DNA of 30,571 nucleotides. Source: a virus. The DNA is taken from IMG/VR virus record IMGVR_UViG_3300025127_000157, positions 1 to 30,571 of that record; one strand, given 5' to 3'. How positions within the stretch are numbered: position 1 is the stretch's first letter; each line of letters starts with the position of its first letter. A program made the position numbers and the translations under genes. Under the pieces are notes generated by a model. It saw only the letters and a program-made list of their open reading frames with translations. It had not been told where the DNA came from and made no database searches. Positions 1 through 30,571 of the stretch are shown one piece after another.

Positions 1-148
1 GAGGCTTTGGTATTTTTAAACTTTGACCAACGCGAATTTTATTTACATCTTTTAAGTTGGGATTAGCTGCTACAATATCTTGAATACGAATACCAGCATC
101 TTTTGCAATTTGTGATACAGTGTCTCCGCTTTTAACTTTATATGCCAT
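1..148 (-). CDS. LysM-domain protein, 3' end outside window
   Basis: The reading frame starts at ATG 148-146 and runs off the left edge, so only the first 49 residues are visible. They form one LysM fold: the opening YKVKSGDTVSQIA, a central DIVAANPNL and the closing IRVGQSLKIPKP are the classic landmarks. LysM domains bind the glycan of peptidoglycan. In phages they sit on lysins or on virion proteins that touch the cell wall; which of these applies cannot be told without the missing C-terminus. The start codon overlaps the stop of the preceding gene by one base (TAATG), so translation is probably coupled. The LysM assignment is firm, the role is inferred. Confidence 0.85.
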   Translation of the reverse strand, partial: MAYKVKSGDTVSQIAKDAGIRIQDIVAANPNLKDVNKIRVGQSLKIPKP

Positions 149-450
149 TAGTACTTTCCTTTCCTTGCTTTAGGGCTAGACTGTTTTGGTTTACCTGCCC
201 CACCCCACAAGGTACGACATGCCCAATATCGTGCTGACAATATGTCACTAGCTGTATCACACTTGTGTCTGGCACGAAACGACTTACGTGCTGCAGCACT
301 ATAGTTGTGACCATAGCCTGTAGCACCAAAATGAATTAATCTAATTGTCTCACCCTTCTTGGCAAGAACCATTTTCTTTTTACCCGCACGATTACTCTTG
401 ATAGGTTTGTTGTAACCGGGAAATGTTATGCCACGATATTTGACAGACAT
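148..450 (-). CDS. Small basic conserved phage protein (100 aa), function unknown
   Basis: A Lys/Arg-rich protein with a recognisable C-terminal half: KSFRARHKCDTA followed by ARYWACRTLW, a signature I recall in many marine phage small proteins, with two conserved cysteines. The middle segment MVLAKKGETIRLIHFGATGYG looks like a small beta-rich fold. No enzyme motif is seen. The start overlaps the previous stop (TAATG at 452-448) and its own stop overlaps the LysM gene start, so it lies inside a tightly coupled late-type cluster. A structural or DNA-associated role would fit the basic composition, but this is a guess. Confidence 0.75.
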   Translation of the reverse strand: MSVKYRGITFPGYNKPIKSNRAGKKKMVLAKKGETIRLIHFGATGYGHNYSAAARKSFRARHKCDTASDILSARYWACRTLWGGAGKPKQSSPKARKGKY

Positions 451-689
451 TACGTAGGCAACTCCTCTGCAGGTGGTTCAGGTATTTTAGGCGGCTCGTT
501 AAACATTAATGTCATTGGACCACAAGATGCTGCCCAATCTTTTATAGTGCCGTTTTCCATTTTAGGCACGTGCATCTGCAAGACAGCTTCTTCTGTAGGA
601 CACTCAACTACATTTTCTGTATAGCTTTTAAGTGTGCCATCTGGCATAACAATCACAGATAGAAACACATAGAAGGTAATAGGTATCAT
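450..689 (-). CDS. Hypothetical protein with hydrophobic N-terminus (79 aa)
   Basis: I do not recognise this family. Residues 1-15 (MIPITFYVFLSVIVM) are hydrophobic and could be a signal anchor or simply a buried strand. The C-terminus is rich in proline and glutamate (PPKIPEPPAEELPT), and two cysteines lie at positions 29 and 56. Start ATG 689-687 overlaps the upstream stop as ATGA and the stop overlaps the next start as TAATG, which supports it as a real gene in the leftward operon. Confidence 0.65.
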   Translation of the reverse strand: MIPITFYVFLSVIVMPDGTLKSYTENVVECPTEEAVLQMHVPKMENGTIKDWAASCGPMTLMFNEPPKIPEPPAEELPT

Positions 690-907
690 TGTTCATCTTT
701 CTCTGTCCACCCTTCAGCCCTCATAGCATCTTCTACGTGCTTCAAAGTAAACTTACGTCCGTAATGTGCTTCAACAGCACTACGCACATAGAACACATCG
801 CTGTGTGGTATGTGTAAACGGTCTAATGAATTAGTACGGATAGCATGATAAAATGCATCAAGTACATTATCTGTATATAGTTTTACGGATTTCTTAGCCA
901 AAGTCAA
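686..907 (-). CDS. Hypothetical protein, first gene of the leftward operon (73 aa)
   Basis: The frame is open from a TTG at 907 (a second TTG lies at 901) and contains no ATG or GTG near its beginning, so the start is uncertain. No Shine-Dalgarno sequence precedes either TTG; a perfect TATAAT on the minus strand (924-919) lies only about a dozen bases upstream, so a nearly leaderless transcript is possible. The protein is mixed helical with no known motif. It ends with an ATGA overlap into the next gene, which supports the frame. It is the first gene after the control region and probably the first product of the leftward operon. Confidence 0.55.
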   Translation of the reverse strand: MTLAKKSVKLYTDNVLDAFYHAIRTNSLDRLHIPHSDVFYVRSAVEAHYGRKFTLKHVEDAMRAEGWTEKDEQ

Positions 908-938
908 GAACTTTTTTAATTATAGGCACGAATACTAT

Positions 939-1062
939 CACTTAAAGTGTATTAGCAAAGAAAATCTTATAAGAACTCTTAACTATACACTTAAATGTCT
1001 ATAGTTAAAGAGTCTTTTTAAGAGTTATTAAGTAAACATTTAAGTGAGTCACTTTAAGTGTG
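939..1062. repeat. Array of four 11-bp dyad motifs (candidate operators)
   Basis: Site 1 at 939-949 reads CACTTAAAGTG; site 2 at 988-998 reads CACTTAAATGT; site 3 at 1036-1046 is the exact reverse complement of site 2; site 4 at 1050-1060 is the exact reverse complement of site 1. Sites 1 and 4 are themselves palindromes around a central base. Sites 3 and 4 are 14 bp apart and lie just downstream of the leftward promoter. Matching sequences occur near two other promoters (5668-5681, 8025-8034). Operator for a phage regulator is the simplest reading; origin iterons are the alternative. Confidence 0.65.
975..1013. other. Hairpin in the leader of the leftward operon
   Basis: ACTCTTAACTATA (975-987) pairs with 1000-1013 over 13 bp with a single bulged A; the loop contains motif site 2. 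On the plus strand the stem is followed by CTTTTT, so it could end rightward transcripts; on the minus strand no U-tract follows, so in the leftward leader it would act as an mRNA structure or as extended dyad DNA. It is weakly stable because it is mostly A/T. Confidence 0.5.
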
Positions 1063-1076
1063 TCTAGTTATACATA

Positions 1077-1105
1077 ATTATACCATATTTTTTTAAGCAT
1101 GTCAA
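1077..1105 (-). promoter_or_regulatory. Perfect consensus sigma-70 promoter, leftward
   Basis: Read on the minus strand, the -35 box is TTGACA (1105-1100), the spacer is exactly 17 bp, and the -10 box is TATAAT (1082-1077), preceded by TGG that gives an extended -10. All twelve box bases match consensus. Transcription would start near 1070 and run left into the operon beginning at 907, passing through the four-site array. Such a strong host-type promoter with dyads immediately downstream suggests that it must be held off by a repressor. Confidence 0.85.
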
Positions 1106-1232
1106 CCCCTATCACGTAATTATTTTTAAAAAGAGGTAAATATAGCGTTGCTCATGTATGGCGAACTGTCAGTTGCACTTGTGGTTAACACTTAATTTTC
1201 CTAATCTGTGTATTTCTGTGTACACGTAACGG

Positions 1233-1262
1233 GGGTACGGGGTGGTGTCCCCTGCCCTACCC
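1233..1262. other. GC-rich hairpin in AT-rich surroundings
   Basis: GGGTA (1233-1237) pairs with TACCC (1258-1262) and, inside it, GGGG (1239-1242) with CCCC (1249-1252). The block stands out sharply from the A/T-rich DNA around it. No U-run follows on either strand, so it is not a standard terminator. Role unknown. Confidence 0.4.
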
Positions 1263-1361
1263 GCTTGATTTTAAAAGATATGCCGCTAAATCAGCCAAAA
1301 AATAAAAAATAATAGCAGAATAGATGCTTTTTTATTTAATATCAACGAGTTAGCCTATCAA

Positions 1362-1386
1362 ATAGACTGTTGTGTTATCAGTCTAT
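1362..1386. repeat. Perfect 8-bp inverted repeat
   Basis: ATAGACTG (1362-1369) and CAGTCTAT (1379-1386) are exact reverse complements around a 9-nt centre. It could be a protein-binding dyad or a small stem. It lies in the gene-free control region. Confidence 0.45.
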
Positions 1387-1415
1387 GCCTATATTGTGCC
1401 GATTATGGTTGTAAA

Positions 1416-1432
1416 TTGTAAAATGTTTACAA
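1416..1432. promoter_or_regulatory. Perfect 17-bp dyad, operator-like
   Basis: TTGTAAA (1416-1422), ATG, TTTACAA (1426-1432): two perfect 7-bp half-sites. A further TTGTAAA directly precedes it at 1409-1415, giving a tandem half-site. The geometry is typical of a dimeric helix-turn-helix protein site. It differs from the CACTTWAAGTG motif, so a second regulator or a host protein is possible. Confidence 0.45.
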
Positions 1433-1483
1433 AAACACAGCGGCGGTGCATGTAAATGTCTACACACTACACCCCTCAAAAAA

Positions 1484-1612
1484 TATGCATACTTATATAA
1501 TACAAAAAAAATTTTTATCTTTTCAACTTTTTTTAAAAATAATTATTCAATAAAATCAATAGCTTATTTTACTGAATGCTATTTTATCTTTATAAATCAA
1601 TATGTTAGTTGG
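1484..1612. other. A/T-only stretch, candidate DNA unwinding element
   Basis: This stretch is overwhelmingly A and T, with long A and T runs, and contains a 12-bp stem with one mismatch (1545-1556 with 1566-1577). It sits directly left of the AGCG direct repeats at 1657-1719. Repeats next to an A/T block is the usual architecture of an origin, which is an inference here. Confidence 0.4.
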
Positions 1613-1656
1613 GGGTTTACTTTATTAATCACTTGGTGCTAATGTTTAGAGACTGA

Positions 1657-1719
1657 AGCGAACAAAGCAAAGCATCAGCGACAAGCCCTAGAGGTAGCGA
1701 CAAGATGCCAAGCGGAAAC
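1657..1719 (+). repeat. Four short direct repeats (AGCGAMAAG-like)
   Basis: AGCGAACAA (1657), AGCGACAAG (1677), AGCGACAAG (1696) and AGCGGAAAC (1711) occur in the same orientation, spaced 20, 19 and 15 bp. GCATC at 1672 can also pair with GATGC at 1704, enclosing the two identical copies. They may be iterons for an initiator protein or part of a structured transcript. Confidence 0.4.
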
Positions 1720-1813
1720 GACGACCGATTGAGCCAATGGGCAAGGGTACAGTTTCAGATACTAGGCCAGCCTATAGGCCAATAGAATTAGGCTAGATGC
1801 TAACAAGGGTTTT

Positions 1814-1890
1814 GATAATTTTTCCGATTGTTAGATGAAGCACTAAAAAATTATCGCTTGACTAACTAGGCATTACGAATTAACGTAATG
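1814..1890 (+). other. Two perfect stems upstream of the first early gene
   Basis: GATAATTTTT (1814-1823) pairs perfectly with 1846-1855 around a 22-nt loop, and CATTACG (1871-1877) pairs perfectly with CGTAATG (1884-1890) around a 6-nt loop. The second stem spans the -10 region of the candidate promoter at 1858-1886, so it may be an operator. If transcribed from further upstream, both would form in the 5' leader. Confidence 0.45.
1858..1886 (+). promoter_or_regulatory. Candidate rightward early promoter
   Basis: TTGACT (1858-1863), 17-bp spacer, TAACGT (1881-1886). The -35 box is good and the spacing matches the other promoters here, but the -10 box matches only three of six bases. It would start transcription about 30 bp before the first early gene at 1923. 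Confidence 0.4.
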
Positions 1891-1922
1891 AGACATTAAC
1901 AAAACAGCGATAGGTGGATACC

Positions 1923-2132
1923 ATGGCTAGGCAAAGATTAGGTAAGCGAGAGCGTGCCGCAATGCGAGAATGCAATCAAATTGCAAACATCAGAACAAGT
2001 GGCATGATATATCGCGACTATTACGAATTGAGTTTTACCGCTAGAGTGTGTAAAAATCACAAGGGTAGCTATGCCAAATCAAAGCCTAGTCATGCCATCT
2101 ATGACAAATGCCAAAAAGCAAAGAGAGCATAA
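1923..2132 (+). CDS. Small basic early protein (69 aa), function unknown
   Basis: First gene of the rightward operon. I chose ATG 1923 because a good AGGTGG Shine-Dalgarno (1912-1917) sits five bases before it; the in-frame GTG at 1914 overlaps that site. The product is rich in Arg and Lys (MARQRLGKRERAAMRECN) with three cysteines and no hydrophobic segment. No helix-turn-helix could be picked out with confidence. A nucleic-acid-binding host-takeover protein would suit the position and charge, but that is inference only. Confidence 0.6.
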   Translation: MARQRLGKRERAAMRECNQIANIRTSGMIYRDYYELSFTARVCKNHKGSYAKSKPSHAIYDKCQKAKRA

Positions 2133-2143
2133 AAAAAAAACGA

Positions 2144-2173
2144 TTGACAAAAAATTAGCCACAAGGCTAGGAT
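2144..2173 (+). promoter_or_regulatory. Candidate early promoter with dyad in spacer
   Basis: A perfect -35 TTGACA at 2144-2149 is followed after 18 bp by TAGGAT (2168-2173), a four-of-six -10 match. A small perfect dyad, TAGCC (2156-2160) with GGCTA (2165-2169), lies in the spacer. The 11-mer AGGTGGATACC at 2188-2198 repeats the ribosome-binding region found at 1912-1922. The region from 2133 to 2287 holds no gene. Confidence 0.45.
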
Positions 2174-2287
2174 TATATAGAGCTTGCAGGTGGATACCTC
2201 GCTCATAGAAACCTAAAGGTTGACAAAGTGTAGTCATGGGGTGTAATGTATACCCATAACGTAACCACAATCAAAAGAGGTGATATT

Positions 2288-2443
2288 ATGATTGTAACAC
2301 AAAACAACGGTTTTCTTTCAGTAGCACGTGATAAGCAGGGGCTTTTCGTACCTATTACGACAGTAAATGCAAAGCCAATTATCAGCGAGTTAATTGAAAA
2401 AGAACGTGCAATCATGTTTGAAGCAAAACGTGATGCGGCATAA
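2288..2443 (+). CDS. Small early protein (51 aa), function unknown
   Basis: ATG 2288 is preceded by GAGGTGATATT, a clear ribosome binding site, so it is preferred over the upstream in-frame ATG at 2246, which has none. The protein begins with a short beta-like stretch (MIVTQNNGFLSVARD) and ends with a charged helix. No motif was recognised. It stands alone between two gene-free gaps. Confidence 0.6.
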   Translation: MIVTQNNGFLSVARDKQGLFVPITTVNAKPIISELIEKERAIMFEAKRDAA

Positions 2444-2446
2444 GTT

Positions 2447-2483
2447 ATGGTGCAATGTGCTATCGTGGTGCATTGCACCCCAT
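2447..2483 (+). other. Strong intergenic RNA hairpin
   Basis: GGTGCAATG (2449-2457) pairs perfectly with CATTGCACC (2471-2479) and the outer ATG/CAT bases extend the stem across a two-base bulge. The loop is 13 nt. There is no U-tract after it, so it is not a standard terminator. It lies in the 72-nt gap before the gene at 2516; a copy of the half-site ATACACTTAAA follows at 2486-2496. A processing site or leader structure is possible. Confidence 0.55.
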
Positions 2484-2515
2484 GAATACACTTAAACCAA
2501 CAATAGAGGTGAATT

Positions 2516-3115
2516 ATGACTGTAGAAAACATATTGACCATTTACAAAATGGCAACACCGGAAGAAAAGCGTGACGGTATCGTATGGTATGCCAACGCGC
2601 TATCAGAATGTAACCGCATATCACTAGACCTAGATGTACCGTTACACATCGTGACGGGTGTATGTGCGGCACTATCCCCCAATAATAAATGGGATAGAAA
2701 CATTGTTAATGCGCGTGATTTATGCCAAGCGTTTATTAACGGTGATGATATAGACAGCGTGAAAGTGTCCACATATCATGCCATGAAGCGCAAGGCATGG
2801 GCTATACTTGAAGCAATGCCCAATCATAGCGGTGTTATTGATATCTTGAATGGGCAAAAGATTGTCTCATTCTATCGTAACATTATGGGTGATGACACTT
2901 GCACGATAGACGGTCATGCGCGTAATATCGCATATGGTGAGCGTGTAGGCTTGACCGATGACAAGACAAACATAGGTGTAAAAGAATATCGCGAGTTACA
3001 AGCACAATATGTGCAAGCGTGTAAGCGTACCCGTGTTAATGGTCGCGCACTCAAAGCGTTTGAATTGCAAGCCATTACATGGGTAACATGGCGTAGAATA
3101 CATAACATTACATAG
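2516..3115 (+). CDS. Conserved phage protein resembling the HhH-GPD DNA glycosylase core
   Basis: 199 aa with a strong ribosome binding site (GAGGTGAATT) before ATG 2516. This family is common in phages and usually left unnamed. The region around residues 50-140 follows the order seen in endonuclease III: an early helix LSPNNKWDRNI, a hairpin-like LNGQKIVSFYRN with Lys115, then CTIDGHARNIA with Asp132. In E. coli Nth the catalytic Lys120 and Asp138 lie in a comparable GVGRKTA...VDTH arrangement, 18 apart against 17 here. No Fe-S cysteine cluster is present. A base-excision or modified-base role is an inference; the protein could equally be a nuclease-dead relative. Confidence 0.6.
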   Translation: MTVENILTIYKMATPEEKRDGIVWYANALSECNRISLDLDVPLHIVTGVCAALSPNNKWDRNIVNARDLCQAFINGDDIDSVKVSTYHAMKRKAWAILEAMPNHSGVIDILNGQKIVSFYRNIMGDDTCTIDGHARNIAYGERVGLTDDKTNIGVKEYRELQAQYVQACKRTRVNGRALKAFELQAITWVTWRRIHNIT

Positions 3116-3125
3116 GGGTGATAAA

Positions 3126-3419
3126 ATGAATAGCGCAAACACACTAATTGAAAACCTATCTATCAATAGGCTTGTGCCTTACTATCTTATGAGTAGTTAT
3201 CTATATTACAAAGAGGACAAGCAGGTATTGACCGATGATGAATTTGATGCACTATGCAAGCGGCTATTGGCTAATTGGGACAGCATAGAACATATGCACA
3301 AGCACCTAATCACTAAAGGTGACTTGACCGCTGGCACTGGGTATGCTATCAAATATACCAACATGATAATAGGTGCTGCCAATAGGTGGTATGAATTAAC
3401 ACAAGCTGAGAGGGCGTGA
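3126..3419 (+). CDS. Stand-alone protein resembling DNA ligase LigA domain Ia
   Basis: 97 aa. Residues 25-44 (YLYYKEDKQVLTDDEFDAL) line up without gaps with the NMN-binding domain Ia of NAD-dependent ligase (YLYHVMDAPEIPDAEYDRL in E. coli), keeping both tyrosines, the middle Asp and the D-x-E-[YF]-D signature. The adenylation, OB and HhH domains of LigA are absent, so it cannot be a ligase on its own. It might bind NAD/NMN or interact with the host ligase. The start ATG 3126 has a GGGGTGATAAA site. The alignment is from memory of the LigA sequence; function is inferred. Confidence 0.55.
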   Translation: MNSANTLIENLSINRLVPYYLMSSYLYYKEDKQVLTDDEFDALCKRLLANWDSIEHMHKHLITKGDLTAGTGYAIKYTNMIIGAANRWYELTQAERA

Positions 3420-3421
3420 CA

Positions 3422-3613
3422 ATGGAAAATCTACTAAACTTTAGCGTAAAGGATGTCTACGGGACAGCAAGATACTATCCACAGGACAGGCAAAGCAGGT
3501 GCATTGTGAATGAATTGATGCAACAAAAATGCTTGAACGCAACACAAGTTAAAAAACTAAAGGTGGTGGGTGGTTTTGCCATTAACATTCTGAGAGATTG
3601 GGAGATAGACTGA
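3422..3613 (+). CDS. Small conserved phage protein (63 aa)
   Basis: ATG 3422 has an AGAGGG site upstream; the GTG at 3416 in the same frame overlaps the previous stop and is less likely. The pattern ENLLNFSVKDVYGTARYYP near the N-terminus is one I recall from many phage small proteins of unknown function; the C-terminal half is helical. The stop overlaps the next start as ATGA. Confidence 0.65.
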   Translation: MENLLNFSVKDVYGTARYYPQDRQSRCIVNELMQQKCLNATQVKKLKVVGGFAINILRDWEID

Positions 3614-3804
3614 TGAAAAAATTTGAAATGCTAGACTTGTTTCTGATTGCAATGCTTATGGTGGGCATATTTTTTGGGCTTGCCATGTTATCACTACATG
3701 GTGTAGGCTCTATGTCGTGGCTATCATGGACACTGTTTGGATGCAGTGCATGGTGCCTAGTCGTAGGCTGGGGCATTGTGGCATATAACCTAGAAAAGAG
3801 GTAA
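3613..3804 (+). CDS. Small membrane protein with two predicted TM segments (63 aa)
   Basis: ATG 3613 lies in an ATGA overlap and has GGAGATAG upstream, which is better than the non-ATG starts before it. Hydrophobic segments span about residues 8-28 and 37-58, separated by a short polar turn, and the protein ends in NLEKR. It resembles a small two-span membrane protein such as a holin or superinfection-exclusion factor, but its place among early genes argues against lysis. No family was recognised. Confidence 0.6.
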   Translation: MKKFEMLDLFLIAMLMVGIFFGLAMLSLHGVGSMSWLSWTLFGCSAWCLVVGWGIVAYNLEKR

Positions 3805-3807
3805 CAC

Positions 3808-3969
3808 ATGGCTATTAGAGTAACAAGAGTGCATAACCCAGTGGCGGCTTACAATAGGCGAAGACCTATAGTAGAAAAGCCAAGCAAGGGTAAGGGTTCA
3901 CACAATAGACAGAAGGATGAAAACAATGCGATTAAATACGAACAAGATGCGTATAAAAAAGGTGAGTAA
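3808..3969 (+). CDS. Small basic hydrophilic protein (53 aa)
   Basis: ATG 3808 follows the preceding stop by a few bases with AAGAGGT upstream. The product (MAIRVTRVHNPVAAYNRRRP at the start) is strongly basic and lacks hydrophobic segments. It ends at TAA 3967-3969, inside the overlapping gene that follows. Function unknown. Confidence 0.5.
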   Translation: MAIRVTRVHNPVAAYNRRRPIVEKPSKGKGSHNRQKDENNAIKYEQDAYKKGE

Positions 3970-4102
3970 AAAAGCCCCTGAGTGGAAGCGTAATAGAATG
4001 ATAGAACAATCTATGCGTGTCACCATTATTAACAAGGCGTTTGACTTGGCAGAATCAGATGGTGAAGCCGTAGCCACACACATGGGCAAGCGTTACCCAT
4101 GA
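3926..4102 (+). CDS. Small basic protein overlapping the previous gene by 44 nt (58 aa)
   Basis: ATG 3926 has AAGGA eight bases upstream; ATG 3917 and ATG 3950 in the same frame are alternatives. The protein is Lys/Arg-rich at its N-terminus (KMRIKKVSKKAPEWKRNRM) and ends MGKRYP. Its stop overlaps the next start (ATGA at 4099-4102), which supports the frame. The real overlap shrinks to 20 nt if the ATG at 3950 is used. Confidence 0.5.
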   Translation: MRLNTNKMRIKKVSKKAPEWKRNRMIEQSMRVTIINKAFDLAESDGEAVATHMGKRYP

Positions 4103-4230
4103 CTAAGTGTGTTACAGCACTGTGCATATACAATCAGATGCCGTGGGACAGTGTGTTCATTGGCGGTTATCTGGTTGTATCTGTAATCGGAATATGTTAT
4201 ATAATATATAAACTGTACAAGGATGGATGA
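4099..4230 (+). CDS. Small single-pass membrane protein (43 aa)
   Basis: Starts in an ATGA overlap. Residues 19-38 (VFIGGYLVVSVIGICYIIYK) form one clear transmembrane helix, followed by a positively charged tail (KLYKDG), giving an N-out, C-in prediction. The N-terminal part has two cysteines. No family was recognised. Confidence 0.5.
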   Translation: MTKCVTALCIYNQMPWDSVFIGGYLVVSVIGICYIIYKLYKDG

Positions 4231-4231
4231 T

Positions 4232-4465
4232 ATGACACCTAGTTGGCAACCAACAGAAGCAACGTGGGCTAACGCCCAGCTATATCGCTGTGACCTATAC
4301 GACACACGCTATCCTGTATGCGGCACACGCCTTGTCTGGGTAGTGGTGGGCAGAAAGTGGGTACGCTTTTGCACACCTATACAGCACGACAAGTGGCGTA
4401 TCCGGCGTGAGGAGTGGGATAAGATACCACATGAACTATTTGTAAAGGATGAAGACGATGACTAG
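4232..4465 (+). CDS. Hypothetical Trp-rich small protein (77 aa)
   Basis: The ATG at 4232 sits eight bases after AAGGA; ATG 4223 in the same frame overlaps that site and would add three residues. The protein has seven tryptophans and a central TRLVWVVVGRKWVRFCTP segment that looks like a beta-hairpin, then an acidic tail (KDEDDD). The last codons overlap the next gene start at 4458. Confidence 0.55.
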   Translation: MTPSWQPTEATWANAQLYRCDLYDTRYPVCGTRLVWVVVGRKWVRFCTPIQHDKWRIRREEWDKIPHELFVKDEDDD

Positions 4466-4586
4466 AGATGAATTATTTGAATGGCTTGAAACCTGCCCCA
4501 CCAATGGGTGGCATTGGGTAGGCGAGGACGAGGGATACATTCGTATCTTGTTTGAGATTGACGAGGAGATTGATGATGATTGTTAA
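4458..4586 (+). CDS. Small acidic conserved protein (42 aa)
   Basis: Starts inside the previous gene. The pattern MTRDELFEWLETCPTNGW followed by GYIRILFEI and an all-acidic tail is one I recall from small phage proteins of unknown function. Its last codons (GAGGAG at 4563-4568) supply the ribosome binding site of the next gene. Confidence 0.55.
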   Translation: MTRDELFEWLETCPTNGWHWVGEDEGYIRILFEIDEEIDDDC

Positions 4587-4737
4587 GAAAGCACAGCACT
4601 TGCTATGCCTTGTGCATGAGATAGAAATACTCAAAGAACGCCTACAACCACATGACACAGGCCACATCAGTACGGCTATCAGTGTGTTGCAACAGCGCGT
4701 AATTGAAATGCAAAAGGAGATTGATGACGATGCGTAA
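4573..4737 (+). CDS. Small coiled-coil protein (54 aa)
   Basis: Begins with two consecutive ATG codons (4573 and 4576) just after GAGGAG and overlaps the previous gene. Heptad-like spacing of Leu, Ile and Val from LVHEIEILKERL to VLQQRVIEMQKEI suggests a helical coiled coil with a break at PHDTG. Function unknown. Confidence 0.5.
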   Translation: MMIVKKAQHLLCLVHEIEILKERLQPHDTGHISTAISVLQQRVIEMQKEIDDDA

Positions 4738-5011
4738 CACATACAAACTAATCATGGACAGTAGATACAACCCGCTGTCTAACATACCAGACACAAACAC
4801 AAGGCACATGGTCATGCAGATACTGGCTTGGATGTGGTGCATTATCTTCAGCATGTGGATGGGCAGCATCGTTGTCTTTGGCATCAGTGCCGCATTACAC
4901 GCCCTGCTGATTGCTGGTGTGTTCATCACGGCTGGTGTATTTGAAACAGCCAAGCGCAAGCCACAGTATTTTGGTGGGCTAGGCAGGGGTAATGGGGGTG
5001 AGCATGAATAA
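4730..5011 (+). CDS. Membrane protein with two TM segments (93 aa)
   Basis: AAGGAG at 4714-4719 precedes two in-frame ATGs, 4724 and 4730; spacing does not decide between them and I list the shorter. Hydrophobic helices cover about residues 27-50 and 52-71, with a short loop. The C-terminus is basic and glycine-rich (KRKPQYFGGLGRGNGG). Two-span early membrane proteins in phages often protect the infected cell or alter the envelope; nothing here shows which. Confidence 0.55.
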   Translation: MRNTYKLIMDSRYNPLSNIPDTNTRHMVMQILAWMWCIIFSMWMGSIVVFGISAALHALLIAGVFITAGVFETAKRKPQYFGGLGRGNGGEHE

Positions 5012-5183
5012 GCTGTATGAGATACATGACGTAGAGGATGGGTCTATCTACCTGATGACATTGCCAATGATACTAGAGGAAATAAACCGTGATAGGTCAG
5101 AGGGGTGGACGAACTACGATGAAACTGATTGGCGTGAGGGACTAGCACAATTTACAACATATGAGGTGATGAACGATGAATAA
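5004..5183 (+). CDS. Small acidic protein (59 aa)
   Basis: ATG 5004 follows GGGGGTG and overlaps the previous stop. The protein (MNKLYEIHDVEDGSIYLMTL at the start) alternates strands and acidic turns; no motif was recognised. The stop overlaps the next start at 5176. Confidence 0.5.
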   Translation: MNKLYEIHDVEDGSIYLMTLPMILEEINRDRSEGWTNYDETDWREGLAQFTTYEVMNDE

Positions 5184-5319
5184 GTATTGGCACAAAGTGA
5201 AATATTATTATCTAACGCATGATGGTATTGAAATGTTCGTGTTCTTCTGCATCTTTGCGTTTTTAGGCTGGGCAGGTTATCATGCCATAGCTGGTGTTAT
5301 AGAAAGGATAATAGGATGA
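5176..5319 (+). CDS. Small single-pass membrane protein (47 aa)
   Basis: Translated from ATG 5176, which lies inside the preceding gene. Residues 18-39 (IEMFVFFCIFAFLGWAGYHA) form a single hydrophobic helix. The N-terminus is basic and aromatic (NKYWHKVKYYY), so the N-terminus probably stays inside. It ends in an ATGA overlap with the next gene. Confidence 0.5.
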   Translation: MNKYWHKVKYYYLTHDGIEMFVFFCIFAFLGWAGYHAIAGVIERIIG

Positions 5320-5525
5320 ATGGTGTAGCAGTTATTCTTGCCTGTCTAGGCACAATCAGTACCGACAAAGTAGAACTAGATGTATGGTCAGGACATAAGT
5401 GGTTGTCGCAGTGTCATGTGGCATCTACCATAAGAAGTTTTGACTATCCACAACAGCAATGCTTTTGCATAGAAAGGAGTGACGACAATGTACATAGACC
5501 CAATATACCCGGACAAGGCCAGTGA
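5316..5525 (+). CDS. Small protein with hydrophobic N-terminus (69 aa)
   Basis: Starts in an ATGA overlap. Residues 3-13 (GVAVILACLGT) are hydrophobic but lack the usual basic lead, so it is at best a weak signal peptide; ILAC is a poor lipobox. Four further cysteines or polar aromatic residues follow. The final 38 bases overlap the next gene. Function unknown. Confidence 0.4.
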   Translation: MNGVAVILACLGTISTDKVELDVWSGHKWLSQCHVASTIRSFDYPQQQCFCIERSDDNVHRPNIPGQGQ

Positions 5526-5691
5526 CAAACGACTGGTTCATGTAACAGACGAGAGACGTAGGCTCATGCGTGAACATAGTGACTTAATATTTGAAGGTGC
5601 AGACCAAACCCTGATAGATGCTAAGTGGAAAGAATACATGGCTATGAGGCAGTTAGATAAAGAGGGTGTCACTTTAGTGACTAAGTTTTAA
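5488..5691 (+). CDS. Small helical charged protein (67 aa)
   Basis: AAGGAG at 5473-5478 lies nine bases before ATG 5488; the GTG at 5479 is too close to that site to be used. Residues 23-60 form an amphipathic charged helix (DERRRLMREHSDLI, then DAKWKEYMAMRQLDKE). This is the last gene before a gap with a strong promoter; its final codons contain a dyad resembling the control-region motif. Confidence 0.55.
   Translation: MYIDPIYPDKASDKRLVHVTDERRRLMREHSDLIFEGADQTLIDAKWKEYMAMRQLDKEGVTLVTKF
5668..5681. promoter_or_regulatory. Operator-like dyad upstream of an internal promoter
   Basis: GTCACT TT AGTGAC is a perfect 6-bp dyad and closely resembles motif site 4 of the control region (GTCACTTTAAGTG). 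It ends 15 bp before the -35 box at 5697. A second palindrome, GTTTTAAAAC, lies in between at 5685-5694. Confidence 0.45.
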
Positions 5692-5696
5692 AACAC

Positions 5697-5725
5697 TTGA
5701 CCCCTGTTTTTTTCTGTGCTATAAC
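5697..5725 (+). promoter_or_regulatory. Strong internal promoter
   Basis: TTGACC (5697-5702), spacer of exactly 17 bp, TATAAC (5720-5725): ten of twelve consensus bases, in a true intergenic gap. Transcription would start near 5732, about 37 bp before the GTG start at 5769. The promoter at 12058 has the same form. Confidence 0.75.
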
Positions 5726-5768
5726 CTGTACAAGATAATCGTCAGTTGATATGAAAGGAGATAATAGA

Positions 5769-6008
5769 GTGGATATAACACACGAAGAGAGACTTGAATT
5801 TCTCAAGGCTCACAATGACTTGAGGAGCATAGTTCAGACATTACATGAGATGAGTGATTTATGGGTGTCTGATGTAGGTAAGTTAGAGAGAATTGAATGT
5901 TTACTACACAGAGTGATGAAGTTTGTACCTCAGATGGATGATGAGGGCAGACCAAAGTATTACGCAGACTATGTGCTTGCCGATGATAACAACGAGAAAG
6001 GAGAATAG
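5769..6008 (+). CDS. Hypothetical helical protein, GTG start (79 aa)
   Basis: AAAGGAG (5754-5760) followed after eight bases by GTG 5769 sets the start; the in-frame ATG at 5751 overlaps that ribosome site and has none of its own. The protein is mostly helical and acidic (ITHEERLEFLKAHNDLRS and LERIECLLHRVMKF). It is the first gene behind the promoter at 5697 and is followed after 2 bp by the DUF932-like gene. Confidence 0.6.
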   Translation: MDITHEERLEFLKAHNDLRSIVQTLHEMSDLWVSDVGKLERIECLLHRVMKFVPQMDDEGRPKYYADYVLADDNNEKGE

Positions 6009-6010
6009 AT

Positions 6011-6859
6011 ATGCCGTTTGATATTCCAATGAATACAATGATTCCAGAAAGCCTAAACTTTGATGTAGTGTTTGAGCCTACAAAGGTGAAAGATAAAAAA
6101 TACGTCATCAACGGTAACACTGGTGAATACATCGGTGTGGTGGGTGATACGTTTAACTGTGCCAGCCATACAGCTTTCTTTGAGGGTGTGCATAACACCA
6201 TCACAGAAAACCTTGGTGATGCAGAGTGTGAGGGCATGAATATGAAGTGGAACATTGCCCGACAGAATGCATGGGCTATGCTCGACATGACCCTGCCTAA
6301 CGTGACTGCTCGTATTGAGACAGACAAGCACAGCACCACCATCGCACAACGTATCATTGCTCTGCATGGTATTGATGGTAGCTGTTCCAACCAGACCTAT
6401 TTTGGTGCGATAGATTTCTTCTGTACCAATGGTATGATTCGTGGTGAGCATGACAAGATACGGCGTAAGAACTCTGCCAACTTTAGCATGGGTAGGTTTA
6501 TTCGTGACCTGCGTGAATCTACGCAGTCATTCTACGCACAGTCAGAACGCTTACAGGGCTGGGCTAACAAGCCTCTGTTTGTTGGTGACGTTAAGTCTAT
6601 GCTTGAGTCTTTGCTAAAGTCTGACAGGACATCTGAGAAAATGCTTAACTTGTACAATCAAGAAGCATCAGTTCGTGGACAGAATGTCTGGGCTTTGTAC
6701 TCTGCGTTTACTAACTATGCAAGCTATGCTGATGAGCGTAACGGCTTTGCCCTGCGTAACACTGGCAAGGATACCAATGCAGTGTCTATGTTTCAACGCG
6801 AGAGTAAGGTGTCTCAGTGGATTGACAGCAAGCCATTCAAGGAGTTGATTGCAGCATGA
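6011..6859 (+). CDS. DUF932-like phage protein (282 aa)
   Basis: The core, near residues 115-150, reads ALHGIDGSCSNQTYFGAIDFF followed by CTNGMIRG. It follows the DUF932 pattern of a Gly-Ser element, a strand, then C-x-N. DUF932 proteins are found in plasmids and phages; their biochemical role is not established. The N-terminal third is beta-rich (YVINGNTGEYIGVVGDTFN), the C-terminal part helical. No transmembrane segment. A clear AAAGGAGAATAG precedes ATG 6011. Family call is by eye. Confidence 0.65.
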   Translation: MPFDIPMNTMIPESLNFDVVFEPTKVKDKKYVINGNTGEYIGVVGDTFNCASHTAFFEGVHNTITENLGDAECEGMNMKWNIARQNAWAMLDMTLPNVTARIETDKHSTTIAQRIIALHGIDGSCSNQTYFGAIDFFCTNGMIRGEHDKIRRKNSANFSMGRFIRDLRESTQSFYAQSERLQGWANKPLFVGDVKSMLESLLKSDRTSEKMLNLYNQEASVRGQNVWALYSAFTNYASYADERNGFALRNTGKDTNAVSMFQRESKVSQWIDSKPFKELIAA

Positions 6860-7143
6860 AAAGGTATGTAATTCAGTTTGCACCCAATTGGTGTGATGGG
6901 TGTTTATCGTATGACACTGATGCTGTTTCTGAAGAAGCAGCATTGGCTACCATAGACAGACTTCTAAAAGAAAATGCAAGTGTAGATTTACATGATGTAA
7001 CAGCAGTCGATGTTTGGGAATATCCCAAAGACGATGACACTTTGCACCTTGGATGCCCTAGTTATCCTAATTGTGATGAGGCTCCCCTTGGCTGTCTAGT
7101 ATCTATGGGAGATAATGTTGAGTGGTATGGACATAGAGATTAG
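6856..7143 (+). CDS. Cys-rich hypothetical protein (95 aa)
   Basis: Starts in an ATGA overlap with the previous gene. Cysteines are grouped as WCDGC (residues 12-16) and GCPSYPNCDEAPLGC near residues 66-80, enough for one or two metal-binding knuckles. The middle is a ferredoxin-like mix of helix and strand (EEAALATIDRLLKEN). No known family was recognised; zinc binding is an inference. Confidence 0.6.
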   Translation: MKRYVIQFAPNWCDGCLSYDTDAVSEEAALATIDRLLKENASVDLHDVTAVDVWEYPKDDDTLHLGCPSYPNCDEAPLGCLVSMGDNVEWYGHRD

Positions 7144-7152
7144 GAGAACAAA

Positions 7153-8031
7153 ATGAAGACAGTAAAACATCTTGTGGATAAGTACTATAATTCCAATGAT
7201 TTCAAGATGTTACGAAGCAGAACTAAGAAAGACTATCAATACTTTCTTAGTATAATGGTGGACGATTTTGGCTCTGTGAATTTTTGTGAACTCACAAGTA
7301 AGCAGGCCAAACACGCATACGAATCATGGGTTGTGCGAGGCATCAGTCTCGCCAACCATGTATGCACTGTGTCATCTATCCTGTTTCGTTACGCTATTGA
7401 AATGGAGTATACACACGTCAATCCATTTGCAAACATCAAACGTAAAACGCCACCACAACGAAAAGTTGTGTGGACAGAAGATGATGTACGTCAGTTTCTT
7501 GACACTGCCTATTCTAAATTTGAATGGCGTAGTATCGGATTGATAGTTCACATGGCTTATGAATGGTGTCAACGTCTAGGTGATATGCGTATGTTAGTAT
7601 GGGACAATATAGATTTTGATGGGCGTAAGCTACATCTTGAGCAGTCTAAGCGTAGGGCAGAGGTGACTTTGCCTATACAAGATGACCTGCTTGAAATGCT
7701 GACACAGCAGGAGCAAGATTTTGGCTTTCAACAGTACGTTGCTCCGCGAATAAAGCCCGTACACGGCGTTTACCATCCTTATGGTATAGATAGACTAGGC
7801 CAAGCTGGTAGGCTTGTCATGCGCGAAGCTGGACTGCCTGATAAATTACGTCTAATGGATTTACGCAGGACAGGTACGACACAAATGGTTGAAGCTGGTG
7901 TCCCTATGGGACAAATTATGTCGGTTACAGGACACAGTAATCCACAATCAGTAAAACCATACATGAAAAATACATACGAGAGTGCAAATAATGCCTTGAC
8001 AGTACGTAAATCTTATGGTAAAAGCACTTAA
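7153..8031 (+). CDS. int: Tyrosine recombinase / integrase
   Basis: 292 aa, a normal size for phage integrases. An N-terminal SAM-like core-binding domain (about 1-95) precedes the catalytic domain. Active-site residues seen: Arg141 (CQRLGDM), Lys166 (EQSKRRAE, beta-hairpin), Arg238 (MDLRRTG), His261 (VTGHSN) and nucleophile Tyr270 (VKPYMKN). The His of the HxxR box is replaced by Met235. AGGAGAAC precedes ATG 7153. It lies directly before the replication genes, and its 3' end carries a promoter for them. It could integrate the phage or resolve replication products; no att site was identified. Confidence 0.9.
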   Translation: MKTVKHLVDKYYNSNDFKMLRSRTKKDYQYFLSIMVDDFGSVNFCELTSKQAKHAYESWVVRGISLANHVCTVSSILFRYAIEMEYTHVNPFANIKRKTPPQRKVVWTEDDVRQFLDTAYSKFEWRSIGLIVHMAYEWCQRLGDMRMLVWDNIDFDGRKLHLEQSKRRAEVTLPIQDDLLEMLTQQEQDFGFQQYVAPRIKPVHGVYHPYGIDRLGQAGRLVMREAGLPDKLRLMDLRRTGTTQMVEAGVPMGQIMSVTGHSNPQSVKPYMKNTYESANNALTVRKSYGKST

Positions 8032-8034
8032 ATG
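7996..8034 (+). promoter_or_regulatory. Promoter for the replication genes with overlapping operator half-site
   Basis: TTGACA (7996-8001), 17-bp spacer, TAAAAG (8019-8024): perfect -35, four-of-six -10. CACTTAAATG at 8025-8034, directly after the -10 box, is identical over 10 bp to motif site 2 of the control region. The promoter lies in the last codons of the integrase gene and would serve primase, helicase and polymerase. Confidence 0.5.
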
Positions 8035-8057
8035 CCGACAACGAAAGTGAGTATATA

Positions 8058-8825
8058 ATGAATAATATATATAACATTATAAGTGATATAGATATACCTA
8101 ATGGACAGACTAAACGTATGGATTGTCCTAACTGTGGTGGCACAAAGACATTCACTGTAACCAATAATCTAGGTTCTCTTGTGTGGAACTGTTACAAAGC
8201 CTCTTGTAATGTACGTGGTGGTAATCGTGTACACTTAACAGTGGAAGATATACGTACCAGTATGAGTAATGCGCAGCACTTTGCTGAAGAGCAGTTTGAA
8301 TTACCTGAATACGTTGTCCCATACCTGAGTGATAAAGCAAAAAGTTGGTTAGACTCTTGGGGTATTTATACAAACAAACTAAACTTTATGTATGATGTAA
8401 AAGAAAATCGTGTGGTGTTTCCCGTAATGCACAATAACAAAATTGTAGATGCTACAGGACGTGCTTTGAGTAATCGTTTGCCTAAGTGGAAACGGTATGG
8501 AAAAAGTGGCTTGCCTTTTAACTTTGGTTGTGGTAAAGTCGCAGTTGTTGTTGAGGACTGTGTGAGTGCAGCCGTTGTTGGTTACGGTTCCTTTGTCGGG
8601 GTTGCGCTTCTTGGTACATCTCTACAAGATTCGCATAAAGGGTATCTTGCACAGTTCTCAACAGCAGTTATAGCGTTAGACCCCGATGCGCTACCAAAGA
8701 CTTTGCAAATGGCAAAGGAACTACGTGGACATGTAAACGATGTTCGTGTCCTACGTTTGAAGGATGATTTGAAATATCGTAACCCGACAGATATGGAGAA
8801 CTTAAATGGAATTGTCGATTATTAG
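8058..8825 (+). CDS. DNA primase (T7 gp4 N-terminal half type)
   Basis: 255 aa. A zinc-binding domain with Cys23, Cys26, Cys45 and Cys50 (CPNCGG ... CYKASC) is followed by a TOPRIM domain with Glu166 (VVVEDCVSAA) and the DxD pair Asp208/Asp210 (ALDPDAL). This matches the primase half of T7 gp4; here primase and helicase are separate genes that overlap by 20 nt. It lays down RNA primers for lagging-strand synthesis. The start follows GTGAGTATATA, a modest ribosome site. Confidence 0.9.
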   Translation: MNNIYNIISDIDIPNGQTKRMDCPNCGGTKTFTVTNNLGSLVWNCYKASCNVRGGNRVHLTVEDIRTSMSNAQHFAEEQFELPEYVVPYLSDKAKSWLDSWGIYTNKLNFMYDVKENRVVFPVMHNNKIVDATGRALSNRLPKWKRYGKSGLPFNFGCGKVAVVVEDCVSAAVVGYGSFVGVALLGTSLQDSHKGYLAQFSTAVIALDPDALPKTLQMAKELRGHVNDVRVLRLKDDLKYRNPTDMENLNGIVDY

Positions 8826-10038
8826 AAGCCTAATGGATAAATCATTCTATGATGACCATCGTGGTAGCAAGTGTCCACCACGTTTGTTCAGCAAGGATGC
8901 ACGTAAAATTAAAGAAGCTATTGATACAGCCATGGATAGGTATGAGCGTACTGTCTCACCAGATGAAGTTGAGGCATTGTTTATATCTAATAACCCCACG
9001 CTGACTACAGCACAGAAGCAAGCCTATGCTTCTATGTTTGCTTCTATCAAACGCGAACAGCCTATGGGCAGTGACATAGCACAAGAGGTGTTATCTAAGC
9101 TGTTCCAACAAGTAGTAGGCGAGGATGTAGCTAACATTGGATTTGATATGGTTAATGGTGATGCAGCCACGCTAGAGAAACTACGTAATCTGCTAGAAAA
9201 ATACGGGGATGACTTTATTCCTAATCTTAATATTGAGTGGGATGATATTACTATCGAAACCCTCATGTCAAAAGCAGAGTTAGAGGCACGTTGGACATTC
9301 AACATACCATGCGTGACTATGAAGGTAGAAGGTGTTAGCGGTGGTCAGCTTATCGAAGTAGGTGCTAGACCCAATACAGGTAAGACATCCTTCCACGCTA
9401 GCTTGATTGCTGCACCGGGTGGCTTTGCACATCAGGGTGCTAAGTGTATTATCTTGTGTAACGAAGAGCCTACACACAGAGTTGGCGCACGTTATCTAAC
9501 TGCAGCAGCAGGTATGTCAGCAAGGGAAGTTAAAGATAACATGGCTAAAGCTAAATCATTATACGAACCAGTAATGAATAATATTAAAATAAAAGAGGCT
9601 GGTGGTCGTGACATGGCTTGGGTTGAATCTGTATGCAAATCATACAAGCCAGATGTGTTAGTGTTGGACATGGGTGATAAGTTTAGTGCAGATGGTAATT
9701 TTGCTAGGCAGGATGAGGCACTCAAGGCTTGCGCTATATATGCTAGACAGATTGCTAAGACGTATGACTGTGCTGTATTTTATATGTCACAGTTATCTGC
9801 AGAAGCAGAGGGTAGGTCACAGCTTAATCAGTCTATGATGGAAGGCTCACGCACAGGTAAAGCTGCTGAAGCTGACCTGATGATACTGATTGGTAAGAGT
9901 CCAGCCAAAGATAAAATAGAGGGCGAAGAAGAAGATAGCCCACTACGTCATATTAATGTAGTAAAAAATAAGTTGACAGGCTGGCATGGTATGGTAAACT
10001 GTAACCTAGATTATTTAACAGCGAGGTACACAGACTAA
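8806..10038 (+). CDS. Replicative DNA helicase (DnaB / T7 gp4 helicase family)
   Basis: 410 aa, RecA-like fold. Walker A is GARPNTGKT with Lys193; the catalytic Glu follows the next strand in LCNEEP; Walker B is VLVLDMGDK with Asp288; an H3-like segment YMSQLSAEAEG and a C-terminal basic loop follow. Residues 1-150 are a helical N-terminal part without primase motifs. It overlaps the primase gene by 20 nt with GGAGA before ATG 8806. It should form the hexamer that unwinds the fork with the primase next door. Confidence 0.9.
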   Translation: MELSIIRSLMDKSFYDDHRGSKCPPRLFSKDARKIKEAIDTAMDRYERTVSPDEVEALFISNNPTLTTAQKQAYASMFASIKREQPMGSDIAQEVLSKLFQQVVGEDVANIGFDMVNGDAATLEKLRNLLEKYGDDFIPNLNIEWDDITIETLMSKAELEARWTFNIPCVTMKVEGVSGGQLIEVGARPNTGKTSFHASLIAAPGGFAHQGAKCIILCNEEPTHRVGARYLTAAAGMSAREVKDNMAKAKSLYEPVMNNIKIKEAGGRDMAWVESVCKSYKPDVLVLDMGDKFSADGNFARQDEALKACAIYARQIAKTYDCAVFYMSQLSAEAEGRSQLNQSMMEGSRTGKAAEADLMILIGKSPAKDKIEGEEEDSPLRHINVVKNKLTGWHGMVNCNLDYLTARYTD

Positions 10039-12080
10039 TGAAACTTACTCTTGACGTAGAAAACACAGTAACTAAACGAGATGGCAAGATGCATCTTGAC
10101 CCCTTTGAGCCAGAGAACTCACTGACCATGATTGGTGTATTGACTGACCAAGACGTAGAGCGACACTTCCCATTTGACCATTGTGACGTACCTAATCAAC
10201 AACATTTCCATGAGCAGGTGCAATGGTTTTTAGATGAAGCTACCATACTTATCTGCCACAATGCTGCGTATGATTTGATGTGGTTGTGGGAGTCAGGCTT
10301 CAAGTATGACGGGCCTGTGTTCGATACAATGCTTGCAGAGTATGTGCTACAGCGTGGCATCAAAGAGCCGTTGTCTCTTGAGGCTTGTGCAGAGCGTTAC
10401 GAACTGGATACCAAAAAGCAAGATACTCTTAAAGAGTACTTTGCCAAGGGCTATACTACCCGTGACATACCATACAACGAGTTGTGTGAGTACCTGTCTG
10501 CTGACCTCAATGCTACGCAGCAGTTATGTGATAAGCAGGTAAAGCGGCTACACAGTTGTGATGATGCTGGGCTATTGAATACTGTGTTGCTAACTAACGA
10601 GGTAGCTGTGTGCCTAGCACGTATCTATCAGCGTGGCTTTGCTGTTGACTTGTCAAAGTTAAACGAGGTTCGTGACGAGTTTGTTGCAGAAAAAGAACAG
10701 ATAGAAAAGAGATTAAAAGAACAAGTTATTGAGTTGATGGGTGACACACCAATTAATCTCAACAGTCCAGAGCAAATGTCTTGGGTAATTTATAGTAGAA
10801 AGCCAGACGATAAGGCTATATGGGCAAATATGTTTACACCCACCATGTCTAAGACAGAGTTTACACACACGGTAAATAGTCATTCATCTATAATGTACAA
10901 GACTAAAGCTGGTCAGTGCTTTGCGTGTTATGGTACAGGCAGACAAAAGAAACTGAAGAAAGATGGAACACCGTATCTCAAAATGCCTATATGTAAAGAG
11001 TGTAATGGTGTTGGCTACAGGTTTACTCCAACCAAGTCTATCGCTGGCCTTAGATTTAAAGCACCTAATCCAAAGTGGATAAGTGCCAATGGGTTTAGTA
11101 CTAATAAAAAGATGCTAGAGATACTAGCTAACTCTGCTAAGAAGAGTAGCTTTGATAGAGCAGAAAACTTTTTGAATGATGTGCAGAGACTATCTGCTTT
11201 AGATACATACCTTTCATCTTTTGTTGAAGGTATCCAGACGCACACCAAACAGGACGGTAAGTTGCATGTGCGTTTGCTTCAGCATCGTACGGCTACTGGC
11301 AGGTTCAGTGGTGCAGACCCTAACATGCAGAACATGCCACGTGGCGGCACGTTTCCTGTAAAGAAAGTATTTGTGTCACGATTTGATGGTGGGAAAGTTA
11401 TGGAGGCAGACTTTGCACAGTTGGAGTTTCGTGCTGCTGCCTACCTATCACAAGATGGAGTTGCTATTGAAGAAGTATCTACTGGATTTGATGTACACGC
11501 ATACACCGCTAAAGTTATTACCGATGCTGGTCAACCTACGGATAGGCAGACTGCAAAAGCTCACACGTTTGCACCGCTTTATGGCGCAACGGGCTTTGGG
11601 AGAACGCCAGCGGAAGCTGCATATTATGAACACTTCACAAAAAAATATAGAGGAGTCAGAGAATGGCATACCAGACTGGCTGAAGAAGCTATGACTAAGA
11701 AAAAGATTACTACACCTAGTGGCAGGGAGTTTTCTTTTCCAGAGGTTTATAGAAAGTCTAGTGGAACTATATCGCATTTTACACAAATTAAAAACTATCC
11801 TGTGCAATCATTTGCCACAGCAGATATAGTGCCTATAGCCATGTTACATATAGACGAGCTATTAGGTAATATGAAATCTTGTATAGTAAATACGGTGCAT
11901 GATAGTATAGTTATAGACGTGCATCCAGAGGAAGAAGCTAATGTAATTAAGGTGATAGACGACACAAATAAAGCATTGCCTTATCTAATTACTCAACGAT
12001 GGGGTGTAGAATTTAATGTTCCTCTACTTTTAGAAGCAAAAATTGGTCCGAATTGGCTTGACACCAAGGACATAACCTGA
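10038..12080 (+). CDS. Family A DNA polymerase with inserted DnaJ-type zinc finger
   Basis: 680 aa. Exonuclease motifs: Asp6-x-Glu8 (LTLDVEN), Asn75..Asp79 (HNAAYD), Tyr152..Asp156 (YLSAD). Polymerase motifs: A at Asp458 (ADFAQLEFR), B with Arg503, Lys507, Phe511, Tyr515-Gly516 (RQTAKAHTFAPLYG), C as His621-Asp622-Ser623, where HDE is usual. Between them, residues 294-326 hold CFACYGTG and CKECNGVG, a double CxxCxGxG knuckle as in the DnaJ central domain. This insertion is the hallmark I recall for HMO-2011-type phages. The E. coli Phe762 position is Phe511 here. The start forms TAATG with the helicase stop. Confidence 0.95.
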   Translation: MKLTLDVENTVTKRDGKMHLDPFEPENSLTMIGVLTDQDVERHFPFDHCDVPNQQHFHEQVQWFLDEATILICHNAAYDLMWLWESGFKYDGPVFDTMLAEYVLQRGIKEPLSLEACAERYELDTKKQDTLKEYFAKGYTTRDIPYNELCEYLSADLNATQQLCDKQVKRLHSCDDAGLLNTVLLTNEVAVCLARIYQRGFAVDLSKLNEVRDEFVAEKEQIEKRLKEQVIELMGDTPINLNSPEQMSWVIYSRKPDDKAIWANMFTPTMSKTEFTHTVNSHSSIMYKTKAGQCFACYGTGRQKKLKKDGTPYLKMPICKECNGVGYRFTPTKSIAGLRFKAPNPKWISANGFSTNKKMLEILANSAKKSSFDRAENFLNDVQRLSALDTYLSSFVEGIQTHTKQDGKLHVRLLQHRTATGRFSGADPNMQNMPRGGTFPVKKVFVSRFDGGKVMEADFAQLEFRAAAYLSQDGVAIEEVSTGFDVHAYTAKVITDAGQPTDRQTAKAHTFAPLYGATGFGRTPAEAAYYEHFTKKYRGVREWHTRLAEEAMTKKKITTPSGREFSFPEVYRKSSGTISHFTQIKNYPVQSFATADIVPIAMLHIDELLGNMKSCIVNTVHDSIVIDVHPEEEANVIKVIDDTNKALPYLITQRWGVEFNVPLLLEAKIGPNWLDTKDIT

Positions 12081-12086
12081 TATAAC
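12058..12086 (+). promoter_or_regulatory. Strong internal promoter before the ssDNA-binding gene
   Basis: TTGACA (12058-12063), 17-bp spacer, TATAAC (12081-12086): eleven of twelve consensus bases. The -35 box lies in the last codons of the polymerase gene. It has the same form as the promoter at 5697, and both are followed by an AAGGAGATAAT ribosome site. Confidence 0.75.
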
Positions 12087-12119
12087 TATGCATCTTACAA
12101 AAGAAAAGGAGATAATTGT

Positions 12120-12998
12120 ATGAATCAAGTAATGACTATTGACACAAACAACTTTGGCGAAATGGCTAAAGCTATGGGTATTGCTAATGAAGCACCTGCT
12201 GCTAAAAAGCAGGGTGTGTTTCTTGCCCGTCTCAGAATAAACCACTCACCTATTCTTGGCTCTGATACTATTAAAGTCAAGGGCGGTACTTATAAGCTAG
12301 AGATTCCTGATGGCCCTGTTTATTATGCAGAGTCTGCTATCATGCGTCCATTCCTGCAACGCTTTATGTATAAAAAGTTTGTTATGGGTAGTGGTGGTAG
12401 TCCCAATCGTTATGTTAAGACTGTCATGGCTGACACGCTTAACTTGGACTTAAAGGATAATGATGGTGGCTTTAATTGTGGTAAACCTGCTGGTTGGATT
12501 GAAGATTTTAATTCACTACCCGATGCTACAAAGGAACTAATACGTTCTATTAAACGAGTTCGTGTGGTGATAGGAACCGTGCAACTTACTAATGCAAAGG
12601 ATGTGGATGGTAAAGATGTGGAAGTTGGAGCCACTCCGTTTATCTGGGAAGTAGAAAATCGTGATGCATTTAAAACTGTGGGTTCTGTATTTACACAACT
12701 AGCAAAGATGAAGCGTCTACCTGTGCAACACAATGTTACGTTGAATACAGAAGAGCGTAAGTTACCTAATGGTAATAGTTTCTATTTACCTGTAACATCT
12801 TTGGATGTTGCAAATAGCATTGACCTTACTCAAGATGACCAAAAAAAGTTTGCTGACTTCATGTCTTGGGTTACTAATTATAATCAGTATATCATTAATG
12901 CTTATACAGAAAAGACATCACAAAAAGCTGACGAGGCTTTAGATGATTTAGATATGGATGGGGTTGTTGATATCGAGTTTGAAGAAGAGGTGGCTTAA
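12120..12998 (+). CDS. Putative ssDNA-binding protein
   Basis: 292 aa with its own strong promoter and an excellent AAAAGGAGATAAT ribosome site, so high expression is expected, as for phage SSBs. The body is beta-rich (VFLARLRINHSPIL, GGTYKLEIPDGPVYYAES) and the C-terminus is long and acidic (EALDDLDMDGVVDIEFEEE), the usual SSB tail that recruits replication partners. It sits between the polymerase and the recombination exonuclease. I cannot point to a signature motif, so the name rests on tail, position and expression signals. Confidence 0.55.
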   Translation: MNQVMTIDTNNFGEMAKAMGIANEAPAAKKQGVFLARLRINHSPILGSDTIKVKGGTYKLEIPDGPVYYAESAIMRPFLQRFMYKKFVMGSGGSPNRYVKTVMADTLNLDLKDNDGGFNCGKPAGWIEDFNSLPDATKELIRSIKRVRVVIGTVQLTNAKDVDGKDVEVGATPFIWEVENRDAFKTVGSVFTQLAKMKRLPVQHNVTLNTEERKLPNGNSFYLPVTSLDVANSIDLTQDDQKKFADFMSWVTNYNQYIINAYTEKTSQKADEALDDLDMDGVVDIEFEEEVA

Positions 12999-13855
12999 TG
13001 AAACATCCTGCTGAACTGGCACTGCATCAGTATCTTGATAATGCCACACGTGGTAAATCAAGCATGTCAACTGAAACAATCAAACAGATTGGTGATGATG
13101 TCATGGCTGCTGCACAACGCCAGTTTGGTGGGGGTAACAAGCGAGACAAGTTTAGTCTACGCATGTCTAATGTAGGTAGACCAACTTGTCAACTTTGGTA
13201 TGACAAGAACAAGCCAGAGGTAGCGTTACCCTTTCCTACAACATTCGTTATGAACATGATGCTTGGTGATATAGTAGAAGCAGTGTTTAAAGCTATCTTA
13301 AAAGAAGCAGGAGTTAAATATGAAGACACGGATAAAGTTACTCTTGACCTTGGTGACGACAGCGTTTCTGGTAGTTATGACCTCATCGTTGATGGTGCAG
13401 TTGATGATATTAAATCAGCTTCAGACTGGTCATACAGAAACAAGTTTGAGTCCTATGACAGTCTTGCCAGCGGTGATGGTTTCGGGTATGTGGCACAACT
13501 AGCTGGATACGCAAAGGCTTCAGGCAAAAAAGCTGGTGGTTGGTGGGTAGTTAATAAAGCTAATGGGCAGTTTAAATATGTGCCAGCGACAGGTCTTGAC
13601 ATTGATAAAGAGGTATCCCAGATAAAGGATACGGTTCACACAGTAAAGGAGAATAAGTTTGAAAGATGTTTTGAACCAGTGCCTGAGACTTTTCGTGGCA
13701 AGCCCACAGGTAATAAAGTCCTTAATGATGGATGCAAATTTTGTAGCTATCGTTTTGATTGTTGGGATAGTCTTATTGAACTACCTGCTGTAAAATCACA
13801 GGCAAAAAACCCGCCCATTGTGGCATATGTTGAACTAGCAAAGGAGTATGTTTAA
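12998..13855 (+). CDS. Cas4/RecB-like PD-(D/E)XK exonuclease with Fe-S cysteines
   Basis: 285 aa. Catalytic motifs: Asp128 (GSYDLIVDG), Asp137-Ile-Lys139 (DDIKSAS) and the QxxxY motif Gln167/Tyr171 (AQLAGY). Four cysteines are placed as in Cas4 and AddB: Cys64 (RPTCQLW) before the nuclease core and Cys246, Cys249, Cys255 (CKFCSYRFDC) after it, predicting a 4Fe-4S cluster. It probably resects DNA ends for phage recombination or host DNA breakdown. The start forms TAATG with the previous stop. Confidence 0.85.
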   Translation: MKHPAELALHQYLDNATRGKSSMSTETIKQIGDDVMAAAQRQFGGGNKRDKFSLRMSNVGRPTCQLWYDKNKPEVALPFPTTFVMNMMLGDIVEAVFKAILKEAGVKYEDTDKVTLDLGDDSVSGSYDLIVDGAVDDIKSASDWSYRNKFESYDSLASGDGFGYVAQLAGYAKASGKKAGGWWVVNKANGQFKYVPATGLDIDKEVSQIKDTVHTVKENKFERCFEPVPETFRGKPTGNKVLNDGCKFCSYRFDCWDSLIELPAVKSQAKNPPIVAYVELAKEYV

Positions 13856-13856
13856 G

Positions 13857-14063
13857 ATGGAGATTGAAGTAAATGAACTCGCAGAACAAATTAAGGAAGC
13901 GGAACTGCACCTTTCGGAACTTCGGAAGGAGTATCGTGAACGGAAGACTGCAGGTTTACGTGCGGCGATATCAGCGCGTAATGAAGCAGATAAAGTCTTG
14001 CGCGAAGAGCTACAGGCTTTAGGCTACCGTAGTCCATTTATCTCATGGCGTGATACGGCATAG
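13857..14063 (+). CDS. Small coiled-coil protein (68 aa)
   Basis: ATG 13857 lies ten bases after AAGGAG (13841-13846); the in-frame ATG at 13848 is only one base from it and inside the previous gene. Residues 3-40 form a heptad-like charged helix (VNELAEQIKEAELHLSELRK). The C-terminus RSPFISWRD is more ordered. It lies between the exonuclease and the resolvase. Function unknown. Confidence 0.6.
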   Translation: MEIEVNELAEQIKEAELHLSELRKEYRERKTAGLRAAISARNEADKVLREELQALGYRSPFISWRDTA

Positions 14064-14518
14064 TGTCACCTTACAAACAATTTAGGGCAGCACGAAAGTA
14101 TGGTTATCGTAGCGGTCTGGAACTAAAAATATCTGAGTACTTACAAGAACTAAAGATAAAGTTTTTGTATGAAGGTATTAAGATTGAATGGGAAGACTTA
14201 GCTTATAGAACATATACGCCAGATTTTGTGCTGCCTAACGGTATCATAATAGAAACTAAGGGTAGATTTACTGTAGCAGATAGAAGAAAACACAAGTGCA
14301 TAAAGAAACAACATCCGAATTTGGATATTCGTTTTGTTTTTACAAATAGTAAAAGCAAATTACAAAAAAATTCAAAGACAAGTTATGCTCAGTGGTGTAT
14401 AAAACATGGGTTTCTTTACTATGATAGAATCATCCCTGAAGATTGGTTAAAAGAAAAGGGTAAGAATAAACACCCTAAGTTTATTAAATTTGGTGGTACA
14501 AAAGTAAAAAGGAGATAG
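14063..14518 (+). CDS. Endonuclease I, Holliday-junction resolvase (T7 gp3 family)
   Basis: 151 aa, the same size as T7 gp3. The catalytic residues are in the expected order: Glu20 (SGLELKISE), Asp54 (YTPDFVLPN), Glu64 and Lys66 (IIETKGRF); T7 has Glu20, Asp55, Glu65 and Lys67. It cuts branched DNA before packaging and degrades host DNA. It starts with GTG 14063, overlapping the previous TAG by one base. The C-terminus is very basic (KFGGTKVKRR). Confidence 0.92.
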   Translation: MSPYKQFRAARKYGYRSGLELKISEYLQELKIKFLYEGIKIEWEDLAYRTYTPDFVLPNGIIIETKGRFTVADRRKHKCIKKQHPNLDIRFVFTNSKSKLQKNSKTSYAQWCIKHGFLYYDRIIPEDWLKEKGKNKHPKFIKFGGTKVKRR

Positions 14519-14520
14519 AC

Positions 14521-14895
14521 ATGGACAGGATGATGACTAAACTATCTAAAGAAATTAGTAACGAGGATTTTATTATTCGGGTTAGACCATTCTCAGATGA
14601 TAGTGGTAGGTGGTCTGGTGAGGTTGATATATCCATTATGGCTATGCCAGATAATCCACTGGTTGATGAAGACTATCATCAAGTTATGCACTTTACTAAA
14701 ATGATGTGTGCTTCTGTTCCCGTTATGGAAGAGGTTGAAGAATTACGCAACATTGCCCACGAATATGTAATGAAAGTTATTGACAATGAAGCTGATATTA
14801 GTGTAGAACTAGAGGAAGAAATGGGCGTTGAAAAAACTTACGATGGTAACGTAGTTCACTTACAGTTTAACACAAAAACTAAGGGGTCAGCATGA
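14521..14895 (+). CDS. Conserved marine phage protein of unknown function (124 aa)
   Basis: A small acidic protein with a beta-rich N-terminal half (DFIIRVRPFSDDSGRWSGEV, then DISIM) and a helical C-terminal half. I recall similar proteins beside endonuclease I in other marine phages but know no function. AAAGGAGATAGAC precedes ATG 14521. It overlaps the next gene as ATGA. Confidence 0.7.
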   Translation: MDRMMTKLSKEISNEDFIIRVRPFSDDSGRWSGEVDISIMAMPDNPLVDEDYHQVMHFTKMMCASVPVMEEVEELRNIAHEYVMKVIDNEADISVELEEEMGVEKTYDGNVVHLQFNTKTKGSA

Positions 14896-15191
14896 GTAGA
14901 CATGAAGAATATATGAAAGCAATGATGATACAAGAGGAGTTACGTATGGCACAAGCAAAGAAACAAAGTGATAATGTTGTTGATATGGTCAATAGTCCAC
15001 CTCACTATAATCAACAGGGTGTAGAATGCATAGATGCTATACATGCCGCTACAGATATTGGCTTTCAGTATTATTTACAAGGCAACATAATGAAGTATGT
15101 CTGGCGTTATCGCTATAAGAATGGAAAGCAGGACTTACAAAAAGCTGCATGGTACTTAGAAAAATTAATAGAGACCTACGATGAAAGTTAA
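14892..15191 (+). CDS. DUF3310 protein (T7 gp1.7-like nucleotide kinase family)
   Basis: 99 aa. Residues 31-95 carry the full DUF3310 signature: NSPPHYNQQGVECIDAI, a helix ending in GNIMKYVWRY and KNGKQDLQKAAWYLEKLI. T7 gp1.7 of this family is a dGMP/dTMP kinase, so a role in dNTP supply would fit the ribonucleotide reductase that follows. The first 30 residues are a helical extension. ATG 14892 overlaps the previous stop. Confidence 0.85.
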   Translation: MSRHEEYMKAMMIQEELRMAQAKKQSDNVVDMVNSPPHYNQQGVECIDAIHAATDIGFQYYLQGNIMKYVWRYRYKNGKQDLQKAAWYLEKLIETYDES

Positions 15192-15339
15192 AATGTTTAT
15201 AACAATAGAGATAGATGACGAAGAATACCCTGTGCCAGCCGATGGTCGTGTTGGTGATGAACTAGAAGAAAGCATCCAAGAATACTTCTATGATATTGAG
15301 GGTGCCGATATCAAACATATAAGAACAGTTACGGAGTGA
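15181..15339 (+). CDS. Small acidic protein (52 aa)
   Basis: Starts at ATG 15181 inside the previous gene and ends at TGA 15339, three bases before the reductase. The sequence MKVKMFITIEIDDEEYPVPA followed by a helix (GDELEESIQEYFYDI) and a closing strand (DIKHIRTV) forms a plausible small alpha/beta fold. I recall similar small phage proteins without assigned function. Confidence 0.6.
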   Translation: MKVKMFITIEIDDEEYPVPADGRVGDELEESIQEYFYDIEGADIKHIRTVTE

Positions 15340-15342
15340 GAG

Positions 15343-17274
15343 ATGATAAGCAATAAATTACCTACAGATTACCAAAACTTTATAGCACTGTCACGCTATG
15401 CACGTTGGAAAGAAGATGAACAGCGTAGAGAAACATGGGGTGAGACAGTCACACGATACTTTGATTATATGGAAAAGCATCTTGCTGACCAGCACAACTA
15501 TGCCCTGCCAGAAACACTACGTGCAGAATTAGAAGAGGCTGTACTTAACCAAGCTATCATGCCTAGCATGAGAGCATTGATGACCAGTGGCCCCGCACTG
15601 GACAGATGCCACGTTGGTGGATACAACTGTTCCTATGTGCCTATAGATAGCCCACGTGCATTTGATGAGACTATGTATATTCTTATGTGCGGCACAGGCG
15701 TAGGCTTTAGCGTCGAGCGTCACAACATTGAAAAGCTACCTATAGTGGCAGAGGATTTCTATAAGACTGACACAGTTATTAAGGTAGGTGACAGCAGACC
15801 GGGCTGGGCAAAGTCTCTAAAAGAACTTATTGCTATGTTATACGCAGGACAGATACCAGCATGGGACGTGTCAGAGGTACGCCCTGCAGGTGCTAGACTA
15901 AAGACGTTTGGCGGCAGAGCATCAGGTCCACAGCCGCTAGTAGAGTTGTTTGATTTCTGTGTTGAGAAGTTTAAGAGAGCAGCAGGACGCAGGCTCTACC
16001 CGATTGAATGTCACGACATCATGTGTAAGATAGGCGAGGTTGTAGTTGTCGGCGGTGTACGCCGTAGCGCACTTATCAGCTTGTCTAATCTAAACGATGA
16101 CCAGATGGCACACGCCAAGTCAGGTAAGTGGTGGGAGAACGAAGGTCAACGTGCGTTGGCTAATAACTCTGTGGCATACAAAGGTAAGCCAGAGATGGGT
16201 ACATTTATGCGTGAGTGGCTGTCTCTATATGACAGTAAGTCAGGTGAGCGTGGCATCTTTAATAGAAAGTCTGCACAGGTACAAGCTGCTAAGAACGGTA
16301 GGCGTGACGCTGAACAGGACTTTGGCTGCAACCCTTGCTCTGAGATTATTCTACGCCCCTATCAGTTCTGTAACCTATCTGAAGTAGTCATCCGTGAAAG
16401 CGATACTATGGATACGTTAAAAGAAAAGGTGAGGCTTGCCACAATATTAGGCACGTTCCAAGCTACGCTGACTAACTTTAAGTATCTACGCAAAGTGTGG
16501 AAAGATAATACAGAGGAAGAGCGTTTGCTGGGTGTGTCTTTGACAGGTATCATGGACAACGCCATGACATCTACTACAGGCGATAAGTTGCCTATACTAC
16601 TTGGTATACTAAAAGATGAGGCGGTGCGCACTAATGAAGCTATGGCAAAACAGTTAGGAATACCACAATCTACTGCAGTGACCTGCGTTAAGCCTAGTGG
16701 CACTGTGTCACAGCTTACTGACGCAGCGTCAGGTATACACGCTAGACACAACCCATATTACATACGCACCGTGCGTGGCGATAACAAAGACCCGCTGACA
16801 CAATTCCTTATCTCACAGGGTATACCTGCTGAACCTGACGTAATGAAACCCGACTCAACGACAGTGTTCAGCTTTCCTATGAAGTCACCCTTGGGTGCTA
16901 TCACACGCACACAGATGAACGCAATAGAGCAGCTAGAGTTATGGCTTACCTATCAGCGTTACTGGTGTGAGCATAAGCCATCTGTTACTATCTCTGTAAA
17001 AGAACACGAGTGGATGCAGGTAGGTGCTTGGGTGTACGAACATTTTGATGAGGTATCTGGTATCAGCTTCCTGCCATTCAGTGAGCATACATATCAGCAA
17101 GCACCTTATCAGGATATAGATAAAGATGAGTACAAAAAGTTCTTGACAAAGATGCCAAAGAATGTAGACTGGTCATTGTTGCAAGAGTTTGAGAAGGAAG
17201 ATACTACATCAGGTGGACGTGAGTTGGCGTGTACTGCTGGCGTTTGTGAAGTAGTAGATTTAACGGCAGCGTGA
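15343..17274 (+). CDS. Class II adenosylcobalamin-dependent ribonucleotide reductase
   Basis: 643 aa, shorter than the 739-aa Lactobacillus enzyme. It reduces ribonucleotides to deoxyribonucleotides with a B12-generated thiyl radical. Asn330, Cys332 and Glu334 (NPCSEI) match the radical centre N406/C408/E410 of that enzyme, and Cys343 (FCNLSE) lies 11 further on like its C419. Cys96 (YNCSYV) is the expected disulfide partner, and Cys630/Cys635 near the C-terminus (CTAGVC) match its reducing pair. GTGVGFSVE and PSGTVSQ are family landmarks. Being monomeric, it needs no NrdB; none is present. It depends on host or scavenged cobalamin. Confidence 0.93.
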   Translation: MISNKLPTDYQNFIALSRYARWKEDEQRRETWGETVTRYFDYMEKHLADQHNYALPETLRAELEEAVLNQAIMPSMRALMTSGPALDRCHVGGYNCSYVPIDSPRAFDETMYILMCGTGVGFSVERHNIEKLPIVAEDFYKTDTVIKVGDSRPGWAKSLKELIAMLYAGQIPAWDVSEVRPAGARLKTFGGRASGPQPLVELFDFCVEKFKRAAGRRLYPIECHDIMCKIGEVVVVGGVRRSALISLSNLNDDQMAHAKSGKWWENEGQRALANNSVAYKGKPEMGTFMREWLSLYDSKSGERGIFNRKSAQVQAAKNGRRDAEQDFGCNPCSEIILRPYQFCNLSEVVIRESDTMDTLKEKVRLATILGTFQATLTNFKYLRKVWKDNTEEERLLGVSLTGIMDNAMTSTTGDKLPILLGILKDEAVRTNEAMAKQLGIPQSTAVTCVKPSGTVSQLTDAASGIHARHNPYYIRTVRGDNKDPLTQFLISQGIPAEPDVMKPDSTTVFSFPMKSPLGAITRTQMNAIEQLELWLTYQRYWCEHKPSVTISVKEHEWMQVGAWVYEHFDEVSGISFLPFSEHTYQQAPYQDIDKDEYKKFLTKMPKNVDWSLLQEFEKEDTTSGGRELACTAGVCEVVDLTAA

Positions 17275-17447
17275 TGAAGTGTTGGCATTGTAATACAGAG
17301 TTAAGGTGGGTTGGAGACCACGATGTAGATGAACTTACAGATAACCGCTATACAATACTTAGTTGTTTAGAGTGTCCCGAATGTAAGTCATGGGTTGAGG
17401 TTTACTATCCTAATCTTGAACACGAAGACCATAGAAAGGAGAATTAG
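17274..17447 (+). CDS. Small zinc-ribbon protein next to the reductase (57 aa)
   Basis: Starts in a TGATG overlap with the reductase stop. Cysteines lie at 3, 6, 31, 34 and 37 (CWHC ... CLECPEC), which fits a four-Cys zinc ribbon with one spare Cys. The rest is beta-rich (WVEVYYPNL). Tight coupling to the class II reductase suggests a linked role, for example as a reductant or regulator, but this is inference. AAAGGAG for the next gene lies in its last codons. Confidence 0.65.
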   Translation: MKCWHCNTELRWVGDHDVDELTDNRYTILSCLECPECKSWVEVYYPNLEHEDHRKEN

Positions 17448-17702
17448 ATGAGCCTAAGAGACGTGTTAATAGATGCACAGATGTCGTATTTAGTTGGCGG
17501 CATTAATAAACACAAAGCTAATATAGAAGTGTACATGAATAATACAATTGGTATTGGTGAACACTCTGACATAATAGAAACAATAGACTTAGAACTAGAA
17601 AAACTATCTAATTATCACGACAAGCTAGAGATGCTTGTTAAGTACTTCCCTAAAACAAAAGAAGGAGATAATAATGAGCAGCAATCTGGAACCAGCGACT
17701 AA
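17448..17702 (+). CDS. Helical conserved phage protein (84 aa)
   Basis: Follows the previous stop directly (TAGATG). Mostly helical: LIDAQMSYLVGGINKHKANI, then an acidic helix LELEKLSNYHDKLEMLVKYF. The C-terminal 25 residues are polar and overlap the next gene. I recall the family from marine phages without a function. Confidence 0.65.
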   Translation: MSLRDVLIDAQMSYLVGGINKHKANIEVYMNNTIGIGEHSDIIETIDLELEKLSNYHDKLEMLVKYFPKTKEGDNNEQQSGTSD

Positions 17703-18102
17703 AGACCGTAAGAAGTTTGACATTGACCTTGAGTATGGTAAGGTTCGTGAGAAGATGGTAGCTGATATGCTACAAGATAAAAAGATTGAGGTGAAAAGTG
17801 AAAGAGACGTATGGCAAAAGACTGGCAACATCGCAATCGAATACGAGTGCTATGGTAAGCCAAGTGGCATCAACGCTACGGAATCAGATTACTGGTTCCA
17901 TAATCTTTGTATTGGTGATGAAACTTTTGCGACTATTGTGTTTGACACGAAGTCGTTAAAGCGTATCATTTCTAATCTTGATAGCAAGCGCAGTGTTTCT
18001 GGTGGAGACCACAATGCAGCAAGAATGTATTTGTTGAATCTACAGAAGTTGTTTTCCTCTGACGTAATCAAAGCATTTAAGGAGACTAAGAATGCGGCGT
18101 AA
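17674..18102 (+). CDS. Putative PD-(D/E)XK-type nuclease-like protein (142 aa)
   Basis: ATG 17674 is set by AAGGAGATAATA; an in-frame upstream ATG at 17635 lacks a ribosome site. The core has Asp16/Asp18, then EVKSERDVWQKTGNIAIEYE with Glu39-x-Lys41 and Glu56/Glu58, followed by GKPSGINATESDYW. This layout recalls phage proteins grouped with restriction-endonuclease-like folds. It could nick or cut DNA, or be an inactive relative; the assignment is by pattern only. Confidence 0.6.
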   Translation: MSSNLEPATKDRKKFDIDLEYGKVREKMVADMLQDKKIEVKSERDVWQKTGNIAIEYECYGKPSGINATESDYWFHNLCIGDETFATIVFDTKSLKRIISNLDSKRSVSGGDHNAARMYLLNLQKLFSSDVIKAFKETKNAA

Positions 18103-18334
18103 CGGCCTAACAAAGTATGATGCTCCACTGCGTATACAATACCAGTGGGGCTATGATGCGTTTAAGCGTGGTGGTAGACTGGTCACTAAGAACAGTAGAC
18201 AAGTGTATCAAGAGAACCGTCCTAACCTTGACCCTAACACCATGCAGTATCGTGAGTGGCAGCGTGGTTGGAACGATGCTTACTATGAGAATTTAGATAA
18301 GGGTAAGTACAATGGGGTTAAAGGAAGAAGCTGA
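18092..18334 (+). CDS. Ribosome modulation factor (RMF)-like protein (80 aa)
   Basis: The segment from Gly20 (GYDAFKRGGR) to Trp56/Gly59/Trp60 (YREWQRGWNDAYYEN) follows the RMF layout: GY-x-AG-x-x-G, a Pro/Asn-rich middle (NRPNLDPNT), then W-x-x-GW-x-x-A. RMF drives host ribosomes into inactive dimers. A phage copy might silence or protect ribosomes, or might only share the fold. It overlaps the previous gene by 11 nt. Confidence 0.5.
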   Translation: MRRNGLTKYDAPLRIQYQWGYDAFKRGGRLVTKNSRQVYQENRPNLDPNTMQYREWQRGWNDAYYENLDKGKYNGVKGRS

Positions 18335-18356
18335 ACAGTGGATGAAGGAGAGGTAT

Positions 18357-18695
18357 ATGAGTAATATTACAGCAACGGAGTACCAAAGACGGGCTGGAGA
18401 AACGGCAATATACCCAGATAATAAAGCACTAGAATATCTAACATTGGGATTGGCTGGTGAGGCTGGTGAGATTGCTAACAAAGCAAAGAAGCTAATACGT
18501 GATGGTGCAGACAGAGAAGAGCATCACGCTAAACTAAATGCCATTGGTCACGAGATTGGAGATGTTATGTGGTATTGCGCCATGCTTGCTAAAGAAGTGG
18601 ACATGAACCTTGGTAGAATCATGGAAGACAACTTGGATAAATTGGCAGACAGGAAAGCTAGGAATCGTTTACAAGGTGACGGTGACAATCGTTAA
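18357..18695 (+). CDS. mazG: MazG-like nucleoside triphosphate pyrophosphohydrolase
   Basis: 112 aa from ATG 18357, which has GGAGAGGT upstream; the in-frame ATG at 18312 overlaps the preceding gene. Metal-binding residues are Glu35 and Glu38 (GLAGEAGEIA) and Glu66/Asp69 (HEIGDVMWY), the E-x2-E...E-x2-D signature of all-alpha NTP pyrophosphatases. Marine phage MazG proteins hydrolyse dGTP/dCTP or similar nucleotides. It is the last gene of the rightward operon. Confidence 0.85.
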   Translation: MSNITATEYQRRAGETAIYPDNKALEYLTLGLAGEAGEIANKAKKLIRDGADREEHHAKLNAIGHEIGDVMWYCAMLAKEVDMNLGRIMEDNLDKLADRKARNRLQGDGDNR

Positions 18696-18708
18696 GTATA
18701 TACCGTTC

Positions 18709-21700
18709 TTAATCTATTCCACCATCTTTTAGTCTTTTAGCTTGTGTTAATGCATATTCCCATGCATCATCCTCTGCTATGGTGCGTCCATCATTTTCGT
18801 CTTCATAAGTCTCCTCAATTAAAACTTTGTGTCTTTGGGGGACTTTATTTAAGTACGTGACTTTATCTCTTCTGTTTTGCTCTTCCTCACTTAAACCGTG
18901 GTCTAGCCGTTGCTTATCCAAAACTAAATTACGCACAGCGGTTCGTTTTTTATTGATATACGCTTTTAACTTTTGCCGCTTTACTTTATCACTTTTAATA
19001 TCATTATAGGCTTTACCTAACACATATCTGGACACATCACGTTCCATAGCAAGTCCCATCATGCCCCGCATCTGATTTGTTAATGGTGCATCTAATTTAA
19101 TTCTTCGTGGACTTAGTTCAAAATATTCTAAATTTAGTCTATCAAACTCTTTTTCCCACGGTTTCTTTTCACCACGAGGTGTCAATCCTGTTATCTGCTT
19201 AATGAATGCGTTCATAGAACGTAATCCACCCACACGAGTTGGTGATTCAAGACGGTCTCTGGTTGGCCCTAATCCTCTATAACCAAAAATACCCTGTGCA
19301 TCATCTCCTATGGTTTGAGGGAATGATTTAGTTGCTTGCTTTAACATGTAAGGTATAATTTCTACATCATCATTGTTTGGTAGCTGCCTAAATTCAGGGT
19401 CAAGAGATGTAACTACATCTTTTAAAACTCCTGCACCTACAGTGTAAGTATTAAAATAATTACCCAATGTTCTGGCTGCGGCTTGCCATATTTCTTCCTC
19501 ACTCAAGCCACCATTTACACCATTTATTATTACATCCGTGGTAGCATCTAACATGTCTAGTTGTGTACCTGCTCTACCCTGACCACCTGTTACTGCATTC
19601 CAAAATTCTTTTGGTGAATAGGGTAAGTCAGAAGCTACTCTGTCATTGTCATGCCAGTTGCCAAAGTTATTCCTGTACATATAATCTGCAAACATTGCAT
19701 AGGCAGAGAACGGACCAAAGGATGCTCTCATGTCAAATGAACCACGAGTCGTGGGGTCTAAGTATTCATACGGCCCAGTGTTTTCATCTCCAAATGTATT
19801 ACGTAAAGCAGCAAATGTACCCAGCATAGCTAGTCCAGTAAGTTGTTTACCTGCTCTGTCAGCATAACTAGATTTATTTAATACGCCACCTAAATCAAAC
19901 ATGCCAAACACAGGCGCATGTTCATACATAAATCTAAATTGATTAACCATGTAACGTGGGAATGGTATGGCTAATGAACCGCCTGTGCTTTGACCAAACT
20001 TAATAAGCATGTCAGCACCAGCGTTAAACACACCGTCTTTGCCTCTAAACTTACCTGTTTGATAAGTAAAGTCTAGTGCTTTTTCCATAGCATCAGACAT
20101 GCTGTCTGTCTTTGCTGCTATTTGTGCAAAGTCGCCATCAACTAACACACTTTTTAAAGTACGTTTTCCGTCAGATGCTGCGAATATTTGCTTATCTAAT
20201 TCTCTAGCAAATATGGCACGTTTAAACATATTATCTGACAGGGTATTAAAATGATTTAGCTTTCTAGCTATGCCTATTATACCCTTTTCTGTGCCAGTAA
20301 TGTTACCTACATCACCCATATCTCTAAACAACTGTCTAGTAATACCAGTAGCACCAAATTTATCATCTGCCATAAGGCGAGTAAGAGCAACTGTGGTTGC
20401 GCTATTCATGCCTAATATTAGGTCTTTAAATAAAAGAGAATCAATGCCAGTTCTTAACTGCGCTTTTCCTAATCGCACATCTCTGCTTGCGTCTTGTGCT
20501 AACTTAGCATCTGATATTGTTCTTAGTTTATTAAAGTTTCCTTTTGCATAGTTTACAGCACCAGTTCCTAAATTATCTAAAGCATATACAAAGTTACGCA
20601 TATATCCATTTGTTGTGTTACGAACAGTGGTTGCTGCTTGCACAGTCATTAAACCAACACGTGCCTTGTTTAAATTTTTAAAAGCTAAAGATACATCTCT
20701 TATGTTATGCTCTTTAATACTTTCTTGTAAACGTCTGTAGCCTTTACTTGTAAAGTCACCCATATCAAGAAGAGCATCATCAATTTCGTTAAGTTCAAGT
20801 TGTAATTTTTGTACAATATCTTTTGCTGTTCTTTGCCCACGAAGAAGTCTACCTGCCCTGCTGACTTCTTCTGCAATTAAAGCGGCCCCGTCTGCAGCCA
20901 TTACAGTACCTAGCTGTTGAGAGGTTACACCGTGGTCATCTAGTATAGATTTAAGCTGGTCTTTATCAATGATACCTTCTCTAACTGCACGGGATACACG
21001 TGAAGTAAATCTTTCTTGTAAATCTTCAGCACTACCCGCAACAAGTCTCTCTGCTCCATCATCAGTGTATCTGGGTGGAATTAAATGATATATCTTTGCA
21101 CTTGCAGCAGAAATGTTTTGTATAAGCTGCTCATCTAAACCGGGCAGCATATCTGCGTCATCTGCTAGTTTTTCTTTTAGCTGTTTACCCAAAGCAAGTT
21201 CTTCTGGTATTGTTTCTGATAAAGATTTTTTATCTGCGGTTATGGCCTTTTGCATTTTTTCTGCAGTCTTGGCTACAAGTTTTTCTTTTTTTGTTTTACC
21301 ACCTTTAAATACTTTTTTAGTAAGTTCATGTCCAGCTTCAATTATAGCTACATCTTCTTTTGTTGTAGCTTTTACTATTTCTTCTGCTTGAGCAGACCGT
21401 AAAGCAGCATGAGTGCCTGTGCCTAACCCAAGTAAACCACCAGTGACTGTAGCTATGGCACCTGATGCAGCCACTTGTGTCATGTCAATTTCATCTTTTA
21501 GTCCTGTTTCAACACGAGTTTGTTCTTGTGCTGCGACTGTACCTGCCGCAACAGGTGCTTCGATAGCCATTGCACGTGCAGCAGAGCGTATGCCACCACG
21601 TTTTATGGCTTCTCGTATTCCAAATTTTAAACCCTGTTGTGCGGCAAGCTGTCCTGCTTTAGCTGCACCACCTGTAAAAATACCTGCGTATGTGGATGGT

Positions 21701-22047
21701 GCTGTAACAACACCTTCAAGGTAGTCACCAACTGCTGTCCAACCAAAGTCACTATCCATTCGGTCAAACGTATCCATAAGTTTTCCCATACGCAAACGAG
21801 CATCTTCGTCTGCTTCCTGTGCATAAGCCATGTCCTTTAGGGCAGTGACTTCATTCACATTCTGAGAACGAAAATGCTCCATGTAAGCATCGTATACTTT
21901 TTCGTTTGTATCAAGCTCGTCTGGCTTGTATCCACCCCGTCTAATTAAAAAACTAGAAGCATCGTCAATAAAGTTTACATTTCCTATTAAGGAATCTTTA
22001 TTTAAATCTGCTCCCTCTTCTATGTCATAGTGATTAAACTCAGACAT
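18709..22047 (-). CDS. Large internal virion / DNA-ejection protein (1112 aa)
   Basis: The largest gene of the window and the last of the leftward operon. The N-terminal part (to about 115) is acidic; residues 110-240 hold several Gly/Ala-rich hydrophobic stretches (SGAIATVTGGLLGLGTG, for instance) that could insert in a membrane; the rest is helical with a charged, basic C-terminus. No transglycosylase or peptidase motif was found. Size, position after the other internal proteins and hydrophobic patches fit a T7 gp16-like ejected protein. MSEFNHYDIEEG starts at ATG 22047. Confidence 0.7.
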   Translation of the reverse strand: MSEFNHYDIEEGADLNKDSLIGNVNFIDDASSFLIRRGGYKPDELDTNEKVYDAYMEHFRSQNVNEVTALKDMAYAQEADEDARLRMGKLMDTFDRMDSDFGWTAVGDYLEGVVTAPSTYAGIFTGGAAKAGQLAAQQGLKFGIREAIKRGGIRSAARAMAIEAPVAAGTVAAQEQTRVETGLKDEIDMTQVAASGAIATVTGGLLGLGTGTHAALRSAQAEEIVKATTKEDVAIIEAGHELTKKVFKGGKTKKEKLVAKTAEKMQKAITADKKSLSETIPEELALGKQLKEKLADDADMLPGLDEQLIQNISAASAKIYHLIPPRYTDDGAERLVAGSAEDLQERFTSRVSRAVREGIIDKDQLKSILDDHGVTSQQLGTVMAADGAALIAEEVSRAGRLLRGQRTAKDIVQKLQLELNEIDDALLDMGDFTSKGYRRLQESIKEHNIRDVSLAFKNLNKARVGLMTVQAATTVRNTTNGYMRNFVYALDNLGTGAVNYAKGNFNKLRTISDAKLAQDASRDVRLGKAQLRTGIDSLLFKDLILGMNSATTVALTRLMADDKFGATGITRQLFRDMGDVGNITGTEKGIIGIARKLNHFNTLSDNMFKRAIFARELDKQIFAASDGKRTLKSVLVDGDFAQIAAKTDSMSDAMEKALDFTYQTGKFRGKDGVFNAGADMLIKFGQSTGGSLAIPFPRYMVNQFRFMYEHAPVFGMFDLGGVLNKSSYADRAGKQLTGLAMLGTFAALRNTFGDENTGPYEYLDPTTRGSFDMRASFGPFSAYAMFADYMYRNNFGNWHDNDRVASDLPYSPKEFWNAVTGGQGRAGTQLDMLDATTDVIINGVNGGLSEEEIWQAAARTLGNYFNTYTVGAGVLKDVVTSLDPEFRQLPNNDDVEIIPYMLKQATKSFPQTIGDDAQGIFGYRGLGPTRDRLESPTRVGGLRSMNAFIKQITGLTPRGEKKPWEKEFDRLNLEYFELSPRRIKLDAPLTNQMRGMMGLAMERDVSRYVLGKAYNDIKSDKVKRQKLKAYINKKRTAVRNLVLDKQRLDHGLSEEEQNRRDKVTYLNKVPQRHKVLIEETYEDENDGRTIAEDDAWEYALTQAKRLKDGGID

Positions 22048-22049
22048 TA

Positions 22050-23333
22050 TTAATATCCTGCTGGTGGAATAAAGTTAGGATTACTTCTTTTTGCTTTGGC
22101 AATTAATTCAGCAGCCTCTACGCTACCCGGTTGTGTAGAACGTATCTGTTCCTCTATTGAAATAGTAGCTGTGTCTATCGCTGAAGAAGATGCTTGAGAT
22201 GCAGCATCTGCTGCACCGCTATCTACGTTATTTAACTCTGGGCTTTCCCCTGCTTTTACAAATAATTTTTTATCTCTGTTTACAACAATTTGTCCTCTAC
22301 CACCTTCTGATGGCATGACATAATTTATGTCGTGGTTATCTGCAATGGCAGTCTTTACTATTTTTAGTCCCTCTGCATAACTGTTTGTTCCATTGGATAG
22401 CACATAGTTAGTTAGAACAGCCCCCAGTTTTCCAGACACTTTAAAATATTCTCGTCTATTAGCATCATCTATAGCAGGGTCAATTACAAAACCTTCCTCC
22501 GTCTCAACAGTTTTTAGTCCATTTCGGGATGCTAATGCGCCATCTAATAATTTTGTCATAGAATTTACATTACTAGGAGTTAACTTACCCGTTGTTCCTA
22601 CGTTATCTAGTAAGTACAACGCATCAGCTTCTAATTTTAATTCTTTAGCTTCCGCTTCATTACCCTTTGATTTTAACGACATGGCTATCACACGAAGTCT
22701 TTTTGATTCCTCGCCGGGGTCGGCTAGTCTACCTAGCATATATGGTTTTAATTTGCCTTTTAACGCAGGTGGCATGGCAGCTAAAGCCTCATCTTCATCA
22801 GGAAGACTTGCATTGTAAGCCTCTAATTCATTTTCTGTCATTTTGTTAAGTCTATTTATAGCAGCTTCATCGCCACCAAAAAGATTGCCAAAACCAACAG
22901 CTACACCATCCTTTATTTTAGGCATTGGTGTTCTGGTTACAGGGTTATTAAACTTAACAAGTTGTTCTATAGTTACACTATTACCATTTCTTTGCGCTAA
23001 ACCTATCTGGTCCAGTGGACTTAATCCTAGAGTTGTCTGTTGTGCAGCTAAAGTTGATGAGTATTCTTTGGCTTTTTCATATCCAAATCTATCAATTAAA
23101 TATTGTACGGCATCTGCGCTCCCTTCTAATTCACCCTGCATTTTTTTCATTTCTTTTGTTAATTCTTTTTCTTTAGCCTTTGCTTCTTTAGCATCCAGTA
23201 TACCACGCTCTACCTGTATATCAGAAATTCTTCTAATATTTTCTGATGTTTCAGCCATATCTTTTTGAATTTCACGGTCAACAGATTCAGCTAAACCTGT
23301 AATAAAACCTTTTGCAAAATTACCACTAAACAT
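22050..23333 (-). CDS. Internal virion protein (427 aa)
   Basis: Helical protein with a short amphipathic N-terminus (MFSGNFAKGFITGLAESV), a charged coiled coil at about 30-75 (DAKEAKAKEKELTKEMKKM), a mixed middle, and a Ser/Ala-rich linker near the C-terminus before NPNFIPPAGY. It ends 2 bp before the 1112-aa gene. Its order in the operon matches the internal core proteins of podoviruses. No enzymatic motif was seen. Family name is by context. Confidence 0.65.
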   Translation of the reverse strand: MFSGNFAKGFITGLAESVDREIQKDMAETSENIRRISDIQVERGILDAKEAKAKEKELTKEMKKMQGELEGSADAVQYLIDRFGYEKAKEYSSTLAAQQTTLGLSPLDQIGLAQRNGNSVTIEQLVKFNNPVTRTPMPKIKDGVAVGFGNLFGGDEAAINRLNKMTENELEAYNASLPDEDEALAAMPPALKGKLKPYMLGRLADPGEESKRLRVIAMSLKSKGNEAEAKELKLEADALYLLDNVGTTGKLTPSNVNSMTKLLDGALASRNGLKTVETEEGFVIDPAIDDANRREYFKVSGKLGAVLTNYVLSNGTNSYAEGLKIVKTAIADNHDINYVMPSEGGRGQIVVNRDKKLFVKAGESPELNNVDSGAADAASQASSSAIDTATISIEEQIRSTQPGSVEAAELIAKAKRSNPNFIPPAGY

Positions 23334-23334
23334 G

Positions 23335-23835
23335 TTATTGTCTCCTAGCCATTAGTCCAGTTGGCATTGCTGGCTTCTCTTCTGGAACATCGGCAGCAAC
23401 AGTTTCAGTATCTGTGTCTTCTTGTGGTTCATCTGTTTCTTCTCTGAACTTATTAAGTGACTTTAACACTAATGTTTTTCTTGGCTCTTCTGTGTCCTCT
23501 AAACCTGTAGTATATTTAACACCAGCCTTATCTGCTAACAACATAATAAACTCCATAAGTATTGGAGATACAAGTATGCCTACGTCTACCGTATGCACAC
23601 CGTCCATAACACTAGCAAGTTGTATTGTGTTTACTAACGCTGTAACACTAACACCCATTTCAAGAACATCAAACAGTTGACTCTTAAATTCTTCTGTTGT
23701 CATACGCTCTATATAATATTCAATAGCACCCTCTACAGTAGGAAACTGTGGTGGTGACTGCCACGGCCTAGCACCCAACTCGTGAGTTAGTGACATGCCG
23801 GGAATAGGTGCATCAAATTCAGGAGATGTTTCCAT
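23335..23835 (-). CDS. Putative virion-associated protein (166 aa)
   Basis: Acidic protein. The central part (about 60-115) is helical and fairly hydrophobic (VTALVNTIQLASVMDGVHTV, VSPILMEFIMLLADKAG). The C-terminal 45 residues are a low-complexity Glu/Thr/Asp tail ending in basic residues. It sits between two other late proteins with minimal spacing. No known family was recognised; an internal or scaffolding role is possible. Confidence 0.6.
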   Translation of the reverse strand: METSPEFDAPIPGMSLTHELGARPWQSPPQFPTVEGAIEYYIERMTTEEFKSQLFDVLEMGVSVTALVNTIQLASVMDGVHTVDVGILVSPILMEFIMLLADKAGVKYTTGLEDTEEPRKTLVLKSLNKFREETDEPQEDTDTETVAADVPEEKPAMPTGLMARRQ

Positions 23836-23838
23836 TTA

Positions 23839-24195
23839 CTACGCTTCTTTCACTAATCCTATTTGTTTAAATAAATCTTTTTTCATTTCTTTACCTATAG
23901 CCGTGCCACCTTTTGTTTTAACCGTAACATCAGGATTATTTATAGCATCCGTAACACTAGGTCGATTTTTATTTTGTATACTTTTTCTCTTTTCTTGTAG
24001 CATTTTAAATGCTTCTAAAGCAACATCAGCAGGTTCTTTATTGTCTTTTTCTTTTTTATCCATCATCTTTCGTGGTGTTAGTAAACCAGAAGTCTCTGCT
24101 GGCTTTTCTTCTGCGGAAACATTCCTTGCACCACGCAAAAAGTCTGCATAAGCAGCTAGAATATGGTCAGCTTTAAATAAATCTTCTTGCGACAT
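23839..24195 (-). CDS. Hypothetical charged late protein (118 aa)
   Basis: Starts in a TAATG overlap with the preceding 687-aa gene. Highly charged and Lys-rich, with a helical N-terminus (EDLFKADHILAAYADFLRGA) and a disordered-looking middle (KMMDKKEKDNKEPADV). No motif was recognised. Its place among the internal proteins suggests a virion role. Confidence 0.6.
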   Translation of the reverse strand: MSQEDLFKADHILAAYADFLRGARNVSAEEKPAETSGLLTPRKMMDKKEKDNKEPADVALEAFKMLQEKRKSIQNKNRPSVTDAINNPDVTVKTKGGTAIGKEMKKDLFKQIGLVKEA

Positions 24196-26258
24196 TATGA
24201 ACCTCCAAAGCTACCCTTAATCCATGCACTACCAAGTGTGCCAACCAGTCCACCCACAGCAGTCCCCATAGCGGATGAGGAGTTCTCTTTTGCTACAGCG
24301 GCTCTAGTGGCTGCATCTATATTAGCTACAGCTAGTCTATTGTTTCTGTCTAAGCCATTTTCTGCAGAAGTCCAAGCCCATTCCATAGTATCAGCATAAT
24401 ATTGCCACAGATTATCGTACGCTTCCCGGCTAATATCTAATACAGCATTAGCGTTTAATTCATTGGCACGATTAATAGCTGCTGTATCTGCTGTAGCAAT
24501 CTGCCTACGCCATTGTGCGTTAGCTTGTGCAATGACCATTTGATTTTGTGCGTTAAACTGGTCACGCTGATTGTTTAGTTCTGCGTTAAATCTTTCTACT
24601 GTATTTTCTTGACCTGCATTAAATTGAGTTTGTGCATTAGCTTGTGTTGCATTAAACTGCGATGTCTGAGTAGCTAAATTTTGAAAGAATTGGTCAACTT
24701 GATTTTGACTAGATGCATTAAACTGTCTTGCTGCATTTTCAGCAGCTTGGTCTGTAAACAATGACTGAACACGCTGTTGTGCTTTAAATAAGTCTGTTTG
24801 CTGGCGGTTAGATAAATTAGCCATGTCAGTCTGCAAAAAGTTTTGTGCATTTTGCACAGCAGCCTGTTGTCTATTACTTAAATTAGATGTGTCTAACTGC
24901 GCTAAAGCTGCAGCCTGTGACATTATCAAAGCCTGATTGTTAGATAAATTGTTTAGGTTCATCGTGTTTGCTACACGACTATTTTCTAGTTGAACCTGTT
25001 GGTCTGCTGTAAAGTTTTGATTAGCTATGTCAGCCACACGAGATGCGTTCTGCACACGCATTTGAAAGGCTTGGTCGAAGTCTTGTCCTACAAACTTAGC
25101 ACGTTGCTCTGCAGCTAACATTGCTGCCTGCTGTCTGTTAGATAAATTCTGTGCATCAAAACGTGCAATTGTTTGTGCATCAGCTTGTGCAATTGGCAGC
25201 GCACTTTCCATAGCTGCCTGTACAATAGCCTGCCCAGCCAATGATGAAGCACCTAATCCTCGCGCAGCCATTGCAGAGTTAGCACTGCGTATAGCCCCTG
25301 CAGCCCATGCTGGTGTGTTACCACCTACAAATTGTTGCATCAAGCCATCAAGTTGATTCTGCACTAAAGCCTGTGCTGATGGATTAGCAGAAGCTGCTGC
25401 AGTTTGCGTTTGTGCAGTTACCTGTGCTACAGCGTTAGCGTCTACACCTGTGCCTGTAATTAATTCGCCGGACTGTATTTGTCTTTGTACAGGATTGTTT
25501 ATAAGAGTAGCATTTCCCTGCGCAGCCTGTAAATTGCCCACAGAAGACGCTGTTTGCTGGGCAGCAGTAACCTGTGCGCGAGGGTCTACAGGGTTAGCCT
25601 GTGCCGCTTGAGTGGCTTGCACTGCAGCATTTACGCCGGGTGCAGCTTGTGCAGATTGCATTGTATTAGCTTGTATTGCTGCAGGAGCTTGTGCTTGTGC
25701 TGTGGCAGCTTGTGCGGTAGGAACAGCAACCTGACCAGACACTTGACCCGTACCGGGCATTACATATTGAAAAGGGTCTAACTGATTTGTTTGTGCAGCA
25801 ATGGTGGTGCCACCAATAGGCAAACCGGGGTTGTACATTTGCTCTACACTAAACTGACCAACTCCGGGTTGACCACTAGTTAACGGACCCGGTCCAGTAA
25901 ATATTGGTGTAGCAGCCTGTGTTGCTTGTGGGTTTGTTACAGTGCCACGTGGCATACCTTGTGTTACTGGCGGTGTAGATGTGGGTGCTGGCTGACCTGT
26001 AGCAGAATATTGACCAACGGGTGCGTTCATGGGTGCAGTAGATGGTTGTAGATTAGCAGGCAAAGTACCACCTGTCTGCATCTTGACCACACCACCACGT
26101 GCCATCATTCTAGCCGCATTAGTATATGTATTCATCTGCTGCTGACGCTGTGGGTCTTGTTCGATGAACTCTTGGAACTTACTCATGTCACCAGAATAGC
26201 CCATAGTCTTAGCAATCTTGTTCATAGCCTCTGGCTTAAATGCTTTAAACTGCATCAT
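24195..26258 (-). CDS. Ala/Gln/Asn-rich internal virion protein with 11-residue repeats (687 aa)
   Basis: N-terminal 60 residues carry a MARGGVVKMQTGG element seen in marine phage proteins. Residues 70-300 are Pro/Ala/Gln/Thr-rich and probably disordered. From about 365 it is helical: NLSNRQQ occurs at 371, 459 and 481 and NLSNNQA at 437, all offsets being multiples of 11; then [QR]F[NF][AQ] recurs at 512, 523, 534, 545, 556 and 567, exactly every 11 residues. This indicates hendecad coiled coil. The C-terminus is a Gly-rich hydrophobic patch (GTAVGGLVGTLGSAW). Probably an ejected or tail-core protein. Starts with two ATGs in an ATGA overlap. Confidence 0.75.
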   Translation of the reverse strand: MMQFKAFKPEAMNKIAKTMGYSGDMSKFQEFIEQDPQRQQQMNTYTNAARMMARGGVVKMQTGGTLPANLQPSTAPMNAPVGQYSATGQPAPTSTPPVTQGMPRGTVTNPQATQAATPIFTGPGPLTSGQPGVGQFSVEQMYNPGLPIGGTTIAAQTNQLDPFQYVMPGTGQVSGQVAVPTAQAATAQAQAPAAIQANTMQSAQAAPGVNAAVQATQAAQANPVDPRAQVTAAQQTASSVGNLQAAQGNATLINNPVQRQIQSGELITGTGVDANAVAQVTAQTQTAAASANPSAQALVQNQLDGLMQQFVGGNTPAWAAGAIRSANSAMAARGLGASSLAGQAIVQAAMESALPIAQADAQTIARFDAQNLSNRQQAAMLAAEQRAKFVGQDFDQAFQMRVQNASRVADIANQNFTADQQVQLENSRVANTMNLNNLSNNQALIMSQAAALAQLDTSNLSNRQQAAVQNAQNFLQTDMANLSNRQQTDLFKAQQRVQSLFTDQAAENAARQFNASSQNQVDQFFQNLATQTSQFNATQANAQTQFNAGQENTVERFNAELNNQRDQFNAQNQMVIAQANAQWRRQIATADTAAINRANELNANAVLDISREAYDNLWQYYADTMEWAWTSAENGLDRNNRLAVANIDAATRAAVAKENSSSAMGTAVGGLVGTLGSAWIKGSFGGS

Positions 26259-26482
26259 TTACTTAATGCCCTATCTAGTTTATCTTCGACACGATGTAAT
26301 GCTTCCATGACACGGTTCATGTCTTCTCTTAATTCATTCTTTGTAGCGTAGTCTTCACGTGTTCTATTCAACAGTATGTCTATGCGCTTAATCTCTGACA
26401 TTTGGTTGCGAAACATCCACAGCGCAGGCGCAATAACCAGCGTCAGGATAATGTTCCAGAACATCATGCTTGAGAGTTCCAT
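26255..26482 (-). CDS. Single-TM coiled-coil protein, possible holin or spanin-like (75 aa)
   Basis: Residues 6-24 (MMFWNIILTLVIAPALWMF) form one transmembrane helix; residues 28-72 form a highly charged helix with heptad spacing (LREDMNRVMEALHRVEDKL). One-span proteins with a cytoplasmic coiled coil next to late genes are candidates for holins or inner-membrane spanins, but no lysin lies beside it in this window, so the role is open. A second pair of ATGs at codons 6-7 is notable because dual starts are a feature of some holins. Confidence 0.65.
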   Translation of the reverse strand: MELSSMMFWNIILTLVIAPALWMFRNQMSEIKRIDILLNRTREDYATKNELREDMNRVMEALHRVEDKLDRALSK

Positions 26483-26652
26483 TAGTCAGCATCCGCTATG
26501 GTCAGTTCGCCAGCTTCTACTTGGCGCATGATTTCTGCGTAGTGGCGATTATTTGTATTTATTGGAACTGAACAGGATTTAGCATCAATGACGCAAGAAA
26601 CGCTTACATTTACACCTTCTTCTTTAAAGTATTTTGCATTTTCAATTATCAT
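26482..26652 (-). CDS. Small conserved late protein (56 aa)
   Basis: Translated from ATG 26652, directly after the stop of the fibre gene (TAAATG) with GGAG in its last codons. It begins MIIENAKYFKEEGVNVSV and ends VEAGELTIADAD. I recall this pattern (a strand pair, then NRHYAEIM-like helix) in short proteins of marine phage tail cassettes, without a known function. Its stop overlaps the next start as TAATG. Confidence 0.65.
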   Translation of the reverse strand: MIIENAKYFKEEGVNVSVSCVIDAKSCSVPINTNNRHYAEIMRQVEAGELTIADAD

Positions 26653-27765
26653 TTATAGCTCCGCATCTAATTCAATGTAAGCATCTGCGTCATTATTTGT
26701 GCGAAACACACCACCAGTCGCACTTGTATAACCACTGCCACCTAAAGTTATTGATACTGGGCTTTCTTCTCCTGTAGTTGAAATTGATACAGATGAAACG
26801 GCTCCAATTCCTAATATTTGAAAAGCACCACTGCTTGTTAATGTTGGTGCAGTTCTCATTCGACTAGGCATATCCAAAACTCCCCTAGCCGCACTTGTAC
26901 TGTAGGCGGCAACATTACAAATATCTGAATAAGCCGCATTGTCTATATACTTTAAATAATATCTCTGACACTTCGTAAGCGTAGTGCCAAATGCTTCATG
27001 CTCAAACGATGTGGCTACATCGCCTATCTCAAGCTGAACACCCGTAAGTTCAATATAATTATCTGCCGCACCTACAATATTTTGTTGATTTGACGTGGAA
27101 AAGTTTGCTGTTCCGTTTTGCGCCCAAGTGCCACTTGTTCCACTCTGGTAATCTGAACCATAAGCCAACCCCCATATTACTCTAAAACCTGCGCCGTTAT
27201 CATTCACTATCGCACCAGAGGAACCTTGAACAGCAGAATTTGCAACAGCATTTAAGGTGTATCTTTCCCAAGTATTAGCTGATGAGACGGTAAACTCTAA
27301 TGGACAGGTAGTTCTTGTAGTATCTATTTTATCTATACACACTGTGTGTACACCAGTTACGTTACTTTTGTAATAAAAAGATAATGTTAAATTTTTAGCA
27401 CCGGAACTTCCAAACTTTAAAGTTTGTAAATTTTGTGCTTCTATACTTTGCATTAACTGCACAGATTGACTACTTCCAATACTTGTGTCAGCAGTTGTAA
27501 CTAAAACTTTTAAACTATGCTTTAGTCCCGCATCAAAAGCATCACCAGTTGTAAGTGTTTCTTGCGACATAGTAAGAGTTGAGTCTGCGGCCTCATCCAT
27601 TTCCCATCTATCAATGACAAAAACTCCAGCACCAGTAATTGAAGCTGTTGACGTGCCACGCTGTGCAACCTTCATCCCACCATTGATGATAAAGTTGCGG
27701 TTTGGTGTTAAATTGCTTGCATCTTGCGAACCTATCAGTGCCGCTAGTTCTGCTGCTTTACTCAT
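26653..27765 (-). CDS. Tail fibre-like protein (370 aa)
   Basis: Residues 17-38 (LTPNRNFIINGGMKVAQRG within this span) are a conserved opening of many phage tail-fibre proteins. The middle (about 40-250) is beta-rich with Ser/Thr/Gly and looks like a carbohydrate-binding jelly roll (SFYYKSNVTGVHTVCIDKI); VQLEIGDVATSFEHEAFGTT near 245 is another familiar fibre element. The C-terminal third is variable in type and probably binds the host surface. It starts in an ATGA overlap with the preceding tail protein. Confidence 0.8.
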   Translation of the reverse strand: MSKAAELAALIGSQDASNLTPNRNFIINGGMKVAQRGTSTASITGAGVFVIDRWEMDEAADSTLTMSQETLTTGDAFDAGLKHSLKVLVTTADTSIGSSQSVQLMQSIEAQNLQTLKFGSSGAKNLTLSFYYKSNVTGVHTVCIDKIDTTRTTCPLEFTVSSANTWERYTLNAVANSAVQGSSGAIVNDNGAGFRVIWGLAYGSDYQSGTSGTWAQNGTANFSTSNQQNIVGAADNYIELTGVQLEIGDVATSFEHEAFGTTLTKCQRYYLKYIDNAAYSDICNVAAYSTSAARGVLDMPSRMRTAPTLTSSGAFQILGIGAVSSVSISTTGEESPVSITLGGSGYTSATGGVFRTNNDADAYIELDAEL

Positions 27766-28145
27766 GCTAAGTCTCCGTGTGCCGCTGTCATAACGTAACC
27801 ATTATCAGTAAGGGTGCCATCGCTACCTTGAACTCTAACGCCAGATGCAGATGCTGTTCTATTAGCAATTTCTAACCGTATTTCATCCTGTCCTGTACCA
27901 TAAGTTTCTGCAAAATTAGCATTTGAAAATGCACTAACAAATGCATATGCGTAATAACCTGTTCCTTCATCTGTTGTCGTTGTTATATTGAAACTTTCTT
28001 TTATTTCAGTGTCAGAGCCATCAAAAGTTGCACTACCATTTAAGTGCATCCATGCCTTCGCACTACCACCCGCCACAAAGCTGGTAGCAATGCTGTTATT
28101 ACCGCTGGCATCCTTTAATGTGTTAACTCTAAGTTCGCTTGCCAT
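27762..28145 (-). CDS. Tail protein paralogue 3 of a tandem set (127 aa)
   Basis: Opens with MASELRVNTLKDASGNNSIA, shares the AKAWM and KESFNITTTTDEGTGYY elements with its two upstream neighbours, and ends in HGDLA. Beta-rich, Ser/Thr/Gly-rich, no cysteines. Such short proteins with a conserved head sit at the tip of marine phage tails; their exact place is unknown. The last codons carry GGAGA, the ribosome site of the fibre gene that follows. Confidence 0.7.
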   Translation of the reverse strand: MASELRVNTLKDASGNNSIATSFVAGGSAKAWMHLNGSATFDGSDTEIKESFNITTTTDEGTGYYAYAFVSAFSNANFAETYGTGQDEIRLEIANRTASASGVRVQGSDGTLTDNGYVMTAAHGDLA

Positions 28146-28537
28146 TATGCTAAGTCTCCAAGTGCTTCTGTTCCACAGTCAGTTACACTATCTTCAGAAC
28201 GTGACATATTGTACCAAGTGCCTATGCCGTATGCGCTGGTTGATGAGGCATCACAATGAGTTTCTCTGCCGTAGATAGTGAACGTACAAGTAGTGACTGC
28301 GTAGTTTGCATTGCCCATATTATTGGTGAAATTTACTTCAAAGTTTCCTGTTGCTGTGTCAGTAATACTGCTCGTATTTAGACTGTCACTCAAAGCTGCG
28401 GCAACAGTAAATTTTGCCCATTGCTTTGCCAAACCCTGCTGAAGATTAGTCGTGGTTGAGTTGCCCTCGCCAGTAACGCTAATGGAGCCAGCGGTGGTTA
28501 CACCTGTCAGGGTATCTACTTTAAGAATACTAGCCAT
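28145..28537 (-). CDS. Tail protein paralogue 2 of a tandem set (130 aa)
   Basis: Same plan as its neighbours: MASILKVDTLTGVT opening, AKQWAKF, then SDSLNTSSITDTATGNFEVN and NANYAV, and the LGDLA end. It has four cysteines in the variable second half (TTCTFTIYGRETHC, TDCG), unlike the other two. Starts in a TAATG overlap. The GGAGAC of GDLA lies 10-12 bases before the next start. Confidence 0.7.
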   Translation of the reverse strand: MASILKVDTLTGVTTAGSISVTGEGNSTTTNLQQGLAKQWAKFTVAAALSDSLNTSSITDTATGNFEVNFTNNMGNANYAVTTCTFTIYGRETHCDASSTSAYGIGTWYNMSRSEDSVTDCGTEALGDLA

Positions 28538-28926
28538 TATGCGAGGTCTCCGTGTGCGTGATATTGTGATATATTTAAGTCTATCAACGCTGACATACTC
28601 ATACTTTGCAAAAATATTTCTGACGCACTATCCCCACGAACTGCTTCGGCATTTCTATTGTAGTTTCCTGACCCATTATTCGTTGTTGTATTTTGTCCAG
28701 ATGCCGTACAAGATATTGTAGTTGTTGAAGAAAATGCATTAGTTATAGCAACTTTTTGTCTTCCTGTTGCGGTATCTGCTGTCGAACTTACATTAAAACT
28801 GTCGTTTATGCTTGTTCCATTATCAACGCTTGTTATCCAAGATTTTACAGCTTGTTGCTTAATCAGCGCAACAGGCCCAGTACCAGCCTTGTCAGCAATG
28901 GTATCTACATTCAACACACTGGTCAT
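28537..28926 (-). CDS. Tail protein paralogue 1 of a tandem set (129 aa)
   Basis: I place the start at ATG 28926 (MTSVLNVDTIADKAG), which overlaps the previous stop as ATGA and has TGGAG upstream; the ATG at 28938 lacks these. Elements VKSWITSV, INDSFNVSSTADTATG and the C-terminal HGDLA match the next two genes. Beta-rich, low in charged residues. Likely part of the tail tip or fibre network. Confidence 0.7.
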   Translation of the reverse strand: MTSVLNVDTIADKAGTGPVALIKQQAVKSWITSVDNGTSINDSFNVSSTADTATGRQKVAITNAFSSTTTISCTASGQNTTTNNGSGNYNRNAEAVRGDSASEIFLQSMSMSALIDLNISQYHAHGDLA

Positions 28927-29381
28927 ACGATACTCCAATATCCATTAACGGTGACAGTTGCGTTCTGTGTAATTGGTCCTGCCGATACGCCATTCTCATC
29001 ACTGTCAATCGTAATATCTGCACTGATGGTCTGCCCATTCAAGCGGATGATGCTGTTGTTACCCTTGAATGGATAGCGTGTGTCACTCTCTGTCTTAGTG
29101 TAGCTACTTGCTACAGCAAAGGTATCATACACCACCATCTCAACAATGTCGTTCAGGCTGGCGGCTGTGACTAATACAACGCTTGTGCCTGTTGTGGCTG
29201 CATAGTCAGTACCCGGCTTGAGAAGCACACCGTTCTGATACACGTCCATGTACAGGCTGTCTGTATAGCTTAGTGTTTTTGCATCGCCATCACTACCACT
29301 AAATGTCGTTTGACTAGCAGTAGCCTGATACACAAAGCGGTTGCGAACACCAAACTCTGGGGATTTTCCTATATATGGCAT
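28923..29381 (-). CDS. Tail fibre/tail tip protein (152 aa)
   Basis: Start set at ATG 29381, giving MPYIGKSPEFGVRNRF, the usual opening of this marine phage family, with a TAATG overlap; the ATG at 29399 would add six residues. Residues 15-85 (YQATASQTTFSG ... LYMDVYQNGVLLKPGTDYAA) form a beta-sandwich domain frequent at the base of phage fibres. The C-terminus is a short beta segment (TVTVNGYWSIV). Probable structural adaptor in the tail. Confidence 0.8.
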   Translation of the reverse strand: MPYIGKSPEFGVRNRFVYQATASQTTFSGSDGDAKTLSYTDSLYMDVYQNGVLLKPGTDYAATTGTSVVLVTAASLNDIVEMVVYDTFAVASSYTKTESDTRYPFKGNNSIIRLNGQTISADITIDSDENGVSAGPITQNATVTVNGYWSIV

Positions 29382-29716
29382 TATGGTTTCTCCGGCCACT
29401 TAACATCATCAAGTGATGTTGCAGTTTTTGTTATATCACGCAATTCTTGGCGATAAGTTGTCATATCAGAAGACATGGTTTGGTCAGACAGACCATAATG
29501 GTCAGTTTCAGCCAAGCGTTTGTTGCGTTCAGTACGCAATTCTTCTAGCTTTGCTGCGTTTTCAAGTTCTGTTGTCTTTGTAGCTACAGCACTTGAATCC
29601 CAAGACACCACATTACCGTTTGCATCATGTGCAATTATATCTTCCCCATTTCCTGCGGTGCGTATTACGCTTGGATATAATGCGTAGATTGCTTCATGTT
29701 TCATGTTGACAATCAT
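29381..29716 (-). CDS. Tail fibre assembly / chaperone-like protein (111 aa)
   Basis: The C-terminal half RTERNKRLAETDHYGLSDQ followed by TYRQELRDIT is the recognisable signature of phage tail assembly chaperone-type proteins (the group including Pfam Phage_tail_APC). The N-terminal half is a small beta domain (EAIYALYPSVIRTAG). These helpers act on fibre proteins and may not stay in the virion. GGAGATAG in the previous gene's last codons serves ATG 29716. Confidence 0.75.
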   Translation of the reverse strand: MIVNMKHEAIYALYPSVIRTAGNGEDIIAHDANGNVVSWDSSAVATKTTELENAAKLEELRTERNKRLAETDHYGLSDQTMSSDMTTYRQELRDITKTATSLDDVKWPEKP

Positions 29717-30183
29717 CCGGCTATCTCCATCAGGATTAGTTCAGCGGGTATGTTGTCATAAACAAAGTATTTAACAGTGGATGAAGAACTAGCCTTAAAA
29801 CCAACCTGATATGTTTGTGCGCTTGTTGTCGAAGGTTCATCTACAACTTCAAAAGTCATGTTGTGAATTGTTTGACCAGAACTAGCAAAAGCCCGAGCTA
29901 ATCCATTACTTGATTCACCTAAATGAGTGCCGGAAGCAACAGTTCCACGATATAGCGTTACATAGCTACTATGCGCGCTACTATTGGTATAAGTGCTGGT
30001 AGTGAATCTGATAAGTATTTTACTACTTGTGCTTATCGGTGTAATGGTTCCTTCGATAGCCGGACTGCCAAGAGAAACAAAACTGGTTGAAGATGTTGTT
30101 ACTTCTGTTGAAAATGGAGCTACAACAACTTGCAGTATTTTACCCGAAGATAAACCGCCAGATTCAATTTTAGTTAAAGTCAT
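29713..30183 (-). CDS. Tail fibre-like protein (156 aa)
   Basis: Ser/Thr-rich beta protein: TKIESGGLSSGKILQVV at the start, then repeated strands, and the closing ILMEIAG that I recall from the C-termini of many marine phage fibre-like proteins. Such domains form a trimeric or jelly-roll tip; receptor binding is an inference. GGATAAG lies before ATG 30183. The final MEIAG codons carry the next gene's ribosome site. Confidence 0.75.
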   Translation of the reverse strand: MTLTKIESGGLSSGKILQVVVAPFSTEVTTSSTSFVSLGSPAIEGTITPISTSSKILIRFTTSTYTNSSAHSSYVTLYRGTVASGTHLGESSNGLARAFASSGQTIHNMTFEVVDEPSTTSAQTYQVGFKASSSSTVKYFVYDNIPAELILMEIAG

Positions 30184-30193
30184 CTACTTATCC

Positions 30194-30568
30194 TTATGCG
30201 TAAGGGCTGTCACCCAACACAGATGTATCCCAAGCTGCTTTTAGCTTTGCGATTGTGTCTGCGCTAGTAATTGCAGAAGCAGCAGGTGCATCACGCAAAG
30301 CCTTCTTCTTAGCTACAGATGCAGCCTGTGCTGTGCTGTCAGCAGCCTCTAGTGCTTTCATATATACGACATCCTCTGCATCAAGCAGTGGCTGACGAAC
30401 TTCACGGATTTTGTCCTTGAAGATAACTTTAGCAGCAGTCATGTCTTCAGAAATGACCTTGCCACTTAATGACCATGCACCACGAAAGTGACGGTCAGAA
30501 GGAACGGTTGCGGTTGAAGCATCAATCTGATTCCCGTCCTTGTCTACGATATATGTTGTTGGTGCCAT
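30194..30568 (-). CDS. Putative tail assembly protein (124 aa)
   Basis: Residues 25-40 (DRHFRGAWSLSGKVIS) and the following helix KIREVRQPLLDAEDVVYMKA are a pattern known from marine phage tail cassettes, followed by AKKKALRDAP, which parallels the YRQ-LRDIT end of the tail chaperone gene nearby. So this may be a second chaperone-like helper. ATG 30568 overlaps the stop codon of a gene that lies outside the window (TAATG). Confidence 0.7.
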   Translation of the reverse strand: MAPTTYIVDKDGNQIDASTATVPSDRHFRGAWSLSGKVISEDMTAAKVIFKDKIREVRQPLLDAEDVVYMKALEAADSTAQAASVAKKKALRDAPAASAITSADTIAKLKAAWDTSVLGDSPYA

Positions 30569-30571
30569 TAG

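Follow-up and report, generated by a model that had tools for sequence, protein, structure and literature searches.

A near-consensus leftward promoter followed by a conserved array of short symmetric sites in HMO-2011-type phages: a candidate operator locus

The stretch of DNA analysed here (the window, 1-30571) comprises an entire virus record of 30,571 bases, corresponding to about half the length of the HMO-2011 genome (55,282), and represents a fragment of an HMO-2011-type phage according to the core genes and the gene order that it has in common with HMO-2011. According to the literature, phages of this type dominate in the ocean and have a broad distribution there (PMC9038755). The genes of the window are arranged in a short leftward block (148-907), a rightward region for early functions and replication (about 1914-18695) and a second leftward block (18709-30571), to which hypothetical genes and tail genes correspond in HMO-2011. 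The short block, which is led by a homolog of HMO-2011 gp71, is preceded by a perfect promoter and by several short symmetric sequences. This arrangement raises the question of what these sequences do at such a promoter and, if they serve as binding sites, which protein recognises them.

Promoter P1 and the sites in its leader

The initial annotation of this DNA had claimed a perfect leftward promoter of the sigma-70 type, and this claim was confirmed. The promoter P1, which reads into the block 148-907, combines consensus -35 and -10 hexamers at the spacing of about 17 bp that characterises sigma-70 (RpoD) promoters, and its spacer contains the TG of an extended -10 region. No other 12/12 sigma-70 site is present on either strand of the window (30,571 bases), for which simulations with its dinucleotide frequencies gave an expectation of 0.04 such sites. 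Weaker promoter-like sites showed no clear enrichment in the region 1-4000 (19 versus 13.7, sd 3.7). Transcription from P1 is predicted to start near position 1070, and the region 901-1100 is AT-rich with a GC content of 24.5%.

The same annotation had described four copies of an 11-bp motif in a mirrored arrangement downstream of the promoter. The positions and both reverse-complement relations proved to be exact: on the plus strand, 939-949 (CACTTAAAGTG) is the reverse complement of 1050-1060 (CACTTTAAGTG), as is 988-998 (CACTTAAATGT) of 1036-1046 (ACATTTAAGTG). However, each site is itself nearly palindromic over 10 or 11 bp, and the mirror relation between the sites results from this self-symmetry. 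The mirrored layout is thus incidental, and relatives do not keep it: the middle site (start 55-90) has the form CAC..ATG in 17 of 20 representatives, is symmetric in one and reads CAT..GTG in two only, the window and L075. The site starts of the window after the -10 region are 17,31 / 80 / 128; all four sites are thus located downstream of the predicted start, the first one at the 17th nucleotide after the -10 hexamer and about 10 bp beyond that start. The coordinates are compiled in Table 1.

Table 1. Features of the P1 locus and the adjacent leftward operon (window positions)
Feature	Position	Strand	Remarks
Strongly conserved non-coding block upstream of P1	1167-1231		holds GTGGTTAACAC (TTAACCAC on the minus strand)
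Promoter P1, sigma-70-type	1077-1105	minus	-35 TTGACA 1105-1100; 17-bp spacer; -10 TATAAT 1082-1077
Conserved initial transcribed stretch GTATAACTA	1065-1073	minus	8/9 positions invariant in 10 aligned leaders
Operator-like site 1, CACTTAAAGTG	1050-1060	minus	first pair; invariant in 10 aligned leaders
Operator-like site 2, CACTTAAATG	1037-1046	minus	first pair; its start is 14 bp from that of site 1
Operator-like site 3, CATTTAAGTG	988-997	minus	second pair; without clear partner in the window
Conserved box ATTTTCTTTGCTAAT	951-965	minus	directly before third pair; ATTTTCTTTG and TAA invariant in 10 aligned leaders
Operator-like site 4, CACTTTAAGTG	939-949	minus	third pair; without clear partner in the window
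TTGACT abutting the start codon	902-907	minus	-35 of a possible second promoter; TAAAAC 885-880 inside the gene
First gene of leftward operon, 71 aa	686-901	minus	HMO-2011 gp71 homolog; TTG start, ATG in most relatives
Second gene of leftward operon, 79 aa	450-689	minus	no named function
Third gene of leftward operon, 100 aa	148-450	minus	matches part of a PHROG with the name minor head protein and DNA pilot

Within the 175-nt leader, four pattern matches were counted against 0.051 expected, a number that was reached in 0 of 20,000 simulated leaders. The sequence CACTTWAAGTG does not recur exactly elsewhere in the window, and no enrichment was found when two mismatches were allowed (15 versus 12.3). 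Within the window, a cluster of at least three sites in 160 bp is confined to this place, and the regions 1-50000 and 50500-55282 of HMO-2011 contain one such cluster.

Conservation and variation of promoter and array in related phages

Two scans provided the relatives for comparison. The first one, seeded with the 71-aa protein, retained the best 80 of 251 relatives, and the second one the best 80 of at least 585 relatives in a set that overlaps with the first. Of 76 upstream regions, among them that of the window and many that are alike, 68 contain an exact TTGACA-N15..19-TATAAT; these 76 were taken from 81 sequences after omission of upstream regions that were too short. In 28 non-redundant leaders, selected because their promoters scored 11 or higher, TTGACA is found in 28/28, TATAAT in 25/28, the TG in 21/28 and the 17-bp spacer in 26/28, and the mean pairwise identity amounts to 47% in the spacer and 36% in the 40 nt above the promoter versus 83% in the gene. 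With regard to the isolates, the promoter of HMO-2011 matches at 12/12 positions with a 17-bp spacer and those of CRP-2 and CRP-13 at 12/12 with a 16-bp spacer; the -10 region of CRP-1 and CRP-345 is the weaker TAAAAC, and CRP-207, CRP-603 and CRP-9 carry weaker sequences without a perfect promoter at this place.

Near-identical leaders were removed from the representative sets for the analysis of dyads, site density, folding and site types, and L124 and L172 were left out of sets A4 and A7 owing to a misassigned start. When no motif was given, the top trinucleotide dyad of 29 non-redundant leaders (CRP-13 included) was CAC-N5-GTG, with 36 occurrences versus 0.6 expected, and CAC-N4-ATG occurred 30 times versus 1.1 expected. 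A pattern combining the two dyads yielded 99 sites in 5,084 bp of leader sequence (19.5/kb), distributed over 26 of the 29 leaders; the density was 2.2/kb upstream (13 sites in 5,797 bp) and 2.9/kb downstream (112 sites in 38,326 bp). The contrast is smaller for a loose pattern over 330 nt that include the promoter and more upstream sequence (11.3/kb versus 4.6/kb downstream); in the clade of the window, a match to the loose pattern touches the region from -35 to the start in 6/37 leaders, five of them at one offset.

Fuller arrays consist of six or seven sites in three pairs, with the pairs about 46 bp apart and the sites of a pair 12-14 bp from start to start. Examples are L061 (18,32 / 64,76 / 109,121), L084 (19,33 / 67,79 / 113,126) and L080 (19,31 / 61,73 / 105,117). 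This comparison establishes that the promoter and an operator-like array are kept in related phages, with symmetric repeats clustering near the promoter, and that the array is confined to the leader. Since the array is kept, the loss of the sites in relatives, which would speak against the proposal of the initial annotation, was not observed.

Additional seeded scans, from which the best 80 loci each were taken, were performed for CRP-2 (of 527), CRP-13 (of 133) and A5 (of 361); the CRP-13 and A5 sets have seven leaders in common. The CRP-13 and A5 sets together revealed 125 copies of TACT-N2..3-AGTA in 44 non-redundant leaders (8.63/kb; 41/44 leaders) versus four in 26,245 bp downstream, and the dyad TAC-N5-GTA was counted 127 times in the CRP-13 set (14 expected). 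From the CACT to the TACT type, the outer C:G pair becomes T:A on both sides of the site, and the core ACT-N3-AGT is common to both. In these two sets, the first site begins at most 14 nt after the -10 hexamer, or before its end, in 9/12 and 12/18 site-bearing leaders, and a site overlaps the region from -35 to the start in 8/15 and 7/19 leaders, respectively; in L402, a site is located within the promoter spacer. The palindrome of the CRP-2 set is AACATTAATGTT, with the dyad GTT-N1-AAC found 43 times versus 4.3 expected. Sites similar to AACATTAATGTT are less regular and present in 34/74 leaders of this set, and in several of them AACATTAATGTT stands after one promoter and inside the spacer of a second. 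The CRP-2 set provides weaker evidence, as 3/16 non-redundant leaders passed the promoter score.

The distribution of exact site types differs between these groups. CACT-N2..3-AGTG is absent from the leaders of the CRP-2, CRP-13 and A5 sets (0/74, 0/72 and 0/74; 0/220), in which TACT-N2..3-AGTA occurs in 4/74, 55/72 and 73/74 leaders; among 86 leaders from the first scan and the isolates, the latter type is restricted to CRP-9 and CRP-13. Among 95 distinct leaders of the clade of the window, 60 contain CACT-N2..3-AGTG without CATT-N2..3-AATG, six contain at least two CATT-N2..3-AATG and no CACT-N2..3-AGTG, two contain both and 27 neither; 24 of these 27 have one-sided variants and three have none. 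One-sided variants are also present in L136, one of the six CATT leaders. According to these counts, a site tends to differ in both of its halves together, as do the sites within one array, and the comparison establishes a lineage-specific change on both sides of the sites. Duplication within the array could contribute.

Candidate mechanism and alternative explanations

On balance, the locus probably represents a strong promoter of the host RNA polymerase under repression by a dimeric phage protein that binds the array as DNA operators. The host RNA polymerase with a sigma-70-type factor would fire leftward from the near-consensus P1 into the operon headed by the 71-aa protein, and the 5' leader would act as an operator array of paired, short, near-palindromic DNA sites. 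A phage-encoded dimeric DNA-binding protein would occupy the site pairs, perhaps cooperatively, and the bound dimer would shut off or delay the promoter at initiation or elongation, presumably by steric block where the sites overlap the promoter, as in other clades; in the window, where the first site follows the predicted start at a distance of about 10 bp, a roadblock or looping would be the means. The initial annotation had proposed a main lytic/late switch that must be blocked by a DNA-binding protein. Since all four sites of the window lie downstream of the predicted start, repression, which we infer here rather than activation, is not forced by the geometry. As to the proposed switch, an early operon could be served just as well by a perfect promoter of the host type.

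Several observations stand against the repression model. No binding protein was recognised among 30 scanned proteins, and 27 of 95 leaders have neither exact site type. The strand bias of the imperfect sites (39 versus 9, see below) is unexpected for a symmetric dimer. Moreover, CRP-3 encodes a distant relative of the 71-aa protein behind an 11/12 promoter, at which no array was visible by eye.

It is unlikely that the sites are bound by a host regulator that the phage exploits or evades. The host type of the promoter, the ACT-N3-AGT core of two site types and the failure to find a phage gene for the binder would suit this explanation. However, four phages that share the host FZCC0023 according to their records (CRP-1, CRP-2, CRP-9 and CRP-13) display three site types, and HMO-2011 and CRP-1, with hosts from different groups, both display the CACT type, as far as the types can be read by eye; the host of HMO-2011 is a SAR116 bacterium. 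The site type thus follows the phage lineage and not the host, and therefore a phage protein is the simpler reading.

Binding of the array by the product of the first gene, which would then repress its own promoter, is quite improbable. The gene heads the operon and its family is present in 9/9 isolate records (in CRP-3 only partially) and in 6/6 isolate records of a gene comparison with 12 relatives. This comparison comprised six contig pieces and partial sequences of six isolates, namely HMO-2011 minus 499 nt, the regions 1-24000 plus the right end of CRP-1, CRP-345, CRP-2 and CRP-13, and 3.5 kb of CRP-9; the row of ORF 4726-5011, for which a wrong frame had been used, was excluded. Four other genes of the window (12998-13855, 14063-14518, 14892-15191 and 15343-17274) are equally widespread, being found in all five of these records whose sequence covered the early region, and therefore the co-occurrence of the 71-aa family with the array is not unique. 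Furthermore, the 71-aa-type proteins of L020, with a CATT array, and L014, with a CACT array, differ at one residue, which disfavours this protein as the binder, as does the CRP-3 relative without visible array.

Structural predictions likewise assigned no DNA-binding family or fold to the 71-aa product, for which only weak matches were obtained. The sequence profile reached a best E value of 0.39 against the PDB, and the initial AlphaFold model had a pLDDT of 57.5. The model of the relative L305 (94 rows; 49% identical to the window protein) had a pLDDT of 89.3 and is almost wholly helical, without a match at E<=0.001; the best PDB hit had an E value of 0.86. In a viral library, the best matches to this fold (1.3e-3 and 7.5e-3) are both proteins without a named function that probably belong to the same family, and the best Z score of VIA-align (2.4) was uninformative.

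The search for another regulator covered 30 proteins (20 from the window and 10 from HMO-2011), among which neither Pfam nor PHROGs indicated a recognisable repressor, although a new family could be missed by these profiles; this agrees with the earlier remark that the window has no obvious repressor gene. The product of 1923-2132, which had been put forward as a candidate, can be rejected, because the gene was detected in one of 12 tested relatives (L008, whose sequence does not differ from that of the window in 2,000 nt) and is missing from the near-identical L007, in which the array is almost identical. No gene family of the early region (within 5 kb) is universal to the array loci, the widest one being present in at least 41/65 loci, a lower bound as several loci are shorter than 5 kb; L008 stood for the window in this count. 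The integrase was also rejected as the binder: CRP-9 and CRP-13 carry TACT sites and have no integrase among the matches listed (15/18 records), none is annotated in CRP-13 1-24000, and CRP-3, which has been reported to be able to integrate (PMC6918029), shows no array by eye at its relative of the 71-aa gene. Six relatives were found in genome contigs, all titled MAG, and no integrated prophage copy in an isolate was seen. The gene of the proposed regulator may reside elsewhere in the genome, for instance in the leftward region of 24-50 kb.

A further explanation, in which the repeats would serve as iterons of a replication origin next to a strong transcription start, possibly together with the conserved upstream block, is improbable as well. 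The AT-rich composition of 901-1100, the number of repeats, the single cluster per genome and the nearby block with TTAACCAC are features of the kind expected from an origin. In CRP-13, however, the region 1-24000 contains no tblastn match (E<=1e-3) to the primase, helicase and polymerase of the window, and this phage, which has its own primase and polymerase annotated there, keeps the promoter and the ACT-N3-AGT sites. In addition, the sites overlap the promoter in other clades.

Finally, a function of the leader as RNA hairpin or attenuator is highly improbable, since the complement of the transcript strand is the more stable one and C-A mismatches are favoured over U-G pairs. The leader of the window folds better than shuffled sequences (z -2.56), and the 28 leaders reached a mean z of -1.97, with 15/28 below -2; such stability is expected from palindromes alone. 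In 26/28 leaders, the fold of the transcript strand has a lower stability than that of the opposite strand (mean -30.4 versus -36.8 kcal/mol). Imperfect sites have a C-A mismatch on the transcript strand (CAC..ATG) in 39 cases versus a U-G pair (CAT..GTG) in nine, and the same lean was found in two other sets with seven leaders in common (17 versus 2 and 8 versus 4). Selection of the transcript strand for pairing, as in a structured leader, was not apparent, and the array behaves more like protein-binding DNA than like RNA; the strand lean of the imperfect sites is not predicted by a symmetric dimer. The window contains no Rfam match at gathering scores and no tRNA. As a separate observation, the CRP-2 leader (L090 1009-1209) forms a long hairpin (z -4.16) whose loop consists of the pyrimidine tract CUCCUCUCCUCCCUCU. 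This tract resembles an anti-Shine-Dalgarno sequence, and a similar one is present in 68/79 CRP-2-set loci (L090 and the L174-L253 relatives); two Rfam matches in four scanned loci were both far below gathering scores.

Comparison with known systems and neighbouring elements

Operator arrays at phage promoters are of a known kind, and the repression proposed for the paired sites of the P1 leader can be compared with several systems. The OL/OR operators of phage lambda, which are bound by CI and Cro, comprise sites of 17 bp. They resemble the present locus in that a strong phage promoter is combined with several near-palindromic sites, whereas the sites described here measure 10-11 bp and number six or seven, in pairs, where the array is fullest; a repressor gene next to them was not recognised among the proteins scanned. 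The overlap of operator and promoter that is typical of lambda was not observed in the window, but in part of the leaders of two other sets. Mycobacteriophage L5 possesses the promoter Pleft and stoperators, asymmetric 13-bp sites that are spread over the genome and bound by the repressor gp71. It has in common with the present locus a strong leftward promoter under control of a phage repressor, which is proposed here, and HMO-2011 carries a homolog of L5 gp82. In contrast to stoperators, the sites at P1 are near-palindromic and, instead of being dispersed through the genome, form the single cluster detected in the window and in HMO-2011 1-50000 and 50500-55282.

MetJ and Arc are small dimers that bind short adjacent operator boxes. 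The likeness consists in short boxes at a distance of about one helical turn; a protein of this kind was not recognised here, and the L305 fold is almost wholly helical, without a close PDB match. In the parC/ParR system, contiguous direct repeats of 11 bp around a promoter are bound by an autoregulator. The presence of 11-bp repeats at a promoter is a shared property, whereas near-palindromes in spaced pairs distinguish the present array. As far as the literature searched shows, the array in this phage group, the paired layout of the leader and the block-wise difference in site type between lineages are new. An account of gene switching in HMO-2011-type phages was not found in that literature, which covered few subscription papers.

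As a tentative and rather doubtful extension, the locus might be immunity-like, with a lineage-specific operator block (CACT, CATT, TACT or AACATTAATGTT) and a regulator family not recognised as DNA-binding in dominant marine phages. If this were true, phages of one host would carry different, perhaps mutually blind repression systems. In any case, the conserved promoter and array provide a handle, as they can be used as bait DNA for the regulator and allow testing whether the site types mark mutually excluding groups in one host.

Further elements were noted in the vicinity of P1. The box at 951-965 reads ATTTTCTTTG(C/T)TAA and is invariant in 10 aligned leaders except for one position. A second promoter is possible at 902-907/880-885, where the inner hexamer is also protein-coding: TTGAC[AT] followed 16-18 nt on by TANAAC inside the 71-aa gene was found in 80/80 loci of the first scan and in 79/79 CRP-2-set loci, and TTGAC[AT] precedes the gene in 35/77 and 55/78 loci of the two remaining sets. 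The block at 1167-1231 is possibly an origin, a packaging site or a second operator. Its sequence TTAACCAC occurs upstream in 28/29 representatives as well as in HMO-2011, CRP-1 and CRP-345, and in 44/70 CRP-13-set loci, 31 of which have an inverted partner; it was also found in 27/71 A5 and 3/62 CRP-2-set loci, none with a partner.

Promoter-like sequences were also observed elsewhere. HMO-2011 (L003) has a second perfect promoter with an extended -10 region at 31754 on the minus strand, in the tail gene region and without a site cluster. In the window, TTGACA-17-TATAAC preceded by TG is located at 12058 on the plus strand, where the DNA polymerase gene has its 3' end. A promoter of this type scoring 11/12 was not found in HMO-2011, and CRP-345 and CRP-1 (both with a 17-bp spacer) as well as CRP-2 (16 bp) have counterparts at the corresponding position.

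Follow-up and report, generated by a model that had tools for sequence, protein, structure and literature searches.

Short conserved boundary or linker sequences lie between the exchangeable mosaic modules of lambdoid phages, and conserved residues at the C-terminus of a protein are usually interpreted as protein function. Gene pairs that overlap by −4 or −1, with the Shine-Dalgarno (SD) sequence of the downstream gene inside the 3′ end of the upstream gene, are known (Huber et al. 2019, PMC6728339; review, PMC12548453). In PMC6728339, removal of the SD sequence from five Escherichia coli pairs cut reinitiation by 60 to 90% in three of them and abolished it in one. Text searches of PMC6728339 and PMC12548453 gave nothing on an effect of the SD sequence on the C-terminus of the upstream protein; literature on SD sites shaping protein C-termini was likewise not found, an absence that is weak evidence. 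The nearest sequenced isolate to the window (the whole stretch of DNA analyzed here, a viral contig of 30.6 kb) is the SAR116/Puniceispirillum phage HMO-2011 (GU557055; PMC9038755), which the window resembles in its tail region. Five genes of the HMO-2011 tail array likewise end in the residues GDLA, every one overlapping the next gene, and a text search of PMC9038755 returned nothing on overlaps or SD sites.

The tail array of the window has the stop/start overlaps of −1 and −4 and the intragenic SD sites of the translationally coupled pairs in PMC6728339. Because such overlaps are already well known, this part of the finding is ordinary. Compared with what the text searches of PMC6728339 and PMC12548453 showed, two features differ: the end residues of one protein family switch with the spacing of the next gene, and one joint recurs through a whole array. 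Translational coupling is known, and the finding represents a strong new form of it. Like the lambdoid linkers, the GDLA joint is a short conserved border sequence with mosaic modules on either side; unlike them, it is coding, contains a stop, a start and a ribosome site, and marks the edge of a domain within a gene, not of a whole module.

The tail region of the window is a chain of small genes on the minus strand, which includes the following:

29381..29716, minus strand: tail assembly chaperone (PF16778, Phage_tail_APC; Pfam E = 1.9e-13), ending in WPEKP
28537..28926, minus strand: small tail-fibre-like protein (phrog_11355, E = 2.7e-10), anchor MTSVLNVDTIADKAG, ending in HGDLA
28145..28537, minus strand: small tail-fibre-like protein (phrog_11355), anchor MASILKVDTLTG, ending in LGDLA
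27762..28145, minus strand: small tail-fibre-like protein (phrog_11355), anchor MASELRVNTLKD, ending in HGDLA
26653..27765, minus strand: larger tail-fibre-like protein (phrog_4492, E = 1.9e-51), starting MSKAAELAALIG, ending in LDAEL

The chaperone match to PF16778 scores 50.5 bits, above the curated cutoff of 26.6. All three GDLA genes match the tail fibre profile phrog_11355 (E = 2.7e-10, 1.3e-15 and 2.7e-9), so their GDLA ends are not independent occurrences, and the idea that three independent proteins share the motif was rejected. At the chaperone gene, Melnitz phages share short DNA matches of 77 to 80% with the window, and Methylophilales phage Melnitz-2 (MZ577096) has the same chaperone end, WPEKP TAATG.

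The joints between these genes read as follows:

29713..29728, minus strand: MEIAG end, ATG GAG ATA GCC GG-ATGA; GGAG at 29728-29725, ATGA overlap at 29716-29713
29379..29393, minus strand: WPEKP end of the chaperone, CCG GAG AAA CCA TAATG; GGAG at 29393-29390, ATG at 29381-29379
28923..28936, minus strand: YWSIV end, TAT TGG AGT ATC GTATGA; GGAG at 28936-28933, ATGA at 28926-28923
28535..28551, minus strand: first GDLA joint, CAC GGA GAC CTC GCA TAATG, read directly
28143..28159, minus strand: second GDLA joint, CTT GGA GAC TTA GCA TAATG, read directly
27762..27776, minus strand: third GDLA joint, CAC GGA GAC TTA GCATGA, an ATGA overlap, read directly
26650..26662, minus strand: DAEL end, GCG GAG CTA TAA ATG; the next ATG abuts the stop
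about 24206-24202, minus strand: FGGS end, with GGAGG there and TAATG at 24195

An earlier note on this DNA had reported three consecutive tail genes ending in GDLA with GGAGA and an overlapping start, a distance of 7 to 10 bases from the SD sequence to that start, and SD sequences in the end codons of the preceding genes (MEIAG, WPEKP and YWSIV). Direct reading confirmed the triplet, GGAG lies 7 nt from the ATG at ATGA-type GDLA ends and 10 nt at TAATG-type ends, and all three preceding ends are exact; the DAEL and FGGS ends were absent from that note.

We consider it very probable that these gene ends are dual-use joints, in which an SD sequence in the gene end and an overlapping start serve both translational coupling and domain exchange, under a second constraint besides. 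The last four codons and stop of a GDLA gene (GGA GAC YTN GCA TAATG or ...GCATGA) would carry the SD sequence and start of the next gene. Since both lie within the gene end, a ribosome finishing one tail protein would be positioned to begin the next; we infer termination-reinitiation here, as well as use of the sites in vivo. Because every GDLA gene of the array ends in the same joint, the C-terminal domain, which runs for about 95 residues from an invariant AK.W motif to that joint, would be exchangeable between N-terminal anchors. A swapped domain would bring along its stop codon and a ribosome site that serves any following gene, the swapping presumably being performed by homologous recombination at the joint. 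The second constraint may act on amino acids (Gly, Leu and a small last residue) and on nucleotides outside the SD sequence, and could arise from repeated exchange through the joint, a mild structural role, or both.

The codon pattern on which this reading builds extends well beyond the window. Of 257 tail family members on about 80 related contigs, 248 end in GDLA, nearly all in TAATG or ATGA overlaps, with up to seven GDLA-type genes per contig. When distinct GDLA ends were counted over 80 related viral contigs, HMO-2011 and the window, 266 of 268 had one of these two overlaps and one further overlap was TAGTG. In HMO-2011, a neighboring gene whose successor is spaced ends in TDLAA, with the SD sequence in the spacer. 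The glycine codon is GGA at 246 of the 248 family GDLA ends, compared with 17.9% in the bodies of genes of these kinds. All 245 of 245 GDLA overlaps reach a predicted duplex energy with the anti-SD tail of 16S rRNA of −4.5 kcal/mol or lower (mean, −6.8 kcal/mol; gene interiors, −1.9 kcal/mol), and spaced genes, with their site in the spacer, average −7.4 kcal/mol.

In deduplicated gene pairs, with gene starts assigned from proximity throughout, GGAG fell within the final 18 nt of the upstream gene at 363 of 465 overlaps versus 0 of 135 pairs with a spacer of 8 to 14 nt (Fisher P = 3e-69). With all GDLA genes removed, the contrast was 118/218 versus 0/135 (P = 5e-33). These P values are inflated by kinship of the contigs; the contrast itself is near-absolute. 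The codon background and the spacing contrasts together rule out a chance origin of the pattern. In pelagiphages HTVC203P, HTVC115P and HTVC019P, the chaperone ends in FPTKP(A/E) and overlaps the next gene by −1, yet GGAG is absent; the rule therefore does not hold everywhere and depends on phage or host.

The entire viral collection was scanned with GGAGACNNNGCATAATG, a family-independent pattern that leaves the Leu codon free; the matches listed included 162 plausible gene junctions, 154 of them with Leu at that codon. The same type of scan with any Gly codon except GGA gave just 65 stretches in the whole collection; those inside arrays had GGG, itself SD-like, with a single GGT exception (L205). 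A scan with a Microcystis phage homologue as the query gave no matches, and a diverse GDLA alignment offered no conserved stretch with which to search viral contigs.

The clearest case of protein ends following the neighbor is the chaperone. Where the next gene overlaps by −1, 20 of 22 chaperones end in WPEKP or WPEIP (CCG GAG AAA CCA TAATG). Of 23 chaperones whose next gene starts at 0 to +4, in nearly every case +3, 22 have a terminal Glu, mostly as WPTKPE; the DNA reads CCG GAG TAA NNN ATG, and the Glu is shifted in position relative to WPEKP. At wider spacing, 19 of 23 end in WPTKP, the SD sequence lies in the spacer, and GGAG or GAGG occurs in the last 15 nt of 0 of 23 genes. Spacing class changed about 14 times on the chaperone tree, and in six independent pairs on well-supported branches a mean of 5.7 differed as expected and 0.0 in the opposite direction (median P = 0.031). 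The natural series WPEKP/WPTKPE/WPTKP shows end residues set by the ribosome site of the neighbor. A second switch within a family takes MEIT to DAIST, DTISA or HLDIT where the neighbor is spaced. In Variovorax phage VBv52, a tail protein ends in GNLAET (GAG ACC TAA GCT ATG), where the added ET creates GGAG for a start at +3, much as the final Glu of WPTKPE does.

The GDLA family shows a similar dependence on spacing. Every one of 79 same-domain homologues without an overlapping next gene ends in Arg (76 in FR), and neither GDLA nor GGAG in the last 18 nt occurs in any of the 79; these homologues were found with one spaced-gene query and therefore represent one sampled part of the family. Overlapping members in isolated phages end in HGDLA, HGSLA, GETNA, FGGNS or FGGR, which differ in residues and share the same G-rich content, and spaced members end in LELTR, EIFR, AIFY, MVLG, AIFG or VFSN. 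The single genome of Nostoc phage Nsp-JY18 holds LELTR with a 9-nt spacer together with HGSLA and GETNA in overlaps. About seven spacing switches lie on the GDLA family tree, too few for the independent-pair test, which was not significant. Three sequences retain GDLA without an overlapping downstream gene: L032, as GGG GAC TTA GCA TAG with the next gene at +13, and L051 and L075, where GDLA is followed by an orphan start and an eight-codon frame before the next gene. The earlier note's expectation that GDLA is lost where the overlap is lost thus mostly holds: it does so in 79 of 79 homologues, and the retention that the note named as refuting is rare, seen in these three.

A contrasting explanation is that GDLA is purely a protein motif, such as the end of a β-domain or an assembly or folding signal, whose SD content is incidental. 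The Leu is conserved across five synonymous codons (CTC/TTA/CTA/CTT/TTG), and L032 keeps GDLA with GGG beside a spaced neighbor. Moreover, a second tail family (L345-L424, TFTVVGD[LIV][AS], frequently followed by M(x)PILGI) overlaps its neighbors in the same manner and ends in GD[LIV][AS], with Gly encoded as GGC or GGT and no SD sequence; only 14% of its ends pass the anti-SD energy threshold, equal to gene bodies. Its hosts may rely little on SD sites. Against a protein motif alone stand the near-exclusive use of GGA in arrays, the disappearance of GDLA from the 79 homologues lacking an overlapping neighbor, and its replacement by GSLA, GETNA, FGGNS and FGGR in overlapping relatives. A structure model of the 127-residue window protein encoded at 27762..28145 is β-rich, with the last strand at residues 118 to 123 and GDLA beyond it, which fits an appended tail and not a core element. 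A PDB fold search gave weak resemblance to phage tailspike and pyocin fibre proteins (best E = 0.03), and a search of a viral library gave tail-fibre relatives. Overall, we regard a purely protein motif as improbable.

The earlier claim that the motif is kept for translation of the neighbor, not for protein function, is partly supported. Its first half is supported, in that residues track spacing in the chaperone switch, in the 79 homologues and in the spaced members from isolated phages. "Not for protein function" was too strong: the retained Leu and the GD[LIV][AS] ends without an SD sequence give the motif a protein-level side. The remaining codons are also far from background, with GAC at 98% versus 45%, CTC at 59% versus 7% and GCA at 92% versus 39%, whereas third positions vary in the equally conserved AK.W motif of the same genes, so that the joint is also constrained at the nucleotide level, over and above the ribosome site. 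The three sequences that keep GDLA without an overlapping neighbor and the pelagiphage overlaps that lack the site likewise speak against an exclusive role in translation.

Swapped domains were observed directly, with breakpoints at the joint. Within one anchor type, DNA identity falls from about 0.9 at the 5′ end to about 0.3 across the C-terminal half; it is 0.33 to 0.36 in the 15 nt preceding the joint and 0.92 to 0.97 in the final 15 nt. Pairs with similar C-terminal domains (60 residues at 60% identity or more, often 95 to 100%) have different anchors in 43 of 70 cases. One of these involves the window gene at 28145..28537, whose C-terminal 60 residues, GDLA excluded, are 87 to 92% identical to proteins with MTSQLN and MALGKI anchors. 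In 27 pairs with at least 85% identity and with different anchors and next genes, identity is 0.80 to 1.0 in the joint and 0.07 to 0.67 over the 15 nt beyond it; toward the left, it mostly drops about 85 to 100 residues from the end, near AK.W. Swapped or unrelated sequence thus flanks both sides. The suggestion that the genes are exchangeable as cassettes is upheld by these near-identical domains on different anchors, with identity collapsing after the GDLA-stop joint.

Shared ancestry alone, in which three duplicates inherited one end, has in its favor that the three genes belong to one family. Third positions should then have diverged, as is seen in the GD[LIV][AS] family and at AK.W, and the contrast between the conserved joint and the near-random identity of the preceding 15 nt led us to reject an explanation that we judge extremely improbable.

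It is possible, though we lean against it, that the joint serves first of all as a DNA recombination linker with the ribosome site as cargo, the extra conservation of GAC, CTC and GCA being either selected for or upheld by homologous exchange. Such a reading is compatible with dual-use joints. The sharp identity island at which swapped domains exactly stop, the skewed GAC, CTC and GCA usage and the variable third positions of AK.W would all be expected. However, a stretch of 15 nt offers little length for homologous recombination, the sequence at the left breakpoint, near AK.W, is conserved in protein and little in DNA, and selection acting on any random exchange already predicts breakpoints at gene ends. 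A more speculative extension, to which we give only tentative credence, is that the GDLA joint acts as a portable plug, a coding sequence of 15 to 17 nt comprising stop, start, ribosome site and recombination homology, selected for exchangeability itself. If so, tail domains could be shuffled in any array order with translation intact. After GDLA in L051 (about 605-640) and L075 (about 3320-3355), TAATGGCTAGTATAGGAGAAAACAAATGA encodes the eight-codon frame MASIGENK with its own AGGAG, and this orphan joint looks like the possible scar of a lost or swapped cassette.

Dual-use joints would explain, in concrete and testable terms, how abundant marine phages reshuffle tail domains while leaving operon translation unbroken, with the translation needs of the neighbor helping to decide how tail proteins end in a widespread marine phage group. 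Ends set by a neighbor affect the reading of conservation, structure-function guesses and start-codon annotation in gene-dense genomes. In HMO-2011, the GenBank starts of two tail genes, at 3064 and 5155, are TTG codons inside the preceding gene (LAGETIMALGK and LEYRMTSVL); comparison favors the ATG of the TAATG or ATGA overlap as the probable start of each.
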